A DNA stretch of 64,000 nt from Spirochaeta africana DSM 8902. Lineage in GTDB: Bacteria > Spirochaetota > Spirochaetia > DSM-27196 > DSM-8902. A model generated the notes under the pieces. That model was not told the DNA's origin and did no database searches. It saw only the letters and a program-made list of their open reading frames with translations. Below are positions 1 through 64,000 of the stretch, piece by piece. Positions within the stretch are counted from its first letter, which is position 1. Every line of letters begins with the position of its first letter. The translations under genes and the position numbers were made by a program. The stretch is from positions 1,116,001 through 1,180,000 of the forward strand of contig NC_017098.1 in assembly GCF_000242595.2 (NCBI RefSeq). Reading direction: 5' to 3'.

Positions 1-2
1 TG

Positions 3-101
3 CTGGCAGGGGCAGTGAATATAGTAATGTGTCTGGTGGTATTGCGCCAGCGGATACGTGAGATACAAAAAGGAGAGGAACATGATCTTGGTAAATACTG
101 A
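3..101 (+). CDS. C-terminus of a membrane protein (partial)
   Basis: The reading frame is open from the window edge to a TGA at 99-101. It encodes a hydrophobic stretch (LAGAVNIVMCLVVL) followed by a basic and then acidic tail, as at the end of a small membrane protein. It overlaps the start of the YbjQ gene by 20 bp, which suggests translational coupling. The family cannot be named from 32 residues. Confidence 0.5.
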   Translation: MAGAVNIVMCLVVLRQRIREIQKGEEHDLGKY

Positions 102-393
102 TTTTATCAGTGGGAAACAGCTGGATACGCTGGGCATTGTAAAGGGAACGACGGTGCAGTCCAAGCACCTGGGCAGTGATATCATGGCCAGCTTCAAGAC
201 GATTGTAGGGGGGCAGCTGGAGGGGTACACCGAGATGCTGAACAATGCCCGTGCCCTGGCAACAAAACGGATGGTAGCTGAGGCCGAGGAGCTCGGAGCG
301 GACGGGGTAATCAACATCCGCTACTACTCAAGCTCGATAACCCGTAATGCAGCCGAGGTGGTGGTGTACGGAACTGCAGTGAAGTTCGGTTAA
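82..393 (+). CDS. YbjQ/UPF0145 family protein
   Basis: A 103-residue protein beginning MILVNTDFISGKQLDTLG. It matches the YbjQ (UPF0145, 'heavy-metal-binding domain') family in length and in the conserved blocks: G-x-V-x-G near residues 16-20, the central ATKRMVAEAEELGADGVINI block and the C-terminal VYGTAVK strand. The ATG at 82 is chosen because AGGAGAGG lies 4 bases upstream; the GTG at 58 has no such site. Members are small pentamer-forming cytoplasmic proteins of unsettled function. The gene overlaps an upstream membrane-protein gene, a pairing that hints at a shared envelope-related role (inference). Confidence 0.85.
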   Translation: MILVNTDFISGKQLDTLGIVKGTTVQSKHLGSDIMASFKTIVGGQLEGYTEMLNNARALATKRMVAEAEELGADGVINIRYYSSSITRNAAEVVVYGTAVKFG

Positions 394-437
394 GGCTGCT
401 GCTGCCGGCGCGCAGATAGCCCGCAGAAAGGCGGGAA

Positions 438-1397
438 TCACGCATAATCCGGGGCCTGCAGCGGGCTGCGCAGAAAACTTGCCGCAGCCAGTGCCGACAC
501 CAGCAGCGGCAGCCAGAAGGTAATCAATCTGCCGGTCACGGCTATCAGAAGGCCGGCCTCGAAGCCCGTTCCGTGGAACTGCAGCACGTGAGCCATGGTA
601 ATCTCGAAGGTTCCCAGCCCGCCGGGGCTGACCGGCAGGAGACTGACCATGTATGATGCCAGGGTAGCCAGTATGGCTATGTGTATTGGCACCGGTGTCT
701 GCACTATGCCGGCAGCAATGTAATACTTTAGCGGGTATGCAAGCCACATCAGTGTTGCCGTACCAAACAGCCGCAGCAGCAGTGACCAACGGGCATAAGG
801 TGCACATGAAGTGAAGATCAGCTGAAGATGATGCCGGGCTGCGGGAATCAGGGATACTGCGGCAGTAATGCCAACAAGGGACACACCTGCCAGGACTGCT
901 GCCAGCGTCAGTCGATCTATCGGCAGGCCGTGGGGAATCAGGCTCATTGCGCCGACACCCAGTACCAGCAGAGGCACCAGAACGACGGTTTTATGCAGTA
1001 CGATCAGTGCTGTCAGATGATGAACAGGCATTCCGGTGTACTTTTTCAGCAGGACCAGCTTGACTCCCTCTCCCCCGAGCTTTGAAGACGGGGTCAGGCT
1101 TTCCATGAGTGATGCTGCTGAATTGATGCGCAGTACCTCTGCAAAATGGCGTATCCCACGGTACCGAATGTGATCGCGACTGCTCAGTGGGCCGGCCCAC
1201 AGGTAGGTTGTTATCAGCAGGGTGCCGATCTGCAGCATCACCAGTGGCAGCAGGTGCCGTGGCTGTAGAGTGGTCAGGAGTACTCGCATCTGATGATACT
1301 CAGTCTGGCGAACCGCATGGAGCACTATCCCGACCAGCACTACGAAACTCATCGCGTGTTTGCCAGTGGTCTTCCAGCAGATTTTTCGGGTATTCAT
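438..1397 (-). CDS. Flippase-like integral membrane protein (LPG synthase TM family)
   Basis: A 319-residue polytopic membrane protein with about eight hydrophobic segments. It carries the family signature SLLPVSPGGLGTFEITM near residues 255-271, the P-x-x-PGGLG-x-x-E motif of the lysylphosphatidylglycerol-synthase TM / AglD-like family. It lacks the soluble aminoacyl-transferase domain of MprF, so it is the stand-alone membrane version, often proposed to move lipid-linked substrates. The ATG at 1397 has GGAG 5 bases upstream. A strong promoter (TTGACA-N17-TATAGT) lies about 50 bp upstream and is divergent from the next gene. The substrate is unknown. Confidence 0.8.
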   Translation of the reverse strand: MNTRKICWKTTGKHAMSFVVLVGIVLHAVRQTEYHQMRVLLTTLQPRHLLPLVMLQIGTLLITTYLWAGPLSSRDHIRYRGIRHFAEVLRINSAASLMESLTPSSKLGGEGVKLVLLKKYTGMPVHHLTALIVLHKTVVLVPLLVLGVGAMSLIPHGLPIDRLTLAAVLAGVSLVGITAAVSLIPAARHHLQLIFTSCAPYARWSLLLRLFGTATLMWLAYPLKYYIAAGIVQTPVPIHIAILATLASYMVSLLPVSPGGLGTFEITMAHVLQFHGTGFEAGLLIAVTGRLITFWLPLLVSALAAASFLRSPLQAPDYA

Positions 1398-1450
1398 GGC
1401 AACTCCAGTCTTGTAGTGCTTTTGAGTTAGTCAAGACAAACTTTTTTCCT

Positions 1451-1479
1451 ACTATATCCGTTCGCTCGGGAGGTGTCAA
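1451..1479 (-). promoter_or_regulatory. Sigma70-type promoter of the flippase-like gene
   Basis: On the minus strand there is a perfect -35 TTGACA (1474-1479), a 17-bp spacer and a -10 TATAGT (1451-1456). The expected start site is near 1444, giving a leader of about 47 nt before the ATG at 1397. Confidence 0.7.
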
Positions 1480-1486
1480 ATATCGA

Positions 1487-1492
1487 TATAAT
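1487..1492 (+). promoter_or_regulatory. -10 box for the LEA-type lipoprotein gene
   Basis: A perfect TATAAT lies 36 bp before the GTG start at 1528. No good -35 is spaced 17 bp upstream, because the region is occupied by the divergent promoter at 1451-1479. The two promoters are back to back. Confidence 0.45.
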
Positions 1493-1527
1493 TGCACTAT
1501 AGTTGTGGGTATTGGAAGGAGGTCTAC

Positions 1528-2505
1528 GTGGTCATACGATACGCTGCTGGTTGTCTGGTTTTACTGGTGCTACTGGGTGCAGGATGTGCTCATCTTGATG
1601 AGGGCAGGGTGCCGCTGCCCGAGGTGCAGGTCTCTCAGGTCACCCCGGTTGCGATCAGCTTCCATGAGCTTACCCTGCGGGTAGAACTTGATGTGACAAA
1701 TCCCTATCGGACCGGACTGCCCATACAGTCAGTTGGTGCTGAATTTCTTATTGAAGGCAACAGGGTATTCAGCAGCCTGAGTGATGATGATTTTGTAATA
1801 CCTGCCAGCAGCAGCAGCAGCCAGAGCTTTACGGTGGTGCTGCCGTTTGCAGCGCTGTCAGAGTCCGTGGTCGCATATCGAGAACGGGAGATGCTGGATG
1901 CACAGATCGAAATGCGCATCCAGGTCGCGCTGCCCGAACTGCCGGGACTTCCTGGCAGCTACACCTTCGAGCTATCCGACCAGATACAGATACCCACCCT
2001 GGATCCGCGAATCAGGATTGCCGGGTTTCGCGTTCAGCCACCGTCGGCGGACCAGATTGCCCGGGCAGTGGAGTCTGCTGCGCTTGAAACCGGTATTGAC
2101 CAGGCTGTCGGTTTTTTTTCCGGCATGCTGCGTGGACAGACGCCACAGATCGAATTCGACCCACGCGAGATTGATGTGCCGTTTGTAGTGTCTTTCACGC
2201 TTGAGCTGGAAAACCGGACCCCGGTAGTGCTTGACTTTCCGCAGCTGGCCTTCCGGCTGGATGTTGAGGGAGTCCCGCTGGTAGAGGGGATCAGCGAAAC
2301 CGTGGAGGTAAGGGGAAGCAGTACCCTTGTTGAGGTGGTTAATACCTTCAGTTCCCGCAATCTCGGTGAACAGGTTATCGGGGCGTTCGAACGGGGCTCG
2401 GGAGAGTTTCTGGTTACGGGGTCAGCTGTGGTAGATCTGCCGGAACCCTTGAAGCAGTCCTTGCAGCTGGAGTTTTCGGAAGCCGGCAGTTTTCGTCTGC
2501 GCTGA
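1528..2505 (+). CDS. LEA14/WHy-domain lipoprotein
   Basis: A 325-residue exported lipoprotein. The N-terminus is a short basic and hydrophobic signal peptide ending in the lipobox LGAGC. The start is the GTG at 1528, preceded by GGAAGGAGG with 5-base spacing; the longer ORF start lacks a ribosome site. Two repeated beta-rich units, FHELTLRVELDVTNPY (about residues 44-59) and VSFTLELENRTPV (about 225), resemble the LEA type 2 / WHy fold, in which a conserved polar residue sits in 'v.v.NPn'. Bacterial members are envelope lipoproteins linked to desiccation or stress, so this role is inferred. There is no enzymatic motif. Confidence 0.7.
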   Translation: MVIRYAAGCLVLLVLLGAGCAHLDEGRVPLPEVQVSQVTPVAISFHELTLRVELDVTNPYRTGLPIQSVGAEFLIEGNRVFSSLSDDDFVIPASSSSSQSFTVVLPFAALSESVVAYREREMLDAQIEMRIQVALPELPGLPGSYTFELSDQIQIPTLDPRIRIAGFRVQPPSADQIARAVESAALETGIDQAVGFFSGMLRGQTPQIEFDPREIDVPFVVSFTLELENRTPVVLDFPQLAFRLDVEGVPLVEGISETVEVRGSSTLVEVVNTFSSRNLGEQVIGAFERGSGEFLVTGSAVVDLPEPLKQSLQLEFSEAGSFRLR

Positions 2506-2527
2506 GGGACAACTGCAGATAAAGCGC

Positions 2528-2556
2528 TTGACAAAGTGTGGGGGATTCTCTAATTT
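2528..2556 (+). promoter_or_regulatory. Promoter of the metal-binding lipoprotein gene
   Basis: A perfect TTGACA (2528-2533), a 17-bp spacer and TAATTT (2551-2556). The -10 overlaps a palindrome (2555-2570), so the promoter is placed to be repressed by a DNA-binding metalloregulator. Confidence 0.6.
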
Positions 2557-2570
2557 TTGACCAATCAAAA
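2555..2570. promoter_or_regulatory. Palindromic operator candidate over the -10 region
   Basis: TTTTGA-CCAA-TCAAAA is a perfect inverted repeat with a 4-bp centre. It covers the end of the -10 box and the likely transcription start of a metal-uptake binding protein gene. A Fur/Zur/DtxR-type repressor is the natural candidate, but the regulator is not encoded nearby. Confidence 0.4.
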
Positions 2571-2614
2571 TAAATAATTTGCTTAGTAGTTTGAAAAGGG
2601 CTCAGGAGGATACC

Positions 2615-3532
2615 ATGAAACTTCGAGCAAGTATCTCGATAGTGTGCGTGTTGCTTATAGTGGGTGCAGTAGCCGGCTGCACAGAGGATAACCATACCGC
2701 AGCATCAGGTTCGCCGATTGTGGTCACCACCTTTACAGTGCTGCAGGATCTGACCAGGATGGTGACCGGTGATGTGCTGGATGTACGCACCATTACCCCG
2801 GTCGGGGGCGAGGTCCATGAGTGGGAGCTTATTCCTTCCAATTTTGTGGATATCGAGCAGGCTGCCCTGGTACTGTATAACGGTCTGGATCTTGAGGAAT
2901 GGATGGGGCAGGTGCGTTCAACAGTAACCGCCGGTACCCCGGTAGTACCGGTTGCCGATCGCAGCGGTTTTGCAACACTGCCAATCAGAATCGGTGAGCT
3001 GACCGGTAACCCTGATCCGCATGTCTGGATGAATCCGGAGGGAGCTATTGCGTACCTGGATGTTATTCTAAAGGCGGTCTCGGATCTGGTGCCTGAGCAT
3101 GCCGACCGGTTTGCACAGAATGCCGCCCAGGCTCAGCAGGAGATACGCCAGGCCGCCGGCGAGCTGCAAGGTCTGATCGATACCATCCCGTCAGAACAGC
3201 GTACCCTTGTTACCAGCGAGGCTGCATTCCTGTATTTTGCCGATGCCTTCGGACTGGAGCATGATGCTATCTGGGGCAGCAACGACGAGGAGGAGGGTAC
3301 CCCGAGGCAGATTGCCCGCGTAGTAGACCTGATCCGGGACAGAACTATTCCGGTAGCCTTCTACGAGAGCACCATCAGCAACCGCCATGTCCGCAGTGTG
3401 GCCGAGGACACCGGTATCCGTGTGGCCGGGCCGCTGTATGTGGACTCGCTTGGAGTTGCCGGCAGCGAAGCAGAGAGCTATATCGGTATGCTGCGACACA
3501 ATGTCGAGCTTATTGTCCGGGAACTTCGCTGA
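2615..3532 (+). CDS. Zn/Mn ABC transporter substrate-binding lipoprotein (ZnuA/TroA family)
   Basis: A 305-residue periplasmic lipoprotein. The signal peptide ends in the lipobox VAGC. It belongs to the cluster A-I metal-binding proteins: it has V-G-G-E-V-H-E near residue 70 (first metal His), the NGLDLEEWM block and the DPHVWMNPEGA block (second His). A third region contains ESTISNRHVRSVAEDTG. The His-rich loop typical of ZnuA is absent, so Zn and Mn cannot be distinguished. The ATG at 2615 has AGGAGG 6 bases upstream. No ATPase or permease genes are adjacent, so the rest of the transporter must lie elsewhere. The operator-like palindrome upstream suggests metal-dependent repression. Confidence 0.85.
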   Translation: MKLRASISIVCVLLIVGAVAGCTEDNHTAASGSPIVVTTFTVLQDLTRMVTGDVLDVRTITPVGGEVHEWELIPSNFVDIEQAALVLYNGLDLEEWMGQVRSTVTAGTPVVPVADRSGFATLPIRIGELTGNPDPHVWMNPEGAIAYLDVILKAVSDLVPEHADRFAQNAAQAQQEIRQAAGELQGLIDTIPSEQRTLVTSEAAFLYFADAFGLEHDAIWGSNDEEEGTPRQIARVVDLIRDRTIPVAFYESTISNRHVRSVAEDTGIRVAGPLYVDSLGVAGSEAESYIGMLRHNVELIVRELR

Positions 3533-3561
3533 GCCTTCAGCCCATAGCGGCCCTTGTCAAA

Positions 3562-3597
3562 GCCGGGAGTCCTGCATAGACTCCCGGCATGTTTTTT
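3562..3597 (+). terminator. Intrinsic terminator of the metal-binding lipoprotein gene
   Basis: A perfect 10-bp stem (GCCGGGAGTC, 7-nt loop, GACTCCCGGC) is followed by ATG and six T residues. The first in-frame ATG of the next gene (3589) lies inside this terminator. Confidence 0.85.
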
Positions 3598-4572
3598 AAC
3601 CAGCACTTTGCCGCAATGATTTGCCAGGCGACCGGCGCTGTTGATTTCCAGGTGCAGGAATGTATTCAGGAGCTGTGGAGTGGTTATGGCCACATATGGC
3701 GTGTGCAGCTGGAGGGCGCTCGAATGCGCTCGGTCGTGGTCAAACACGTACAGCTGTACAGGGACTCGCGACACCCACGCGGCTGGAACAGCGATTACTC
3801 GCATCAGCGCAAGCTGCGCTCTTACGAAGTGGAGACCGCCTGGTATCGCAGCCGGGCTGGAAGCTGCGATGCCGCCTGCCGCGTACCTGCCTGCCTGGCT
3901 ATCGAGTCGTCCGATAACGAGGTGTTCATGGTGCTGGAAGACCTCGATGCCGCGGGATTTTCCGATCGCCGGTCAGGTATCGATCAAACGGAGATGCTGC
4001 TGTGTCTGTCATGGCTGGCCCATTTCCATGCCCGATTCCTGGGTGAGTCACCGACAGGGTTGTGGCAAAACGGTACCTACTGGCACCTGGATACCAGACC
4101 GGATGAGCTGGCCGCACTGGAGGATCTCCCGCTGCGCCGCGCTGCTGCCGCCATCGATGCCCGGCTATCTGCAGCACACTGGCAAACCCTGGTACATGGG
4201 GACGCCAAGATTGCCAATTTCTGTTTCGGCCGTGACAGTGTAGCTGCGGTGGACTTCCAGTATGTCGGCGGAGGCTGCGGTATGAAGGACCTGGCGTATT
4301 TTATTAGCAGCTGCCTGAGCGAACAGGAGTGTGAACGCCAGGAACAGTATATTCTGGACAGGTATTTCGGTTATCTTGAGCAGGCGCTGCAACGGTACCG
4401 GAAGCCGGCATCACGGACAGATGTCGAGGCCGAATGGCGACCGCTGTATCGCGTAGCCTGGGCGGATTTCCATCGTTTTGTAAAGGGTTGGAGCCCCGGT
4501 CACTGGAAGATCAACAGCTACAGCGAAAGAATCACCCGTCTGGTGCTGGCAGGAGATTTCCCGGATGCATGA
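3589..4572 (+). CDS. Aminoglycoside/choline-kinase-like phosphotransferase
   Basis: A 327-residue protein kinase-like fold phosphotransferase. Visible motifs are VVVKHVQL (ATP-binding Lys, about residue 52), [10 protein letters not shown] (hinge), [13 protein letters not shown] (catalytic loop HGDxxxxN, about 202-214) and [17 protein letters not shown] (metal-binding DxD-like segment, about 223-239). The block [10 protein letters not shown] and '[21 protein letters not shown]' type residues place it in a conserved bacterial family of unassigned substrate. The start is uncertain: ATG 3589 lies within the preceding terminator, and ATG 3616 is an alternative; neither has a strong ribosome site. 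It overlaps the following phosphatase gene by 8 bp, so the two are probably co-translated. Confidence 0.8.
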
Positions 4573-5497
4573 GCTCTATACCCGGCTGCCAGAGCTGAAG
4601 GATCGTGCCATGCAGGCTGCCCGGGCCGCCGGGCGGGTGATCATGGACTGCAGGTCCGGGGACCTTGCGGTGCGCCTGAAGGAATCCGGTTACAGTCGGG
4701 CCTCACGCATCCTTACCCGTGCCGATGCCGAAAGCCAGGAGATTCTGCTGGCGAGGCTGCTGTCCGGCGACGATTACCCGGAGATCGGGCTGTTAAGCGA
4801 GGAAACCCCCGATGATCTCAGCCGGCTGCATCATGAGTGCTTCTGGGCGGTCGATCCCCTGGACGGTACCCTGGCCTTTGCCGAGGCCGGCAGCGGATTT
4901 GCGATTTCGATTGCCCTGGTTTCCCGTACCGGGCAGCCACTGCTCGGGGTGGTACACGATCCGGTTGCCCGGCAGTCATGGTGGGCGGTTGCCGGTCAGG
5001 GGGCATGGCTGCGGAAGGATGATACGGGGCACACGGTACCGCTGCAGCTGCAGTCGAGGAAAGGGCGGCAGGACGCTGCTGGTTCCCTGAACATCTATCT
5101 GGATCAGGGATTTCGGGAACCGCCTGGGTGGGCCCGGATTGAGTTCGGGCTGGACAGGATTGCCGTCGAGCTGGGGTATGCCGGTGGGGTTTTTCACCGG
5201 GGCGGCGGTGCCGTTCTGAATGGGGTACAGGCGTTATTCGATGGGGGGTGTTATTTCAAATCTCCCAAGTCGCAGCAGGGTGGCGGCTGTATATGGGACT
5301 ATGCCGCCACGGTATGCCTTGCCAGCGAGGCAGGCGGATGGTGCAGCGATGCTGCCGGACAGCCGCTGCAGCTGAACAATCCTGCCTCGGTGTTTCTGAA
5401 TCACTGCGGGGTGGTGTACGCCGGTGATGCGCAGCTGGGCAGGGCGGTGGTGGCGCTGCTGGGCAGTCAGGTAGCCGATCAGGATATAAGAAAATAA
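4565..5497 (+). CDS. Inositol monophosphatase family protein (CysQ/IMPase-like)
   Basis: A 310-residue Mg-dependent phosphatase of the IMPase superfamily. It has LLSEETPDD (metal-binding Glu pair, about 79-82), [12 protein letters not shown] (DPxDGT, about 98-103) and a C-terminal [15 protein letters not shown] block corresponding to the family's W-D-x-A motif. Substrates in the family include inositol phosphates, 3'-phosphoadenosine 5'-phosphate and sugar phosphates; the sequence does not decide between them. It overlaps the upstream phosphotransferase gene by 8 bp. A kinase/phosphatase pair acting on the same small molecule is a plausible inference. Confidence 0.85.
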
Positions 5498-5500
5498 ATA

Positions 5501-5529
5501 TTGACAATCAGTGCATAAATATACAGAAT
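5501..5529 (+). promoter_or_regulatory. Promoter of the DUF4914 gene
   Basis: TTGACA at 5501-5506, a 17-bp spacer and CAGAAT at 5524-5529. The implied leader is about 95 nt, ending in a strong ribosome site before the ATG at 5630. Confidence 0.45.
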
Positions 5530-5629
5530 ACCAGGGCCGAATCTTCCTGGCTTGTATACATACGCAGTGTCGGTGGTTTTCCAGCCATCAGAGCATATCG
5601 CCGGGGTGTCGCAAAAAAAAGGAGAAATT

Positions 5630-7507
5630 ATGGACAACAAACTTTTATCCAAATTTGTTCTGGCGGAGGATGTGCGCAAGACACTGGAGTCTGTGGCATC
5701 AATTATCATCCCGCAGAACAGAGAACAGATGCTGGATCTGACGTTTAGAGGGGAGAAAGAAAGCTTTGAGGTCGGCTATGAGGTTCCCGGTAAGGGATTT
5801 TATGTAGAAGCCACCGTAGACAAATGCAAAAACGGTGCTTCGGTAAACTATACCGAGGCTTACATGCGACGACGTGACCCTGCGGCAATGGTTATTGCAG
5901 ATGATCTTCCTACCGATAAGGCGAAATATACAGATCGCTTCGGGGAAACCTTTGACAACACCCGGGCTCAGGCGCTGGAATGGCTGGCTGGCCAGGACGA
6001 GCTCATCGTGCTGCCGTTTATGGCTGGCGACGCTGATGGCGACTATCCATCCATGCTGGTTGCGCCGGCCAATGCCGGGTTTTTTGTAACCGGCCTGGCC
6101 GATCTGCAGGGCTTTATCCCGAAAGATGAACTGCCGGATAATTTTGAGCCGGTCGGGGCCCTGTTTCTGGTGCCGCCGTTCCGCCATACCCATTTCGAAG
6201 GCAAGCAGGTTGTAGTTCACAACCGCACCCCCAAGGTGCATGAGCTGTTCTGTTTTAATCTCTATCCGGGACCCTCCGCCAAGAAAGGGGTGTACAGCAT
6301 CCTGATTCACGAAGGCGAGAAAGAGAACTGGGTTACCCTGCACTCATCAGCGGTGCGGCTGGTTACCCCGTACGACAACGAATTTGTAATTCTGCACGAA
6401 GGTGCCAGCGGGGGAGGCAAGAGTGAACTCACGCAGGCCATCCACCGCGAGGAAGATGGTCGTATTCTGGTTGCCAGAGACACCATTCACAAGGAAAACA
6501 TCTATCTCGAGATGCTGGATACCTGTGAGCTGCACCCGGTGACCGACGACATGGCGCTGGCTGACATGAAGAGTGCCCCCAACGGCAAACTGGTAGTGCA
6601 GGATGCCGAAGAGGGCTGGTTCCTGCGCGTGGATCATCATACCGAGTATGGTACCGAGCCGAGCCTGGAGCGCCTGTGTACCCATCCCCCCGAACCACTG
6701 ATTTTTCTGAACATCGATGGCCGACCGGGTGCGACAGCACTGCTATGGGAACACACCATGGATGAACCTGGCAAGCCATGCCCAAATCCGCGGGTAATAA
6801 TGCCCCGTAAGCACGTGCCCAACGTGGTTACCGGCAAGGTAGAGGTTGATGTTCGCTCCTTCGGGGTGCGAACCCCGCCTACTACCAGGGAAAAACCCAA
6901 CTACGGAATCATCGGGATGCTGCACATTCTGCCGCCGGCTCTGGCATGGCTGTGGCGACTGGTTGCCCCGCGAGGACATGCCAACCCGAGTATTATTACC
7001 ACCAAGGGGCTGACATCAGAAGGTGTTGGCTCATACTGGCCGTTTGCCACCGGTAAAATGATTACCCAGGCGAACCTGCTGCTTGAGCTGGCCTTGAATA
7101 CCCCAAACACCCGCTACGTGTTGATGCCGAATCAGTACATCGGCGCCTTCCATGTCGGCTTCAAGCCCGAATGGATCGGGCGTGAGTACATCGCGCGTCG
7201 CGGCAGTGTAAAGTTCCGCCCGGAGCAGCTGATCCCCAGCCGCTGCCCGCTGCTGGGATACAGCCTGCCATCGCTCAAGGTGAACGGCCAGGAGATGCCG
7301 CACGGACTGCTGCAGGTTGAGGAACAGCCGGACGTAGGTATCGAAGGCTATGACAAGGGGGCCAGGATACTGCATGACTTCTTTCTGCAGGAACTGGCCA
7401 AGTTTGATTCCCCGGATCTGCACCCCTTGGGCAAGAAGATTATCGAGCTGGTAAAGCAGGAGGCTCCGGCTTCCAAATACGATGAGCTGATGCCCAGCAA
7501 CGCATAA
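5630..7507 (+). CDS. DUF4914 family protein with PEPCK/HPr-kinase-like P-loop
   Basis: A 625-residue cytoplasmic protein of the DUF4914 family. Near residues 258-268 it contains EGASGGGKSELTQA, a Walker A P-loop of the kind seen in phosphoenolpyruvate carboxykinase and HPr kinase. The reaction is not known. The ATG at 5630 is chosen for the AAAGGAG site 5 bases upstream; the longer ORF runs through the leader. It is monocistronic, with its own promoter and a strong terminator. Confidence 0.75.
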   Translation: MDNKLLSKFVLAEDVRKTLESVASIIIPQNREQMLDLTFRGEKESFEVGYEVPGKGFYVEATVDKCKNGASVNYTEAYMRRRDPAAMVIADDLPTDKAKYTDRFGETFDNTRAQALEWLAGQDELIVLPFMAGDADGDYPSMLVAPANAGFFVTGLADLQGFIPKDELPDNFEPVGALFLVPPFRHTHFEGKQVVVHNRTPKVHELFCFNLYPGPSAKKGVYSILIHEGEKENWVTLHSSAVRLVTPYDNEFVILHEGASGGGKSELTQAIHREEDGRILVARDTIHKENIYLEMLDTCELHPVTDDMALADMKSAPNGKLVVQDAEEGWFLRVDHHTEYGTEPSLERLCTHPPEPLIFLNIDGRPGATALLWEHTMDEPGKPCPNPRVIMPRKHVPNVVTGKVEVDVRSFGVRTPPTTREKPNYGIIGMLHILPPALAWLWRLVAPRGHANPSIITTKGLTSEGVGSYWPFATGKMITQANLLLELALNTPNTRYVLMPNQYIGAFHVGFKPEWIGREYIARRGSVKFRPEQLIPSRCPLLGYSLPSLKVNGQEMPHGLLQVEEQPDVGIEGYDKGARILHDFFLQELAKFDSPDLHPLGKKIIELVKQEAPASKYDELMPSNA

Positions 7508-7531
7508 GCAGTCAGGCTGCCATGCTGCTGT

Positions 7532-7569
7532 ATACGGCCGTGTGTATCTCACGCGGCCGTATTTTTTTT
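7532..7569 (+). terminator. Intrinsic terminator of the DUF4914 gene
   Basis: A 13-bp stem (arms 7532-7544 and 7550-7562, one G-T pair) with a short loop is followed by eight T residues. It sits between convergent genes, but only the plus strand has a U-tract. Confidence 0.85.
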
Positions 7570-7583
7570 CTCCAGCCTGTGGC

Positions 7584-9038
7584 TCAGGTCCCGCAAAAGG
7601 TTACGGTAACCCGCTCCTCCGGGGCCGGGGGGTAATAGAACGCGTCCGGTGGCCGGGTCCAGGGATGGCGAACCGCTGCAAGCAGCTGATGGCAGAGACG
7701 CATATCCTGATGTTCTACCGCAGCCTTCAGCGCCTGTTCCACCACGTGATTGCGCGGAATGCAGGCAGGGTTTGCCTGCTGCATGCGTGCGGCAGCGGCA
7801 TCGGGATCCCGGATCGCATCTCTCCAGCGCTCGAACCACCGGTTGAATACCGGCTCCTGATCCGCCGGCAGCTGCAGCTCACGAACCGTCCCGGACACAA
7901 GGGCATACTGCAGGCGATAGAAGATGGTGGTAAAATCAGCCCCGGCGGTCTGCAGGCGTTGCAGAAAATCGGCAACAAGCCCTTCTGCTGCCGGGATATC
8001 CTCGGCGGAAAAGCCAAGCTTGCTCCCCATGCGTTCCAGAAATCTGAGGTTGAAGTAATCAGGAAACCCCTGCAGAACGGCCCTGAGCTGGTGTTCGGCA
8101 GTCTGGCGATCGGGGTCGATCAACGGGGCCAGACACCCGGCAAGATTTTCCAGATTCCACAGGGTGATAGCCGCCTGACGACCGTAGGCGTAGCGGCCCT
8201 GGGTATCAATGGAACTGAAGGTCTGGTATACGTCGTACTCATCCATAAACGCGCAGGGGCCATAGTCGATTGTTTCCCCCGAGACTGCGGTGTTGTCGGT
8301 ATTCATGACCCCGTGGATAAACCCCAGCGACATCCAGTGTGCCGTCAGCTCTGCCTGCCTGCGCATAACCCCGTCCAACAGGGCAATGTAAGGTTCGGTA
8401 GATTCTGCTGCCTCGGGATAGTGGCGCTCGATCGCGTAATCCGCAAGCAGTTGCAGGGCCTCGATATCCCCGCGAGCCGCAAAATACTCGAAGGTGCCGA
8501 CCCTGATATGACTGGCAGCCACACGGGTAAGTACACCGCCGGGGAGGGGAGCCTCGCGATACACCGGCTCGCCGGTGGCAACTGCAGCCAGACTCCGGGT
8601 TGTCGGCACTCCCAGGGCGTGCATGGCCTCGCTGACAATGTACTCCCGCAGTACCGGCCCCAGCGCCGAACGACCGTCGCCACGCCGCGAGTACACTGTC
8701 GGGCCGGACCCCTTCAGGCTGATGTCCCGGTGGTGGCCGAATTTATCTAAAACCTCACCCAGCAGCAGCGCCCGGCCATCACCCAGCCGCGGCACAAAGC
8801 TGCCAAACTGGTGCCCGGCGTATACCTGGGCAACAGGCTGTGCCCCCTGCGGTACCCGGTTCCCGCCGAATAAATCTGCAGCAGCCTTTTCTTTCCCGGC
8901 CATCTCACCAAGATTCAACTCATCTGCCAGCGGTTGGTTGAACAGCAGTACATGCGGATCCCGAACCGGTGCAGGGCTAACCGGTGCATAAAACCTGTCC
9001 GGCAGGCTGACATAGGTGTTGTCAAATGGAATCTCCAT
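7584..9038 (-). CDS. selO: Protein adenylyltransferase SelO
   Basis: A 484-residue pseudokinase-fold enzyme that in characterised members transfers AMP from ATP to protein Ser/Thr/Tyr. The start is the ATG at 9038 (MEIPFDNTYVSLPDRFY), the canonical SelO N-terminus; the 47 upstream ORF residues are not family-like. Conserved blocks: HQFGSFVPRLGDGRALLLGE, SGPTVYSRRGDGRSALGPV, the nucleotide-site block GFIHGVMNTDNTAVSG, and DYGPCAFMDEYD with the metal-binding Asp. Length is close to E. coli SelO (478). The C-terminus ends FCGT, with Cys at the position occupied by a redox residue (Sec or Cys) in homologues. The ribosome site is weak. Confidence 0.93.
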   Translation of the reverse strand: MEIPFDNTYVSLPDRFYAPVSPAPVRDPHVLLFNQPLADELNLGEMAGKEKAAADLFGGNRVPQGAQPVAQVYAGHQFGSFVPRLGDGRALLLGEVLDKFGHHRDISLKGSGPTVYSRRGDGRSALGPVLREYIVSEAMHALGVPTTRSLAAVATGEPVYREAPLPGGVLTRVAASHIRVGTFEYFAARGDIEALQLLADYAIERHYPEAAESTEPYIALLDGVMRRQAELTAHWMSLGFIHGVMNTDNTAVSGETIDYGPCAFMDEYDVYQTFSSIDTQGRYAYGRQAAITLWNLENLAGCLAPLIDPDRQTAEHQLRAVLQGFPDYFNLRFLERMGSKLGFSAEDIPAAEGLVADFLQRLQTAGADFTTIFYRLQYALVSGTVRELQLPADQEPVFNRWFERWRDAIRDPDAAAARMQQANPACIPRNHVVEQALKAAVEHQDMRLCHQLLAAVRHPWTRPPDAFYYPPAPEERVTVTFCGT

Positions 9039-9463
9039 ATAAGGAAGGTAAAAAAGATTATAGAAAAAGTCATCAAAACAGAGGCCTGGGGTTGTTGGAT
9101 TCAGTTGTGGTACCCAGCTACATTTATTTAACTGATATTTCCGGGACTCACAAAGTAGTTGTTGTTGTCGCGGGTTCACTCAAACCCCTGTAGAGGTGGC
9201 TGATGAGGCAGATCACTGGATTTCTCTCGAGGCGTCGCAGCTGCCCTGGACAAAAACATACCGCCAGGAAGAATACTGAATACAATAACCAGTCTCTGTA
9301 GCAGGTGTTGCTTCTCGGACTTGAAGGCGGGTTTAGCTATTGCAGGTCTCACTTGGGGGACATTTTCGGCATTCTCACAAGCAGACTCCTGCTAACTTCC
9401 TGATTCTATCTTATTACTATGATCACCGAAAGCCAATCCTGGCTCCCGGTGATCCCGTTCAGA
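9039..9463. other. Intergenic region without a recognised gene
   Basis: About 425 bp between selO and a small membrane-protein gene. A hairpin (GATCACCG at 9421-9428 with CGGTGATC at 9447-9454) follows the downstream gene's stop on the minus strand, but it lacks a U-tract. A plus-strand frame ending at 9279 reads like a short protein tail (VEVADEADHWISLEA) without a start or family match and may be a gene remnant. Confidence 0.4.
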
Positions 9464-9754
9464 CTAAGACTTTTTGTACTCTTTGATTTTTACCACCAGT
9501 AATGCGGTTAACACAAGCATAATACCTACGTGGGTAAATACCATAATCGGCATGTATTCAAGGTGATGGTGAATTCGATGCAGTTCACGTCGTATTTCCC
9601 ATGTACGCCATTCTTCCAGACGTTCAAAGGTGTTGATAAGAGCTTCTTCACCTGTTGCCGGTGTCTGGTTTTCAGCGAATGCTGGAACCAGCGATACGGT
9701 CAGGAAAAGTAATATAAAAATTCCCAGTACAAGTCGATGTGTGTTGTTTGCCAT
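9464..9754 (-). CDS. Small exported or membrane protein, unknown
   Basis: A 96-residue protein with an N-terminal signal-like segment (LVLGIFILLFLTVSLVPAFA), a charged middle (FERLEEWRTWEIRRELHRIHHHLEY, His- and Arg-rich) and a C-terminal transmembrane segment followed by KIKEYKKS. The expected topology has the middle in the periplasm and a basic cytoplasmic tail. AGGAG lies 7 bases before the ATG. It is preceded by a good promoter and a perfect 18-bp palindrome, so it is probably under TetR-type control. No family recognised. Confidence 0.75.
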   Translation of the reverse strand: MANNTHRLVLGIFILLFLTVSLVPAFAENQTPATGEEALINTFERLEEWRTWEIRRELHRIHHHLEYMPIMVFTHVGIMLVLTALLVVKIKEYKKS

Positions 9755-9797
9755 ACGATTACTCCTTATTGTGTATCGTGTTCGATGAGACGAACTA

Positions 9798-9815
9798 TGT
9801 TAGACGCGTCTAACA
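9798..9815. promoter_or_regulatory. Perfect 18-bp palindromic operator (TetR-like)
   Basis: TGTTAGACGCGTCTAACA reads the same on both strands. The TAGAC half-site with a short centre resembles operators of several TetR-family repressors. It lies immediately downstream of the -10 box (9818-9823) of the 96-residue protein gene, a position that blocks transcription. No TetR gene is adjacent; the one at 35.2 kb has no copy of this site upstream. Confidence 0.65.
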
Positions 9816-9817
9816 AA

Positions 9818-9846
9818 TGAATACATGGTAATACCTCTAGAGTCAA
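9818..9846 (-). promoter_or_regulatory. Promoter of the small membrane-protein gene
   Basis: On the minus strand TTGACT (9841-9846), a 17-bp spacer and TATTCA (9818-9823). The operator palindrome starts 3 bp downstream. Confidence 0.5.
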
Positions 9847-9923
9847 TACTTAATTTGAAATTTCTGGTTGGTTGGCAAACTTGATCACTATTTATCCTTA
9901 ACTGAGAAGGTTTCTATCCTGCC

Positions 9924-9979
9924 TTGACCTCTGAGTGTAAAAACACCGTACCCCTGTGGGATACGGTGTTCTCTATAGC
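9924..9979 (-). repeat. Repeat copy A: duplicated tRNA 3' flank
   Basis: A 56-bp segment nearly identical to 10147-10204, including the terminator hairpin and the first bases (TATAGC) of the tRNA 3' end. After TATAGC the sequence diverges and no tRNA follows. This is a partial duplication of the end of the initiator tRNA transcription unit. Confidence 0.75.
9939..9970 (-). terminator. Terminator hairpin, copy A
   Basis: The minus strand reads an ACACCGTA/TACGGTGT stem with extra CCC/GGG pairs, followed by five T residues. It is the same hairpin as at 10162-10194 but with a shorter U-tract and no gene directly upstream. Confidence 0.65.
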
Positions 9980-10146
9980 TACGGCCTCCGCTCACTGTGT
10001 TCGCTGCGGTACGCGTCCAGCTGCGCTGAATCGCTCAGGCAGGACTCTATGCTCGGCTCTGTGAGCCTCCGCACCCCGCATTCTGCTATCGTGGGTCCCT
10101 GCGTAAACCACTACCACAAAACGCTGGTCGAGGTTCGAGTCCTGTT

Positions 10147-10204
10147 TTGACCTCTGGATATAAAAAAACACCGTACCCCTGTGGGATACGGTGTTCTCTA
10201 TAGC
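10147..10204 (-). repeat. Repeat copy B: tRNA 3' flank and terminator
   Basis: The functional copy of the duplicated 56-58 bp segment. It overlaps the last four bases of the tRNA gene. Confidence 0.75.
10162..10194 (-). terminator. Intrinsic terminator of the initiator tRNA gene
   Basis: On the minus strand: stem ACACCGTA with TACGGTGT plus CCC/GGG with one bulged base, loop ACAG, then seven T residues. It begins 7 bp after the tRNA 3' end. Confidence 0.85.
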
Positions 10205-10273
10205 AGGGGCAGGACTCGAACCTGCGACCTCCGGGTTATGAGCCCGACGAGCTGCCAACTGCTCTACCCTGCG
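10201..10273 (-). tRNA. Initiator tRNA-Met (CAT anticodon)
   Basis: The 73-nt gene folds as a cloverleaf on the minus strand: T arm GCAGG-TTCGAGT-CCTGC, anticodon loop CTCATAA, and an anticodon stem of three consecutive G-C pairs (GGG...CCC). The acceptor has a mismatch at 1-72 (C against T). The three G-C pairs and the 1-72 mismatch are hallmarks of initiator tRNA. CCA is not encoded; the discriminator base is A. A promoter lies 11 bp upstream and a terminator follows directly. Confidence 0.92.
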
Positions 10274-10284
10274 GCGTTGTTGGT

Positions 10285-10313
10285 AAGATACAGATGTTAT
10301 CGAAAAGGGTCAA
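10285..10313 (-). promoter_or_regulatory. tRNA promoter
   Basis: On the minus strand TTGACC (10308-10313), a 17-bp spacer and TATCTT (10285-10290). It ends 11 bp before the mature tRNA 5' end. Confidence 0.65.
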
Positions 10314-10365
10314 GGGGGGTGCGGCATTTCTTGTTGATAAATTGTTGCAGGATAAATACACAGCT

Positions 10366-10965
10366 TCAGTCGTGCAGCCGCTGGTTCATGAGGCTGCGAA
10401 GAAGCAGCCAGAGTATTAAAGGAAGCCATGCCAGAAGCCAGTGCACCAGCCCTGCCTGGCGAACTGCGAGATTATAGATCCAGTGCAGCAGGATTGCCAT
10501 TGCCAGCAGGCCGGTAACACTGGCTGCCTTCCAGACAGGATCGAGGCGTCGGGTACGGATCGATCCTTCGTTCCGGTGATGGAGCGTGCCTGTTTTCAGG
10601 CGTCGCCGGTGTTCGACAATAAGCAGTGCCAGGGCGGTGGTACCGGCATGGAGCGGTACCGAGGTAAGCAGGCGTAATGGCCAGGGGCTGGCGGAAACCA
10701 GGAAAACGGTTTCTGACACGCCAAAGCCAAGGCCGACCAGAACTGCTGGTGCGCCGAACAGCCCGAGAAGGGCTGCCGCGGCGAACTTGATAAGCTCTTC
10801 GGGAAGGGCGGCGTACCAGAGGGCGGCTGCTGCACTGCGGGGTTCCAGCGCCAGCATGCTTTGCAGCCATACACCGGCCAGCAGTGCCGGCCATACCGCC
10901 AGAAAACCGGTTGCAAAGGCGGTCCATTGTACTGCACAGCCGGGCTGCGCGGGTTCGGTTCGCAT
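10366..10965 (-). CDS. PrsW-like intramembrane protease family protein
   Basis: A 199-residue polytopic membrane protein. The motifs PEELIKF (EExxK type, about residues 54-60), GFGVSETVF (about 80) and a His-containing TM segment VPLHAGTTALAL (about 102) occur in the order seen in PrsW glutamic intramembrane proteases, with LHWIYNLAV near residue 160 as a last conserved segment. Family members cut membrane-bound anti-sigma factors; the target here is unknown. It starts 3 bp after the hisC stop codon on the same strand, so it is co-transcribed with hisC, an association with no obvious functional logic. Confidence 0.6.
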   Translation of the reverse strand: MRTEPAQPGCAVQWTAFATGFLAVWPALLAGVWLQSMLALEPRSAAAALWYAALPEELIKFAAAALLGLFGAPAVLVGLGFGVSETVFLVSASPWPLRLLTSVPLHAGTTALALLIVEHRRRLKTGTLHHRNEGSIRTRRLDPVWKAASVTGLLAMAILLHWIYNLAVRQAGLVHWLLAWLPLILWLLLRSLMNQRLHD

Positions 10966-10968
10966 GGC

Positions 10969-12051
10969 TTACTCCGTGGCGGTGCTGCTCAGCTTGCGCA
11001 GGCCGGCGGCGAGTTTTTTCAGTACTGCCATCTCGCCGATGGAGATGCGGATGGCGTTATCCAGCCCGAACGACTGCAATGAGCGTACGGTCACCCCATG
11101 CTGCTGCAGAACGGTACAGGCTTGCTGGGCGGGCACCGGGGTGGTAACACAGATAAAATTCGCCTGACTGGGGTAGTACTGCAGGTTCAGCTCGTCCAGC
11201 ACCCCGGTCAGGTACTGCATGCCATCATGGTTTACCTGGAGTGATCGCTCGACAAAATCGCGGTCCTGCAGTGCGGCTACACCGGCTGCCAATGCAAGCC
11301 CGTTTACATTAAAGGGTTGTTTGACGCGCAGGAAACAACGGATTATGTCGGGATCGGCAAACCCGTATCCGAGTCGCAGTGCTGCCAGGCCGTAGATCTT
11401 GGAGAAGGTGTGCAGCACAACCAGATTCGGGTAGTCGTTCAGTAGTGCCGGTGAGGCGGGGTAATCCGGTGCGGTGGCGTATTCGCTGTAGGCTTCGTCC
11501 AGAATCACGAGGACACGTGGCGGTACCTGCTGCAGAAAACCCTGGAGTTCCGCCTGGCTGCGATAGGTACCGGTCGGATTATTGGGGTTGCATACCCAGA
11601 CAATGCGGGTGTCGGTATCAATCTGGCTCAGCATGCCATCCAGATCGTGATTTCCATCGATCAGCGGTACCTGGCGAACCTCTGCACCGTACAGGCGGCT
11701 GGCAAACTCGTACTGGCTGAATGTAGGGGTGGCCATAACAGCATTGGTGCCAGGCTCCAGGAAGGCTGCGGCAGCCATGATCATGATATCGTCCGAACCA
11801 TTCCCCAGTATGATGCGCTCACCCGGGATGCCGTGATGCTCTGCAAGGGCTTCTATCAGGGCGGTTCCCCGCCCATCGGGATAGACCTCAAGCTCTCCGG
11901 CGGCTGCGAGCAGGGCCGGGATGATGTCGGGCGAGTACCCAAGCGGATTTTCGTTGCTCGAGAGCTTGATAGTTCCCGCACTACGCTTGCCGGGATGATA
12001 GGCTGGTATTAGACTGAGGCTGGTGCGCGGCACCGGACGCTGCGTGTTCAT
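10969..12051 (-). CDS. hisC: Histidinol-phosphate aminotransferase
   Basis: A 360-residue PLP-dependent class I/II aminotransferase. It shows KLSSNENPLGYSP (N-terminal substrate motif), GNGSDDIM (PLP phosphate-binding turn), NPNNPTG (about residue 153), ILDEAYSEY (PLP-ring Asp) and TFSKIYGLAALRLGYG (Schiff-base Lys, Arg). These match HisC, which converts imidazole-acetol phosphate and glutamate to histidinol phosphate; some homologues act on aromatic amino acids. No other his genes are in the window. The downstream gene follows within 4 bp. Confidence 0.9.
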   Translation of the reverse strand: MNTQRPVPRTSLSLIPAYHPGKRSAGTIKLSSNENPLGYSPDIIPALLAAAGELEVYPDGRGTALIEALAEHHGIPGERIILGNGSDDIMIMAAAAFLEPGTNAVMATPTFSQYEFASRLYGAEVRQVPLIDGNHDLDGMLSQIDTDTRIVWVCNPNNPTGTYRSQAELQGFLQQVPPRVLVILDEAYSEYATAPDYPASPALLNDYPNLVVLHTFSKIYGLAALRLGYGFADPDIIRCFLRVKQPFNVNGLALAAGVAALQDRDFVERSLQVNHDGMQYLTGVLDELNLQYYPSQANFICVTTPVPAQQACTVLQQHGVTVRSLQSFGLDNAIRISIGEMAVLKKLAAGLRKLSSTATE

Positions 12052-12097
12052 ATCGGAATAGTATTGTGCCGTGTGCGGCAGGTCAAGGGAGTTGGTT

Positions 12098-12829
12098 ATG
12101 GATGTATGGATCGTCGAGGCGATAGGCTATCTGGCTTCACTGCTGATTGCGGTGTCGCTGTTAATGGTATCGATTCTGAAGCTGCGCGTGATCAACCTGT
12201 TTGGTTCCATGGTATTTGTAGTCTACGGAGTTTTGCTCGGATCGGTACCGCTTATGCTTACCAATCTGTTTATTATCGGGGTGAACACCATGAATCTGAT
12301 CAAGCTGCGCAGCGGGACCGATGGAATCCGGTATGCCGAGATCGACACTGATCATCTGACTCAGGTGGAAGACTTCGCACGGGAATCTTTGAGCGACATC
12401 CATCGCTACTTTCCACGATTCTGTGTCGAGCAGATCGCGGCTGCCGAGTCCGCCGGCGGCCGGGTTTTCGCAGCGATTCGTCACCTGCGGGTGGTCGGTT
12501 TTGCCGTGGTATTTCCGGTTGCAGCCGCAGAACAGGTACTGGATCGTGCCGAGACGGCGGCGATTGCCCGCTCTGAAAGCTCCGGGGATGAGATGTGTTT
12601 CCTTATTGACTACATACTCCCGAGATACCGCGATCTCGGGCTGGTGCGAGGGCTGCATGAGCTGGTAATCCATCAGGCAGGCCCGGATGTCAGCAGCCTG
12701 TTGGCAACCGTTGATAGCCGCAGTCGCCGGCATGCAGGATTCCTGCGCCGCAACGGATTCATAGAGGAGCTGCAGCACGAAGAAGTCAGATTGTTTCGTA
12801 AACCGCTGGGCAGTACAGCGGCGCTGTAA
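12098..12829 (+). CDS. Membrane (YgjV-like) / GNAT-like two-domain protein
   Basis: A 243-residue protein. Residues 1-75 form three hydrophobic segments (IGYLASLLIAVSLLMVSILK, LFGSMVFVVYGVLLG, LTNLFIIGVNTMNLIKL) resembling YgjV-type inner-membrane proteins. Residues 80-240 resemble a GNAT acetyltransferase: CFLIDYILPRYRDLGLVRGLHE corresponds to the acetyl-CoA loop region and HAGFLRRNGFIEE to the C-terminal 'F.GF' strand. The ATG at 12098 has AAGGGAG 6 bases upstream. It is divergent from hisC. A membrane-anchored acetyltransferase is the best reading; the substrate is unknown. Confidence 0.6.
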   Translation: MDVWIVEAIGYLASLLIAVSLLMVSILKLRVINLFGSMVFVVYGVLLGSVPLMLTNLFIIGVNTMNLIKLRSGTDGIRYAEIDTDHLTQVEDFARESLSDIHRYFPRFCVEQIAAAESAGGRVFAAIRHLRVVGFAVVFPVAAAEQVLDRAETAAIARSESSGDEMCFLIDYILPRYRDLGLVRGLHELVIHQAGPDVSSLLATVDSRSRRHAGFLRRNGFIEELQHEEVRLFRKPLGSTAAL

Positions 12830-13075
12830 TCAGGGAGCGGATTTGATTTTCGGCGGATTTTTCCGCAGGTACTCATGATCCTCGGACATATCGACAATCA
12901 GATCCTTCAGTTTCATTTCCAGCGATTGTTCGGTAGTCATGGCAAAAATCAGATCCCGTGGCGCCTCGAATTCCTGTTTGACCGCGCGCATAACCCGATG
13001 AATCTCTTCGTGGGTGAAGCCATTCATGATCACTACTTTATTTTCCAGATACTTCTGTTCGTTTGTTGTACTCAT
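12830..13075 (-). CDS. Small DUF3783-like protein
   Basis: An 81-residue acidic/basic protein: NKVVIMNGFTHEEIHRVMRAVKQEF, then IFAMTTEQSLEMKLKDLIVDMSEDHEYLRKNPP. Length and pattern (a strand, a helix, 'i.a..t..s...kl..ll.d...e') fit the DUF3783 family of unknown function. It overlaps the upstream gene through ATGA at 13072-13075 and ends tail-to-tail with the GNAT fusion gene, with no spacing. It is the last gene of a three-gene operon. Confidence 0.6.
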   Translation of the reverse strand: MSTTNEQKYLENKVVIMNGFTHEEIHRVMRAVKQEFEAPRDLIFAMTTEQSLEMKLKDLIVDMSEDHEYLRKNPPKIKSAP

Positions 13076-13953
13076 GTGTCAAAGGTACCGGCTGAGTCCG
13101 CGAACGACAACCCTTGCCGGGGTACGGTAAAACAGCAGCCGGTCGGGGTGGTGAGCTGGAACCCTGCTTTGGAGGTGTCGATCGGGCCGTAACTGAACAG
13201 CAGGGTGCCGAATGGTGAGTCGGAAAGGGGGTACAGGCGTACCTTCTGATCCGGCTGCAGCAATTCATGGGCTATCGCGACACAGCAGGTGCTCAGGCGC
13301 GTCAGCAATGCAGGAAAGCTCTGCTCTGTCGCATGGGCATGGATAATATCAATACTCCCAAAGCTTATGCCGTTGTAGGCGATGGGTGCGGTAATGTCAA
13401 AGCGGGAGTCTGCCGGGGCCGGCAGGATGGGCAAACAGAAATCCGCTGGGGGCTGGTGTAGTGCCGCACGTACGACTATCCCGTACTGGGAGCCGGCGTC
13501 ATTCTGTGGTTTCGGTTTGATCGAGATCCGGTGTTCCCCCAGCGGCATTATGAGCTGGCGGATTTGCTGCAGCATGCCGTGCAGCCGATGCAGCTGTGGG
13601 CGTGCCGGCGCGGTAAAGGGTGGTGAGGCAGATACCGGTATACCGCTCCATTGCTGGAGCGCAGAGCGTTCACCACTGGTGTCGGTTTCTATCCTGAGCT
13701 GCGTGGGTGACAGGCGACGTGCAGTGGTGCTGAAGCTGAAGATCGCATCCCGAAAGGGAAAGCTGATGCGTACCAGCGAAAGCTGGCTGTCGACGGGGGC
13801 GTCCAGTCGACAGCTGATATCGGCATAGGTATGCGATACCCCGGTAACCCGTCCTGCTGCGGCGGGTGTCTGTGGAAAATGAATCTGAATCGGGGTCTGG
13901 CGGCGCAACGCGTGCTGAAGCGCGAGGTATACCTCGGTTGATCCATGTGTCAT
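13072..13953 (-). CDS. Hypothetical protein with PilZ/YcgR-like N-terminal region
   Basis: A 293-residue cytoplasmic protein, not firmly recognised. Residues 15-95 contain beta-rich segments (GRVTGVSHTYADISCRLDAP, RISFPFRDAIFSFSTTARRL) reminiscent of the YcgR/PilZ N-terminal flagellar-brake fold, but no RxxxR...D/NxSxxG c-di-GMP motif is evident. The C-terminal half is a second alpha/beta region. The start at 13953 is preferred because its ATG overlaps the upstream stop as ATGA, the same arrangement as at the next junction; the ATG at 13974 is an alternative. Confidence 0.5.
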   Translation of the reverse strand: MTHGSTEVYLALQHALRRQTPIQIHFPQTPAAAGRVTGVSHTYADISCRLDAPVDSQLSLVRISFPFRDAIFSFSTTARRLSPTQLRIETDTSGERSALQQWSGIPVSASPPFTAPARPQLHRLHGMLQQIRQLIMPLGEHRISIKPKPQNDAGSQYGIVVRAALHQPPADFCLPILPAPADSRFDITAPIAYNGISFGSIDIIHAHATEQSFPALLTRLSTCCVAIAHELLQPDQKVRLYPLSDSPFGTLLFSYGPIDTSKAGFQLTTPTGCCFTVPRQGLSFADSAGTFDT

Positions 13954-14714
13954 GGCTGTGTGCCGATCGTCCACTGATGGGTGGCTGGTTCGAATCTGGG
14001 AGCAGGGCGCGACGATTCAAGCTGCTCCCAGGGAAACGAGATATCGGTAATGTACCACTGGTCGTCTTTCAGCACGAGAAACAGTTCTCCCACTGCAGAG
14101 GCCTGTTCATTAAACAGGCGAAGTCCGAGGCGGTGCTGCCCGTTCTCTGCGACTATACGACCCAGGCGATAGCGGGTTACCGCCAGACCATCCTCCAGCA
14201 CTGGTTCCAGGGCCAGCCGGAGCAGGAAACGCTCGTCGGGTGCCGTATGCTCACTGCGGAAGTCCTGTTGCAGAACTCCTTCCAGGAACTCCTGAATAAC
14301 TGCACGCGCAGGGTGCTCGTCCTGCTGCAGGTTATCCAGTTCGGTATCATAGGGATAGACCGGACTGCGGCGGTCTGCCTCCCGATAGATCTCCCGGTAG
14401 GCCTGGTCTGGCGGGCTTGCCGGGGGAGCTTCGCTGGTGTCGTTCTGTTCACGGGGCAGGCTGCGCGCCGGGGCTGTTCTTTCCATACGGATCGGCTCGG
14501 GAGGCTCGTCTGCTGCTGCGGCTGATGGCTGTTCTCCGGTGCCGTCCTGCTGGACAGCCGCGGCACTGCCTGGCTCGGTGGTGTCAATAGAGGTTGTGGT
14601 ATCGGCAGCAGTGTCGGCCTGACTGCATCCACTGGAGAGCAGGACAATACAGACCAGCGCAAGAATGCCGGTGCGGTGCCGCCAGGAAACAGCGTGCGCA
14701 GAGAAAATCACCAT
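13950..14714 (-). CDS. Hypothetical lipoprotein
   Basis: A 254-residue protein with a signal peptide and the lipobox LLSSGC at about residue 30. A low-complexity Ala/Thr/Pro/Glu linker (about 32-110) leads to a C-terminal domain of about 130 residues (HPARAVIQEFLEGVLQQDF ... GELFLVLKDDQWYITDISF) that looks like an NTF2-like or DUF4440-like fold. It heads an operon with two ATGA-coupled cytoplasmic genes. Function unknown. Confidence 0.65.
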   Translation of the reverse strand: MVIFSAHAVSWRHRTGILALVCIVLLSSGCSQADTAADTTTSIDTTEPGSAAAVQQDGTGEQPSAAAADEPPEPIRMERTAPARSLPREQNDTSEAPPASPPDQAYREIYREADRRSPVYPYDTELDNLQQDEHPARAVIQEFLEGVLQQDFRSEHTAPDERFLLRLALEPVLEDGLAVTRYRLGRIVAENGQHRLGLRLFNEQASAVGELFLVLKDDQWYITDISFPWEQLESSRPAPRFEPATHQWTIGTQP

Positions 14715-14881
14715 GCCAAGAGATTAGCAGAGCCGCTGATCCGACGCAAGTCACACAGACAGCCGGATCTGCAGGTACGCCAGACCTCGTCCGGTCGGGT
14801 GCTGCTTGCCTCTGTTCAAATCGACGGGTAAGCTGAGGTCGGCATACCTGATCGCTGACTTCAGTGCATCAAGGAGCGAGG

Positions 14882-15781
14882 ATGGACATTCGTGATATAA
14901 AACTGTTTCTGGCCCTGTCAGAGACACTGCATTTCCGGCTTACCGGGGAAATCTGTAACCTGAGCCCCTCGGCAGTCAGTCGGGCCCTGCAGCGAATGGA
15001 ACAGGAGCTTGGGCAGGAGCTGGTGCATCGGGAAACCCGGGAGATCAGCCTGACAATCGCCGGACGACGCTTTGCCGAGTTCTGCCGGTCGGTGGGATTA
15101 CAGTGGTCAGCACTGCAGGAGGAATTGGGTACCGGTGCCAACACCCTCCGGGGCGAGGTGCGGATTTTTGCATCGGTTACCGCCAGTATTGCTATCCTGC
15201 CGCGGCTGCTTGCTCGACTGCGGGCGGCCTTCCCGGAGGTTCGGGTGCTGCTGCAGACCGGAGCTCCGTCCGAGGCGATACAGCGGGTTGCCGACGGGGT
15301 TGCGGATATTGCCGTTGCCGCGCTGCCGGACCCCCTGCCGGGAGGGCTGTCGGCTGCCCCGGTGCAGAAAACCGAGCTGGAGCTGATTGCCCCGCGGGTG
15401 CAGGGTGCAGCCGGGCTGACCGGAGGGGTTGCCGATCTGGTGCGTCCGGCGGACCTGACCGGTATACCGATGGTGCTGCCGCACAGCGGATTGGCGCGCA
15501 ACGAGATCCTGCGCTGGTTCACTGCGGCCGAACCGGCTGTCGAGCCGCGAATCTACGCCGAGGTCTCGGGCAGCGAAGCGATTATCAGTATGGTTCGGTT
15601 GGGGTTCGGGGTCGGGGTTGTCCCTCGCATTGTGCTCGATGCCTCTGCCCTGCGGCAGGAGGTCCGGTTGCTGCGCGCGGATCCTGCTCTCGAGCCGTTC
15701 CATCTCGGCCTGGTAGTGCAAACCCGTCGGCTGCATGAACCGGCCGTCGCTGCCCTGTGGAGCCTGCGCGAGGAGTACTAA
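14882..15781 (+). CDS. ilvY: LysR-family regulator, IlvY-like
   Basis: A 299-residue LysR-type regulator. The N-terminal winged HTH (MDIRDIKLFLALSETLHF ... LSPSAVSRALQRMEQELGQ) and the RGEVRIFASVTASIAILP segment match E. coli IlvY closely, as do PEVRVLLQTGAPSEAIQRV, the VSGSEAIISMVRLGFGVGVVP block and the C-terminal LHEPAVAALWS. IlvY activates ilvC in response to acetohydroxy acids. Here no ilvC is adjacent: the divergent gene is a lipoprotein and the downstream gene is bioN. The ATG at 14882 has AAGGAG 5 bases upstream. Confidence 0.75.
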   Translation: MDIRDIKLFLALSETLHFRLTGEICNLSPSAVSRALQRMEQELGQELVHRETREISLTIAGRRFAEFCRSVGLQWSALQEELGTGANTLRGEVRIFASVTASIAILPRLLARLRAAFPEVRVLLQTGAPSEAIQRVADGVADIAVAALPDPLPGGLSAAPVQKTELELIAPRVQGAAGLTGGVADLVRPADLTGIPMVLPHSGLARNEILRWFTAAEPAVEPRIYAEVSGSEAIISMVRLGFGVGVVPRIVLDASALRQEVRLLRADPALEPFHLGLVVQTRRLHEPAVAALWSLREEY

Positions 15782-15783
15782 GC

Positions 15784-16557
15784 TTAGCGTATAAAGGTGT
15801 ACAAGATATCCACTGCAGCCAGCAGCAGCAGCGGCAGCAGCGACAACCAGAGGGATACGGCGTGTCGTGCAGCACGACCGGCGGTACGACCGGCGGCACG
15901 ACCGGCGGCACGCCTGGCAGTAGTATCGGTTGCTGCTGTCGACTGCCCGTAGCCCCGCAGGATCAAGGCCTCGGCAGTGCCAAGGGCAAGCTCCGTACCC
16001 ATCCGGGTAAGCCCGATAGCCCGGTTGCGAGCCGATCGCAGTCGCGTCCGGCCGACTGACCGCAGCACCAGGGCCTCATGGATCGCCAGACTGATCCCTC
16101 GCAGACGTAGAAACAACCCGAATGCCAGCCCGGCAACCGCAGAAACCTGCCGGAATCCGGGCCAGTCTGGCAGGCTGCGCAGCAGTTTCTCCTGCAGCTC
16201 GGCTGCGGGTATGGTGCGCAACAGCCAGATTCCCAGGGACAGAAAGAGAGCATAGCCCGGCAGGGTCATCAGCAGGGTGGTACGGATGTTCGGCTGCAGC
16301 AGAAACCAGACTGTCGTCCAGAAGGCGGTGTCAGCCTGTCCGCTCGGAATGGATGTACGGGCCGCCAGCAGTGCGCCTACCAGCTGCACCGCCAGTAACA
16401 CCCCGCCAAATAATGCAACGTACCGCCAGGCCGCATAGAGCGGGCGTCGGGAAATGCCGCTGCGAAGATACAGGAGCGGAAGATAGGCAACAGCTGCCAG
16501 TCGGGCGGCCGGGCTGAGCCAGGGGACGGCCAGGTTTACCAGCAGGTAGCTGATCAA
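15784..16557 (-). CDS. bioN: Energy-coupling factor transmembrane protein EcfT/BioN
   Basis: About 257 residues with several transmembrane segments (ISYLLVNLAVPWL, YVALFGGVLLAVQLVGALLAA, LLMTLPGYALFLSLGIWLL and a C-terminal one). The cytoplasmic region carries EALVLRSVGRTR and AEALILRGYGQS, matching the A-R-G coupling motifs of EcfT proteins that contact the ATPase. The TTG at 16557 is chosen: it overlaps the bioM stop as TTGA and has GGGAG 6 bases upstream; the longer ORF start lies inside bioM and is not family-like. It is the third gene of bioY-bioM-bioN. The tail contains a 12-bp tandem repeat. Confidence 0.8.
   Translation of the reverse strand: MISYLLVNLAVPWLSPAARLAAVAYLPLLYLRSGISRRPLYAAWRYVALFGGVLLAVQLVGALLAARTSIPSGQADTAFWTTVWFLLQPNIRTTLLMTLPGYALFLSLGIWLLRTIPAAELQEKLLRSLPDWPGFRQVSAVAGLAFGLFLRLRGISLAIHEALVLRSVGRTRLRSARNRAIGLTRMGTELALGTAEALILRGYGQSTAATDTTARRAAGRAAGRTAGRAARHAVSLWLSLLPLLLLAAVDILYTFIR
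15873..15920. repeat. 12-bp tandem repeat inside bioN
   Basis: Three near-exact copies of the 12-mer CACGACCGGCGG plus one diverged copy. In frame it encodes an Arg/Ala/Gly repeat (R-A-A-G-R-A-A-G-R-T-A-G) in the cytoplasmic segment before the last transmembrane helix. It is a likely site of copy-number change. Confidence 0.8.
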
Positions 16558-17357
16558 TGGTAACTCCCGAACCGTTCCGGAATAATCGGCTCCAGCTGCA
16601 GCGCGTCGGGGTCGCTTCGCTGCAGTTCCATCAATCCGTTGGTATCCCCGCTGTACTGCATTTGCCCGTTCTGCAGTACCAGGCAATGATCGGTATGCTG
16701 AATAATCTTTATCAGGTCATGGGTGCATATCACCAGACTGCAGCCGCGCTCACGCAGCTGCACCAGGTGACGGACCAGTTCATTGGCCCCGGGGTAGTCC
16801 AGCCCGGTAAATGGTTCATCCAGCAGCAGGGTATCGGCACCCCCGGCCAGCAGCCCGGCAATTACGGTGCGTCGCTGCTCACCGGTCGACAGGGAGTAGG
16901 GGTCCCGCTGCAGCAGATCCTGCAGGGCCAGGTCATGGATAAGCGGCTGTACCATCTCGATCGCCGTGGCTCGTCGTATGCCGCGATAGCGGAGGGAGAG
17001 GATAACATCATCAAGTACGGTACGCTCCACCAACTGATGCAGCGGATTCTGGAACAGCAGCCCGGTACGGCGGCGGATCTCGCGCAGCGACGACCGGAGC
17101 GGCTGACCACGGTAGCTGACCGCTCCCTCCCAGGCGGTGTGCAGCCCGGTCAGGATACGCAGCAGTATCGTCTTGCCGCTGCCGTTCGGTCCGGTCAGCA
17201 GCACCAGCCGGCCTGCCGGGATCTCCAGGCTGATGTTGTGCAGCAGTCTGGCGGGCTCTCCGGGTGCGGTCTGGTAATCCGGCGGGAAGGCGCTTACCCC
17301 GGCAAGCTCGAATACCGGGGCAGACTGGCAATCATGGGTGTCGATCCTGCTGGACAC
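16554..17357 (-). CDS. bioM: ECF transporter ATPase (BioM/CbiO)
   Basis: A 267-residue ABC ATPase. It has Walker A GPNGSGKT (about residues 58-65), a Q-loop LLFQNP, signature LSTGEQRR (about 156), Walker B TLLLDEP (about 177) and switch His in ICTHD. It belongs to the CbiO/EcfA class. It lies between bioY (5 bp away) and bioN (TTGA overlap), so it energises biotin uptake by BioY; group I ECF systems use one ATPase type as a homodimer. Confidence 0.88.
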   Translation of the reverse strand: MSSRIDTHDCQSAPVFELAGVSAFPPDYQTAPGEPARLLHNISLEIPAGRLVLLTGPNGSGKTILLRILTGLHTAWEGAVSYRGQPLRSSLREIRRRTGLLFQNPLHQLVERTVLDDVILSLRYRGIRRATAIEMVQPLIHDLALQDLLQRDPYSLSTGEQRRTVIAGLLAGGADTLLLDEPFTGLDYPGANELVRHLVQLRERGCSLVICTHDLIKIIQHTDHCLVLQNGQMQYSGDTNGLMELQRSDPDALQLEPIIPERFGSYH

Positions 17358-17362
17358 CGGGC

Positions 17363-17950
17363 TCAGATTCCCCGGCGCCGAAACAGCGGACGCATCAGCG
17401 CCGCACAGGCCACCGCTGCTGCCATTTTTATCACATCACCCATCAGAAACGGCAGCATGCCGGCGGCAACCGCCTCGCCCGGGGCCATCCCGGTAACAGC
17501 CGCCAGCTGGGTAACACCGCCAGCATATATAATCAGGGTGCCAACGATCACCGTCAGCAGATCTACCGCCGCGGTGCGTATCCGGCTGGTTTGCGGGATG
17601 CAGTTCTCGCATACCCGCTGCAGCCACGCGATGATTACCGCTGCTGGCAGAAAGGCCCACAGATAGCCGCCGGTTGGTCCCAGCAGGTGCCCGACCCCGC
17701 CGCTGCCGGCCGAGAAGACCGGCAGGCCGAATCCCCCCATGAGCAGGTATGCCCCCAGGGCAGCTGCGGCCCAGCCGGGAATCAGCACCAGCCCGGTCAG
17801 CAGTACGAACATCGTTTGCAGGGTAAAGGGCACCGGTCCGGCCGGTACCGAGATATATGATCCGGCTGCAATAGCTGCGCAGCACAGGGCAGCTGCCGCG
17901 ATCCGGTATATCCGCTGGGTGTCTACCAGCGAATCACTTGGTTTGGTCAT
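17363..17950 (-). CDS. bioY: Biotin transporter S component BioY
   Basis: A 195-residue six-helix membrane protein. It has the BioY signature SVPAGPVPFTLQTMFVLLTG (about residues 25-44), the GAYLLMGGFGLPVFS segment and GPTGGYLWAF. The ATG at 17950 has GAGGAGG 5 bases upstream. It is the first gene of the bioYMN operon, divergent from the carboxypeptidase gene. An inverted repeat in the divergent region may be the regulatory site. Confidence 0.9.
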   Translation of the reverse strand: MTKPSDSLVDTQRIYRIAAAALCCAAIAAGSYISVPAGPVPFTLQTMFVLLTGLVLIPGWAAAALGAYLLMGGFGLPVFSAGSGGVGHLLGPTGGYLWAFLPAAVIIAWLQRVCENCIPQTSRIRTAAVDLLTVIVGTLIIYAGGVTQLAAVTGMAPGEAVAAGMLPFLMGDVIKMAAAVACAALMRPLFRRRGI

Positions 17951-17974
17951 GAACTCCTCCTCGGCGCATAGTAC

Positions 17975-17991
17975 CAAAGCATACAGCTTTG
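17975..17991. promoter_or_regulatory. Inverted repeat between bioY and dacF
   Basis: CAAAGC-ATACA-GCTTTG is a perfect 6-bp inverted repeat with a 5-bp centre. It sits in the 58-bp divergent region just before the dacF -10 box and may be the operator for the biotin-uptake operon. It does not look like a classical BirA box. Confidence 0.3.
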
Positions 17992-18000
17992 TGCTACAAT
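17992..18000 (+). promoter_or_regulatory. Extended -10 promoter of dacF
   Basis: TGC-TACAAT is an extended -10 element. The start codon is at 18009, so transcription would start within one or two bases of the ATG. No Shine-Dalgarno is present, pointing to a leaderless or nearly leaderless mRNA. Confidence 0.5.
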
Positions 18001-18008
18001 CCGCCGCT

Positions 18009-19334
18009 ATGCAAAAACACCCTCGTTTTACCGCTGTCATGATGTTTGCTGTAGTGGTTCTGTTTGCCGGGAGTCTGTCCGGCTACGCTGCAGCGCCCGA
18101 CGACTGGGCTGATTCAGCTTTTCTGCCGCCGTCCGTTCCGGAAAGCCTTGATGCTGCCGCGGCAGCGGTGCTGCTGGACGCAGAAACCGGGGCCGTACTG
18201 TATGCACACAATCGCGACGAGGTAATGCCGCCGGCATCGCTGGTCAAGCTGATTGTGATGAACGCCCTGCTGGATGAGGTTGCCGAAGGGCGGCTCGGGC
18301 TGTATCAGGATATCCCGATCCCGCCCGAGGCCTGGGCCCAGAACGCGCCGCCGCGTTCTTCGCTGATGTTCCTCGGCCCGGGGCAGCGGGTGAGTCTGCA
18401 CGAACTGCTGCTGGGACTGGCGATTCCCAGCGGCAATGATGCCGCGGTTGCGGCAGCCCTGCTGCTGGAAGACTCGGTGCCGGCCTTTGTAGAGCGGGTG
18501 AACCGTGACCTTGCTGATCGGGGATATCGATATACCCGTCTGGTCGAGCCGTCCGGCTACAGCCGGGACAACACGACCACCGCCGAGGAGTTTGCCCGTT
18601 TTGCCCGTTCCTACGTGCTGCGGCATCCCGAGGCTATTGAGCGCTATCATGCGGTGCGCCAGTTCGGGTATCCGCAGCTCGAGAACCTCCTGCATGGCAA
18701 CAACGAGCATGTCATTATGCAGCAGAACTACAACCGCCTGCTGTGGATCATGCCGGAGGCAGACGGACTCAAGACAGGAACAATCCCCTCGGTGGGCTTT
18801 AATCTGGCAGCAACCGCCCGGCGTGATGGGCGGCGACTGATTGCGGTGGTGTTAGGTGTTCAGGCCGACACCCCCCAGGAGGGCAACAATCTGCGTGCTG
18901 AGGTCTCCCGTGATCTGCTGGAATACGGGTTTCGCGAGTTTACAGCAGCAGAACCACGTCTGCCGGATCCCGGCATGGTACGACTCTATGGTGCATCCCA
19001 GCCGCAGCTGCCGTTGTACATCGATGCCCCCTGGGCCAGGCAGGCCACAGAGGGTGGACCAGTTCCGATCATGGTACCGGTTGAACTTGCCGGAAGTATC
19101 CAGGCCGAATACGAGATCCATCGCCGGATTCGCGGGGCGGTACCAGCCGGGGCAGTCCTTGGCAGGATCGTGTTCACCGCCGGGGGGCAGGAGGTCTTTC
19201 AGGCACCGATCCGGGCTGGTGATTCGGCCGCTGCCGGACGCTGGTGGCAGCGGCTGCGGGACTGGTTCCGCCTGTTGTGGGAGCGCCTGCAGGGACAGCC
19301 CTGGCCTGCGCTGCTGTATGATCTGTCGATTTGA
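18009..19334 (+). CDS. dacF: D-alanyl-D-alanine carboxypeptidase (DacF/PBP5-like)
   Basis: A 441-residue exported penicillin-binding protein. A signal peptide (about 1-28) precedes the S11 peptidase domain with SxxK as PASLVKL (about residue 77), SxN as SGN (about 141) and KTG as LKTGT (about 258). The C-terminal domain (about 300-400) matches the PBP5 domain, and a final amphipathic, tryptophan-rich helix (WWQRLRDWFRLLWERL) can anchor it to the inner membrane. It trims D-Ala from peptidoglycan stem peptides in the periplasm. No ribosome site is visible. Confidence 0.88.
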   Translation: MQKHPRFTAVMMFAVVVLFAGSLSGYAAAPDDWADSAFLPPSVPESLDAAAAAVLLDAETGAVLYAHNRDEVMPPASLVKLIVMNALLDEVAEGRLGLYQDIPIPPEAWAQNAPPRSSLMFLGPGQRVSLHELLLGLAIPSGNDAAVAAALLLEDSVPAFVERVNRDLADRGYRYTRLVEPSGYSRDNTTTAEEFARFARSYVLRHPEAIERYHAVRQFGYPQLENLLHGNNEHVIMQQNYNRLLWIMPEADGLKTGTIPSVGFNLAATARRDGRRLIAVVLGVQADTPQEGNNLRAEVSRDLLEYGFREFTAAEPRLPDPGMVRLYGASQPQLPLYIDAPWARQATEGGPVPIMVPVELAGSIQAEYEIHRRIRGAVPAGAVLGRIVFTAGGQEVFQAPIRAGDSAAAGRWWQRLRDWFRLLWERLQGQPWPALLYDLSI

Positions 19335-19379
19335 CAGCCCGTTTCCGGTCTTTTAGAGTTTATCCAGGAGGGTGCGCTG

Positions 19380-20417
19380 ATGCGAGGGCTTGTGCTGCTT
19401 CTTCTGGGGTGTGTCGTGACCGGTGTGCTGTCGCCGCAGGCAGAACCCGGCCGCATCGCCCGGCAGACCTACTCGATTCTTTTTATTGATTCCCAGGTTG
19501 GTGCCCCGTATGATGCCCTCCGCTCAGCCATGGTGCAGGAACTGCAGGCGCTGGGCTACGACCCGCTGTTTAACCTGACTATCGAGCATCACTCCCTGGG
19601 CAACCAGGCCGCCGCCGTTCGTCGGATACTCCAGGAGCAGCAGGATGGCCATAACCTGATCTTCGTGAACGGCACCGTCGCCGCCATCGGGGTACGCGAT
19701 GCCCTGGAGCAGAATCCGGGGCTGGGCAGGGGCCTGCCGGTGTTCTTCGGGAACATTACCGACCCGGTAGGGCTGGGCTTGATCCGCGGCTTTGACGAAC
19801 CTCCGCCGGGGCGGTATACCGGGTTGGGGTACGCTGTTCCTGCAGTTGATCGGCTGCGATTTGTCCGAAAGCTGCTGCCGGATGCACGTCACCTGGTGGT
19901 TGTACATACCGAAATGCCGCAATCCATCGCCTACCGACAGATGCTGGAACAGGCCCTGCAGGAACCCGACCTGGCGGACCTGGTTATTCATTATCGCAGC
20001 GTGCCGTTTGTCGGCGGGGAGCGCGGCTATCGGCGCAGTGTGCAGCTGGCACGCACCCATGTTACGGGTATGGCAGACATCGCCGATGTGTTCCTCTCGC
20101 CGAATGACCAGATGGGTATCCACCCGAGCTTTCCCGGTATGGTTGCCGAGGCAGCGTCGGTACCGCTGATTGGTATAGATGTACGCGAGGTGCGGGAGAA
20201 CAACGGGGCGCTGGCGGCTATCTATAACTCGATACCCGATGCCGGGATCATAGCCGCCACCATGGTTCACCGCTATCTGTCCGGTGAGGATATCCGTTCC
20301 ATATACCCCCAGCTGCCGCCTCAGCGGATTGCCATCCATGCCGGCCTGGCCCGGCGTTATGGTATCGAGCTGTCGCCCGGGCTGCTGGACAGACCGGAGG
20401 TAGAGCTTGTCCAGTAG
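19380..20417 (+). CDS. Periplasmic ABC-type binding protein (ABC_sub_bind family)
   Basis: A 345-residue exported protein with an N-terminal hydrophobic signal and a two-lobe periplasmic-binding fold of the pfam04392 type: ILFIDSQVGAPYDALRSAM, IFVNGTVAAIGVRDAL, LPVFFGNITDPVGLGL, LLPDARHLVVVH, DVFLSPNDQMGIHPSF and AGIIAATMVHRYLSGEDI. AGGAGGG precedes the ATG. Homologues serve ABC importers (TrpX-like) or feed ligand signals to sensor kinases. Here it overlaps a histidine kinase gene by 11 bp and no transporter is nearby, so a sensory role is likelier (inference). Confidence 0.8.
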   Translation: MRGLVLLLLGCVVTGVLSPQAEPGRIARQTYSILFIDSQVGAPYDALRSAMVQELQALGYDPLFNLTIEHHSLGNQAAAVRRILQEQQDGHNLIFVNGTVAAIGVRDALEQNPGLGRGLPVFFGNITDPVGLGLIRGFDEPPPGRYTGLGYAVPAVDRLRFVRKLLPDARHLVVVHTEMPQSIAYRQMLEQALQEPDLADLVIHYRSVPFVGGERGYRRSVQLARTHVTGMADIADVFLSPNDQMGIHPSFPGMVAEAASVPLIGIDVREVRENNGALAAIYNSIPDAGIIAATMVHRYLSGEDIRSIYPQLPPQRIAIHAGLARRYGIELSPGLLDRPEVELVQ

Positions 20418-21783
20418 CGCACCGCCTGCTGCAGGCAGAAAACGTATACGCACCAATCTGCAGCTCAAGATGGTTCTGATGCTGATTACCATCCTGAGTG
20501 TGGTGATGATTGCCGGGGGGGGCTTCTCTATTGCCTCGGTACGGGCCGAGGGAACCCGGCTTGTACAGGAACGTGCCGGCCGGATTGTGCTGCGACTGGA
20601 GAACGCCCTGCGCATCCCGCTGTGGGGATACAACATGGAGGCGGCCGGCAGCTACATCCTGGCGGAGCTGAACGACCCCGATCTGGTCTGGGTGATTGTC
20701 CGCGAGTCGGACGATGAGGATACACTCTGGCTTGCCTATATCCGCGATCGGGACCGCACGCACCGGGTGGTGACTACCGAGGATGGGCTGCGCCAGCACC
20801 TCCCGCCGGCTCCGATCGTCCAGCGTGGCCAGATTCGCTACCAGCAATCCCGGATCGGGAATCTCAGTATCGGGTATTCAGATACCGGGGTGCGTGCCGA
20901 TCTGCGCCGCAGTATCTATCAGATTATCGGATGGGTGATCGCGATGGGTGCCGTAATCGCCCTCGGGATCACCCTGTTGCTGAGGATCATGGTTATGCGG
21001 CCGGTAAACCGGCTGATGGACAGAATCCACACCATTACGGGGGACACCGGTGCTCCGGTGAATTCCGGAGATGAGATGGTTCAGCTGCTGCAGGCGTTCG
21101 ATACGATGATAGCCCGTATCCGACACCGGGAAGATGAACTGCAAGGTTCCCTTGCCGAGCGCGAGGTACTGTTGAAAGAGGTCCATCACCGGGTAAAAAA
21201 CAATTTCCAGATACTGGCCGGGTTGTTACATTTGCAGATCGACACGGTGCCGACCGAGGCCCGGACCGCTTTGCAGGATGCCTACCAACGGATCTCCTCG
21301 ATGGCCCTGGTTCACGAAAAGCTGTACGAATCCGAGGGGCTGCAGTGTATCGAGTTCTCCGGGTATCTCTATGAACTGATCGGAATCCTGGACAGCGCAA
21401 CCGGCAGCGGCCGTTTGCAGATTATCATCGAGGCCGAAGCGGTGCAGCTTGATCTGGATACCGCTGTCTCGCTGGGATTGATACTGAACGAAGCTGTTGC
21501 CAATGCGATCCGCCATGCCAATGCCGACAGCCTCACGGTTTCTGCATATCAGGAGAACGGCGTTCTGACCGTCGAGGTCTGTGATGATGGTGCGGGCTTC
21601 CCGGCGGAGGTCGATCCGGCTACCGCGACATCCCTGGGGCTGCAGCTCATCCGGTTGCTGAGTGAACAGCTGCGGGGCGAGTATTATATCGGGCCTCGTG
21701 CCGACAACCTCTCCGGCACCTGTGCCAGGATACGCATTCCGATGGGAGATGCCCAGCCGCGGCAAGGAGCGGACAGAGAATGA
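20407..21783 (+). CDS. Sensor histidine kinase, HisKA_2 type
   Basis: A 458-residue membrane histidine kinase. TM helices lie at about 20-45 and 178-200 around a periplasmic domain. A HAMP-like linker follows (MRPVNRLMDRIHTITGD). The phosphoacceptor box is LLKEVHHRVKNNFQIL (His about residue 262), of the HisKA_2/HWE class, and the ATPase domain has LNEAVANAIRHA (N box), VCDDGAGFP (G1) and SLGLQLIRLL (G2). The TTG at 20407 is chosen for GGAGG 6 bases upstream. It overlaps the gene before it by 11 bp and the next kinase by 4 bp. No response regulator is in the operon. Confidence 0.88.
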   Translation: MSSSAPPAAGRKRIRTNLQLKMVLMLITILSVVMIAGGGFSIASVRAEGTRLVQERAGRIVLRLENALRIPLWGYNMEAAGSYILAELNDPDLVWVIVRESDDEDTLWLAYIRDRDRTHRVVTTEDGLRQHLPPAPIVQRGQIRYQQSRIGNLSIGYSDTGVRADLRRSIYQIIGWVIAMGAVIALGITLLLRIMVMRPVNRLMDRIHTITGDTGAPVNSGDEMVQLLQAFDTMIARIRHREDELQGSLAEREVLLKEVHHRVKNNFQILAGLLHLQIDTVPTEARTALQDAYQRISSMALVHEKLYESEGLQCIEFSGYLYELIGILDSATGSGRLQIIIEAEAVQLDLDTAVSLGLILNEAVANAIRHANADSLTVSAYQENGVLTVEVCDDGAGFPAEVDPATATSLGLQLIRLLSEQLRGEYYIGPRADNLSGTCARIRIPMGDAQPRQGADRE

Positions 21784-23540
21784 GAATCAGTCGCAAGTTC
21801 AGGTACAGGCTTACCCTCGTCGGGATCGCGATCGCCCTTGTGCTGACGGGAGCCACCCTGGGGACCACGCATTTCTCCCGGCTGCGTGCAGAGACGTACG
21901 CCACCCAGCTGGAGGCGCAGACCATGCAGGCTGAGCGGGTTGCCCAGGATATCTATGCACAGATACTGGTAAAACAGCAGCTTCTGCAGGATCTGGCACG
22001 CCTGCCCGCGGTGCGCGCTCTGGCGTCCACCATGCCGGACAGCAATCGGGAGCAGGACTTTCTGCAGAATCCCCATTATCTGCCAGTGCAGCAGCTGTTT
22101 GAGCTGTTCCTTCAGGAGGAGAATGTGGATTTCCTGTTTATGGGGAGCGTCCACAGCTCGTACTGGATCGGGGATCAGTGGTATGACATGGCAGACGACT
22201 ACGATGCACAGTCACGCAACTGGTTCCTTCGCCCGCAGGAGCGAATGGGACTGTATGTCTCGCCGCCGTATCCTCCGACCAATGCACCGGAAACCCGGGT
22301 GATTACCCTCAATTTTCCGATTCTGGAGGATCAACGCTTCATCGGGTCGATCGGGCTGGATATGCGTATGACAGACATATTCTCGCGGCTGGAGTATCTC
22401 AGTCGGACAACCGGGGATACCTATTCGCTGCACAGCCTGAACCCGCGTCGCGGTGAGGACGAATACTATCTTATCTATCACCCGGAATACTCGATGCTGG
22501 ACGACACCCTGCTGGTCCAGGCTTATCTTGATCGCGGGCTCCAGGAGGATCAGGTGGCACCGGTGCTCCAGCAGCTGCTCAGCGGTCAGCCGCTGGAGCT
22601 GGTCTACCGGGATGCTGCCGGTATGCGGCGAACCATCGTAAAGCGCACGGTGCCGCAGACCGATTGGGCGGTGCTGATTGACTATGCACGGCCGGACACC
22701 GAGGCGTATCTGAGTGCGTACGTTATAGCTATGGTACTGATCCTGCTGCTTATCGGTGGACTGGTGATGGGGATTGCGGTGGCGATCATGCGTTTGCGCA
22801 CCGGCAACCGTCTGCTGCGAGGCACCCTGCAACAGCTGGTTGCGGCACAGGATCAGCTGCTGGAGTCTTCCCGCAATGCCGCGCTTGCGGACGTGATTAT
22901 GGGGTTGGCTCATGAAATAAACACCCCGCTGGGTAATGCGGTAATGGTTGAATCGGTAATCTCTGAACAGCTGGATGAGGATCCCCGGGCAATCAAAACC
23001 ACCCTGCCGCTGCTGCGCGAGTCGTTGCAGCGAATCGGTCGCCTGGTCGGCCGCTTCAAGGAGCTGCAGGTAACAACCCAGGCACGTGGCCCGGGTAAAA
23101 CCCCGCTGGCCGGGATTATCCGGCAGGAGTTTCAGCTGGCCACTACGCAGAATCCGGCCGAGGGAATACGGCTGGAGCTGCAGATGCCGAAGGATACCCC
23201 CCTGGTACCGGAAGAGTTTCATGTGATTTTTCATGAACTGATCACCAACTCCCTGGTACACAGCTTTGGCTCCGGTGCCACACCGACCGGAGCAATTCAT
23301 GTGGCGTTTCAGCAGACTGCTGATGGGATTCAGCTGGAGTATCGCGATACCGGGACACCGGTGTCAGCAGAGATCAGACGAACCCTGTTCGATCCCTTTG
23401 TGACCACGGCGCGGTTTACCGGCCGGATCGGTCTGGGGCTGTTTATCGTCAGCGGCATCGTTCGCAATCTGCTGGGCGGGACAATCGAGTATCAACCCGG
23501 CTATAACGGGAACGGGAATACCTTTCGCATTATCTGGTAA
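21780..23540 (+). CDS. Sensor histidine kinase with extracytoplasmic dCache-like domain
   Basis: A 586-residue kinase. A TM helix near residues 10-30 and another near 318-340 flank a large periplasmic domain with Cache features (YDAQSRNWFLRPQERMGLYVSPPY, LNFPILEDQRFIGSIGLDM). The kinase core has the H box GLAHEINTPLGNAV (about residue 380), the N box FHELITNSLVHSF, a G1-like YRDTGTPV and G2 GRIGLGLFIVSGIV. The start ATG overlaps the previous stop as ATGA. Two kinases of different classes in one operon with a binding protein suggest one signal feeding two outputs. Confidence 0.88.
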   Translation: MRISRKFRYRLTLVGIAIALVLTGATLGTTHFSRLRAETYATQLEAQTMQAERVAQDIYAQILVKQQLLQDLARLPAVRALASTMPDSNREQDFLQNPHYLPVQQLFELFLQEENVDFLFMGSVHSSYWIGDQWYDMADDYDAQSRNWFLRPQERMGLYVSPPYPPTNAPETRVITLNFPILEDQRFIGSIGLDMRMTDIFSRLEYLSRTTGDTYSLHSLNPRRGEDEYYLIYHPEYSMLDDTLLVQAYLDRGLQEDQVAPVLQQLLSGQPLELVYRDAAGMRRTIVKRTVPQTDWAVLIDYARPDTEAYLSAYVIAMVLILLLIGGLVMGIAVAIMRLRTGNRLLRGTLQQLVAAQDQLLESSRNAALADVIMGLAHEINTPLGNAVMVESVISEQLDEDPRAIKTTLPLLRESLQRIGRLVGRFKELQVTTQARGPGKTPLAGIIRQEFQLATTQNPAEGIRLELQMPKDTPLVPEEFHVIFHELITNSLVHSFGSGATPTGAIHVAFQQTADGIQLEYRDTGTPVSAEIRRTLFDPFVTTARFTGRIGLGLFIVSGIVRNLLGGTIEYQPGYNGNGNTFRIIW

Positions 23541-23567
23541 AAATTTCATTGCACCGCAAATAATCTC

Positions 23568-23596
23568 TTGACCATTCATGTCTATGGTTATATAGT
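23568..23596 (+). promoter_or_regulatory. Promoter of the GntR-ABC operon
   Basis: TTGACC (23568-23573), a 17-bp spacer and TATAGT (23591-23596). The surrounding sequence holds short inverted repeats (CTAT...ATAG and TATA...TATA), as expected for autoregulation by a YtrA-type GntR protein. Confidence 0.6.
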
Positions 23597-23633
23597 TAAG
23601 TGTATAGGCAAATAACCTACAGGAAGGTTCGGC

Positions 23634-24005
23634 ATGAATGAAAGGTTAGGTACCGACAGCCCGTTGTTTCTGCAGATAAAACAAAAGATCGAGGACATGA
23701 TTGTCAGCGGCAGTCTGCAGGCCGGGGATCAGGTGCCTTCATCTACCAACTTGGTAAATTTTTACCAGGTCAATCACCTGACGGTGCTCAAGGGGATGAA
23801 TCTGTTGGTAGATGAGGGAGTCATTTACAAAAAACGTGGGGTGGGGATGTTTGTCGCCGATGACGCGCGCATCCGGCTGCTCCAGCAGCGTCGTGAACAG
23901 CTGAGCGATCAGTTTATCCGACCGCTGCTGCGCGAGGCTCGCTATCTGGAGGTCTCGCTGCCGGAGCTTGTCACCATGATCACGAACTGCGCCAAGGAGG
24001 AATAA
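23634..24005 (+). CDS. GntR-family regulator, YtrA subfamily
   Basis: A 123-residue protein: a winged HTH (SPLFLQIKQKIEDMIVSGSLQAGDQVPSS ... VNHLTVLKGMNLLVDEGVIYKKRGVGMFV) followed by a short C-terminal helix pair and no ligand-binding domain. This short form is the YtrA subfamily, which typically represses an adjacent ABC transporter operon. AGGAAGG precedes the ATG. The ATPase gene follows directly, so autoregulation of the operon is likely. Confidence 0.88.
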   Translation: MNERLGTDSPLFLQIKQKIEDMIVSGSLQAGDQVPSSTNLVNFYQVNHLTVLKGMNLLVDEGVIYKKRGVGMFVADDARIRLLQQRREQLSDQFIRPLLREARYLEVSLPELVTMITNCAKEE

Positions 24006-24006
24006 C

Positions 24007-24900
24007 ATGAGGTGCGAGGCTGAATTTCTGGACGTTACCCTGAGGTATGGTAAGACTACCGCGCTGGATGCAGTGTCCTGCTGTCTGCAGCCCGGTACCA
24101 CCTATGGGCTGATCGGGCGCAATGGTGCCGGCAAGACCAGCATGCTGTCGCTGCTGGCATCCTGTCGCCGCCCCAGCAGCGGGACGGTACGTATTGGCGG
24201 TGAGGAGCCCTTCGAGAATGCCAACCGTATGGGAGAGGTGCATCTTGTGTACTCACGGGATATGAGTGAAGAGGATGACAGCATTCGGGTTACCCTGGAA
24301 CATGCTGCCCGCTATCGTCCCGGGTTTGACATGGCGTATGCCCGTGATCTCCTTTCGCGGTTCCGGCTCGATCCGGCAAAACCCCTGAACAAGCTGTCGG
24401 TAGGGATGCAAGCCGCGGTGAATGTTGTTGAGGGGCTTGCCTCGGGTGCCGCCATTACCCTGTTCGACGAGGTACACCATGGCATGGATGCCCCCTCGCG
24501 GCAGCTGTTTTACGAGGCTCTCATCGAGGCCCGCCAGGACAGCGACCGGATCATCGTGCTGTCGACCCATCTGGTCTCGGAGATGGCATATCTGTTTGAT
24601 CAGGTGATGGTACTGGATCGGGGCAGGATGGTGATCGATGAACCATACGATACCGTGGTGGACCGCGGGGTTACGGTAACCGGCCCGGCCGCAGAGGTCG
24701 ACAGCTTTTCCGGCAGCTACACCGTTATAGACCGGAAAACACTGGGCGGCACCGCAGCAGTCATGCTGTACGGCAGCCTGTCCGCTCGGGAGCGGGCAGA
24801 GGCATCGGCGCGAGGGCTTGAACTGTCACCGGTTTCGCTGCAGGAGCTGTTCATACATCTGACCAAAGAGGAGAATGCATATGCGATCAATCAATCCTAA
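24007..24900 (+). CDS. ABC transporter ATPase (YtrB-like)
   Basis: A 297-residue ATPase. It has Walker A GRNGAGKT (about 38-45), a weakly conserved signature region (LNKLSVGMQAAVNV, where S-V-G-M replaces the usual SGGQ), Walker B ITLFDEV (about 157, with Val in place of Pro in the usual DEP) and a switch His in STHL. The divergent signature is usual in YtrB-like ATPases. It is coupled to the GntR gene upstream and overlaps the permease start by 20 bp. Confidence 0.85.
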   Translation: MRCEAEFLDVTLRYGKTTALDAVSCCLQPGTTYGLIGRNGAGKTSMLSLLASCRRPSSGTVRIGGEEPFENANRMGEVHLVYSRDMSEEDDSIRVTLEHAARYRPGFDMAYARDLLSRFRLDPAKPLNKLSVGMQAAVNVVEGLASGAAITLFDEVHHGMDAPSRQLFYEALIEARQDSDRIIVLSTHLVSEMAYLFDQVMVLDRGRMVIDEPYDTVVDRGVTVTGPAAEVDSFSGSYTVIDRKTLGGTAAVMLYGSLSARERAEASARGLELSPVSLQELFIHLTKEENAYAINQS

Positions 24901-25609
24901 ACACCTGGTACGTGTCGGCATGGATGTGTACGGACAGTACCTGATCTGGACTGCCTGGGCAGTCGGGGTGCTGATTGTCGGGTTTCTGCTGGCCCTGCCG
25001 TTCTTTGCCCCCCTGCGCAGCCTCGAGGTAAGTGCACTGGCGCTACTGAACGAACCGGCACATATCTATCTGATGATCATCGGGATTATTACCGGGGTCT
25101 ATGTCATGCCGTACTTTACCAGGCAGGGGGTAACCCGTCACAGCTATTTCTGGGGCAACCTGCTGGCAGTACTGGCGCTGGCGGTTACCATTCAGCTGAT
25201 CGGGGGCGGACTGCAGCTGATCGCCCTGCTGGCAGAGGCGATAACCCCTTTCCAGGCAGGTCGCGAACTGACCGTGTATCTGGGACAGAACCTGGGGCTT
25301 GCCCGTACCATCGGTATTTCCATACTGGTACATACCGCACGGTTTCTGATGGGCTGGATTATCGGGTTTGCGTTCTATCGCTTTCGCGGATTCGGCGGCT
25401 TTCTGAGCATTGTGTCGACACTGATCATTTTCGCCGTCATGAGCATACTCTGGGAAGAGGGCGGGGTAATCAGCATCCACGGTGTACCCCTGGTGCTGCA
25501 GCTCGACCTGTCGCTCGGTACCGCCGTGCTGCTGACCCTGGGGCTGCTTGTACTACAGACAACCGCGTTGTTCCTGATGATCCGCCGTACACCGATCAAG
25601 GTTCAGTAG
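24881..25609 (+). CDS. ABC transporter permease (YtrC-like membrane protein)
   Basis: A 242-residue membrane protein with about six TM segments (AVGVLIVGFLLALPFFAPL, IYLMIIGIITGVYVMPYF, NLLAVLALAVTIQLIGGGLQLIALL, then three more). The short cytoplasmic motif TRQGVTRHSYFWGN is typical of permeases of GntR-linked ABC systems. The ATG at 24881 is chosen because GAGGAG is 7 bases upstream; the ATG at 24875 is only 1 base from it. Substrate unknown; such systems often respond to cell-wall antibiotics. Confidence 0.75.
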   Translation: MRSINPKHLVRVGMDVYGQYLIWTAWAVGVLIVGFLLALPFFAPLRSLEVSALALLNEPAHIYLMIIGIITGVYVMPYFTRQGVTRHSYFWGNLLAVLALAVTIQLIGGGLQLIALLAEAITPFQAGRELTVYLGQNLGLARTIGISILVHTARFLMGWIIGFAFYRFRGFGGFLSIVSTLIIFAVMSILWEEGGVISIHGVPLVLQLDLSLGTAVLLTLGLLVLQTTALFLMIRRTPIKVQ

Positions 25610-25623
25610 CAACCGGGTGTATA

Positions 25624-25667
25624 CCGCTGGTACCCTGCTGATCAGCCGGCAGGGTACATATCAGCGG
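25624..25667. terminator. Long hairpin between convergent genes
   Basis: GTACCCTGC (25630-25638) pairs with GCAGGGTAC (25649-25657), and outer arms CCGCTG (25624-25629) and CAGCGG (25662-25667) extend it. It separates convergent genes but has no U-tract on either strand, so a termination role is only probable. Confidence 0.5.
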
Positions 25668-25672
25668 GGTGC

Positions 25673-27109
25673 TTAGCGTATCCGCTCGTACACCGCATAG
25701 CCCCAGGGGCCCAAAGCTATACTGGCCGGTGGTGATGCCAGCTCATCTGCCGACAGCTCGGTACTACCGGCATACACCAGCTGCCAATCCCCGGCCAGGC
25801 CATGATCAAGTTCTGCGGTTGCCGATGCGCCGGACAGATTCAGCACCGCCAGAACGGCATCATCGCTCTGCTCCCGGGTGAACCCGAACACACGATCACT
25901 GCCGGCAGCGAACGGCTGAATCCGGCCACCGAACCGGCCGTTCCACAAGGCCTGATTGCGACGCTTCAGCTGTACCAGGGCGGTGTACATCTCGGTGTAG
26001 GGATGCTCCTGCCACGGGATCTCGTCTTTTTCGAAGAATTCCAGCTGATGATCCAGTCCGACCTCCTGTCCGCTGTAGATCAACGGCATCCCGGGCGCCA
26101 GCTGGGTCAGCACCGCAAACACCTCCTCGGCATCGCCAAAGCGCTGCCGGGTTGTTCCATGCCAGGAGTTTTCGTCGTGATTATCGGTAAAGTACATACG
26201 ATAGTCATCCTCGTAGACCTCTCGTTCCTGGGCAAAAAAGGCGGCAGCATCGCGTGCATCCGCATTGCCGGCCGCGATCTGCATCAGCAGCCCCCGCTCA
26301 AAACCATACAGATTCCAGGCGAACGACATCGAGTACCCGTAATGATGCCAGCGCGGGCCATCGGCCTCGGCCAGCAGGAAGATCTCGGGGAATCGCTCCT
26401 TCAGGGCATTGTTAGTCTCGATAAGGAACGTCGCCGGTACATGGTTGACAGCATCAAAGCGGAAGCCATCCACCCCGTACTCCTCTACCCAGTAGCTCAT
26501 GACCTCGATCATGTAGTCGCGCAGCCCTTCCTGCGCATGATCCAGCTGGATGACATCGGTCCAGTTGGTGCCAGGAGGAATAATAAAATTCCCCTCGGCA
26601 TCGGTCGCGTACCATTCGGGGTTGGTCTCGGTCAGGACGTTGTCCCAGGCGGTGTGGTTCGGTACCCAGTCAAGGATTACCCGTATTCCGCGGGCATGGA
26701 TATCATCGACCAGCTGCCGGAAATCCTCCTTGCTGCCAAACTCGGGGTTTACGGCAGCAAAATCCTGTACCGCATAGTAGCTGCCCAGGCTGCCCTTGCG
26801 CTCCTCTTCGCCAATCGGGTGAATCGGCATGAGCCACAGGATGCCGACACCCAGCTCTTCCAGGCGGTCCAGATGCTCAGCAAATGCGGCGAAGGTTCCC
26901 TCCTCGGTATACTGGCGGATGTTTACCTCGTAGATCGCCAGGTTGTAGGTCCAGCTTTCGTGGCCCTGGGACTGATCTGCCTGCGGGCGGGCGGCACGTA
27001 TCGCAGGGGCAGCAAACTGATGCGGCCTGTTGGCGCAGCCGGCAAGCAGCATCACGATGAACAGGGCGGCGCCAGCCGCCCCGGGGATTTTTCCGGATAG
27101 TAGTTTCAT
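25673..27109 (-). CDS. GH13 alpha-amylase-type lipoprotein
   Basis: A 478-residue exported glycoside hydrolase. The signal peptide ends at the lipobox LLAGC. The GH13 barrel shows region I VILDWVPNHTAW, region II GFRFDAVNHV (nucleophile Asp), region III IFLLAEADG (acid Glu) and region IV YFTDNHDENSW (transition-state Asp). It hydrolyses alpha-1,4-glucans at the cell surface or in the periplasm; exact specificity is not readable. A second GH13 lipoprotein lies 8 kb away on the same strand. Confidence 0.9.
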   Translation of the reverse strand: MKLLSGKIPGAAGAALFIVMLLAGCANRPHQFAAPAIRAARPQADQSQGHESWTYNLAIYEVNIRQYTEEGTFAAFAEHLDRLEELGVGILWLMPIHPIGEEERKGSLGSYYAVQDFAAVNPEFGSKEDFRQLVDDIHARGIRVILDWVPNHTAWDNVLTETNPEWYATDAEGNFIIPPGTNWTDVIQLDHAQEGLRDYMIEVMSYWVEEYGVDGFRFDAVNHVPATFLIETNNALKERFPEIFLLAEADGPRWHHYGYSMSFAWNLYGFERGLLMQIAAGNADARDAAAFFAQEREVYEDDYRMYFTDNHDENSWHGTTRQRFGDAEEVFAVLTQLAPGMPLIYSGQEVGLDHQLEFFEKDEIPWQEHPYTEMYTALVQLKRRNQALWNGRFGGRIQPFAAGSDRVFGFTREQSDDAVLAVLNLSGASATAELDHGLAGDWQLVYAGSTELSADELASPPASIALGPWGYAVYERIR

Positions 27110-27298
27110 GCTGCTATTCTACCCCGAACAGCCTGGTTCGCAAAGATCGGATTGCTGCGCAGTGGCTGCGACAGCTGCCGGGTGGCTGTGAATGTTAGCA
27201 GGTGGCTCTGAAAGTTGCCCGAGCGTCCGGTGTGTACCGCAATACCGATTTTCCCGGCTGCGACTTGAACTCCCCGCAGGAGCACACATACTTGAAGT

Positions 27299-29191
27299 AT
27301 GGCCGAATCCCGCTGGCGGAGCAGACTGTACCACGCCCTGTTTGACATTGCCCCGGATACGGATATGTCTCCGCTGCAGGCTCGGGTAACGGTGCTGGCG
27401 GTATACACCGTGGGACTGGCAGGCGTCCTCGGGGTAGCGGTCAATATCGCTCGGGATTATGCAGCCGGGAATTATATCGTGGTGGTGGTTCTGGCCGTCT
27501 TTCTGACCTGTATCCTTGCGGGCCTGGCTATGTTTCTGGTAACCCGCAGTCTGACCCCGCCGCGGGTCTGTTATGCGGCAGGCATTCTGGTGCTGGTAGC
27601 CGGCCTGATTTACAGCGCCGGCGGCACACGTGGATTCGGACTGTTCTACATCATGACCGGGTATTCGGTGCTGTATTTTATACTGGGGCTGCGCGGCAGC
27701 CTGGCCGTTCCGCTGCTGGTGCTGATCGGCAGCAGCCTGCGCATCCAGCTGGGCCAGTTTCCCCCGGAATCTTTCCTGCATGATCCGGATTTTACCGCCA
27801 GTTATCAATTTGTGGTCTGGGTTTCTGCGGTGCTGGGGATGGCCACTATTTTGGCACAGCATCTGCTGATAACCTATCTCTCCAACATAGCCTATCGGGA
27901 CGAGCTGACCGGGCTGGCCAATCGCAACCGCTATGAACTGCTGATTCCTCGTCTGGCAGCCCGGTATAACCTGGGGCATCCGGGGTTTGCCATTATCGGC
28001 ATCAAGCTGCTGCAGTTTGCCCGGGTGAATTCCTTTCGCGGGGCACGCTTCGCCGATGACCTGATAGCACTTACCGCCGAGCGTATCCGGCAAGCCGCGA
28101 ACAGCGAGGATGTGATTGTACGCTATACCGGAACAGTGTTCTTTGTGGTAACTGCCGCCGCTGCTGTCGATCAACTGGAGCAGCAGGCACAGAATATCCT
28201 GGCTGCGGTGCAAAAGCCGGTGCACCATACCGGCAAGACCCTGAGCCTGCAGGGGGTGGTTACCATAACCCTGTTCCCTCAGGATGGTCTGTCGATCGAA
28301 CACCTGACCGGCAACCTGATGTCGGGTTTCAGCCGCCGCCGCAGCAAACCAGGTACGGTATCCTTTTACGATGAAACCCAGCATCGGGTAGAGGCCCGGC
28401 GTTTCGTGATGATCGAGGAGCTGCGCAGCGCCATTCGCCGCGAAGAGCTGCGGCTGGTATTCCATCCCAAGGTCAACCTGCAGGATAATCGGTGTCATGG
28501 TGCCGAGATCCTGCTGCGCTGGTACAATCCGGTATTCGGGGAGGTGGAGCCCGGGGTGTTTATCCCGCTGGCCGAGGAGGCGGGGGTCATACGCGAGATT
28601 ACCCGCTGGGTTGCCGAGACCACCGTGCACTCGCTGCAGCACCTGCTGAGCAGCCTTCCCGCCAGGGCACAACAGCTGATTCACGCAATCAATCTCTCGC
28701 CCATGGATCTCTCGGATCCCGGGTTCTGTGAATTCCTGACCGCCCTGCTGCACCGTAACCCCCTGGATCCTCGCAGCCTTGAGTTCGAAATCACCGAGGG
28801 GGTGATGATGGATCAGAGTGCCGAGATCCAGCATACCCTCGCGTACCTGCGCAGCAAGGGCTACCGGATTGCCATCGATGATTTCGGGACCGGGTATTCA
28901 AGCCTCAGTTACCTGCACCAGATTCAGGCCCAGAACCTGAAGATCGACCGGGAGTTTATCCGACAGATTACCGGACCGGAGGCACATTCTCCGGTGGTGG
29001 ACGCCATAATCTCGATGGCCGGATCACTGCAGCTGGACATTACCGCCGAAGGGGTGGAGTACCAGTACCAGGCTGACTACCTGACGGCGCGCGGCTGCAC
29101 CTATGCCCAGGGCTGGCTCTACTCACAGCCGCTGGCACTGGATGACTACATCAACTGGCTGCGCAGCCGCGCAGGATGCATGCACGCGTGA
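27299..29191 (+). CDS. Membrane GGDEF/EAL-domain protein
   Basis: A 630-residue c-di-GMP-related protein. About five TM helices occupy residues 25-195. The GGDEF-like domain (YRDELTGLANRNRYELL at about 199) has lost the GGDEF motif (position reads YTGTVFFVV), so cyclase activity is unlikely. The EAL domain keeps the ExLxR motif as E-I-L-L-R (about 400), INLSPMDLSD, LEFEITEGVMM, IAIDDFGTGYSSLSYL, LKIDREFI and TAEGVE, consistent with an active phosphodiesterase. The ATG at 27299 has no close ribosome site; ATG 27365 is an in-frame alternative. Confidence 0.85.
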   Translation: MAESRWRSRLYHALFDIAPDTDMSPLQARVTVLAVYTVGLAGVLGVAVNIARDYAAGNYIVVVVLAVFLTCILAGLAMFLVTRSLTPPRVCYAAGILVLVAGLIYSAGGTRGFGLFYIMTGYSVLYFILGLRGSLAVPLLVLIGSSLRIQLGQFPPESFLHDPDFTASYQFVVWVSAVLGMATILAQHLLITYLSNIAYRDELTGLANRNRYELLIPRLAARYNLGHPGFAIIGIKLLQFARVNSFRGARFADDLIALTAERIRQAANSEDVIVRYTGTVFFVVTAAAAVDQLEQQAQNILAAVQKPVHHTGKTLSLQGVVTITLFPQDGLSIEHLTGNLMSGFSRRRSKPGTVSFYDETQHRVEARRFVMIEELRSAIRREELRLVFHPKVNLQDNRCHGAEILLRWYNPVFGEVEPGVFIPLAEEAGVIREITRWVAETTVHSLQHLLSSLPARAQQLIHAINLSPMDLSDPGFCEFLTALLHRNPLDPRSLEFEITEGVMMDQSAEIQHTLAYLRSKGYRIAIDDFGTGYSSLSYLHQIQAQNLKIDREFIRQITGPEAHSPVVDAIISMAGSLQLDITAEGVEYQYQADYLTARGCTYAQGWLYSQPLALDDYINWLRSRAGCMHA

Positions 29192-29293
29192 TGGCGGCAT
29201 GTGCGGGGCAGCATCTGGCGGGCGCGTTCCGGTTATCCCGGAAAATTCCCGACATGATAGAAAAACCATAGGGAAGGGTATAGAATCGATAGT

Positions 29294-31645
29294 ATGATAC
29301 GCGGGAAGATATTCTGGATAGTAATCGCAACGGTAACAGTTCTGGCAGGATGTGGGGATGCACCCACGACTGAACCCGACACGATAATCCCCGAGGATGG
29401 TGCGGGCGAGGTCATCAGTGAACCGGCGCCGGCTGTGGATCTGCCGGAAGACTTCGGCCTGACTGCGGTGTATGTAATGGGGCAGGCCCGGCTGCAGCGT
29501 GGCACGACATCCGGGGAGCTGCACGTGGGAACTGTCTTGCAGCAGGGCGACCGGATACAGGTAGCCGAGGACGGATTTGTAGAGCTTCAGAGCCCCGACG
29601 GCAGTCTGCTCCAGCTGGATGCCGGTACCGAAATTGAACTGGAACGCCTGTTGCGTGATACGGCAGTGGCACGTACCCAGCTGTATATGCACCAGGGTGA
29701 AACATCTGCCCGCGTAAGTCGCCAGCGCTCCGGCGACCGCTTTACCGTACGCACCCGATCTGCCGCAGCCGGGGTGCGCGGTACCGCCTTTACCGTAACC
29801 GCCTATCCGGACGGTCGCAGTCGGGTGGCGGTAGGATCGGGCCGGGTGGCGGTGCTGCCGGCCGGACTGGACCTGGAGTCGCTGTATGATCAGGCCGGGA
29901 CCGACGAGGAGGCCGCAGCCCTGGTCGACTCACTGCTGGATGCCGGTGTACAGCTTGCCGATAACCAGGAGCTGGCACTCGAGCAGGATGAGACACAGCA
30001 GCAGCTGGCCCGGCAGTATCAGGACGCCGCAGAGGAGATTACCCGCGCGGCCACCAGGCCGGAGGCACCCCTGCGGCAGGAGGTCGCTCTCCAGCTGCAG
30101 CAGATCCGCCAGGCAACCGGCGAGCTCCTGCCTGGCCGTGAACTCGACACCCCCAGCCGGCAGCGGCTGCAGCGGCTGGAACAGGCCGAGCCGAGGAGCC
30201 TTGTCCCGGCGGCCAGTGTCAGGATTTCGGTTGCCACCATCCCTGCCGACGCCCGGATACTGATAGATGGCCGTACAGCCGGTACCGGCAGCATGCGGGG
30301 AATCTTTCCGGCAGAAACACCGCTGTCACTGCGGATCGAGCGGGCCGGATATCAGCCGGTGTCATTTACCCCGGATACCACCCGGGGCGGTGACTATACC
30401 GTGCGGCTGCAGGCCGCCGCCGTTCAGGAGGCCGCACCCGCAACCCCGGACGAACCACCAGCCGCTCCCGCCGAACCCCCGGCAGACGAGCTGGATGAGC
30501 CCCTGGCTGCCGAACCCCCGGCAGACGAGCGCCCCGTTGATGAACGCCCAGCTGTGGAGCAGCACGCGGCCGCGCCGGCACCCCCCGAGCCCGACGACCG
30601 TGAACCCGCGGATACAGAAGCGACTGCGGATACCGAAATCGCCGCAGAAGAGCCGGACACGCCAGCGATACAGCCCGGTGATATCCTCTGGCGATCTGAC
30701 CCCGCTGGCAGCCCTGCCGTACGCCGTCTGGCTGCTGCAGCAGAGGGGGTTATAACGGTCGATAGAGACGGTGAACTGCGGATGCTGGCCTATGACACCG
30801 GGCGCACCGGCTGGACAGTGTCTACCCACAACGACCGCAACGAAAACTCTGGCCCCCAGATAGCCGGATCTGCCGTGCTGTTTTCAGGCGCCGCCGAGAT
30901 ACTGCTTGTCCGCACCAGCGACGGACAGGTGCTGCAGCGGCAGGAGCTGGACAGCAGCAGCGCGCATGCCTTTGGCCAGCAGGCCCTGCCACATCGGGAT
31001 GACTGGATAATCCCGACCGATACCGGGGTGACATTTGCCGCACCCGATTTCTCTCTACGCGACAGTACTGCTATCACGGAAGGCGCGGCAATGACGCCGG
31101 TGTTCTATCGGGACTCGGTAATAACTGCAAGCTATACCGGCGATGTGGTTCTGGTAGATCCCGGAAGCGCAGCGATCGAGCAGCGGATCACGACCAGTGC
31201 CAGCCAACCGGTCGGGCATGCCCCACTGGTGCAGGAGGGCACACTCTTTTTTGGTGACCGGCGCGGCCGGGTAACCGCGGTATCGCTGCAGGAAGGCCAG
31301 AAAGAGTGGGACACCGTACTGCCCGGCAATCCCGGGCTGTTCCATGACCCGGTCGCGGCTGGCGGACTGGTGCTGTTCTTTGGCAGCGGCGAGATCTTTG
31401 CCCTGCAGGCCGACAGCGGTGAACTGGCTTACCGGATGGCAGCAGCCGCGCCCCCGGTCATTCATGGGGATCAGCTGGTATTTGCCGAAGGCGACCAGCT
31501 CAGGATAGCCGCAATTGCAGACGGCACCCGAATCGCCGCATACCCGCTGCCCGAGCCGGCCGCCGCCGCTGCACCGGTAGTGGTGAACGGCGCTGCCTAT
31601 GCAGCCCTGCGGGACGGCTCGGTACTGCGGCTGCAGCTGCCTTAG
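29294..31645 (+). CDS. FecR-PEGA lipoprotein with C-terminal beta-propeller
   Basis: A 783-residue lipoprotein (lipobox VLAGC). Domain order: FecR-type domain (about 55-195: GTVLQQGDRIQVAEDGFVELQSPDGSLLQLDAGTEIEL ... AAGVRGTAFTV), a helical linker, a PEGA domain (about 312-375: VRISVATIPADARILIDGR ... LRIERAGYQPV), a Pro/Ala/Glu/Asp-rich low-complexity linker (about 378-455) and a PQQ-like beta-propeller (about 460-783). Such FecR/PEGA proteins are common in spirochaetes and are thought to bind peptidoglycan or act in envelope signalling. It ends overlapping the convergent barrel gene by 4 bp. Confidence 0.82.
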   Translation: MIRGKIFWIVIATVTVLAGCGDAPTTEPDTIIPEDGAGEVISEPAPAVDLPEDFGLTAVYVMGQARLQRGTTSGELHVGTVLQQGDRIQVAEDGFVELQSPDGSLLQLDAGTEIELERLLRDTAVARTQLYMHQGETSARVSRQRSGDRFTVRTRSAAAGVRGTAFTVTAYPDGRSRVAVGSGRVAVLPAGLDLESLYDQAGTDEEAAALVDSLLDAGVQLADNQELALEQDETQQQLARQYQDAAEEITRAATRPEAPLRQEVALQLQQIRQATGELLPGRELDTPSRQRLQRLEQAEPRSLVPAASVRISVATIPADARILIDGRTAGTGSMRGIFPAETPLSLRIERAGYQPVSFTPDTTRGGDYTVRLQAAAVQEAAPATPDEPPAAPAEPPADELDEPLAAEPPADERPVDERPAVEQHAAAPAPPEPDDREPADTEATADTEIAAEEPDTPAIQPGDILWRSDPAGSPAVRRLAAAAEGVITVDRDGELRMLAYDTGRTGWTVSTHNDRNENSGPQIAGSAVLFSGAAEILLVRTSDGQVLQRQELDSSSAHAFGQQALPHRDDWIIPTDTGVTFAAPDFSLRDSTAITEGAAMTPVFYRDSVITASYTGDVVLVDPGSAAIEQRITTSASQPVGHAPLVQEGTLFFGDRRGRVTAVSLQEGQKEWDTVLPGNPGLFHDPVAAGGLVLFFGSGEIFALQADSGELAYRMAAAAPPVIHGDQLVFAEGDQLRIAAIADGTRIAAYPLPEPAAAAAPVVVNGAAYAALRDGSVLRLQLP

Positions 31646-32346
31646 TGATTGCGGGTAAACCCGCCGCGCAGGGTAATGCGCACCGGCGTCTGCTGTCCGA
31701 AATTCGCATCATTCAGCAGCGGCTCCGGGACGATCATCAGACTCAGGCGGGCTACCAGGCGATAATGGTCGCTGGTGGCCCAGCCGCCCTCAACCCCGAG
31801 TTCCAGGGCAGGGCTGAAACCCTCGCCCTGTAAATCCTTGAGGTCAGAGGAATGCTCGTCATCATCGCGGGTTATGCGTATATTCCCGCCGCCGCCCATA
31901 ATGCCCATACCCAGCTCAACCCCGATCCCGGGACCGGTGTCGAACGGCTGCATGCGATAGCCATGCTTCAGCATCAGGAGTACCGACCCGGCAAAGATAC
32001 CGCTGGCGGTATAGTCCTCATTTTCATGTGAGAAGCTGTACTCTCCGGGATAGCCATGAGCAGTCAGTCCGATCTCGTAGCCATAGTAGAAAAACCGGCT
32101 GCGCGGCACATCAATCCCGTTGAAATGTCGCAGATCAACCCCCACCATGGGCAGGGTGTCGGTCCGGTCATTGCCCGCAGCATCCTTGAACTCAAGCTCA
32201 TAGAACGCCAAGGATACACCGTATGATGGTGATGCAATCCGCTTGTACCAGCTATCCTGCTCGCTTGCTGCGTCATCCGCAAACACAGCCCCGCCCATTC
32301 CCAGCAGCAGCGTGCCTGCTGCCAGCCAGCATGTGATTGTACGCAT
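31642..32346 (-). CDS. Putative outer-membrane beta-barrel protein
   Basis: A 234-residue exported protein. The start at 32346 (MRTITCWLAAGTLLLGMGGAVFA, a classical signal peptide) has AAGGGGGT upstream. The mature part alternates polar and hydrophobic residues in strands (YGVSLAFYELEF, FFYYGYEIGLTAHGYPGEY, IGVELGMGIMGGGGNIRI, ALELGVEGGWATSDHYRLVARLSLMI) and ends in a strand, VRITLRGGFTRNH, typical of barrel proteins. No named family. Its 3' end overlaps the FecR gene. Confidence 0.65.
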   Translation of the reverse strand: MRTITCWLAAGTLLLGMGGAVFADDAASEQDSWYKRIASPSYGVSLAFYELEFKDAAGNDRTDTLPMVGVDLRHFNGIDVPRSRFFYYGYEIGLTAHGYPGEYSFSHENEDYTASGIFAGSVLLMLKHGYRMQPFDTGPGIGVELGMGIMGGGGNIRITRDDDEHSSDLKDLQGEGFSPALELGVEGGWATSDHYRLVARLSLMIVPEPLLNDANFGQQTPVRITLRGGFTRNH

Positions 32347-32438
32347 ATTTACCCCCTTACACATATTTCTCCACACCTCCAGTATAAGGGGTGCCTTGCC
32401 GTACTGCCACCGGGGATGCCGGGGAATCGACATGCACA

Positions 32439-33137
32439 TTACAAAACAGACCGGGACCAGATGCCGGTAAACTCGGGGATTATGGTGGAGTTGCGTGCCT
32501 GGATTCCGGGCAGCATGGCATCGCCAAAAAAGAAGCCCATCACCCTGCAGGCCTCGGCGACCGAGGCAAAGCGGTAGTCCGTTGACACAACAGTGCGCTG
32601 GTATCCGCGCACTGTTTCCAGGTAGTCGTAGAATGCAGTCAGCAGTTCGCCAGGAGGTTCGGGCTGCTCGAGATTGGTACCCAATGTCTCGATGATGATC
32701 ACCTTGCCACCGGGGCGTACCATCTTCTCGCAATTATCGACCAGGGTCTGCATGGTATCCAGATACCGGTCGGGGTAATCATAGATGGTATGCCCGAACG
32801 CCCAGCCCTCCAGCACTACATCGGCCGTGTGCAGCGAGCCGGGCGCATCAAGGTTGTCCCTGGTCGCAAAGGTAATCCGATCCAGGTAGTCAGACAGATT
32901 GCGGCGCGCGGTCTGCAGCATATGGGTGGAGCGGTCTGCGCAATATGCTGCCTGCACAGAATCGACATACATACGGGTAAGGCGGCCGGTCCCGGCGCCC
33001 AGCTCGATTACCGACTGGCCGGTAAAATCATGCAGTTCGTGCAGAACCCGCCGAAGATTTCCCTGATAATCCTCGGCGGTAACAAGCTGATCGTACTCGG
33101 CAGCGTGGTGATCGTAGATCTCGTACATACTTGGCAT
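32439..33137 (-). CDS. SAM-dependent class I methyltransferase
   Basis: A 232-residue methyltransferase. Motif I is VIELGAGTGRLTRMYV (about 38-53), the acidic residue after strand 2 is in AAYCADRS, and motif post-II is ADVVLEGWAFGHTI; VRPGGKVIIIETLG is the strand 4-5 region. The ATG at 33137 with GAGG 6 bases upstream is chosen; the longer ORF extends into the upstream amylase gene. It starts 8 bp after that gene's stop. Substrate unknown. Confidence 0.82.
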   Translation of the reverse strand: MPSMYEIYDHHAAEYDQLVTAEDYQGNLRRVLHELHDFTGQSVIELGAGTGRLTRMYVDSVQAAYCADRSTHMLQTARRNLSDYLDRITFATRDNLDAPGSLHTADVVLEGWAFGHTIYDYPDRYLDTMQTLVDNCEKMVRPGGKVIIIETLGTNLEQPEPPGELLTAFYDYLETVRGYQRTVVSTDYRFASVAEACRVMGFFFGDAMLPGIQARNSTIIPEFTGIWSRSVL

Positions 33138-33144
33138 GGCAACC

Positions 33145-35016
33145 TCAGTCGGTGGTTCGCACCAGGTAGCGCCAGCCCAGCTGCTCGATCTCTGCTTCGC
33201 CGCTGAACTCTTGCCCGCTGCGGACATCACGCCAGGTACCGGCAGGAAGCGGGTAGCCGACGGCTGAATCGGCGGACTGATTGAACACCGCTAGCAGTTC
33301 ATGCTCGCTGCCGGGCTCGCCGCGCATAAACCCGATCAGCGAGGAGTGATCGGTAAACTCACGGATAACCGCCGACTGCAGTCCCGGTAAGGCATGTTTC
33401 AGTTCGCCCAGCTCCCGGTAGAACTCCACCGTTGGCTGGTGGGCAGTATCCCACTGCAAGGGATAGCGCTGCCGATCCTGCTGCTGGCTGCCGGTAAAGC
33501 CCATCTCGTCACCCATGTAGGTGACCGGTACACCCGGCAGGGCATACATCATGGCCGCTGCCAGCTGCTGCCGCTGCCGCGAGGTGTCCGAGGGCTGGTC
33601 GCCCAGATCACCGCCACCCATTGAGGTCAGCAGACGCTCGGTATCATGCGAGCTGATCAGGTTAAACTGCATCGCGGTCGATGCTTCGGGATAGGCCGCA
33701 TATACCTGTTGTATGCGGGAACTGACAGCAGAGGCCAGCAGATCGCCAGAGGCAAAATGCCGGATTGCATCGCGACCGACCGCGTAGTTCATGAGCGAAT
33801 CAAACATGTCCCCCTGCAGCCAGGAGGCATCGCGCTGCCAGATTTCGCCGACGATATAGTTTTGCGGATCAATCTCGCGGACGGTCTGTCGCAGGGCCGA
33901 AAAGAACTCCTCGCGGTTCACAATCTCGTTCGGTACATCGATGCGCACCCCGGCAAACCCCAGCTCGGTCCAGTAGCGCGCGGCATCCATCAGGTGATTA
34001 AACACCTGCTCGTTGCGGGTCTCCAGCTCCGGCAGGCTGCCAAAGTCCCACCAGCTGTCGTACTGGCGCGGATTGCCCGCCTGGATTTCCGTTCCGGGGT
34101 CGACGGTAAAGCGGAACCACTGCCAGTAATCGGTTTCGTGCCCGCCCTCGGCAATCGCATTCTGGAAAGCCCAGAAACCGACCCCGACATGATTCGGCAC
34201 AAAATCCCACATAACCCGAATCCCGCGATCAGCAGCCGCGGAGATGAGCTGACGCACCGTATCCTCGTCACCAAAATTGGGTGCCGGCGACATAAAGTCT
34301 ACCGCATCGTAGCCATGCGCCGAACCGGAGCGGTTGATCGGGTTCAAATACAGAAAACTGACTCCCAGATCGGCCAGATAATCCAGCTTTTCGATGATGC
34401 CAGGAACATCACCCCCGAAATATTGATGGGTCCCATGGATGTCGGTAATCTCGCCGCCCCAGTCGTCCATAAGGATCGGCTCCCAGTCGATGAAATCCGG
34501 ATACTTGTAGTTGTAGGCCTCGTCCTCCAGCGCCAGTTCAATCAGCGCCGGATCGCCATTGTAAAACCGCTCGGGGAATATCTGATACCCGACCGATGTT
34601 CCCACCCAGTCCAGGGCGGCAAACAGTTCCTCTGGCACCTGGAACGGGCCATGGCGCTCGGTGCTGCCATCATGATCTACCACCATAATGTGATAGCTCT
34701 CCACGGCGGGGTGCACCGCCGCTCTCCAGATCTCATGACGCGGCGAAGGGGTCAGCTGCCGGTGCAACTGATAATGCTGCCCAGTACTGTCAAACAGCAC
34801 CGCAGTATGCACGCTGTCACGCCCCGCCTGGAAGCGGATAGACAGCATGTCATCGGCCATCGAAACATGTACCGGGCTTTCCGGGTTGTGGGTAAAGTTG
34901 ACCGGTATCGCGGTATCAGGCTCTGGTGCGGTTGCACAGCCTGCCGCAAGCATCGCTGCCGCTGCCAGCGTGCAGAATACCGCTGCTATATTGCGCGTAG
35001 TAAAACGGTTTTGCAT
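33145..35016 (-). CDS. GH13 neopullulanase/cyclomaltodextrinase-type lipoprotein
   Basis: A 623-residue exported enzyme. The signal peptide ends in AAGC. An N-terminal beta-sandwich of about 120 residues (CBM34-like) precedes the GH13 barrel: region I MWDFVPNHVG, region II GVRIDVPNEI (nucleophile Asp), region III IVGEIWQRD (acid Glu) and region IV NLISSHDTERL. The architecture fits the neopullulanase/cyclomaltodextrinase subfamily. The ATG at 35016 has AAGGAG 7 bases upstream. It probably works with the amylase at 25.7 kb on external glucans. Confidence 0.88.
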   Translation of the reverse strand: MQNRFTTRNIAAVFCTLAAAAMLAAGCATAPEPDTAIPVNFTHNPESPVHVSMADDMLSIRFQAGRDSVHTAVLFDSTGQHYQLHRQLTPSPRHEIWRAAVHPAVESYHIMVVDHDGSTERHGPFQVPEELFAALDWVGTSVGYQIFPERFYNGDPALIELALEDEAYNYKYPDFIDWEPILMDDWGGEITDIHGTHQYFGGDVPGIIEKLDYLADLGVSFLYLNPINRSGSAHGYDAVDFMSPAPNFGDEDTVRQLISAAADRGIRVMWDFVPNHVGVGFWAFQNAIAEGGHETDYWQWFRFTVDPGTEIQAGNPRQYDSWWDFGSLPELETRNEQVFNHLMDAARYWTELGFAGVRIDVPNEIVNREEFFSALRQTVREIDPQNYIVGEIWQRDASWLQGDMFDSLMNYAVGRDAIRHFASGDLLASAVSSRIQQVYAAYPEASTAMQFNLISSHDTERLLTSMGGGDLGDQPSDTSRQRQQLAAAMMYALPGVPVTYMGDEMGFTGSQQQDRQRYPLQWDTAHQPTVEFYRELGELKHALPGLQSAVIREFTDHSSLIGFMRGEPGSEHELLAVFNQSADSAVGYPLPAGTWRDVRSGQEFSGEAEIEQLGWRYLVRTTD

Positions 35017-35086
35017 GAGTAACTCCTTGTCCGGCACTCAGTGTAACGCCATACAGTCCGGATTGCCACCACGAATTTGCCAATAA

Positions 35087-35233
35087 TCAGGCTGATCGGG
35101 AGCAGAGCAGGGTGCGCAGGCAGAAGCCGTAGGCACCACCGAGGGCAAGGCCGACAAGGTGTGCCGCACTGCTCACCCAGCTGCCAATACCCACAAAACA
35201 GTTGACAGTAACCTGGAGTAGGGGTAATGTAAT
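35087..35233 (-). pseudogene. C-terminal remnant of a rhomboid-family gene
   Basis: The minus-strand frame ending at the TGA (35087-35089) reads VTVNCFVGIGSWVSSAAHLVGLALGGAYGF, the last two helices of a rhomboid protease with the catalytic His in the S-A-A-H-L-x-G context. Upstream the frame runs into the start of the TetR gene and no rhomboid N-terminus exists there. The gene appears truncated at the junction with the efflux island. Confidence 0.65.
35202..35230 (+). promoter_or_regulatory. Promoter of the efflux operon
   Basis: TTGACA (35202-35207), a 17-bp spacer and TAATGT (35225-35230). The start codon at 35237 would be at or next to the transcription start. Confidence 0.45.
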
Positions 35234-35236
35234 CGT

Positions 35237-35950
35237 ATGGAAACTAAAAGAACTGAAAAAGTTTCCTTGGTTTCTCGTTCAGCCGATCAGGTTGATGAAC
35301 AGAACCAGGAACCCGACCCCCTGCGCACTCGCATTCTCGAAGGTGCGGATGATCTGGCGATGAACGACGGGTTGCAGGAACTGACAATGGATCGGCTTGC
35401 CCGGCACATGGCAATGAGCAAAAAGACGCTCTACACCTGCTTCCGGAGCAAGAACGAACTTGTCGAGGCGCTTATCAGTCACATCTTTTCAGGGGTTGGG
35501 GAAAGCCTCGTCTCGATTCGCACGTGCCCCGATCTTTCCACCGGTGAAAAACTTGCCCGCACCCGAGACATCATCGTGAAGCGGGTTAACCGGATTGGCG
35601 CACGCCTGATCGATGATCTGGCGCGCGTCTTTCCCGAGCTGTGGCGTCGGGTTGACGCTCGCAGAACCGAACTCCTGCAGGAGCACTTCAGAATTCTCCT
35701 TCGCGAAGGCGTTGCGAATGGATCGGTCCGGGACACCATAGATATCGACATGATGGTCATGCTCATCGTGCGAACCATCTCCCGGGTCGGACGTCCGCAG
35801 GAGCTTATCTACGAGCCATATTCACTTCGCGATATTGTATCTGGCCTCCTCTCACTTCTGTGCACCGGCGTGCTTACCCCGGATGGCATGCAGGCGTATC
35901 ACGGGAGTGAACCAGAAGACACCAATTCCCAACATCCGGATTCCGGGTAA
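35237..35950 (+). CDS. TetR-family transcriptional regulator
   Basis: A 237-residue regulator. The HTH is at about residues 32-78 (ILEGADDLAMNDGLQELTMDRLARHMAMSKKTLYTCFRSKNELVEALI), followed by a helical ligand domain. It is the first gene of a seven-gene export operon and probably represses it, relieved by an exported compound. Spacing to the adaptor gene is 12 bp. Codon choice (more CTC/CTT and GCG) differs from the flanking backbone genes. Confidence 0.88.
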   Translation: METKRTEKVSLVSRSADQVDEQNQEPDPLRTRILEGADDLAMNDGLQELTMDRLARHMAMSKKTLYTCFRSKNELVEALISHIFSGVGESLVSIRTCPDLSTGEKLARTRDIIVKRVNRIGARLIDDLARVFPELWRRVDARRTELLQEHFRILLREGVANGSVRDTIDIDMMVMLIVRTISRVGRPQELIYEPYSLRDIVSGLLSLLCTGVLTPDGMQAYHGSEPEDTNSQHPDSG

Positions 35951-35962
35951 GGAGCTGCCGCC

Positions 35963-36997
35963 ATGTTTCACACAAAGTTAAAGCTTGATATTGTTCTGCT
36001 CGCCGTTCTCTTGTTCGCAGTACTTTTGATTACCGGCTGCGACAAATTACCGTGGGTAACTAAAGAGTCGCGCGCGCTCTGGAGTTCGGGTACGCTTGAG
36101 GGCATATCAATACTCGTCTCTGCGGAGGTCCGCGGAACTGTCTCAAGGGTGCATATCACAGAGGGCGAACGATACGAGGAAGGAGAGATGCTGCTGACCC
36201 TCGACTCTCCCGAGCTGGATATAGAGCGCAGCATCAGAATTCTTGACCGGGATATCGCAGCAGCACAACGTCGCCAGCTTGCTATCGGCGCACGGACAGA
36301 GGATATCCGCGAGGCACAGGCACGCGTACGGCGTGCTGAACGTGACCGGCAGCAGGCTAGTGATGACTATGATCGTATGGCACGTCTGCTCGAGAGTGGC
36401 AGCATCCCCCGATCACAGTACGAGAGCGCCGAAGTAGCGCTGACACGGGCTGAGGCGGAGTACGAAACGGCAACACAAACACTCGAGCGAATCGAGAATC
36501 TGACCCGTCCCGAAGAGTTCGAGATTGCCTCACTTCGCAGTGATCAAGCCTCACTTGCGGTTGATCGAGCCGAGTTGAATGCTGCACGCCGTGAAATAAG
36601 AATTCCGCGCTCGGCGTGGCTCGACACAGTTCTTGTAGAAACAGGAGAGCTCGTGCAGCCAGGACAACCGGTTGCCAGGCTCATTGACCGGGATCTGCTG
36701 ACTTTGACGGTGTATATTTCTCAACAGGATCTGGGGAAGGTTTCTGTCGGTGACCCGGCCGAGGTACGTGTCGACGCATGGCCGGAGGAGAGGTTCGACG
36801 GGACGGTGCGCAGGATCGCTGAGGAGGCAGAGTTTACACCGGGTAATATTCAAACCCGTGACGACCGTGCCCGCCTTGTCTTCGCGGTAGAGGTAGCAAT
36901 CCCGAACAGCAGTCTTCGACTCCGGCCGGGTATGGGTGCGGAGGCTGAGTTTCCGGGGAGCGAACGATCTGTCAGCACGGAGGGGCGCGATGATTGA
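35963..36997 (+). CDS. HlyD-family periplasmic adaptor lipoprotein
   Basis: A 344-residue adaptor with a signal segment and the lipobox ITGC. Domain order: biotinyl-lipoyl-like half (VSAEVRGTVSRVHITEGERYEEGEMLLTLD), a long alpha-hairpin (about 85-205, RREAD-rich coiled coil), the second lipoyl half (WLDTVLVETGELVQPGQPVARLI) and a beta-barrel (KVSVGDPAEVRVDAWPEERFDGTVRRI). It links the inner-membrane ABC pump to TolC. It resembles YbhG in layout. It overlaps the next gene by 8 bp. Confidence 0.9.
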   Translation: MFHTKLKLDIVLLAVLLFAVLLITGCDKLPWVTKESRALWSSGTLEGISILVSAEVRGTVSRVHITEGERYEEGEMLLTLDSPELDIERSIRILDRDIAAAQRRQLAIGARTEDIREAQARVRRAERDRQQASDDYDRMARLLESGSIPRSQYESAEVALTRAEAEYETATQTLERIENLTRPEEFEIASLRSDQASLAVDRAELNAARREIRIPRSAWLDTVLVETGELVQPGQPVARLIDRDLLTLTVYISQQDLGKVSVGDPAEVRVDAWPEERFDGTVRRIAEEAEFTPGNIQTRDDRARLVFAVEVAIPNSSLRLRPGMGAEAEFPGSERSVSTEGRDD

Positions 36998-38009
36998 CAC
37001 AAGTCTCAGGGTTCATGATCTGCGAAAACGGTTCGGAGGTACTGTCGCACTCGATGGTGTCTCACTTGAAATCCCTCGCGGTACGCTGACCGGACTGGTA
37101 GGCTCCGACGGTGCGGGAAAGACTACCCTTATCCGTATTGTAGCCGGTCTTGAACGTGCAGACTCCGGGGTAGTAGAACTGTTTCCCGATTCTCGTGAAC
37201 ATCGCAGGCGTAACGAACCAATAATCGGCAGGGTGTTGCCTCGCTGGCACCGCAGTCAAGGTGCGCAGCCGGCAGTCGGCTACCTGTCGCAGGGCTTCTC
37301 ACTGTACAGTGATCTTTCTATCAACGAGAACATGCAGTTCTTCGCATCACTCTATGGGGTTACCGACTACAACGATCGAGCGACGCGGCTGCTCACACTG
37401 GTAGGACTGGAACCGTTCCGTACCCGCCGTGCCGGTAAGCTCTCCGGGGGTATGAAGAAAAAACTCGCTCTGGCTTGCGCGCTTATCCACGAGCCTCGTC
37501 TGCTTCTGCTTGATGAGCCAACCACCGGGGTCGATCCGGTATCACGGCGAGAGTTCTGGAGCATTCTGTCCCGACTGCAACACGATGGCATGAGTGTACT
37601 GCTTGCAACTCCCTATTTTGACGAAGCTGAACGGTGTGATCACATTGTCCTGATGCACGCAGGCCATGCAATTGAAAGTGGTTCGCCGGATGTTGTGGCC
37701 GCAACAACCCCTGGCACAATGTTTGAGGTTGTGTGTTCTGCAGTAAAACAGGTGCGCACGGCACTCACAGGCGATCCACGTATTACCGAGGTGCAACTCT
37801 ATGGCGATCGCGTCCATGTTCGCACGAAGGACACAGAAGCTGCCGCTGACTCGAAAGTGGCCCTCGATGTAGTGATCAGGTTGCTGCTGTCGGAGGCCGG
37901 AATTTCGGTGCAGTCGATGCGGGAAATACGTCCGAGCCTGGAAAACGCGTTTATCGCACACATGTCCGAACGTATGGAGGCGCACAGCTCTGAAAAGGAA
38001 GCGTCATGA
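36990..38009 (+). CDS. ABC-2 type exporter ATPase (first)
   Basis: A 339-residue ATPase. Walker A is GSDGAGKTTLI (about 38), signature LSGGMKKK (about 152) and Walker B LLLLDEPTTGVD (about 172). A C-terminal regulatory region of about 100 residues follows. The ATG at 36990 has GGAGGGG 4 bases upstream. The ybhF gene of E. coli fuses two such ATPases; here they are encoded separately, on either side of tolC. Confidence 0.88.
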   Translation: MIDTSLRVHDLRKRFGGTVALDGVSLEIPRGTLTGLVGSDGAGKTTLIRIVAGLERADSGVVELFPDSREHRRRNEPIIGRVLPRWHRSQGAQPAVGYLSQGFSLYSDLSINENMQFFASLYGVTDYNDRATRLLTLVGLEPFRTRRAGKLSGGMKKKLALACALIHEPRLLLLDEPTTGVDPVSRREFWSILSRLQHDGMSVLLATPYFDEAERCDHIVLMHAGHAIESGSPDVVAATTPGTMFEVVCSAVKQVRTALTGDPRITEVQLYGDRVHVRTKDTEAAADSKVALDVVIRLLLSEAGISVQSMREIRPSLENAFIAHMSERMEAHSSEKEAS

Positions 38010-39433
38010 AGAATAGTATCCTGTTTTTCCCAGTGTCAGCGGTAATACCACTCCTGGCCATCATACTCTTTCTCATCGCCCCGCCACTTTTTGGCCAGGA
38101 TGCGGTGGAGATCACCCTTGCAATGGCAATCGAACAGGCACTTTATCACAACCAGCAAATCGGGGAATCGCTTCTCGAGGTTCGACGTGCGGAGGCCGCT
38201 TACACCGCCTCCCGTCATGGTCGCTTTCCATCATTGCTTCTGTCCGCAGGCTATGAGCGGGTACGTGATACTGACCCACCCATCCTCTCGCTGCCAGAAC
38301 AGTTCGGAGGGGACCAGCAGCTCGGTGAAAGTGTGCCCGATCGCGTTAAGCTTGCAGTCCTGCTTCAACAGGAGCTGTTCACCGGGTACGCACGTACCTC
38401 GGAGATCGCGTTGCGCGAGGCAGAGATGCTCTCGGCGACACACCGGCAGGCCCACACCGAATCCGGAGCCGTGCTTTCAGCGACCGAACTCTTTTATGCA
38501 GGCGTACTTGCTGGCAAGCGCGTGGAGGCCTCCCGGCAGGCACTCGAGCGCGCGCGGGAAGGTCGACGGGAGCTCGAAAACCTGCACTCCGAAGGGCTCG
38601 CTACCCGTAATGAGCTGCTGCGTGTGTACATGGCTGAACGTGAGGCTGAAGATGATCTTCGTCGTGCTGAAAACGAGGAGCGCAGGTCGCATCTCCGCAT
38701 TGCACGTGCACTTGGCTACGAACCGGGCCAGACCATTATTCTTATGTACGATCATGATTTTGCCACTAGATACGAAGCAGGTGGGAATAAAGCAGACTCG
38801 CCGGAAAGTATAGCCACATCGGTATTGTCCGATGCAGGAGATGGTGTAGTACTTGCCGATGCCGTTGAATCAGCGCTGCGTACCCGTCGAGATCTGGCTG
38901 CGGCAGCAGCAGGAATAGCGGCAGCCGACGAGCGGGTTATTCAGGCGCGCTCGTCGCTCTATCCGAGACTTGCTGCAAACGCATCGGTGTTGCATGCACG
39001 GCCGAGCCCGGGGGTGTTTCCAGCTGATGACTCGTTCGAAACAACATGGAGCGTCGGACTCGAACTGTCGTACAATATCGGCGGAATTCCAGCGGCGCGC
39101 GCCAGAACGGATGAGGCGCGTGCCGTGCGAAACCAGGCTCAGCTTGATTACGAGCGCCGGTCTGAGGATGTAGCACTTGAAGTGCGTGAGCGCGCACTCG
39201 ACCTCGACGACGCGTTCGAGCGTGTCCGAAACACTGAACTCATGAGTGAACAGGCCGAGGAAAATCTCCGCGTAACCGAAAGTATGTACGAGGAAGGCCT
39301 CGCCCGCTTTACCGAGGTCCTCGAAGCACGGGAGCTTGAGTCACGCGCGAAACTCCTGCTGCTCGAGGCGAGAATCGGTGTAGAACTGGCCAGTGCTCGT
39401 TTCAAATTCGCCCAGGGTGGAGGCATAGATTAA
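38006..39433 (+). CDS. TolC-family outer-membrane channel
   Basis: A 475-residue outer-membrane efflux protein with a signal peptide (about 1-30) and two repeated halves of helical barrel and beta strands (ALYHNQQIGESLLEVRRAEAAYTASRHGRFPSLLLSAGYE; ALRTRRDLAAAAAGIAAADERVIQARSSLYPRLAANASV). It provides the outer-membrane pore for the tripartite pump. Its ATG overlaps the previous stop (ATGA) and its TAA overlaps the next ATG (TAATG). Confidence 0.88.
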   Translation: MKNSILFFPVSAVIPLLAIILFLIAPPLFGQDAVEITLAMAIEQALYHNQQIGESLLEVRRAEAAYTASRHGRFPSLLLSAGYERVRDTDPPILSLPEQFGGDQQLGESVPDRVKLAVLLQQELFTGYARTSEIALREAEMLSATHRQAHTESGAVLSATELFYAGVLAGKRVEASRQALERAREGRRELENLHSEGLATRNELLRVYMAEREAEDDLRRAENEERRSHLRIARALGYEPGQTIILMYDHDFATRYEAGGNKADSPESIATSVLSDAGDGVVLADAVESALRTRRDLAAAAAGIAAADERVIQARSSLYPRLAANASVLHARPSPGVFPADDSFETTWSVGLELSYNIGGIPAARARTDEARAVRNQAQLDYERRSEDVALEVRERALDLDDAFERVRNTELMSEQAEENLRVTESMYEEGLARFTEVLEARELESRAKLLLLEARIGVELASARFKFAQGGGID

Positions 39434-40368
39434 TGGTGTTCCGACAGGCCGATCCGGGGTCTCCCGCAATCAAGGTAGACTCTATCGTGCGCGATTTCGG
39501 GTCCTTTCGAGCAGTCGACCGGGTAAGCTTCTCGGTCGAGCGCGGAACAGTATTCGGACTGCTCGGCGCGAACGGTGCGGGCAAATCGACACTGATCCGC
39601 ATGCTATGCGGGATTCTCGAACCGAGCTCTGGTGACGCGAGGGTAGCAGGCTACCAGGTAAGCACCGAACCGGATGCGATAAAACGAAGGATCGGCTATA
39701 TGTCTCAGCTGTTTTCGCTGTACTCGGACCTGACGGTACGAGAAAACATTCGTCTTTTCGCCGGAATATACGCGATCTTTGGCCAGTCTGAGCGCGAACG
39801 GGCAGCGTGGGCACTGCGTACTGCAGGTCTTGAGGGCAGCGAATCGGTTCGCGCCGGATCTCTCTCGGGCGGCTATCGGCAGCGTCTTGCCCTGGCCTGC
39901 GCTCTTCTGCACGAACCGGAGGTTCTCTTTCTCGATGAGCCGACCAGCGGCGTTGATCCGCTTGCGCGACGTGGATTCTGGGAGCTTATCGGTTCACTTA
40001 CCGAACGGGGTATGACGGTACTTGTCACAACCCATTACCTCGATGAAGCAGAATACTGTTCGCAACTCGCGATGATGCACCAGGGTCGAGTGATAGCCTC
40101 CGGCTCTCCATACGAGGTGAAGGCACAGACACTGCAACTCCCTACCTGGGAGATTGAAAGCGACCGGCCCTACGAGCTTGAGCAAGTGCTCCGCGTCGAG
40201 GCCGGTGTAGAAGGCGTCGGGGCTTTCGGCCGACGGCTGCATATCCAAGCGGATGAGCAAACTGCTCGCCGCATTCGTCAAACCATGCAAATCAGCATCG
40301 AGCAAATCGTACCAACCCTTGAGGACGTGTTCATCGCGCTCACCGAAACATCGGAGCACTCACCATGA
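39433..40368 (+). CDS. ABC-2 type exporter ATPase (second)
   Basis: A 311-residue ATPase. Walker A is GANGAGKSTLI (about 46), signature LSGGYRQR (about 146) and Walker B VLFLDEPTSGVD (about 166), with the His switch in VTTHYLDEAEYC. Two distinct ATPases in the operon fit a heterodimeric pump. It is ATGA-coupled to the first permease gene. Confidence 0.9.
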   Translation: MVFRQADPGSPAIKVDSIVRDFGSFRAVDRVSFSVERGTVFGLLGANGAGKSTLIRMLCGILEPSSGDARVAGYQVSTEPDAIKRRIGYMSQLFSLYSDLTVRENIRLFAGIYAIFGQSERERAAWALRTAGLEGSESVRAGSLSGGYRQRLALACALLHEPEVLFLDEPTSGVDPLARRGFWELIGSLTERGMTVLVTTHYLDEAEYCSQLAMMHQGRVIASGSPYEVKAQTLQLPTWEIESDRPYELEQVLRVEAGVEGVGAFGRRLHIQADEQTARRIRQTMQISIEQIVPTLEDVFIALTETSEHSP

Positions 40369-41519
40369 AGATTCAGCGCATTAGAGGCCTGGCACGCAAG
40401 GAACAGATGCATATATTCCGCGATCCGAAAACCCTTGGTATTCTTGTACTTCTGCCTGTTGTGCTGCTTCTCCTGTTCGGATACGCCATTGATCTCGACG
40501 TTACCGAGGTACGCTTCGGAGTATATGACGAGGATCGCTCACCCGAAAGTAGACGAACGCTCGAAATCTTCGAACAGAGTGGCTACTTCAGACGATCAAT
40601 GACGGTGGCAGCCGCTGACGACGGCGGTGCACTTCTCGATCAGGAGGAGATCGATCTATTTATCCATATTCCACGCGGGTATGCTCGGGCGCTGTTGCGC
40701 GGCGAAGGCGCCCGATTTGGTGTGCAAATAGACGGGGCAAACCCACAGGTCGGAGCAAACGTGTACGGGCTCATTGAAGCAGCAGTCGCAGCTGTCAGCG
40801 GAACACTTGGCAGAGAGCTTGGCAACAGAGCTTTGATCAGTGCGCCCTCTGTTCCGGCGCTGCGATCGCGGATCTGGTTCAACCCGCAACTCGAGAGTGC
40901 CCAGTTTCTCGTTCCTGGCCTGATCGCGATGATTCTCGTTATCACTGCCGTAGTATCGACCGCTGTTGGTGTATCGCGTGAACGCGAGCGCGGAAGTATG
41001 GAGCAGTTGCGGGTCTCTCCACTAACCCCGCTTGAGTTCATTCTCGGGAAAAGTGCACCATACGCCTTCATCTCGACGCTGATCGCAGTGCTTATTATCC
41101 TGCTGGGCATCTCTCTTTTTGGTGTTCAGATTTCTGGAAGCCTGTTCGCACTCACACTTGTAACCGTGTTTTTCCTTGTTGCGTGTCTCGGCCTCGGGCT
41201 GCTGATATCAACTGTTGCCCGCACTCAGCAGGTTGCCTTTGTGCTTGCCGTATTGATTACATTCCTGCCGACGTTTTTACTTTCGGGTTTCGTCTTTCCT
41301 ATACGCAACATGCCGCTTCCGATTCAGAACGTCAGCCGCATTGTGCCGGCGCGCTACTATCTTGAGTCACTGCGCCGTATCATGCTGAAAGGGGGAGGAA
41401 TTACACTTGTAGCCGAAGAACTACTGTTCCTGCTCGGGTTTGCGTGCCTCACCTCCGCGATCGCCCTGGTGCGCCTGCGTCGGATCGTGAATCGGGAAAC
41501 GGGAGGCTCGAATGAATGA
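40365..41519 (+). CDS. ABC-2 type permease (first)
   Basis: A 384-residue permease: an N-terminal TM (ILVLLPVVLLLLFGYAIDL), a large extracytoplasmic loop (about 45-175), then five TM segments ending near 360. The cytoplasmic motif RERERGSMEQLRVSPLTPLEFILGK is the conserved ABC2_membrane_3 coupling segment. It pairs with the next gene; the two share E-x-G-T/S-x-E-Q-L and FVFPIxNMP blocks. Confidence 0.9.
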   Translation: MKIQRIRGLARKEQMHIFRDPKTLGILVLLPVVLLLLFGYAIDLDVTEVRFGVYDEDRSPESRRTLEIFEQSGYFRRSMTVAAADDGGALLDQEEIDLFIHIPRGYARALLRGEGARFGVQIDGANPQVGANVYGLIEAAVAAVSGTLGRELGNRALISAPSVPALRSRIWFNPQLESAQFLVPGLIAMILVITAVVSTAVGVSRERERGSMEQLRVSPLTPLEFILGKSAPYAFISTLIAVLIILLGISLFGVQISGSLFALTLVTVFFLVACLGLGLLISTVARTQQVAFVLAVLITFLPTFLLSGFVFPIRNMPLPIQNVSRIVPARYYLESLRRIMLKGGGITLVAEELLFLLGFACLTSAIALVRLRRIVNRETGGSNE

Positions 41520-42717
41520 CCAATGCCGAGTTGAACATGGAGCACACTCCCGTGTATGTGCCCGCTTCGCAGGGTTTCGCACAGTAGTGGAACTCGTGCG
41601 GAAGGAACTCGCACAGTTCCGTCGCGACAGGCTAATGATGGCAATCATTCTTGTTTCACCAGTCGTGCAACTTACGATTCTCGGTCTCGCTGCAAGCTTT
41701 GATCTGCAGCAGATGCCGTTTGCGATCTATGACGAAGACCGGAGTGCCGAAAGTCGGGCCCTCACTCAGCGTCTCTTTCTCGGTGGCGAATTCGTACCAG
41801 CTCGGATACCGCAGAGTGCACCCGATCTCGAACGAATGCTCATGCATGGCGAAGCGGGAGCTGCGTTGGTTATCCCACCCGGCTTTGCCACGTCTCAGTC
41901 TGCCGGTCAAACAGGTGAGGTACAGTTGATTGTTGACGGTTCGGAGTCAATGAGCGCAGCACTCGCCGTCCGAACAGCGTCACGGATCATTGAACAGGCA
42001 ATCAGTACCCGTGTCGAAGCGGACAACATCAAACACCGCAGCGCTGACGTCGCGAACACAACAGCTTCCCCCCTGGTCTCCGCTGATATTCGCATCGCCT
42101 ATAACCCGGAACTCGAAAGCCGCCTTTTTTTCGTTCCAGGAATTCTCGCGCTCGTACTCATGATAATCACCATGCTGCTTACCTCGATCGCAATCGTGAA
42201 AGAAAAAGAGCACGGAACCCTGGAACAGCTCATCGTGTCTCCGCTTCGACCAAGTCAGATCCTGCTTGGCAAACTTCTGCCCTATGCAGGAATCGGTTTC
42301 TTCGACATGCTGCTCGTGCTTGCAGTTGCCGTGTTTGGATTCCAGGTGATTCCGGCAGGCAGTATTCCTCTGCTGCTGTGGCTTTCCCTGATCTTTATTC
42401 TTACCACTCTCGGTCTCGGGCTGTTCGTCTCGACCGTCTCGGCAACCCAGCAAGAAGCGATGATGACAGCAATGTTCTTTGTCATGATGCCGATGATGTT
42501 TCTGTCGGGCTTTGTATTCCCGATAGAAAATATGCCGCCAGTCGTCCAGGGGTTGACCTACCTGCTGCCGCTGCGTTACTACTTCACGATTATTCGCGGT
42601 GTATTCCTGCGTGGAGTAGGCCTTGAAGTACTGTGGCCGCAGGCGCTTGCCCTGATACTGTTCGGTGCAGCTATCCTTATTGTGAGTGTCGTACGGTTCC
42701 GGAAACGGCTGGACTAG
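41512..42717 (+). CDS. ABC-2 type permease (second)
   Basis: A 401-residue permease homologous to the gene before it (VKEKEHGTLEQLIVSPLRPSQILLGK; MFLSGFVFPIENMPPVVQGL), with a large external loop and six TM segments. Together they resemble YbhS/YbhR. The start overlaps the first permease by 8 bp. It ends the operon; no clear terminator with a U-tract follows. Confidence 0.9.
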   Translation: MNDQCRVEHGAHSRVCARFAGFRTVVELVRKELAQFRRDRLMMAIILVSPVVQLTILGLAASFDLQQMPFAIYDEDRSAESRALTQRLFLGGEFVPARIPQSAPDLERMLMHGEAGAALVIPPGFATSQSAGQTGEVQLIVDGSESMSAALAVRTASRIIEQAISTRVEADNIKHRSADVANTTASPLVSADIRIAYNPELESRLFFVPGILALVLMIITMLLTSIAIVKEKEHGTLEQLIVSPLRPSQILLGKLLPYAGIGFFDMLLVLAVAVFGFQVIPAGSIPLLLWLSLIFILTTLGLGLFVSTVSATQQEAMMTAMFFVMMPMMFLSGFVFPIENMPPVVQGLTYLLPLRYYFTIIRGVFLRGVGLEVLWPQALALILFGAAILIVSVVRFRKRLD

Positions 42718-43072
42718 GTTAAGCCAGGCTGAAGCAGTTTTCAGGCTCATTCCGAAGCTGTTTTTGTCTTCACAATGTTTGAGATGTAAATGAACGAATG
42801 AACGCCAGAATTCAGTCTTGTCATTGATATTCCGATTGTTCGAATAACTCGTTCTAACCTGCCAATGCAGGATCTGATGAGTTATCACTGACCGGAAAGT
42901 GATAAAGCTTAGGCAAAAGTAATACCAAAAAGACGACCCAAGGGATCAAGGACAACAGGGCAAAGACAAGTCCAATATCGCCAGCCGTTGAGGGGATCAC
43001 CATCAACACCGCACCCCATCTCTCAACACCACCTTGTCGGTTTCATGGTAGATACGCGATATTTCGCGAATC
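42718..43072. other. Intergenic junction between efflux island and cassette region
   Basis: 355 bp with no intact gene. On the minus strand a frame ending at the TAG 42854-42856 reads VLMVIPSTAGDIGLVFALLSL and further hydrophobic residues, then a short polar tail, like the end of a membrane protein without a start. A small hairpin CGCGA-TATT-TCGCG lies near 43055. This is consistent with a recombination scar. Confidence 0.4.
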
Positions 43073-43534
43073 TTACAATCGCTTTTCCATCTTGATTCTT
43101 GAGGTTTCCATCCCTGATTTTTTATAGAAATCGATGGCAACTTTATTAAACGCCCACACGTTCAGCTCAATCGAAGTGTATTCATTTTCCTGAGCATATT
43201 TCTCTATGTTCGTTATAATGAATTCCCCATATCCTTTGCGCTGATAATCTTTGTCTATCGTAATTTCTTCTATCAATAGTATCTTCTGATCATTAAACAT
43301 TTCATGATTTTCATATTGAACCACATTGACTATTGTATATCCAATTATGCGTCTGTCTACGACAAGTTTCCATATCTGATTCTTATCTATTTTAGTTTTG
43401 TAATAATCGTATGTAAAATATTCTTCATTATCCTTAAAATACTCTGGTTCATTTTCATAATGCATTCTATGGGTATGGGATCGCATTTCTTTTATTTTTT
43501 GATAATCATCAGGCATCGCATAGTCGAATATCAT
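43073..43534 (-). CDS. GNAT-family N-acetyltransferase
   Basis: A 153-residue acetyltransferase. The acetyl-CoA site is ITIDKDYQRKGYGEFIITNIEKYA (motif A, R/Q-x-x-G-x-G/A as QRKGYG) and the C-terminal strand is NKVAIDFYKKSGMET (Y/F-x-x-x-G). The ATG at 43534 has GGAG 8 bases upstream; the GTG at 43543 is less likely. It is AT-rich, unlike the backbone, as expected of a captured cassette. The substrate is unknown. Confidence 0.8.
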   Translation of the reverse strand: MIFDYAMPDDYQKIKEMRSHTHRMHYENEPEYFKDNEEYFTYDYYKTKIDKNQIWKLVVDRRIIGYTIVNVVQYENHEMFNDQKILLIEEITIDKDYQRKGYGEFIITNIEKYAQENEYTSIELNVWAFNKVAIDFYKKSGMETSRIKMEKRL

Positions 43535-43558
43535 CTGTTTCACTCCAATTGATTAAAA

Positions 43559-43816
43559 TCATCGCTTTCCCGAAGAGGTACTGTTGGTAATGATGCCGCC
43601 TACGATATCGAACGCCAGCAGCGCACAAACCACGTACTGCAAGGCTGACCACGTCCCGACGGCATAAGTCGCATAGGCAACTGCTGTGCCTGCTGCAAGC
43701 AGGGGCAACAGGAACTGAAGTGCCAGTTCAACCGAGGTTGCACCAGGGCCTGCGAACCGATCAAGAATCCCTGGCAGCCCTGTACGGGGATTGGGCAGAT
43801 GCTGCTCAGTGGTCAT
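43559..43816 (-). CDS. Small membrane protein, probably truncated
   Basis: 85 residues: a polar N-terminus (PNPRTGLPGILDRFAGPGA), two hydrophobic segments (LALQFLLPLLAAGTAVAYA, ALQYVVCALLAFDIVGGIITN) and a stop after NSTSSGKR. The abrupt stop after the second helix suggests loss of the C-terminal part of a larger membrane protein. It is GC-rich, in contrast to the genes on both sides, and has GAGGA upstream of the ATG. Function unknown. Confidence 0.55.
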   Translation of the reverse strand: MTTEQHLPNPRTGLPGILDRFAGPGATSVELALQFLLPLLAAGTAVAYATYAVGTWSALQYVVCALLAFDIVGGIITNSTSSGKR

Positions 43817-43840
43817 TTACGTCCTCCATGGTTTTGTAGC

Positions 43841-43868
43841 ACGAAACGGGTTGATGTAAACGTTAGCC
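43841..43868 (-). repeat. Half attC site at the array end
   Basis: ACGAAACGGGTTGATGTAAA followed by CGTTAGCC resembles the right half of the attC at 48014-49431, which reads CGAATCGGGTTGATGTACAA then GTTAAAA. The matching left half is missing, so this is the truncated downstream site of the RHH/PIN cassette and probably the distal end of the array. Confidence 0.45.
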
Positions 43869-43872
43869 GAAA

Positions 43873-44289
43873 TTATTTGAAAAATAAATTTTGAATCAAC
43901 TCTTTCCCTGGTAGTCTATATATATCAAAGTCAGAATCAATACTTATAATTTTGCGAATTTCTGTATGTTCTGCTGCTATAACCAAAGTTGCATCTGCAA
44001 AATCCATCGGCAGATCAGAATACTTTCTTGTTAATTCAATTATTCTCGAAATATGATTTTGTCTAATTTCAAATATAGTTATTCCATCACGCATTATCCA
44101 TTCAAGAAATGAGATTTGCACATTTATATTGAAGCTCAACATATGAGAGACTTCAGTGACAACTGCAGTTGTAGTTAATAAGTGAAACTTATTATCCTTA
44201 ATGAAATCCTTCACTTTGTAATGGTAGGCATCATCTCTGTCAAACAATGCGATGATTGGTCCAGAATCAATCAGTATGGAATTTATCAT
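43873..44289 (-). CDS. PIN-domain ribonuclease toxin (VapC-like)
   Basis: A 138-residue PIN domain protein: ILIDSGPIIALFDRDD (first catalytic Asp), the VVTEVSHML segment (Glu), LPMDFADATLVIAAE (two Asp) and IISIDSDFDIY (last Asp). These acidic residues form the Mg-binding nuclease site. It overlaps the upstream RHH antitoxin gene by 23 bp, the usual order. It is the toxin of a cassette-borne pair that can stabilise an array. Confidence 0.85.
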   Translation of the reverse strand: MINSILIDSGPIIALFDRDDAYHYKVKDFIKDNKFHLLTTTAVVTEVSHMLSFNINVQISFLEWIMRDGITIFEIRQNHISRIIELTRKYSDLPMDFADATLVIAAEHTEIRKIISIDSDFDIYRLPGKELIQNLFFK

Positions 44290-44518
44290 GCAATCTATCT
44301 TTTAATATACTCTTGTAATTCTTGGAGAGGTCATTTCTACCACTCCCATGTTGACCAAAAAGATCCTCACCCAGTTCATAGGAACTATAGTTCAGGTGTT
44401 CTTGCTCCATAAACATTTCCAGGGCATCTTTGATTATTTCTGATTTCGATTTTCTTCTTGCTTTGGATATAGACTGTAACTTTTTTTCCATGTCTGCAGG
44501 TAGACGAACCGTTGTCAT
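44267..44518 (-). CDS. Ribbon-helix-helix antitoxin
   Basis: An 83-residue protein. MTTVRLPADMEKKLQSISKARRKSKSEIIKDALEMFM is a ribbon-helix-helix DNA-binding domain; the C-terminal part wraps the toxin in such systems. The ATG at 44518 is chosen for GGAGG 6 bases upstream. It overlaps and is co-expressed with the PIN toxin, and probably autorepresses. Confidence 0.85.
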   Translation of the reverse strand: MTTVRLPADMEKKLQSISKARRKSKSEIIKDALEMFMEQEHLNYSSYELGEDLFGQHGSGRNDLSKNYKSILKDRLHDKFHTD

Positions 44519-44694
44519 AACCACCTCCGTAATACGAAGTGTAATACAAAAATTTGGACTTGTCAATTTTTCTTCAAGCGCGTTTAGCGCCTGGCTAACA
44601 TTTGCTTAACTTGCATTGCCGTGCCCGTAGGGCTTGGCGTGATTTTTGCGCATGCAAAAATCATGACAAAGGTAATGTCAAGTTGAAGTAGTTG

Positions 44695-46692
44695 GTACGC
44701 CCGACATGGGTACATACTTGAGGGTGCAAGTCCCTTACTGATTCCCACGCATAGGCAAAGTCTATGTGAACAGTTAGCTGAAAGCAAGGGCGGTTTCGCG
44801 AGAACCCGTCTGGAGGAAGCTGGAGCGCAAAACCGGGAGCCGATGAACAAGAACGTGATATCAAGGCCTGGTTCCGGAGGCGAGGCAGCCAATGATGCCG
44901 ATGCCCAGTGGGAGTGGAACAGGGTAAATCACGCGGTTGTCCGGGGACAGTGTGTATCCTTATTCGGGGAGATCTGCCTGTGGGCAATCTGCTCTATTGA
45001 TGTCTGTATTCCCGGTGAAGGATTCCGGGTATCCAAATCCTGGCGAAACAACGTGCGACAGTTGTTTTCGAGCCACACAGTGGGACACAAACCAGTCGCA
45101 GGACAGAGATAGCAGCCGATCGCATCACCGTGAGTAATCACGGATGATTAGCAGGCAGAAGTCAGCAGACGGCATAGTAGTCAACGCCCGGGGTAATGCC
45201 CGGTTCATGGCGAAGGCCGGAACATTCTTTAAGGAGGAGTCTTGTGATTCTCGAACACAACACACGTGACTTGCCACTGGCAGTACAACGGAGGTCCGGC
45301 GGATCATGGAGCAACCAGCCTTGAACACATCTATGATGGAACTGATTCTGGACAACGGGAACATGCATCGAGCCTGGAAACAGGTGAAGCGCAACGGCGG
45401 CAGTCCGGGAGTAGATGGCATTACCATCGACCAATTCCCGCAGCTCGTTCGTTCCCGCTGGCCAGGAATCAGACACGCTTTGCTGCATGGGTATTACATC
45501 CCATCCCCTGTGCTCAGGGTAGAAATACCCAAGAAGTCCGGGGGGATACGGAAGCTGGGCATCCCGACCGTACTCGATCGGGTAATCCAGCAGGCAATTG
45601 CACAAGTGCTGAATCCACTGTTTGACCCGGAATTCTCGGACTCAAGTTTCGGATTCCGCCCTGGGCGCTCGGCTCATGGAGCCATACATCAGGTACACAG
45701 CTACGTTGCATCAGGGTACCGCTACGCAGTGGACGTTGATCTTGAAAAGTTCTTCGACACGGTAGACCATGATATTCTGATGCACCATGTCGGCCGTACA
45801 CTGCGGGATAAACCAGTCTTGCGGCTAATCGGTCGGTACCTGCGAGCCGGCGTCATGGACAAGTGCGGGGGAGTGCGAGTTCCCACGCCGATTGGCACCC
45901 CACAAGGAGGGCCGTTATCACCGCTGCTGTCAAACATTCTGCTGCATCAACTTGATACAGAGCTGGAACGTCGACAGCTGCGATTCGCCCGATACGCCGA
46001 CGATTTTGTGATCCTCACCAAAAGTCGTGCGGAGGGTGATACGATCCTGCGAGAGATCACCGCGTTTCTCGGCAAGAAACTGAAACTGGTGGTGAACCAG
46101 ACCAAAAGCACCGTGGCACCGATACAGAAATGTAGCTTTCTGGGCTTTACCTTCACCGCAAAGAAAATCTGCTGGACACAACGCGCCTACCAGGAATTCT
46201 TGCGAACCGTAAAGCAACTGACCCGCAGATCGTGGGGAGTGTCGATGCAGTACCGATTGTACCGACTGAAGGTGTACATTCAGGGATGGATGAACTACTA
46301 CGGGATATCCCAGTTCTACCGTCCGGTACAAAGCATCGACGAATGGCTGCGGCGACGAATCCGTATGTGCTACTGGAAACAGTGGCGCTACCCCCGAACG
46401 AGGGTACGAAAACTGCTGGAACTCGGTGTCCCAAGAGAATATGCCGTTATCGCGGGCAGTAGCAGCAAAGCCTATTGGCGATTGTCGAAAAGCTATGCTA
46501 CGAACGCAGGGATGTCCAATGCATGGCTTGCACAGCAAGGACTGGTCAACATCAAGCAGCTGTGGTGTAAAGCCCAGGGCTACAGTTGACCGCATCATGG
46601 AACATGTTTGCTCCAGGGAATGAACCGCCCCGTGCGGATCCGCATGCGGGGTGGTGTGGGGGCCGGTGATTAGCAGTCACCGGCTACCCGAT
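44695..46692 (+). mobile_element. Group IIC (attC-type) intron
   Basis: A 1998-bp intron. The 5' end GTACGCCCGACATGGG resembles the group IIC consensus start, and the 3' end has a domain V-like hairpin (46624-46655, CCGCCCCGTGCGGA / TCCGCATGCGGGGTGG) and a domain VI hairpin ending CTACCCGAT. It encodes a maturase-RT in domain IV. It is inserted in an attC between TTG and TTAGAY, antisense to the cassettes, the site and orientation known for group IIC-attC introns. Joining the flanks restores an attC like that at 60374-60380. Confidence 0.85.
45306..46589 (+). CDS. Group IIC intron maturase / reverse transcriptase
   Basis: A 427-residue group II intron RT. The RT domain covers about 20-290 with RT motifs PGVDGITIDQF, IPKKSGGIRKLGIPTVLDRVIQQAI, YAVDVDLEKFFDTVDH, GTPQGGPLSPLLSNI and the catalytic FARYADDFVIL (YADD). 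A group II maturase domain (domain X) follows at about 310-380 (YIQGWMNYYGISQF). No HNH endonuclease is present, typical of class C. It functions in splicing and retrohoming of the intron. Confidence 0.92.
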   Translation: MEQPALNTSMMELILDNGNMHRAWKQVKRNGGSPGVDGITIDQFPQLVRSRWPGIRHALLHGYYIPSPVLRVEIPKKSGGIRKLGIPTVLDRVIQQAIAQVLNPLFDPEFSDSSFGFRPGRSAHGAIHQVHSYVASGYRYAVDVDLEKFFDTVDHDILMHHVGRTLRDKPVLRLIGRYLRAGVMDKCGGVRVPTPIGTPQGGPLSPLLSNILLHQLDTELERRQLRFARYADDFVILTKSRAEGDTILREITAFLGKKLKLVVNQTKSTVAPIQKCSFLGFTFTAKKICWTQRAYQEFLRTVKQLTRRSWGVSMQYRLYRLKVYIQGWMNYYGISQFYRPVQSIDEWLRRRIRMCYWKQWRYPRTRVRKLLELGVPREYAVIAGSSSKAYWRLSKSYATNAGMSNAWLAQQGLVNIKQLWCKAQGYS

Positions 46693-47988
46693 TTAGATGA
46701 AACCACTCATGATATTCTTTAATAAATACTTGTTTCGATAGAATAATTTACTGCCATCTGGAACAACAGCAACATTACTCCCTAAGTAGAAATATTTATT
46801 TTTGTTATATTCACGGAATACTCTTTTATTAAATTCTCTAACCGCCTGATCTATGCTATTGCCTCTTGATTTTATTGTTATACCCATTTTCACAATTAAT
46901 CCAACAAGAAGGTTTTCATTATTAATGCTAATATCGGTAAAATTATCGAGAAAACTATTCAAATCAATTTTGGTAACAATTACAACTTTTTTCTTTTGAG
47001 TCTTTATTGAATTAATAATAAATGAATTTATATGGACGTCACCAAGAGAGGAGCCAATTATTATAATACAATCAGATTTAAAAATATCGAGTGAAAGTTT
47101 TTGAAAAAAAACACTAAATGGAAAAATAGCAAAAGTCTCAATCTTTTCCAAGGTTGTAACCAACCATGTATTGTAATGCTTTCCGACAGAACCTTTTTCA
47201 TAAATTTTGATCTGTTCTCCAACCGTCCTGCTATTAGATTTTTCTATTCTTATATTCTGAGCAACTTTTGCATTATTTTCATGAATGTATTCATCGCCAA
47301 TTAGGTATCCATTAACACTGCCGTGAAGTTGGCATAATGTATTTTCAGTATTCCAAAATTTATCCACATCAAAATTCTTATTAACAAAACAATTATCTAT
47401 ATTTGTTTTCTTTATTGAATCAGACAGTAAATTGTCATAATTAAAGGAATAAAATTGCAGTTCATCGTTTTTATTATTGTGAATTATCCAATTTCGTATC
47501 ATCCTAATATAATAAATCTTTTTATTTAGCCTTCTAGAATATACCTCATTGATAAAGCTGCATATAACCTCGCGGCAAATATAGGGTACGTACATCCATC
47601 CATCACTTGTTGTATTGGTATAGGAAAACTTTGATAAATCTACAAATTCTTCATTGATATTTTCATACTCACCTCCAAAGATATCATTACTAAAACGAAT
47701 ACAGATAGGTTCTAGTATGTGCATTATCTGATCAAATGTTACATATCCAAAATGATTTTCAATATTATTTTTAATATTTACAATCAGATCTGTTATTTCG
47801 CGCCCGTCAATGTTAAATACATAAGATGTGTCCCCGCCAGTATATGCAAGTGTAAATTGGTTTATCAAATTATTCCAACGATTAAAATCAGTCAAAGCGA
47901 TTATTATAGTTTCTGTAGTAATGACATGGTTACAATTCCCAATAAATGGCGTTGATGCTCCAGCACCTAGTATTAATGTGTATCTCAT
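46693..47988 (-). CDS. SIR2-like NAD-binding domain protein (defence candidate)
   Basis: A 431-residue protein. The N-terminus MRYTLILGAGASTPFIGN carries the GAGxS NAD-binding motif; LQFYSFNYDNLL and TLCQLHGSVNG (catalytic His-type motif) and CIIIIGSSLGDVHIN (second GS motif) follow the SIR2_2 order. Proteins with this domain serve as NADase effectors in several antiphage systems (Thoeris ThsA, DSR, SIR2-HerA). Here it is alone in an integron cassette, with a C-terminal region of unknown type (about 340-431). The ATG at 47988 has AAGGA upstream. Very AT-rich. Confidence 0.78.
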   Translation of the reverse strand: MRYTLILGAGASTPFIGNCNHVITTETIIIALTDFNRWNNLINQFTLAYTGGDTSYVFNIDGREITDLIVNIKNNIENHFGYVTFDQIMHILEPICIRFSNDIFGGEYENINEEFVDLSKFSYTNTTSDGWMYVPYICREVICSFINEVYSRRLNKKIYYIRMIRNWIIHNNKNDELQFYSFNYDNLLSDSIKKTNIDNCFVNKNFDVDKFWNTENTLCQLHGSVNGYLIGDEYIHENNAKVAQNIRIEKSNSRTVGEQIKIYEKGSVGKHYNTWLVTTLEKIETFAIFPFSVFFQKLSLDIFKSDCIIIIGSSLGDVHINSFIINSIKTQKKKVVIVTKIDLNSFLDNFTDISINNENLLVGLIVKMGITIKSRGNSIDQAVREFNKRVFREYNKNKYFYLGSNVAVVPDGSKLFYRNKYLLKNIMSGFI

Positions 47989-48056
47989 TATTTCCTTTTT
48001 TGCGCGTAGCCCCATCTAACGACTGCATAACCCGTGAGCGCACAGCGCGAATCGGG

Positions 48057-49405
48057 GATAGTGTCCTGAAACGTTCGCAATTTGAAAAGTAAAAGGAGCC
48101 ATTGGATCCTCCGAAAGGTGTAGTAGCCAAACCATACCAAAGGAGAACACACAATGGCCCCACTCAAAGCTACCGCAGATTTCGAGAAACTTCTATCCCG
48201 TTTCATAGGTGAACAGGATCCTCTGCTTGAAATGCTCAAATGGATGACCGAACAGCTCATGCGCATTGAAGCTGAAAATAAAGCCGGTGCCGTGAAAGGC
48301 AAGCATGTCGCAAATCGGACGACTCATTTCAGCGGTTCTCGTGTCAGAAGATTCGATACCCGTCTGGGCACCATGTACCTCGTCGTTCCAAAGCTGCGCA
48401 AGGGCGGGTACATTCCCTTCTTTGTAACCGAGAAGAAACGCTCGGAACAAGCACTCCTACAGGTAGTGCAGGAAGCATTTATCAACGGTGTTTCTACCCG
48501 TAAGATCGATCGCCTCGCCAAGGAGCTGGGGATTGAATCCATATCAGCCAGCCAGGTCTCTGAAATTAATAAGGGGCTGGATGAACAGGTTCAGCAATTT
48601 CGCAACCGAGAGCTGGATTCAGAATATCCAGTTATCTGGATTGATGCACTGTATGAAAAGATACGCCATGGCCAGAGAGTGCAGAATGAAGCAGTGATGG
48701 TGGTTTGTGGCCTTAATTCTGCTGGAGAGCGCGAAATACTTGCTATAGAGCCCATGGAAACTGAATCAGAGGAAACATACGCCGACCTGTTTCAGCGCTT
48801 AAAACAGCGCGGTCTCAAGCATGTATGGCTTGTGGTATCAGATGCACACCAGGGATTGAAAAATGCAATCCGATCAGAATTTGTCGGCGCATGTTGGCAA
48901 CGGTGTAAAGTGCATTTCATGCGGAATGTCCTCGCCAAAGTACGCAGCAAACACAAGGAACAATTTGCAGAGCGATTAAAGCACATCTGGCTGCAGCCAG
49001 ATCAAGCTACCGCGCGAAAATACGCCAAGCAGCTTATGGATGACTGGGAAGACTCTTGCTCTGATGCAGTCGAAATCCTGGATTCCGGACTTGATGACTC
49101 ACTGCAGTTCTATGCCTTTGCAAAAATCGATGCACGGAAAATCTCGTCCACCAATATGCTGGAGCGATTGAACAAGGAAATCCGTCGACGATCAAAGGTG
49201 GTTGGCGTCTTTCCGTCCAGGGAGTCATACATCAGAATGGTCACCTGCTATCTGATAGAATACACCGAAGACTGGACAACCGGCAGATCGTACATTAAAA
49301 AGGAATCACTGGATGAACAGAAAGAATTCATCCTGAGAACGGTTGCGTAACCAGCCGGAGGCTGATGGCTCCAGGGTGAAATTGCAAACACGTTTGGACA
49401 CTATC
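48057..49405 (+). mobile_element. IS256-family insertion sequence, copy 1 (1349 bp)
   Basis: Terminal inverted repeats start GATAGTGTCC at both ends and continue to GCAATTT. Direct repeats GAATCGGG flank it (48049-48056 and 49406-49413). It contains one transposase gene. A second copy of identical length lies at 52604-53952. Confidence 0.92.
48154..49350 (+). CDS. IS256-family (mutator-type) transposase, copy 1
   Basis: A 398-residue DDE transposase. Catalytic residues lie in VIWIDALYEK (D), VVSDAHQGLKNA (D) and TNMLERLNKEIRRR (E). The C(2)H-like CWQRCKVHFMRN motif is characteristic of IS256/mutator transposases. It is complete and identical in sequence to the copy at 52.7 kb, so it may be active. 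Confidence 0.93.
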   Translation: MAPLKATADFEKLLSRFIGEQDPLLEMLKWMTEQLMRIEAENKAGAVKGKHVANRTTHFSGSRVRRFDTRLGTMYLVVPKLRKGGYIPFFVTEKKRSEQALLQVVQEAFINGVSTRKIDRLAKELGIESISASQVSEINKGLDEQVQQFRNRELDSEYPVIWIDALYEKIRHGQRVQNEAVMVVCGLNSAGEREILAIEPMETESEETYADLFQRLKQRGLKHVWLVVSDAHQGLKNAIRSEFVGACWQRCKVHFMRNVLAKVRSKHKEQFAERLKHIWLQPDQATARKYAKQLMDDWEDSCSDAVEILDSGLDDSLQFYAFAKIDARKISSTNMLERLNKEIRRRSKVVGVFPSRESYIRMVTCYLIEYTEDWTTGRSYIKKESLDEQKEFILRTVA

Positions 49406-49436
49406 GAATCGGGTTGATGTACAAGTTAAAACTCTT

Positions 49437-49910
49437 CTACTTATTTATTTCCTTGATCATCAACAAGCAGGGATTTTCTTCATCCCACATTTCCGTCAGT
49501 GTGATCAACTCCTTGAATCCCAGGCTTCGATAGAAGGCTGTTGTTCTTTTATACGGCTCATACTTCACATCATCGCTCAATGTTTTGACGATGGCAAATT
49601 CACATTTCTTCTCGATGAAATATTCTTCTGCGTTGTTACATAATAATCTTCCGATCCCGTTTCCATGGTGCTCGGCGGCAACACCCAGGACGAATATGTC
49701 ACCAGTTCGATTATGGTGGATTTTGACACTGATAAACCCTATGCACTCTTCACCAGCAAATGCAGCCCAATAAGGGAGTGATTTCACATCAGCAACATAC
49801 TGTTGGACAGCAGTTTCGTTTCCGAACCAGTCAGGTAAATTTTCCAAGATATCTTCAGTGTATTTTGATTTGAGTGCTGGATCTGTAATGTTTTCAATTC
49901 TGCAATTCAT
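49437..49910 (-). CDS. GNAT-family N-acetyltransferase
   Basis: A 157-residue acetyltransferase. Motif A is VLGVAAEHHGNGIGRLLCNNAEEYF (H-G-N-G-I-G), and the C-terminal segment is YKRTTAFYRSLGFKELI. The ATG at 49910 has AAGAGAG 4 bases upstream. It is a single-gene cassette flanked by attC sites at 48014 and 50021. Cassette GNATs often acetylate antibiotics or amino acids; the substrate is not predictable. Confidence 0.85.
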   Translation of the reverse strand: MNCRIENITDPALKSKYTEDILENLPDWFGNETAVQQYVADVKSLPYWAAFAGEECIGFISVKIHHNRTGDIFVLGVAAEHHGNGIGRLLCNNAEEYFIEKKCEFAIVKTLSDDVKYEPYKRTTAFYRSLGFKELITLTEMWDEENPCLLMIKEINK

Positions 49911-50020
49911 TGCTCTCTTAGTTTTTGTTCTGCTCTTCGTACAATCCACGTCATTAGTGCTGCACAAAAATCATTAATTGCTTCAGTAGACCAGAAAATT
50001 TTCCCCCGCCCGGAGGGACA

Positions 50021-50106
50021 TTTTAACGTCTCGCATCACTGGGCACAAAAAGCAGAGCGAGGAACGAGCGGCGCATTTGTGATCCGAGTGCATGCGTTTG
50101 TTAGCC
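50021..50106 (-). repeat. attC site (86 bp)
   Basis: Plus-strand cores TTTTAAC (50021-50027) and GTTAGCC (50100-50106). The arms pair imperfectly: CGCATGCACT against AGTGATGCG. It follows the PD-(D/E)xK cassette in transcription order. Confidence 0.65.
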
Positions 50107-50112
50107 AGCTCT

Positions 50113-51345
50113 CTATTTGTCTGATGGGATATCATATAGTTGTGTAGTGACAATTATTTCCTTTCCCGGCTCTGATTCTTTTACAAGAATGTAGCGAGAG
50201 TCCCCGTCGGCATGATGAAAAACTGTCTTACGATGTTCTGGTAACGACTCCATTGCTTCATGCATCTTCTGCCGCACAGCATTAGAGTCTTTTGTTCGGT
50301 TAAATATCATAAGGGCGCATTTTGAGTCGCGCCAAGTCAGATAACCGAGTAGTTGACCCACGGCTTCGTTAAATACTTTTTGCCCTCGCCAGAATTTACA
50401 CTCAGCAATAAATACATTCTTATTTTCTTCTCGTATGAGAATGTCTGTTTTTCCTGAGGCATTAAATGTTTCCCCAGTTGCCCCTCCTTCATAATGACCA
50501 TTTAATTGTAAAAGAAAATGATCCCGAATCGATTCTTCATCAAGCGACGCAAATGATGCAGGATTACGCTCTATAACCAACGACATACTCTTAATGATTT
50601 CCAATATGTGTTGGTATTCCTTTTCATCGAGCACAGGTTCGGGCTGATATGAGCCTGTTTCCACCGTGGGTTTTTTGGTTGGTTTCGTTCTTCGTTTTGC
50701 GGGGATCGTGAAAGTTGGTGATGCATCTGCCCTTTTTACGGGGATGCCCAACGCAGCAACAGCACCAGTAGTTGCCTGAGCCAGTTCTCTTTTCCTTTTT
50801 AGAGCTTGCTTCACCGTATTCGGAACAGAGTTATTGTGATTCTGTACATCTTTCTTAAGGTAGCCGACAGCATCTTCTAATGATTTTATATTTCGATTTA
50901 TTTCCCCCTTGAGCTGACCCGGGTTGGCTGAATCATCTGGAAAGCTTACACTCAAAATGATCTCTCCGCCTTTTACTTCTATGTCTGGGTAACCGCCCGA
51001 ACTCCATGTAGATGCGCGAACTCTCCAGAGCATAGGATCACCGTCAAATGGAATAGCTATATCAATCTTTGTCCCTCTTACAACAGCGCGCTCCCCAGGA
51101 AAAACAGCTCTATGGAAATCATGACTAACGTCAATCTGAGTACCTGTCTGGTTTTTAATATATTGCTGATCTGAATGAAGAACCAGAGGTTTAATTATCG
51201 CTTTATCAGTAAAATATTCCTCAAGCTCTGTTTCTGATGCTTTCAACACATATTCATTGTCCAGAGCCTTAATTTCATTTGACACTGAATCAACAACATT
51301 TCTGAAAGTAGCAAAGGTATCTCCCTCTCTAAACGGGTACATCAT
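50113..51345 (-). CDS. PD-(D/E)xK nuclease-like protein
   Basis: A 410-residue cytoplasmic protein. The C-terminal third holds a restriction-like nuclease core: SGKTDILIREENKNVFIAECKFWRGQK gives the D...E-x-K catalytic set (about residues 308-333), followed by a helix with EAVGQLLGYLTWRD. The N-terminal two thirds has a beta-rich domain (about 60-135) and a basic linker (KRRTKPTKKPT). It stands alone in a cassette and has no methylase partner. A role in nucleic-acid defence is inferred. AGAGGAA precedes the ATG. Confidence 0.7.
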   Translation of the reverse strand: MMYPFREGDTFATFRNVVDSVSNEIKALDNEYVLKASETELEEYFTDKAIIKPLVLHSDQQYIKNQTGTQIDVSHDFHRAVFPGERAVVRGTKIDIAIPFDGDPMLWRVRASTWSSGGYPDIEVKGGEIILSVSFPDDSANPGQLKGEINRNIKSLEDAVGYLKKDVQNHNNSVPNTVKQALKRKRELAQATTGAVAALGIPVKRADASPTFTIPAKRRTKPTKKPTVETGSYQPEPVLDEKEYQHILEIIKSMSLVIERNPASFASLDEESIRDHFLLQLNGHYEGGATGETFNASGKTDILIREENKNVFIAECKFWRGQKVFNEAVGQLLGYLTWRDSKCALMIFNRTKDSNAVRQKMHEAMESLPEHRKTVFHHADGDSRYILVKESEPGKEIIVTTQLYDIPSDK

Positions 51346-51361
51346 TGTTCCTCTTTCTTTT

Positions 51362-51418
51362 GGCTAACAGCGAGCTAACCAGCCGGCTTTGCCGGTCTGG
51401 TTGAGCGCAATGTTAAAC
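51362..51418 (-). repeat. attC site (57 bp) after toxin-antitoxin cassette 1
   Basis: Cores GGCTAAC and GTTAAAC on the plus strand. A near-perfect stem is formed by GCGAGCTAACCAG/CTGGTTGAGCGC around CCGGC-TTT-GCCGG. It shares this sequence with the sites at 52057 and 54110. Confidence 0.85.
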
Positions 51419-51425
51419 GTCTTTA

Positions 51426-51695
51426 TTAACTCACTTCTTTCAGGTTGCCCGTGACATATTTATGCAAGATACTCGTTACCAGGGTTTGATAAGGAATACC
51501 TTCCTCCATGGCTTTGGTTTTCAGTGCTTCTACATCACGTTTGGATATACGGATATTTATTCTATAGTCTTTTATGGCAGTCTTTTTTGCTGCATCTACC
51601 AGTTCCTGCTTTATATTCTCAAAGTTAGCCACTGACTTCCATTCACCGGCTTCTACGGATTCCATTAGTTCTTTTTCTTCTTTCACATTCATCAT
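51426..51695 (-). CDS. CopG-type antitoxin, cassette 1
   Basis: An 89-residue antitoxin. The acidic N-terminal half (EEKELMESVEAGEWKS) probably binds the toxin, and RINIRISKRDVEALKTKAMEEGIPYQTLVTSILHKYVTG is a ribbon-helix-helix domain. The family matches the CopG antitoxin of BrnT-like toxins. It overlaps the toxin gene by 4 bp (ATGA), with the toxin first as in brnTA. Nearly identical to the copy at 52121. Confidence 0.82.
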   Translation of the reverse strand: MMNVKEEKELMESVEAGEWKSVANFENIKQELVDAAKKTAIKDYRINIRISKRDVEALKTKAMEEGIPYQTLVTSILHKYVTGNLKEVS

Positions 51696-51973
51696 TTGTT
51701 CCCTCCAAGATCGTATACTTTGGTGTATTTTCTGCTTGGAAATAAAGTCTTCAAAAAATAGTCTCCATTATCTTCCTTTACACATGGTACACACACCGCA
51801 TAACCATCAATATCAACGATCATAATCAATTGGTTTTGATATTTTTCTTTGTTCGGATTTTCAAAGACATCGATCAAATGTCCTTCTTCTATGGCGACCA
51901 CAATCCGCTCAAACGAAATAGCTCTTTGGTTTTTGAGTTGCTTGTTTTTATCTTCATTCCAATAGAATGCCAT
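51692..51973 (-). CDS. BrnT-like toxin, cassette 1 (intact)
   Basis: A 93-residue protein with the BrnT-like order of a short helix with FYWNEDKNKQLKN, ISFERIVVAIEEGHLIDVFENP, and a beta sheet (LIMIVDIDGYAVCVPCVKEDNGDYFLKTLFPSRKYTK). BrnT toxins are RelE-fold ribonucleases. No Shine-Dalgarno is present and the predicted transcription start coincides with the ATG, so translation may be leaderless. The second cassette copy of this gene is disrupted by an IS. Confidence 0.72.
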   Translation of the reverse strand: MAFYWNEDKNKQLKNQRAISFERIVVAIEEGHLIDVFENPNKEKYQNQLIMIVDIDGYAVCVPCVKEDNGDYFLKTLFPSRKYTKVYDLGGNK

Positions 51974-51979
51974 TGTAAC

Positions 51980-52008
51980 ATGGTACGACTGTGTGTGCCT
52001 TATGTCAA
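51980..52008 (-). promoter_or_regulatory. Promoter of toxin-antitoxin cassette 1
   Basis: TTGACA (minus strand, 52003-52008), a 17-bp spacer and TACCAT (51980-51985). The cassette therefore carries its own promoter and does not depend on an integron Pc. Confidence 0.55.
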
Positions 52009-52056
52009 CGAGAAATGCAGAGTAGATTTCTCATTTGGTTGGGCGCCTTAGCGTCC

Positions 52057-52113
52057 GTTTAACAGCGAGCTAACCAGCCGGCTTTGCCGGTCTGGTTGAG
52101 CGCAATGTTAAAC
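52057..52113 (-). repeat. attC site (57 bp) after toxin-antitoxin cassette 2
   Basis: Cores GTTTAAC and GTTAAAC. The inner sequence is identical to the attC at 51362-51418. It separates the two near-identical toxin-antitoxin cassettes. Confidence 0.85.
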
Positions 52114-52120
52114 GTCTTTT

Positions 52121-52390
52121 TTAACTTACTTCCTTCAGGTTGCCCGTAACATATTTATGCAAGATACTGGTTACCAGGGTTTGATAAGGAATACCTTCTT
52201 CCATGGCTTTGGTTTTCAGCGCTTCTACATCACGTTTGGATATGCGGATATTTATTCTATAGTCTTTTATGGCAGTCTTTTTTGCTGCATCTACCAGTTC
52301 TTGCTTTATATTCTCAAAGTCAGCCACTGACCTCCATTCACCGGCTTCTACGGATTCCATTAATTCTTTTTCTTCTTTCTCATTCATCAT
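52121..52390 (-). CDS. CopG-type antitoxin, cassette 2
   Basis: An 89-residue antitoxin differing from copy 1 at only three positions in the first 25 residues (NEKEEKE, WRSVADFEN). The RHH domain is unchanged. Its partner toxin gene is split by an IS element, so this may act as a free antitoxin against toxin 1. Confidence 0.82.
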   Translation of the reverse strand: MMNEKEEKELMESVEAGEWRSVADFENIKQELVDAAKKTAIKDYRINIRISKRDVEALKTKAMEEGIPYQTLVTSILHKYVTGNLKEVS

Positions 52391-52603
52391 TTGTTCCCTC
52401 CAAGATTGTATGCTTTGGTGTATTTTCTGCTTGGAAATAAGGTCTTCAAAAAATAGTCTCCATTATCTTCCTTTACACATGGTACACACACCGCATAGCC
52501 ATCAATATCCACGATCAGGATCAATTGGTTTTGATATTTTTCTTTATTCGGATTTTCAAACACATCGATCAAGTGTCCTTCTTCTATAGCGACCACAATG
52601 CGC

Positions 52604-53952
52604 GATAGTGTCCAAACGTGTTTGCAATTTCACCCTGGAGCCATCAGCCTCCGGCTGGTTACGCAACCGTTCTCAGGATGAATTCTTTCTGTTCATCCAG
52701 TGATTCCTTTTTAATGTACGATCTGCCGGTTGTCCAGTCTTCGGTGTATTCTATCAGATAGCAGGTGACCATTCTGATGTATGACTCCCTGGACGGAAAG
52801 ACGCCAACCACCTTTGATCGTCGACGGATTTCTTTGTTCAATCGCTCCAGCATATTGGTGGAGGAGATTTTCCGTGCATCGATTTTTGCAAAGGCATAGA
52901 ACTGCAGTGAGTCATCAAGTCCGGAATCCAGGATTTCGACTGCATCAGAGCAAGAGTCTTCCCAGTCATCCATAAGCTGCTTGGCGTATTTTCGCGCGGT
53001 AGCTTGATCTGGCTGCAGCCAGATGTGCTTTAATCGCTCTGCAAATTGTTCCTTGTGTTTGCTGCGTACTTTGGCGAGGACATTCCGCATGAAATGCACT
53101 TTACACCGTTGCCAACATGCGCCGACAAATTCTGATCGGATTGCATTTTTCAATCCCTGGTGTGCATCTGATACCACAAGCCATACATGCTTGAGACCGC
53201 GCTGTTTTAAGCGCTGAAACAGGTCGGCGTATGTTTCCTCTGATTCAGTTTCCATGGGCTCTATAGCAAGTATTTCGCGCTCTCCAGCAGAATTAAGGCC
53301 ACAAACCACCATCACTGCTTCATTCTGCACTCTCTGGCCATGGCGTATCTTTTCATACAGTGCATCAATCCAGATAACTGGATATTCTGAATCCAGCTCT
53401 CGGTTGCGAAATTGCTGAACCTGTTCATCCAGCCCCTTATTAATTTCAGAGACCTGGCTGGCTGATATGGATTCAATCCCCAGCTCCTTGGCGAGGCGAT
53501 CGATCTTACGGGTAGAAACACCGTTGATAAATGCTTCCTGCACTACCTGTAGGAGTGCTTGTTCCGAGCGTTTCTTCTCGGTTACAAAGAAGGGAATGTA
53601 CCCGCCCTTGCGCAGCTTTGGAACGACGAGGTACATGGTGCCCAGACGGGTATCGAATCTTCTGACACGAGAACCGCTGAAATGAGTCGTCCGATTTGCG
53701 ACATGCTTGCCTTTCACGGCACCGGCTTTATTTTCAGCTTCAATGCGCATGAGCTGTTCGGTCATCCATTTGAGCATTTCAAGCAGAGGATCCTGTTCAC
53801 CTATGAAACGGGATAGAAGTTTCTCGAAATCTGCGGTAGCTTTGAGTGGGGCCATTGTGTGTTCTCCTTTGGTATGGTTTGGCTACTACACCTTTCGGAG
53901 GATCCAATGGCTCCTTTTACTTTTCAAATTGCGAACGTTTCAGGACACTATC
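52604..53952 (-). mobile_element. IS256-family insertion sequence, copy 2 (1349 bp)
   Basis: The same ends and length as copy 1, in the opposite orientation. Direct repeats CAATGCGC flank it (52596-52603 and 53953-53960). The DNA differs from copy 1 by only a few silent substitutions. Confidence 0.93.
52659..53855 (-). CDS. IS256-family transposase, copy 2
   Basis: 398 residues, identical in protein sequence to the copy at 48.2 kb. Intact DDE residues. Identity between copies implies recent transposition within this array. Confidence 0.93.
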   Translation of the reverse strand: MAPLKATADFEKLLSRFIGEQDPLLEMLKWMTEQLMRIEAENKAGAVKGKHVANRTTHFSGSRVRRFDTRLGTMYLVVPKLRKGGYIPFFVTEKKRSEQALLQVVQEAFINGVSTRKIDRLAKELGIESISASQVSEINKGLDEQVQQFRNRELDSEYPVIWIDALYEKIRHGQRVQNEAVMVVCGLNSAGEREILAIEPMETESEETYADLFQRLKQRGLKHVWLVVSDAHQGLKNAIRSEFVGACWQRCKVHFMRNVLAKVRSKHKEQFAERLKHIWLQPDQATARKYAKQLMDDWEDSCSDAVEILDSGLDDSLQFYAFAKIDARKISSTNMLERLNKEIRRRSKVVGVFPSRESYIRMVTCYLIEYTEDWTTGRSYIKKESLDEQKEFILRTVA

Positions 53953-54031
53953 CAATGCGCTCAAACGAAATAGCTCTTTCATTTTTGAGTTGATTGTTCT
54001 TATCTTCATTCCAATAGAATGCCATAGTAAT

Positions 54032-54060
54032 ATGGTACGACTGTGTGTGCCTTATGTCAA
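54032..54060 (-). promoter_or_regulatory. Promoter of toxin-antitoxin cassette 2
   Basis: TTGACA (54055-54060), a 17-bp spacer and TACCAT (54032-54037) on the minus strand, as in cassette 1. Confidence 0.55.
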
Positions 54061-54109
54061 CAAAGAAGTGCAAGACAGGCTAGTTCTTCTTTTGGGCGCC
54101 TTAGCGTTA

Positions 54110-54166
54110 GTTTAACAGCAAGCTAACCAGCCGGCTCTGCCGGTCTGGTTGAGCGCCTTGTTATAC
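54110..54166 (-). repeat. attC site (57 bp) after the DRT3 cassette
   Basis: The inner palindrome is the same as in the two toxin-antitoxin attC sites with one base change (CCGGC-TCT-GCCGG). Cores are GTTTAAC and GTTATAC. It marks the end of the reverse-transcriptase cassette. Confidence 0.82.
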
Positions 54167-54362
54167 CCTTTACATAATTTGTTTCCGGATTCCTTTTATT
54201 ACCATACCATCCGGCATTGGTTATTTGACAAGGCGAATTGATTCATGTGGGTCAATCACTGTGTCTTTGGCACCGTGAAGTGCCCAGATCGCTATATGAT
54301 CCACCTCCCACAATTAGAAAAATTTTCTACTTATGAGGCCGTTGCTTTTTTGGGGGAACTAC

Positions 54363-54390
54363 AAAAAAGGTGGCTCGCCAAGACCACCTT
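54363..54390 (-). terminator. Intrinsic terminator of the DRT3 cassette/ncRNA
   Basis: On the minus strand AAGGTGG, a 10-nt loop, CCACC and then six T residues. Longer-range pairing GCAACGG (54339-54345 complement) with CCGTTGC flanks it. Confidence 0.7.
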
Positions 54391-54480
54391 TGTGCAACGG
54401 AACCGGTTTTGATTCAGTTTCGCCGCCGCGCATGTGTGTGTGGCTGCATACAGCCATTAAACTGTCTGACGAAGCGCGTC
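54363..54480 (-). ncRNA. Structured RNA with an (AC) repeat, candidate DRT3 ncRNA
   Basis: About 118 nt directly after drt3b. From the 5' end: hairpin GACG-CGCTT-CGTC (54468-54480); a stem CAGTTT (54459-54464) with AAACTG (54415-54420) enclosing the hairpin TGGCTG-TATG-CAGCCA (54441-54456) and the tract CACACACACA (54433-54442); then a terminator hairpin GGTGG/CCACC with six U residues. A -10 box lies 6-8 bp upstream. DRT type 3 has been reported with an associated ncRNA; that this is it, and that the AC tract is a template, is inference. Confidence 0.55.
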
Positions 54481-54483
54481 TAT

Positions 54484-56610
54484 CTAGTATACCTCTTGGC
54501 TACGCTTCGCGTCCAGTTCTTTTCCAAAATCAAAGTCGTACCAATTAGTAAACCATTGCTGAGACCTGTTATTGCTATCGGTAAAAGTTATAATTTCGTC
54601 TACAAGCGAGGGATCGGTGACTTTAAATAATTCAAGAACTTTCCGCTTCCTATCATAGGGGACATACGGGCAAGAGATTAAATCGAACAAAAGGAAAATC
54701 ATCTCTGCATTTTTATGACAAGTTTCCGAACGCATTCGAATTCTCTCTAGAGCAGTATCAATAATGCGATTTCTCAACGTATTATACCGAACCTTATTCT
54801 TCATATAGAAAAGCGACACTGATATAGAAAAATAGTTTAATGATTTAATCGGCTCGGAATTAATTCCAGTATCTATTGCTTTTATTCCGAGATAAGTACT
54901 GAGCACACTCTCCTCTAACCAATAATCGCGACCAAGCTCTGAAAGTGCGATAAGCAAATAAAGGGTCTCTACTTGAGTTTGTTCAGAGGTTTCATTTTTC
55001 TTAAGAACAAAGCAAACATTATCAAAGATTTGCTTATGCACAGATTGCACCTGTTCTTGCTCAACATGTCCTGTCTTAAGAAACAGGATAACGACCCGGA
55101 GTATGCGACAAAGCCGTATGGTGGTATTCACTCGCGGCGATACAGAGTAGATAAAAAAGAGAAACTCTATGATGCCCTTAATAGCATTAATTAGCTTCGT
55201 CTGCGATCTAAGCTCTGGGCTGACTTTAAGATAGTTTGTAAATATCTTTTCGCACCGCCTCTCCACTATGGCAAGGCTGTAATTCAGCATATCTTTATAT
55301 TCTACGCCACATGTTTTGATGATTGTTTTAAAACTTGTTATTAGAGCATTGGCATTTACATGGACCGAACCCTTGGTTTGCACTTCTCCGCTATCGACCT
55401 CAACATCTTCCAAAGAAAATTTAATTCTTTCTTCAAGCAAACGGGCTATTTGCTGCTTTGCCATTGTGATCTCGGTAATAATAGGCTTTTCATAGGTTAT
55501 TGCTTTGGCCGTATTCAGGTATAGTTTGTATTTTTTAAGCGTGTGCTGAAGATCATCAACAATTTGTGTTGCATCACTTTCATCATTAACAAAGATAAAA
55601 TAATCATCAACATATCTGAAGATTTCATAATCACGTCCATGTAAAAGGGCTTCATTCTTTGCGGCAAGCTTATGCGAGACATCTCTATCAATAGCCTGAA
55701 GTATTACTTCAGCGAAAATGCGCGAAAATTCAGGCCCAATAATTATGCCATGAGTTTCACCATTATTCATATGATGCATTAATTTATCGAAGCGATCTGG
55801 AAATGTCCCGCCATTGAGGTCAAGGGACGCTTTTTGTGCATCCTTCCCAATTACTGCCCATCCTATTGAATGAGAGTATATGCTGTCGAAACACTTAGAA
55901 ATATCAAGCTTGAGTAGCTTATTATATTTTTTCTCAGCACGGTGATATCGATAGGATTCATAAAACTTATATATATTACTGTAATCTTTATAGACAAAAA
56001 ATGACTTAAGGCTCTCATATTCTTGATCAGACTGTTCAACAATCTCGGATTCAGTTGAGAGTCTCTCGAAGTGGAGCTTATCTTGATGGTATCGAACTCT
56101 CGATATTCTAGATGGTGCTCGAATCGTAAAAGAGCTAAGGGACGTATAGTAGAGAATGGTCTCTTTACACCGGTCGTAAAAATCGACTACTAAAAGTTGG
56201 CTCTTAGGATGCGGAATACATAACTCTCTAAATTCTGTCTCTTTATGCCTAACTTTATAACAAAAAGGTATCATAAACCGTTCTGGTTTTGGCTGTCTGT
56301 TCGACTTAGATATTCCTTTGTCGTCAATCTGGTATCGCACAAAATCTGTCAATTTTTCTCCGACATACCTCTGAACAGTCGTAATCCGGTTGGCATTGTC
56401 CGGCATCGCGAACAATAGCATTACGATTTTATCTAGTGCCTTATCTACTTTCAGCCACACAATGGCGTTATCCTCGAAAGAAATTCTATGACGCAATACA
56501 AACGAATAGAAATGACGATTCGAAAACGAAATAGGTATCTCAAACGGCAATACATCTGACAACAAACAGCGCTCTTTTTTATAGGGGAAGCGTACTTGCT
56601 TAATAGACAT
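54484..56610 (-). CDS. drt3b: Antiviral reverse transcriptase Drt3b (UG8-like)
   Basis: A 708-residue RT. The RT core spans about 140-390: LLKLDISKCFDSIYSHSIGWAV (motif with catalytic Asp), GIIIGPEFSRIFAEVIL, and FRYVDDYFIFVND (YVDD box). A long helical C-terminal half (about 400-708) has no maturase or endonuclease signature. The start ATG at 56610 has GGAGG 9 bases upstream and overlaps drt3a by 11 bp. A two-RT operon of about 450 and 700 residues matches antiphage DRT type 3. The gene is AT-rich and cassette-borne. Confidence 0.75.
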   Translation of the reverse strand: MSIKQVRFPYKKERCLLSDVLPFEIPISFSNRHFYSFVLRHRISFEDNAIVWLKVDKALDKIVMLLFAMPDNANRITTVQRYVGEKLTDFVRYQIDDKGISKSNRQPKPERFMIPFCYKVRHKETEFRELCIPHPKSQLLVVDFYDRCKETILYYTSLSSFTIRAPSRISRVRYHQDKLHFERLSTESEIVEQSDQEYESLKSFFVYKDYSNIYKFYESYRYHRAEKKYNKLLKLDISKCFDSIYSHSIGWAVIGKDAQKASLDLNGGTFPDRFDKLMHHMNNGETHGIIIGPEFSRIFAEVILQAIDRDVSHKLAAKNEALLHGRDYEIFRYVDDYFIFVNDESDATQIVDDLQHTLKKYKLYLNTAKAITYEKPIITEITMAKQQIARLLEERIKFSLEDVEVDSGEVQTKGSVHVNANALITSFKTIIKTCGVEYKDMLNYSLAIVERRCEKIFTNYLKVSPELRSQTKLINAIKGIIEFLFFIYSVSPRVNTTIRLCRILRVVILFLKTGHVEQEQVQSVHKQIFDNVCFVLKKNETSEQTQVETLYLLIALSELGRDYWLEESVLSTYLGIKAIDTGINSEPIKSLNYFSISVSLFYMKNKVRYNTLRNRIIDTALERIRMRSETCHKNAEMIFLLFDLISCPYVPYDRKRKVLELFKVTDPSLVDEIITFTDSNNRSQQWFTNWYDFDFGKELDAKRSQEVY
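54486..54515 (-). promoter_or_regulatory. Candidate ncRNA promoter inside the end of drt3b
   Basis: TGGACG (54510-54515), an 18-bp spacer and TATACT (54486-54491) on the minus strand. The predicted start at about 54478-54480 coincides with the first base of the GACG/CGTC hairpin. Confidence 0.4.
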
Positions 56611-57955
56611 GATTCCATACCTCCACTATTTCTGACAGATCCTTAGCTGAAAATTTATGATATTCTCTGGTTTTAAAACCGTTTTTGAACGACTGTTCGG
56701 ACAGCCTGTTTTGCAATTTGGGATTCGTTAAACCAGCTATTTTTTTAGATAGATATTTATCCAAAATTTGTAGATCATCAAGTTTTGTTAGCAATGAATT
56801 CGAAAAGAATATACCAGATACTACATTCTTTTTATTATTAACTAAACGTGTATTGCTAGTTAGAAAACGGACGCGCTTTTCTAGTAAAGCACGCGCTTTA
56901 TTTTCAGTCTTTTTAGGCTTATTCGCCTTCTTAGCATAAGCTGAAAAAGTCAAATCAATACGCTGCTTATATCGGTTTATCTTTTTATCAGTCATTCTCA
57001 GCTCAAGGGAACCAGAACCAATTTGATATTTGTATCCAAGGTATTGAACACAGGCCGTTGCACTTGGATCTGACTTAATAATCTGTGTTTTTTTCTTGTT
57101 TCTTGTTAATCCAAGTCTTTTAATTTCACTGACTATCAAACGCATAAAGGCCATTGTCCCTGTGTTAGGTGACGGACAAAATACAATAATAATATCATCA
57201 ACATAGCGAGCGTAATATAAGACGCCTGGATAGTCGCGAATAGTGCGATCAATATCACGCATATACAATTCAGCGAGATAAGCGCTTATGCCAATTCCTC
57301 TAGGCAATCCGACATCACTTCCAGTTATCGCGCTGTATTCAAATAGGATTCGTCGTATAATCTTTTTTGATGACAATGTAAGAAGCGGATCATCCCTTAA
57401 TTTTTTTAGTATATGTTTTCGAGGGATACTCTCATAGAAAGACGAAATGTCGGTTCTGAGGATATATTTTGGAAACCTATCTCCCAATAATTCACGTAGC
57501 TGGCATACGATCTGATGTCGATTTGCCTGTTTAACCTTATAGAGGCGACGAATATTATGCTGCACCTGTTTTAACGCAAAATATGTCGCCGCGTTATGTT
57601 CGGCAACATATACTTTTTTTGGCATTCCAACATCTACTTCCTTGATACCGAAAGAGAAGCCTTTCGAGTTTATTTGAGAACTAACCTTGTTCAACTCTTC
57701 ATTTAAAAGATCTTCTTTCTGCCCTTTTAGGTCTTCAATATTGGCTATGGCCGCTGCTTTTTTTTCTTCATACTCCTCTTCAGAGAGTGTTGATTTTTTC
57801 TGCTTTAGCTTCCGTAGTTTATTTTTTGCCACGTGGATTTCTTTGCTTATTTCTTCAATATCCGGGAAAAATTCTCCTTCGAGATAATTGCCTTTTCGAT
57901 TTTCAATATCAACGATCTTTAGAAAATTGGTGGCCGAGAAAGATTGATCAAGCAT
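56600..57955 (-). CDS. drt3a: Antiviral reverse transcriptase Drt3a (UG3-like)
   Basis: A 451-residue RT. An N-terminal coiled-coil-like segment (about 30-85, KNKLRKLKQKKSTLSEEEYEEKKAAA) precedes RT motifs NAATYFALKQVQHNIRRLYKV, YILRTDISSFYESIPRKHI (catalytic Asp), GLPRGIGISAYLAELYM and LYYARYVDDIIIVF (YVDD). No maturase domain X or endonuclease domain is present, so it is not a mobile intron RT. It forms an overlapping pair with Drt3b. The reported role of DRT3 is phage defence by RT-dependent DNA synthesis. Confidence 0.75.
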   Translation of the reverse strand: MLDQSFSATNFLKIVDIENRKGNYLEGEFFPDIEEISKEIHVAKNKLRKLKQKKSTLSEEEYEEKKAAAIANIEDLKGQKEDLLNEELNKVSSQINSKGFSFGIKEVDVGMPKKVYVAEHNAATYFALKQVQHNIRRLYKVKQANRHQIVCQLRELLGDRFPKYILRTDISSFYESIPRKHILKKLRDDPLLTLSSKKIIRRILFEYSAITGSDVGLPRGIGISAYLAELYMRDIDRTIRDYPGVLYYARYVDDIIIVFCPSPNTGTMAFMRLIVSEIKRLGLTRNKKKTQIIKSDPSATACVQYLGYKYQIGSGSLELRMTDKKINRYKQRIDLTFSAYAKKANKPKKTENKARALLEKRVRFLTSNTRLVNNKKNVVSGIFFSNSLLTKLDDLQILDKYLSKKIAGLTNPKLQNRLSEQSFKNGFKTREYHKFSAKDLSEIVEVWNHVY

Positions 57956-57965
57956 AATATCTGTT

Positions 57966-58088
57966 TTACCTCATAATTTTGTTATTGTAAATATTTTCAT
58001 AAAATCCAATAAGCGTTTTAGGTAATATCAAGGTGTGATCCTTTTGCCTTACACTATCAATTTCGTTCTTATCGGCTATCTCAAGCAT
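57966..58088 (-). CDS. 40-codon ORF upstream of drt3a
   Basis: A possible small peptide beginning MLEIADKNEIDSVRQKDH and ending YENIYNNKIMR. It ends 10 bp before the drt3a ATG. No ribosome site is visible and the region could instead be an untranslated leader. Included because its composition looks coding and its position would couple it to drt3a. Confidence 0.3.
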   Translation of the reverse strand: MLEIADKNEIDSVRQKDHTLILPKTLIGFYENIYNNKIMR

Positions 58089-58200
58089 ATTAAATAAACT
58101 TCAATCATATTAACACGTATTTTCTTCGACCAAGCACGTGACTTGTCAGTTTCTAAATTATCGTCCGCTTGTGTCTAAATTAGACTTACTACAACGATCG

Positions 58201-58270
58201 AATAGCGCCGTGCTGACCGCTAAATTGCTAGCGCAACGAGTAATTTATCCGTGTGCAGCAACTTGTTATG
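58201..58270 (-). repeat. Possible degenerate attC site
   Basis: A core-like GTTATGC (58264-58270) sits next to the end of the Cys-containing cassette gene, with a short internal inverted repeat GCTA/TAGC. The opposite core is not clear, so the site is tentative. The 57956-58200 stretch has no other recognisable element. Confidence 0.35.
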
Positions 58271-58272
58271 CA

Positions 58273-58932
58273 TTATTTTAACTGCGGCACGCCATCGATA
58301 TTTTCAAGCCATCTATTTATCGATGATTTTTGCTTCTCGGAGATTTTACCTGTTGAGACGATAGTGACTCTGACACCAACTAGAAAGTCAGTTTTTTCTG
58401 GCGGCAGCTTACTTACAGCCACATCGATCCAAAACAAGTAATTGTATATTCTTTGTAGCGCTGGTGGACTCAGTTTGTCTGGAGCTTTAGCCGCAATATT
58501 GTTTATATGCGTAATATCAGATTCTGAAAGCCCATAACTGTTGTACCTCTCATAATATTCTTTCAATACTGAATATGAGCATTTAAGTTCTTTTACAAGT
58601 TTATGCTCTCTTAACATCAGGTATTCAATCGCTCTTTTTTCAGGGTTGCCTTCGGATGTCCAACCTCGCCCTCCGGTACCACCACCTTCTCGATCATTTG
58701 TTGATAAAGTAAACTTTGTCAAATCAGGAATTCCAGATAATGCATCTTCCCCAGCATTATTCTTTGCACACGTCGGGCCAGCGTATAACAACTTTCCGGT
58801 CGCTATATTTTTTAAAACATATGCCTTAAGAGAAGTTAAAGCCTTCGAACAAAAATCACACTTTCTAGTAGTTTCAGTCAGATCACGTCTAATTACCTTA
58901 TATTTCACAATGCATTCCTGAATGTATAACAT
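58273..58932 (-). CDS. Cys-containing cassette protein, unknown
   Basis: About 219 residues. Near the N-terminus RKCDFCSKALTSLKAYVLKN and LLYAGPTCAKNNAG give CxxC and a later Cys, suggesting a small zinc-binding knuckle. A Gly-rich stretch (GGGTGGRGW) and a helical region follow. The C-terminal part (LSPPALQRIYNYLFWIDVAVSKL; FLVGVRVTIVSTGKISEKQ) is of unknown family. The start is uncertain: ATG 58932 lies inside the upstream attC; GTG 58908 has AGGA 8 bases upstream. Confidence 0.55.
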   Translation of the reverse strand: MLYIQECIVKYKVIRRDLTETTRKCDFCSKALTSLKAYVLKNIATGKLLYAGPTCAKNNAGEDALSGIPDLTKFTLSTNDREGGGTGGRGWTSEGNPEKRAIEYLMLREHKLVKELKCSYSVLKEYYERYNSYGLSESDITHINNIAAKAPDKLSPPALQRIYNYLFWIDVAVSKLPPEKTDFLVGVRVTIVSTGKISEKQKSSINRWLENIDGVPQLK

Positions 58933-59012
58933 TTGCTTAACTTGCATTGCCGTGCCCGAAGGGCTTGGCGCGATAATTGCGCATGCAATTATCGTGACAA
59001 AGGGAATGACAA

Positions 59013-60353
59013 GGTAGTGTCAAATATCTTGCGCAAATTCAGCGTCCATCAATCTGTGACCCTGCTGTTATGATGCCTGATGATCGTGATCGTACTCGAT
59101 CATCAGATCCATATTCAGATATTTCCGTTCACTCCATGTTGAGTTCGAGATGTGGCGCAGTCGTGCTGCAACCAGCATCAGTGCTGACTCACCATCAGGG
59201 AACGAACCGATTACACGTGTCCTCCTTCTGATTTCTCGCATGATTCTTTCAAGCCCGTTATTGGTCCTGATCCGTTTCCAGTGTTCGACCGGGAAATAAT
59301 AATACGAGAAGGTTTCTAATGCACCTTCTCGAACGATCTCCGCTGCTTTGGACAATTTCATTTCAATCAGTTTCTTCGCAATCTGGTCTTTCTTTCGGAC
59401 TGCCTCTTCCAGGTTTTCCTGGGCATGAATGGCCTTCAACATGGTTGCAACAGCTTTGACTTTTCCCTGCGGAACAAAGCTGAATACATTGCGGTAAAAA
59501 TGCACTACGCACCGCTGCCACCGGGAATCAGGAAAAAACTCTGGTATCGCTTCTACCAATCCCAGAGACTTGTCAGAGATAAACATCTCCACTGTTTCCA
59601 GTCCCCGGCCTTTCAAATAGCGGAGAAATCGCTGCCAGCTGTCTTTGTCTTCCTTGGTGCCTTCGGCAACCCCGATTATCTCCCTGAAACCATCCTGATT
59701 AACGCCTATGGCTACCAGAACGGATACATTGCGTACTTCACCAGCCCAGGATCGTTTCATCCAGATGCCATCAAGGTAGACATAGGTGTAGCGCTGCTTC
59801 AACGGCAGGTTGCGCCATTTTTCAATTTCTTCGTAGATTTTCTTATTGAGGTTGCTGATAGTTCCTGGTGAGACCTTGGCACCCCAAAGGGCTTCGGTGA
59901 TATCCTCGACACGTCTGACAGAAACGCCAGCCAAGTACATCTCTACCATTGCCTCCTCAACAGAGATCTCGCGTCGCTTATACCGTTCAATAATGGCAGT
60001 TTCAAACGTCACCTTCTTCAGCTTGGGAACCTGCAGATTCACTTCGCCTGCTTTCGTTAGCAGTTTCCTATCATAATGTCCGGCACGATACCCCGTTCGC
60101 TCAGAGCTGCGCTCATGTTTTTGCGCATTACACAGCTGTTCTGCTTCTGCCTCCAGCATAGCGTTCAAGGTTTCCTCCACCGTCTCCCTGACAAAATTAC
60201 CCAAATGGTCTTTGACTTCCTGCTCGTTTATCTCGATAATCTTACCCATGGGGTCCTCCTTCTGACTTGGTTTGGGTCGTACTTAATCAATCGTCAGATT
60301 GAGGACTTTCTTTTTATCGAAACTTGAAATTGCGCAAGATATTATACGTTATC
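59013..60353 (-). mobile_element. IS256-family insertion sequence, second type (1341 bp)
   Basis: The ends carry an imperfect inverted repeat with the common core AATATCTTGCGCAA. Target duplication AATGACAA flanks it (59005-59012 and 60354-60361). One intact transposase gene is inside. It is unrelated in sequence to the copies at 48 and 52.6 kb apart from family membership. Confidence 0.9.
59068..60249 (-). CDS. IS256-family transposase (second type)
   Basis: A 393-residue DDE transposase: TYVYLDGIWMKRS (D), MFISDKSLGLVEAI (D), RTNNGLERIMREIRRRTRVIG (E), and WQRCVVHFYRNVFS. Complete. The N-terminal half has the usual RTGYRAGHYDRKL segment. AGGAGG lies before the ATG. Confidence 0.93.
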   Translation of the reverse strand: MGKIIEINEQEVKDHLGNFVRETVEETLNAMLEAEAEQLCNAQKHERSSERTGYRAGHYDRKLLTKAGEVNLQVPKLKKVTFETAIIERYKRREISVEEAMVEMYLAGVSVRRVEDITEALWGAKVSPGTISNLNKKIYEEIEKWRNLPLKQRYTYVYLDGIWMKRSWAGEVRNVSVLVAIGVNQDGFREIIGVAEGTKEDKDSWQRFLRYLKGRGLETVEMFISDKSLGLVEAIPEFFPDSRWQRCVVHFYRNVFSFVPQGKVKAVATMLKAIHAQENLEEAVRKKDQIAKKLIEMKLSKAAEIVREGALETFSYYYFPVEHWKRIRTNNGLERIMREIRRRTRVIGSFPDGESALMLVAARLRHISNSTWSERKYLNMDLMIEYDHDHQAS

Positions 60354-60374
60354 AATGACAAGTTGGAGCACTTG

Positions 60375-60947
60375 TTAGACGAATCCTCTATTATTTAATC
60401 TATCTAAGATTATTTCTGCTGTAGCATCGACATCCAAATATGAATTATCTATTTTTAAATGCAATTCTGGATAGAAAAAATCATTTTCAGAATTTAACTT
60501 ATGTCTACGTTCAGATTCTAACAAAAAATTCTCTGATTCGGAGATGTTTCTTTTTGTCTTCTTTTCTATTAATCTTTCCTGTTCCTTGTTTCTTAATAAA
60601 CGGATATCTTGATCTGCTTCAAGTTCAACAAAAAATAAAGATTGTAGGTCAATACCTAATGATGACATGTACTCCATTAGTTCTTTGTGATCTTCTTCTT
60701 GATCCAAAGCCCAAACATAGGTAAATACAATTCCTTTTATTTTAGAATTTTTAATTTTTTCGAAAATTTGGTTTCGTATTTTAGTGATTAATGGCCCAAA
60801 AGCGTCATCGTTCCAGGTGAAAAAATTATAGACTAATTCGATAACCATATGATTATGAAACAGTTTGAATCCCAACATATCAGCAAGTTTTTTGCCTACA
60901 GCAGCTTTTCCTACAGCGGAGGGGCCGAAAATAACTACACATTTCAT
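60375..60947 (-). CDS. P-loop nucleotide kinase-like cassette protein
   Basis: A 190-residue protein. Walker A is VVIFGPSAVGKAAVGKKLA (G-P-S-A-V-G-K, with Ala where Ser/Thr is usual). FKLFHNHMVIELVYNFFTW and a helical lid (QERLIEKKTKRNISESENFLLES) follow, like shikimate/gluconate-type small-molecule kinases. The missing Ser/Thr after the P-loop Lys could weaken Mg binding. Its stop codon overlaps an attC core. Function unknown; kinases in cassettes can confer drug resistance. Confidence 0.7.
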   Translation of the reverse strand: MKCVVIFGPSAVGKAAVGKKLADMLGFKLFHNHMVIELVYNFFTWNDDAFGPLITKIRNQIFEKIKNSKIKGIVFTYVWALDQEEDHKELMEYMSSLGIDLQSLFFVELEADQDIRLLRNKEQERLIEKKTKRNISESENFLLESERRHKLNSENDFFYPELHLKIDNSYLDVDATAEIILDRLNNRGFV

Positions 60948-60991
60948 AACTAGAATTTCTTTCCTTTGTTTTTTTTGCGCATAGTGCGTCC

Positions 60992-61063
60992 GTCTAACGC
61001 TGCGCTCTGCGGCAAATTTGGAGCGCAGTGGAAAATTTGTCCGACAGCAGCGCTTTGTTATGG
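60992..61063 (-). repeat. attC site (72 bp)
   Basis: Cores GTCTAAC (60992-60998) and GTTATGG (61057-61063). The stem pairs GCTGCGCTC with GAGCGCAG internally, plus CAGCGC. It separates the YaaC-like and kinase cassettes; the YaaC-like stop codon follows immediately. Confidence 0.7.
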
Positions 61064-62092
61064 CTACGACACTCTGCCTGACGGCATGAACTCGTAACCA
61101 GTTAGCTCACAAGAGAGCTCGTCAATAAACTGTAACGGCGCGATACTTATAAACTCGGAAAGGAGCCAGTTGTACCTCCCTTCAAAGTGCTTTGCCAGCC
61201 GCTCCGGACTGTATCTCGCTAGCTCACTTAGCTTATGCATTGCTGCAAAAATTAATGTTATTGTTGACCGTTCAATAAAGCCTTCAACTCCGTTACTACG
61301 TTTTATGTACCAAAGCCTCTGAGGGCTGTGTATATAAAATAGATCTTTCCTCAAGGTCTTGTGATATTGCTGGTATCTCTGCAAGCTCTGTGTTTTTTGA
61401 GATGGTATCCACTGAAAGCGCCGTGTAGAACGAATTACAAAACGATCTGTGATGCCCTCATCTTTTTTGTAGTTGCTAGGAAGCCTATTCACAGTGTTCA
61501 TATTTGCATACTTTTTAACTAGCTCGGCAGAGAACCATGCCTCATTTGTGGTCCGAGAGCGAACTATTTCTGGATTTCTAATTGGTATGAATAGCTCTTT
61601 CGCAGAGTCATAAGATAGGTCGTATGCCCTATGAATAAATGGCATGTTGTACAGCAAGTGCTGAAGGCTATACTCTTCATTGTTTGCTGATTCGCCCAAA
61701 TGTCGGCAAAGCTCTGCAAGAATACCACCGCCTTTAAATTTAACTATTTCATTCGAAAGATATGTTTGACCGGTTCGCTGACGTCCGCTAACACCATGCC
61801 TGTCACTGAAAGTAATATTCTTAGCAAGCAAAAATGCTTTAGCTGCATTTAACATACAATAATAGGCAGTTAGAGGCGAAGAATTTTTAGGCAGCTCGGT
61901 TGTTGCATGGTAAAAATGCTGGGCTTGTTGCCAATAAAACAAGGCCTTTTTCTTGTGGCTCCGCTTAAACCACAACCCCATATAGTCCCAAGTGCTCGTT
62001 ACAAGAATTGTCTTCTCATTGAAACTTGGATTGCTAACTGCCTTGTGAATCGTAAGCGGCTTGTTCTTGTATTGTATTCCTCGATGTGCCAC
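61064..62092 (-). CDS. YaaC-like family protein (first visible cassette)
   Basis: A 342-residue protein with the YaaC-like pattern: STWDYMGLWFKRSHKKKALFYWQQAQHFYHATTEL, then PLTAYYCMLNAAKAFLLAK, LSNEIVKFKGGGILAEL and a C-terminal helical domain. YaaC proteins are of unknown function; HEPN-like helices with defence links have been suggested for related proteins (inference). The start is a GTG at 62092, which overlaps a GTTATAG core at 62093-62099. Confidence 0.65.
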   Translation of the reverse strand: MAHRGIQYKNKPLTIHKAVSNPSFNEKTILVTSTWDYMGLWFKRSHKKKALFYWQQAQHFYHATTELPKNSSPLTAYYCMLNAAKAFLLAKNITFSDRHGVSGRQRTGQTYLSNEIVKFKGGGILAELCRHLGESANNEEYSLQHLLYNMPFIHRAYDLSYDSAKELFIPIRNPEIVRSRTTNEAWFSAELVKKYANMNTVNRLPSNYKKDEGITDRFVIRSTRRFQWIPSQKTQSLQRYQQYHKTLRKDLFYIHSPQRLWYIKRSNGVEGFIERSTITLIFAAMHKLSELARYSPERLAKHFEGRYNWLLSEFISIAPLQFIDELSCELTGYEFMPSGRVS

Positions 62093-62469
62093 TATAACCC
62101 CAATGATTTAGTTGCCATAACATCTTCTCTCCCCAGTTTCCCCTGATCTGTGCGAACTGGTCGGGGACTGGTATCTCGTTTCCGGTGTACCAGTGCTACT
62201 GGTTCCATGAAATGGTTTCCGATCAGCTTTTGCGTATGTATGCGGGGCATATGCGGAAAACCTGTGTGTGTACTTCGGCAGCGGATACACCGGGGTCTGT
62301 ACGCGCGCGGTGGCGATTGCTGCCGGAAGCCGTAGCATGCGTGTCGGGGCGGGCGGCGGACCAGCCTCGGCCGTCGAGCACATACGTTGTACGTACCATC
62401 AGTGTAATGCAAAAAATGCAGAAATCAACCATGGATTTGGAGATAAATAGCACTATCGGTGGTGCATGG
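62093..62469. other. Junction between cassette array and backbone (possible attI side)
   Basis: About 375 bp without a recognisable gene. The plus strand has CTATAAC at 62093-62099 (GTTATAG in cassette orientation) where an attI or attC crossover is expected. GC content rises to backbone levels within about 100 bp. I translated all six frames around 62.1-62.45 kb and see no tyrosine-recombinase motif, so no integron integrase is encoded here. Confidence 0.45.
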
Positions 62470-62946
62470 TTACAGCTCTTGTGCCCAGGCCTGCACCTCG
62501 GTGGGATCCTGCAGATCCAGCGGGGTGGCAGCGGGAATGCCAAACAGCATACGCGCCGGTGTGGGCAGCGGCTTGTCGATGCGTCCCCGAAAGATGGCGG
62601 TTTGGCGGGCACCACTGGTGCGGGCAAGTTCGGCAATCCCTTTGGCGACGATCTTGCGCCAGAGCTTCCAGCCGCTGTGCATGACATACGAGACGGCGAA
62701 CAGGGAGAGCACAACCCCGTCCAGAGCCGCTGCGTTCGCCTGGAGGTACTGCTTCGCCTGGGGGACCCATTGCATGCCGTTGATTGGTGCGCCGACTATC
62801 ACATGACTGTAGGGGGTAAGGTCTGCGGCTTGTTCCAGTGGCAGGATATCAACCTCGGTTCCGCGGTCGCGCAAGGCCTGCGCAAGCTGATCGGCGATCT
62901 CTTTGGTGGTGCCGGTTTTGGTATACCAGGTTATCAGATACTTCAT
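62470..62946 (-). CDS. Flavodoxin-domain protein (HemG-like)
   Basis: A 158-residue flavodoxin-fold protein. The FMN-phosphate loop is WYTKTGTTKEIADQLAQAL (T-x-T-G-x-T-like), and VIVGAPINGMQW and SLFAVSYVMHSGWKLW are the later cofactor-contacting strands. It resembles flavodoxin_5 / menaquinone-dependent protoporphyrinogen oxidase HemG. A redox role in the cytoplasm is likely. It belongs to the GC-rich backbone and is divergent from the hydrolase gene. Confidence 0.82.
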   Translation of the reverse strand: MKYLITWYTKTGTTKEIADQLAQALRDRGTEVDILPLEQAADLTPYSHVIVGAPINGMQWVPQAKQYLQANAAALDGVVLSLFAVSYVMHSGWKLWRKIVAKGIAELARTSGARQTAIFRGRIDKPLPTPARMLFGIPAATPLDLQDPTEVQAWAQEL

Positions 62947-62984
62947 AGTACTCTATAGCCCTGTTTCCGGCATCCGTCAATAAT

Positions 62985-63013
62985 TTGATATCCGGGATCG
63001 TATATTCTACAAT
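62985..63013 (+). promoter_or_regulatory. Promoter of the hydrolase gene
   Basis: TTGATA (62985-62990), a 17-bp spacer and TACAAT (63008-63013). AGGAGG at 63025-63030 precedes the ATG at 63036. Confidence 0.6.
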
Positions 63014-63035
63014 CTCAGCGGATCAGGAGGATGGA

Positions 63036-64000
63036 ATGGGCAAAATGGGTCTGGTAGTGGTTGTCGTGTGGTCGATGCTGGTGTCTTTCGGGTGTTCGAC
63101 GGTACGTGCTGAGCTGGTAGATGATATCGATCCAGGTATTTTCCCTGGCTTCGAGTTTCAAGTGTATACAACTGAGGTGCCCCGAATCCGGCCGGAGGTA
63201 ACGGCGGGGGCGGACGAAACCCCTCGTACCTACAGCCTGTATGCGGCGGTGGTCCGGCCGTCGTTTCGGGCCGGGAAGAGAACGCGGGATGTTATTGTCT
63301 ATATTCCCGGTGGGCCCGGGGGTGAGGGGATTGTGCCGCCGGGACAGTTTGAGCGCGATCTTTCGAGGCAGATGGATCTGCTGCTCCTGGATCAGCGGGG
63401 GATTGCGTGGTCGGATCCGGACATGCTGCTGACCGAGCGTTTGCCGGAGGATCCTGCGGATGCCCGGGAACGGGTTGCCAGGCTGTTGGCTCGGCGGGCA
63501 CTGCAGGGGCTGCCGCTGGAGGGGATAAACTCACGCGAGGCGCAGCAGATATTATCCATTGGGCCGATGAACTGGGCTACGATCGGGTGTTCCTGTACGG
63601 CAGTTCATACGGGACACGGGTTGCGATGATTGCGGCCGAGCTGTTTCCCGATCGGGTGGGCGGACTGGTGCTGGATGGGCCGGTCGCTCCGGGTGTAGCG
63701 CGGGTCGAAACCAGCGCCGTTCATGCTGCCCGTGCGATGGATGCCTTCTTTGCGGCTGTTGCAGAGGCAGTCGCGGATGATTCCCCGTATGCGACCCTGG
63801 GACCGGACTACCGGGAGTTTCGCGACAATCTGCCGGCAGAGGGGCTGCAGCTGCCGGTGTTCCTGAGCGAGGTTCCGGGTGGGCCGCATATTTCCGGGGC
63901 AGACATGGACGGTTTTGTATTCCATTCCCTGTACCGGACGACCCGGATTGCCACCCTTCCGCGGGCGTTGCATGAACTGCTGCGGGGCAATACCGGCTTC
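63036..64000 (+). pseudogene. Alpha/beta-hydrolase lipoprotein with a frameshift (partial at window end)
   Basis: An S33/TAP-like alpha/beta hydrolase with a lipobox-type signal (VSFGC). The oxyanion region IPGGPGGEGI and LLLLDQRGIAWSDPD are in frame from 63036. The nucleophile region FLYGSSYGTRVAM (GxSxG) is in the +1 frame and stays open to the window end. The frames switch near 63535-63550, after INSREA; the original frame stops at 63627-63629. Either a real inactivating one-base change or a sequencing error. Homologues are exported peptidases. Confidence 0.75.

Follow-up and report, generated by a model that had tools for sequence, protein, structure and literature searches.

A complete DRT3 system with its ncRNA in an integrase-less integron array of Spirochaeta africana, most likely gained as one cassette

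We analyzed a stretch of 64,000 nucleotides of the Spirochaeta africana DSM 8902 genome (the window) and found that two overlapping reverse transcriptase (RT) genes and the ncRNA that follows them almost certainly constitute a DRT3 system. Taken together, the observations are best explained by a complete DRT3 residing in an integrase-less array and most likely gained as one cassette, an account in which we place high confidence as a whole. DRT3 is already known, as is integron-borne phage defence; no DRT3 within an integron array came up in the literature searched, which took in three primary integron-defence papers of 2025 only as cited in PMC12409362.

Two reverse transcriptases of the DRT3 families

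The two RT genes are arranged as follows.

56600..57955, minus strand: drt3a, 451 aa, UG3 (class 2) RT with YVDD; NCBIfam, PADLOC and PDB matches
54484..56610, minus strand: drt3b, 708 aa, UG8 (class 1) RT with YVDD at residues 333-336; NCBIfam, PADLOC and PDB matches

The original prediction, made from the sequence alone, had described overlapping RT genes of 451 and 708 residues, both with a YVDD box and neither with maturase or endonuclease domains, matching the UG3 and UG8 layout of DRT3. These features were borne out: the minus-strand reading frames share 11 bp (56600-56610), the YVDD box is present in both proteins, and Pfam detects RVT_1 alone in Drt3a and Drt3b, neither of which shows a maturase or endonuclease domain. 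Both proteins also pass the DRT3-specific NCBIfam models, with 405 bits for Drt3a (NF041747; cut-off 200) and 726 bits for Drt3b (NF041748; cut-off 350). A PADLOC search had been proposed as a check, and in it the Drt3a and Drt3b models surpassed those of all other RT classes; the drt3a product matched Drt3a at 2.5e-121, with RT_UG17 as the runner-up at 1.3e-33, and the drt3b product matched Drt3b at 7.3e-203, with the runner-up class at 1e-43. The top PDB matches were likewise DRT3 proteins of solved structure (9z6y_A for Drt3a, 2.1e-30; 26cz_A and 9z6y_H for Drt3b, 1.3e-80 and 2.2e-74).

The probability that both genes instead encode RTs of a group II intron or of another UG class is negligible. 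A true group II intron RT (45306-46589) does lie 8 kb from DRT3, and generic RT models weakly match both proteins, but the two RTs reach 42 and 73 bits with the NCBIfam group II intron RT model, the cut-off of which is 300, the scores obtained with the DRT3 models are far higher, and the absent maturase domain and the DRT3 ncRNA described below likewise rule out this assignment. Since both proteins match DRT3 models and the group II scores are low, neither of the outcomes named beforehand as contrary to the prediction (another RT class, or a DRT3 match for one protein alone) was observed.

In Drt3b of the E. coli system EcoDRT3, gating of dATP and dCTP is the task of E22 and R241, with R71 in an assisting role, and synthesis is primed by Y666 (PMC13174585). 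Alignment to PDB 26cz places E24, R128 and R297 of the S. africana protein at the positions of E22, R71 and R241. The last residue of the S. africana protein, Y708, is the counterpart of Y666; it lines up with a tyrosine conserved at the C-termini of other Drt3b proteins, the C-terminus of 26cz itself being unaligned. Drt3b thus keeps the residues reported as essential or important for gating (E24, R128 and R297), catalysis (YVDD) and priming (Y708), and the locus is therefore an ordinary DRT3 that appears intact. Structure prediction of Drt3b from seven sequences gave pLDDT below 50 for the RT part, with confidence limited to the C-terminal helical part, and a fold search was uninformative.

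The gene order drt3a-drt3b-ncRNA and the YVDD boxes are shared with EcoDRT3 (UG3, UG8 and ncRNA; PMC13174585, PDB 26cz), from which the S. africana Drt3b differs in being approximately 40 aa longer, with an extra stretch around residues 45-107; location in an integron array also sets the S. africana locus apart from EcoDRT3. The two proteins of the DRT3 of PDB 9z6y/9z6z (Drt3a of 426 aa, Drt3b of 650 aa) are members of these same RT families, with matches spanning most of each protein, whereas the S. africana Drt3a has an additional coiled-coil-like N-terminal stretch (approximately residues 35-95) that is common to its closer relatives, and its Drt3b is 58 aa longer. Five alphaproteobacterial DRT3 loci are 64-66% identical in Drt3b and 61-63% in Drt3a and are nearly identical in the first half of the ncRNA; unlike at the S. 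africana locus, no convincing attC was found beside them. Within the phylum, full-length Drt3b is rare in our sample, exceeding the cut-off in 2 of 393 genomes, one of which is that of S. africana.

The DRT3 ncRNA and its template

EcoDRT3 requires an ncRNA located just 3' of drt3b, the 5'-ACACAC-3' loop of which is copied by Drt3a (PMC13174585). A corresponding element, which had gone unnoticed in the original prediction, begins directly after the drt3b stop codon.

54362..54483, minus strand (3' limit approximate): DRT3 ncRNA, from a leave-one-out covariance model, compensatory changes and a terminator
54433..54441, minus strand: ncRNA template ACACACACA, between a GGCUG/CAGCC hairpin and the closing CGCGC/GCGCG stem

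The covariance model was built from five alphaproteobacterial DRT3 loci only, with the window copy left out, and it recovered that copy at 121 bits (E=2e-36), the single match in both the window and the whole genome. The same model also detects the ncRNA of a DRT3 on an E. coli plasmid and of another on a contig from a viral collection. The first 40 bases (54480-54441) are 92% identical to the five alphaproteobacterial loci, the genes of which are approximately 60% identical in DNA. Across eight aligned loci, standard pairs make up 96.6% of the pair cells, and two-sided changes occur in 15 pairs, where shuffles predict 4 and slid partners give 2-4; the alignment was fitted to the structure and is hence biased in favor of covariation. 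A terminator-like hairpin followed by a T-run (54391-54366) closes the ncRNA. Rfam holds no family for the DRT3 ncRNA.

The template is kept as ACACAC or longer in all eight aligned loci. As in EcoDRT3, the loop lies beside a hairpin in an ncRNA directly 3' of drt3b; ACACACACA, which at 9 nt differs in length from the EcoDRT3 motif, is the equivalent of the 5'-ACACAC-3' template. In the ncRNA on the viral-collection contig (L057 6590-6704) the GGCUG hairpin is absent, and the closing stem and the ACACACACA template are retained. On the E. coli plasmid (CP083496; L033 4001-6044) drt3b is split into two open reading frames, and drt3a and the ncRNA look intact.

The array and the limits of the DRT3 unit

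DRT3 is located in an A+T-rich stretch of approximately 43-62 kb, between G+C-richer chromosomal sequence, and presumed cassette genes there are all on the minus strand. The array, at approximately 44.6-62.1 kb, is a CALIN, since it contains no integrase and the only clear integron integrase of the genome, the single one above the model cut-off (C1:1607685), is approximately 435 kb away. No recognisable attC was found near this distant integrase, a protein of 425 aa with approximately 100 extra N-terminal residues (L005 1180-2457). The attC sites and cassettes of the array include the following.

54110..54166, minus strand: intact attC downstream of DRT3, R'' GTATAAC and R' GTTAAAC, with a canonical bottom-strand hairpin of -14.6 kcal/mol
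58200..58271, minus strand: decayed attC of the estX type upstream of DRT3, from blastn, alignment and folding
54116..58205, minus strand: attC-to-attC unit containing DRT3, 4,090 bp between crossover points
60992..61063, minus strand: canonical attC after a YaaC-like gene, in the same orientation and the same array
50021..50106, minus strand: attC after the PDC-S54 cassette, in the same orientation
52113-52057 and 51418-51362, minus strand: sister sites of the DRT3-type attC, following two antitoxin genes
50113..51345, minus strand: PDC-S54 candidate defence gene, a cassette with its own attC (PADLOC PDLC05036, 8.5e-138)

Our own attC scan is weak by itself, yielding approximately five chance matches per 20 kb shuffle; the sites relied upon start no more than 7 bases from a stop codon, recur in the genome, or correspond to attC sites already known. 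The pair of RT genes had been described as bounded by an attC, and this was correct: the intact site (54166-54110) lies after the ncRNA, approximately 200 bp beyond the predicted range of the system, and its core occurs in three copies in the genome, all within the array. The second, decayed site was found upstream, where a 72 bp sequence between drt3a and the gene at 58947-58273 is 86% identical over 65 bp to the estX attC of class 1 integrons, present in over 500 plasmids (blastn); the sequence is also 79-85% identical to marine plasmids, and it matches related sites in Vibrio, Pseudoalteromonas and Saccharobesus. Its crossover triplet is GCT rather than GTT, its arms are broken, and its bottom strand folds unlike those of intact versions. 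Both sites point the same way as the DRT3 genes and as the remainder of the array.

As measured from these two crossover points, the DRT3 unit is therefore 4.09 kb rather than the 3.5 kb of the two genes, and the earlier remark that the cassette would be unusually large is right as to size: in V. cholerae, approximately 130 kb of integron accommodates at least 179 cassettes, which makes about 0.7 kb per cassette (PMC12409362). Homology to other DRT3 loci extends from near the drt3a start codon to just past the terminator, as would be expected of a self-contained module. The proposal that DRT3 is carried as an integron cassette is thus supported by attC sites that flank the unit in a single orientation, and weakened by the decay of the upstream site and the lack of a nearby integrase. 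Because the upstream attC is decayed, the 5' end of the cassette is not provable. On balance, we consider it probable that DRT3 was acquired as one 4.1 kb integron cassette.

The strongest alternative, which we regard as appreciably less probable, is that a real DRT3 is itself no cassette and was brought into the array by illegitimate or IS-assisted recombination, in an event that damaged the upstream attC and displaced most of an older cassette. Such a history would be consistent with the decay of the upstream site, with the abundance of IS256-type insertions in the array, and with the unexplained flanks inside the unit (247 bp upstream of the operon and approximately 195 bp from the terminator to the attC); in addition, no convincing attC was found beside any of the nine related loci examined, close DRT3 relatives included. 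However, the upstream attC is full length and uncut, with scattered substitutions, and no inverted repeats or target-site duplications bracketing DRT3 were found, which also led us to dismiss a transposon around it. Between the terminator and the attC lies a fragment of 30 open codons (54218-54310, minus strand; LWEVDHIAIWALHGAKDTVIDPHESIRLVK) that resembles the end of an alpha/beta hydrolase. This fragment, too, could be taken to favor replacement of an older cassette, but its matches over approximately 400 genomes are at chance level and none is in Pfam, and we rejected LWEVDHIAIWALHGAKDTVIDPHESIRLVK as proof. Acquisition of DRT3 as a cassette remains the reading that we prefer.

The original prediction had also placed DRT3 among other defence-like cassettes. 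PDC-S54 is a strong case, and weaker ones are provided by a SIR2-domain protein and by toxin-antitoxin pairs. The former (46693-48015, minus strand; 440 aa) is a possible defence gene. Within 51362-54109, a cassette encoding an antitoxin and a BrnT-like toxin is duplicated together with its attC (96% over 300 bp), and one of the copies is interrupted by an IS256-type element (approximately 52603-53956) that recurs at 48050-49409. A second attC-like family has two copies, 90% alike (58927-59013 and 44596-44682), one beside an IS256-type element (59068-60249) and the other beside a group II intron with a maturase-type RT (44700-46650, plus strand). The insertion of this intron beside the attC-like sequence (44682-44596) suggests a group IIC-attC intron.

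Proposed activity and implications

In EcoDRT3, poly(dTdG) is produced by Drt3a with the ncRNA and poly(dCdA) by Drt3b, which uses no nucleic acid template; the two pair into double-stranded DNA, which is held in check by RecBCD; phage inhibition of RecBCD leads to its release and to abortive infection (PMC13174585). We infer the biochemistry and the phage trigger of the S. africana locus by analogy with this system, as we also infer its cassette history. By this analogy, Drt3a would produce poly(dTdG) by repeated copying of the ncRNA loop ACACACACA, and Drt3b, primed by its C-terminal Y708 and with E24 and R297 replacing a template, would synthesize the matching poly(dCdA). The two products would then anneal into double-stranded DNA, which may stop infection once a phage blocks RecBCD.

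It is also conceivable, but in our judgment unlikely, that this DRT3 is silent or dead and persists in the array with no function. Cassettes in integron arrays are often unexpressed, no promoter upstream of drt3a stands out above chance, and the nearest clear integrase is distant. Against this, both reading frames, all of the catalytic, gating and priming residues that were checked, and the ncRNA template are intact. The proteins have diverged by approximately 35% from their nearest relatives, yet the template half of the ncRNA is still more than 90% identical, which points to selection.

Integron-borne anti-phage cassettes are known (Darracq 2025, Kieffer 2025 and Getz 2025, as cited in PMC12409362), and those described there are small and streamlined and include no system of more than two genes. 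The S. africana locus resembles these in placing anti-phage genes in an array, and differs in comprising a 4.1 kb unit of two genes and an ncRNA. We lean, with some reserve, toward the stronger proposition that a whole two-polymerase, RNA-templated system travels with its ncRNA as a single 4.1 kb integron cassette; the unit is possibly mobile.

In DRT3, double-stranded repeat DNA is synthesized by a pair of polymerases, one RNA-templated and the other protein-templated; this mechanism was first reported in 2026. The S. africana locus adds a diverged, apparently intact example with measurable covariation in the ncRNA, and places DRT3 in an integron array, where the reported defence cassettes are small. 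If the unit is mobile as a cassette, then integrons can carry multi-part, RNA-dependent defence systems, and integron "defence libraries" would reach beyond the small, streamlined systems so far described.

Follow-up and report, generated by a model that had tools for sequence, protein, structure and literature searches.

The locus described here lies on the minus strand of the window, as we will call the whole stretch of 64,000 nucleotides that was analysed (Spirochaeta africana DSM 8902, contig NC_017098.1, positions 1,116,001 to 1,180,000), and is composed of drt3a, drt3b and, directly 3' of the latter, a predicted gene for a non-coding RNA (ncRNA), in this order (Table 1). The second gene follows the first directly, with an overlap of 11 bases. 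Judged by their sequences, both proteins are DRT3 reverse transcriptases: against the curated equivalog models of NCBIfam, Drt3a reaches 405 bits with NF041747 (cut-off 200) and Drt3b 725.6 bits with NF041748 (cut-off 350). PADLOC agrees, giving Drt3a 404 bits against its own model, and this protein can be aligned with the Drt3a of PDB 9z6y. An AlphaFold2 model of Drt3b is fairly confident (pLDDT 81.7), and its nearest solved folds, among the matches listed, are those of DRT6, UG15, DRT4 and AbiK; these matches, from a structure library reaching to April 2026, include no DRT3 entry. Two other assignments were considered and rejected. For DRT10, the UG17 model gives Drt3a 114.5 bits, to be set against the 404 bits of its own model, and no SLATT domain was found with Pfam among the neighbouring proteins scanned; for a retron, the retron_St85_RT model gives 46 bits (cut-off 235), and there is no Rfam retron match in the window.

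Upstream of drt3a, positions 58273-58947 of the minus strand encode a protein of 224 amino acids with cysteine pairs, which has no Pfam, PADLOC or NCBIfam match. This reading frame was discarded as a third conserved gene of DRT3, with no tblastn match in the fetched DRT3 loci that were searched. The wider surroundings, from 42 to 62 kb of the window (42000-62000), have a G+C content of 37-48%, compared with 55-61% in the rest, and contain, besides several insertion sequences and a group II intron, SIR2-like, PDC-S54 and DRT3 genes; this A+T-rich region is probably an acquired defence island. The genome has no Spo0A, and the idea of a spore-forming Bacillota as host was therefore given up. The group II intron RNA and its maturase occupy 44792-46589 (plus strand). 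Two transposase genes of the IS256 family (Mutator), at 48154-49350 (plus) and 52659-53855 (minus), are inverted copies with 2 differences in 1197 bases. They enclose the genes of a GNAT protein and a homolog of PDC-S54 as well as CopG/BrnT-like genes, and the whole looks like a composite element. The CopG-type antitoxin gene is present there twice in nearly identical form (51426-51973 and 52121-52390), and its toxin-like partner resembles BrnT, below the Pfam cut-off.

Table 1. Genes, promoter-like hexamers and predicted RNA elements of the DRT3 locus (positions of the window)
Feature	Positions	Strand	Remarks
drt3a	56600..57955	-	RNA-templated reverse transcriptase (UG3), YVDD motif, 451 aa; NCBIfam, PADLOC, PDB alignment
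drt3b	54484..56610	-	protein-templated, protein-primed reverse transcriptase (UG8), 708 aa, last residue Y708
-35-like hexamer TGGACG	54510..54515	-	inside drt3b, 18 nt upstream of TATACT
-10-like hexamer TATACT	54486..54491	-	over the Val707-Tyr708-stop codons; codon choice
Predicted compact DRT3 ncRNA	54363..54480	-	about 118 nt; ends placed by the promoter (5') and the terminator (3')
P1, 5' strand CGCGC	54474..54478	-	closes template loop; RNAalifold; homologous helix in 19 of 21 compact-form loci
P2 hairpin GGCTG-TATG-CAGCC	54442..54455	-	directly 5' of template; candidate template boundary; RNAalifold, MFE fold
Putative template tract ACACACACA	54433..54441	-	nine bases, beside P2, inside P1; (AC)3+ in 51 of 51 loci
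P1, 3' strand GCGCG	54427..54431	-	one base past template; RNAalifold
P5 hairpin GGCG-A-AACTG ... CGGTT-C-CGTT	54396..54424	-	covariation in six relatives; RNAalifold
P4 3' hairpin AAAGGTGG...CCACCTTT with T run	54363..54391	-	structural element and intrinsic terminator

The initial annotation, made from the window alone, had proposed that a DRT3 ncRNA is encoded just downstream of drt3b and in the same direction, and that its ten-base AC repeat could serve as the template of a GT-repeat DNA. The letters are indeed on the minus strand beside the two DRT3 genes, and the repeat is there in full at 54442-54433. Its nine-base part ACACACACA, which corresponds to the AC template found downstream of drt3b in DRT3, occurs twice in the window, where 0.39 occurrences would be expected; the second copy, at 62263-62271 of the minus strand, stands opposite an open reading frame and is probably due to chance.

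The flank of drt3b was then compared among relatives, as the same annotation had suggested. Loci with drt3b were gathered from GTDB genomes, IMG/VR, plasmids and E. coli genomes, giving 52 loci, 51 of them with a readable 3' end. The locus left aside, L064, has its drt3b split by an insertion sequence and no 3' end; its genome belongs to the same order as a Roseobacter relative. Also left out were entries that are the window itself (L001, L002, L032), second copies of counted loci (L003, L023-L029, L056, L057, L068-L071) and other reverse transcriptases, namely L072 and L073 (89-93 bits) and the weak matches L004-L008. A sense-strand repeat of at least three AC units lies within 350 nt of the drt3b stop codon in all 51 testable loci, which are not independent, as they include near-copies such as L009/L010, L037-L039, L040/L055, L047/L053, L060/L065 and L014/L074. 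By the same test, the antisense repeat (three or more GT units) is found in 2 of the 51, and the AC repeat appears in 25 of 254 blocks of 350 nt inside drt3b coding sequence. In an earlier subset, the tract was present in 40 of 40 loci, whereas 500 first-order resamplings averaged 4.9 and never exceeded 13. Two loci that encode near-copies of solved E. coli proteins, L041 (PDB 26cz, 1493 bits) and L037 (PDB 9z6y, 1338 bits), served as positive controls and both have the tract; in L036 and L041 there is more than one tract in the flank, and one was chosen by hand.

The protein side of the system is conserved as well. In E. coli, Drt3b makes poly(dCdA) with protein residues acting as the template (PMC13174585, as far as its accessible text goes), and we take PDB 26cz to be this enzyme because the residue numbers used in the paper (E22, R71, R241, Y666) fit that entry. 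In the alignment, E22, R71, D182, R241, D278 and Y666 of 26cz correspond to E24, R128, D236, R297, D335 and Y708 of the window protein, and E26 and R253 of the 9z6y protein align with E24 and R297, so that the gate Glu, the gate Arg and the C-terminal priming Tyr of DRT3 are all present in the window. The gate Arg is found in 40 of 40 rows of the Drt3b alignment, and the gate Glu position, among the 36 rows that reach it, is occupied by Glu in 29 and by Asp in 7. Asp instead of the gate Glu is seen in long-form proteins (as defined below) of L018, L045, L046, L047, L049, L050 and L054, where the AC tract is still there; the available part of PMC13174585 reports that the E22D change in E. coli Drt3b partly retains activity. 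In all the loci covered, which span at least Pseudomonadota and Bacteroidota and two clades with a deep split between them, the AC template and the Drt3b gates are thus kept together, and therefore it is probably the poly(GT/AC) product itself, beyond mere DNA synthesis, that is the target of selection.

What we define here as the compact and the long form of DRT3 are those loci whose template begins up to +67 and from +98, respectively, after the drt3b stop codon. The observed starts range from +24 to +67 in the compact form, with the window tract at +41, and from +98 to +261 in the long form; L020 (+101), first grouped with the compact loci, was then counted as long. In a tree of 41 Drt3b rows of more than 600 amino acids each, a single branch with support 100/100 separates 17 compact-form from 24 long-form rows, and the window protein falls on the compact side, both solved systems on the long one. 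The longest tract of the flank measures 7-10 nt in the 21 compact-form loci (mean 8.6) and 6-8 nt in the 30 long-form loci (mean 6.9). The portion of the DRT3 literature accessible to us does not describe the compact form, nor did it yield a published experiment on any member of the window's Drt3b clade.

The fold of the RNA was approached through an alignment of six relatives (the window, L009, L011, L012, L013 and L031, without L010, which nearly duplicates L009), for which RNAalifold returns four main helices: P1, P2, P5, and P4 with the terminator. In these six, pairing holds in 97.9% of all cells of the structure, a value reached by none of 500 shuffles, and P5 has four pairs changed on both sides. 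The other three helices are almost invariant in these closest RNAs, and their covariation comes only from wider relatives: in 12 sequences the P4 stem and the outer pair of P1 covary, the latter occurring as C-G, U-A, A-U and G-C among compact-form loci. A helix at the homologous place of P1 exists in 19 of the 21 compact-form loci (all but L016 and L030) as 10 distinct helices; when the 3' strands were permuted 5000 times, 3 of the permutations did as well, in a test devised after the pattern had been seen. A free search for the longest template-closing helix in the 51 loci gave results little above those of shuffles: of the 21 compact loci 1, and of the 30 long ones 3, reached p<=0.05. P2 is absent from L022. 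Taken alone, the trimmed RNA (54480-54363) has a minimum free energy of -39.9 kcal/mol with all four helices (z -2.1; 9 of 200 shuffles did equally well); a longer piece around it adopts a different minimum-energy fold (z -1.48).

This comparison also allows the stems proposed from the single sequence to be revised. The perfect 6-bp hairpin, TGGCTG/CAGCCA, is in place and contains P2, and the clean intrinsic terminator was likewise confirmed, as a hairpin at 54391-54366 followed by T's (one terminator found by the scan, 0.4 expected). Of the hairpin suggested at the 5' end, the letters GACG/CGTC exist, but they compete with the conserved closing helix CGCGC/GCGCG, which is the one that the comparative fold picks. 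The stem CAGTTT/AAACTG is in turn made of truly complementary letters (54464-54459 and 54420-54415), but none of its pairs is changed on both sides in the six relatives. As a telomerase-like pseudoknot crossing P1 around the template it was rejected, with no covarying pair, 87% of cells paired and shuffles doing equally well, whereas the rival hairpin P5 covaries. AAACTG belongs to P5 instead, and the proposed stem probably does not form, unless as an alternative.

A covariance model built from the six relatives, R1, scores 141.9 bits at the window site, the next best match in the 3.29-Mb genome being 10.9 bits. Over 45 sources, a part of the fetched loci that includes the window and mostly excludes near-copies, its 15 matches at E<=0.01 all lie at drt3b 3' flanks, 6 of them by construction; up to E 1 it matches no long-form flank of that set. 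The tract is kept in those long-form flanks although the compact model finds nothing there, and around it, in the six relatives, there is a nearly invariant block despite diverged drt3b codons.

These observations bear on two readings that would deny the tract its role. The simplest would be that only an operon terminator and leftover sequence are present, with the AC repeat incidental; the intrinsic terminator is indeed a normal one, but we give this almost no credence given that the tract, its position and its strand are conserved across the 51 loci, that the block around it is near-invariant where only 19 of 331 codons of invariant residues are identical, and that P5 covaries. The other would see the RNA mainly as a scaffold joining Drt3a and Drt3b, and the tract as a binding site for protein or DNA, for instance by pairing with the GT product, rather than as a template in the window's clade. 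A scaffold role of the ncRNA in a 6:6:6 complex is described in the available text of the review PMC13314766, and the experiments that we found in the accessible literature come from outside this clade. Against it, a change of the tract in E. coli DRT3 abolishes both poly(dTdG) and defence (PMC13174585, accessible text), and the tract persists in 51 of 51 loci while the surrounding RNA becomes unrecognisable between clades, so we regard it as very unlikely. By analogy with E. coli, where templating of poly(dTdG) by Drt3a on the AC tract has been demonstrated (PMC13174585, same text), it is very probable that Drt3a uses the AC repeat as its template and copies it into GT-repeat DNA.

The transcription of this RNA would depend on a promoter placed over the end of drt3b. 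The promoter-like TATACT of the initial annotation is present (Table 1), but a promoter scan alone is at chance level, with one site found and 1.2 expected in shuffles; it is the choice of codons that speaks for it. The pair of hexamers keeps its place and its 18-nt spacing in 20 of the 21 compact-form loci, the exception being L016, where the Tyr is followed by another residue. For the Val that precedes the final Tyr, GTA is used in 19 of the 21, where each gene's own Val usage predicts 4.65, and in 11 of 12 hand-picked lineages (expected 2.6, P 4e-7), compared with 3 of 9 in the long form (expected 2.2). In two loci the -10 box is weaker (TTTACT and TTTATT), and there a perfect TTGACA stands at unchanged spacing. 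Finally, 4 of 11 invariant tail residues have codons identical in all six relatives, far above the gene-wide proportion given above (P 0.002). The DNA at the tail of drt3b is thus constrained beyond the protein, and a promoter would be the simplest reason.

The alternative is that the RNA is a processed tail of the drt3ab mRNA and that TATACT merely encodes Val-Tyr-stop, which would be compatible with a template role. The -10-like box does overlap codons of conserved residues, and the chance-level scan fits this reading too. The excess of GTA in the compact form but hardly in the long one, the perfect TTGACA of the two loci with weaker -10 boxes and the identity of the tail codons argue against it, and we hold it to be unlikely, even though it retains a real share of our expectation. 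Under the promoter reading, which we prefer, transcription would start close to position 54480.

It is quite possible, and in our judgement evenly poised, that DRT3 comprises two lineages of old standing whose template RNAs differ in their architecture, the compact RNA being about 115-120 nt long, with a template longer on average and a promoter of its own whose -10 box is the codon pair encoding the priming tyrosine of Drt3b. If this were the case, a single piece of DNA would provide the protein primer from which one strand starts as well as the promoter for the RNA that templates the other. The compact RNA would also offer a smaller system for structural and template-swap work, and a recognisable RNA gene for annotators, at a site where Rfam release 15 gives no flag.

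Taking these elements together, we are confident that this RNA belongs to a DRT3 antiphage system as its ncRNA, serving as template for the poly(dTdG) of Drt3a next to the poly(dCdA) of Drt3b, with the resulting repeat double-stranded DNA driving defence. Probably transcribed from the promoter over the last drt3b codons, the ncRNA would fold into P1-P2-P5-P4 and be bound by Drt3a, with P1 holding the template loop. Drt3a would then read the exposed ACACACACA from 3' to 5', making GTGT..., stop at P2, which we infer to be the template boundary, slip back by whole repeats and copy again, yielding long poly(dTdG). Drt3b, primed on Tyr708, would add C and A in turn, with Glu24 and Arg297 in place of a template, to give poly(dCdA), and the annealing of both strands would produce the repeat DNA that drives defence.

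For two E. coli systems, this mechanism, with its products and their defensive effect, has been published before; what is added here are the fold, the corrected stem, the support for the promoter, the conservation of the tract in all tested loci and the separate compact clade. The first of those systems (Drt3b PDB 26cz; Wang et al. 2026 preprint, PMC13174585) shares with the window the order drt3a-drt3b-ncRNA, the AC template and counterparts of the gates E22/R241 and of the priming Y666. It differs in its long-form ncRNA, with ACACAC at +128 in the near-identical L041 compared with +41 in the window, and in its Drt3b, since the window protein shares about 31% identity with that of L041 and lies on the opposite side of the 100/100 split. 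The RNA model of that work, according to its accessible text, was built on the system itself and its near relatives (subgroup 9), and 32 unique hits and 41 systems are reported. The second (PDB 9z6y; Deng et al. 2026), known to us through the available parts of PMC13314766 and PMC13213688, which also credit it with the tract as template for GT-repeat DNA in E. coli DRT3, has the same parts, its E26/R253 being E24/R297 of the window, but is again of the long form, with the tract at +123 in L037 and a Drt3b to which the window protein is about 30% identical.

Also close are the compact DRT3 systems of Alphaproteobacteria (L009-L013), E. coli (L014, L074, L075), Bacteroides (L016) and Zymomonas (L015), which have the same Drt3b clade and RNA layout and a template at +40 to +67, with nothing essential that differs from the window; the Drt3b of compact relatives is up to 66% identical to that of the window. 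The ncRNAs of DRT10 and DRT9 and telomerase RNA, as presented in the accessible portion of PMC12632851, resemble this RNA in the short template beside a stem-loop marking its 5' boundary and in the addition of repeats by slipping back, whereas DRT10 and DRT9 belong to other reverse transcriptase families, the former with a SLATT gene and variable templates and the latter with a poly-U template.
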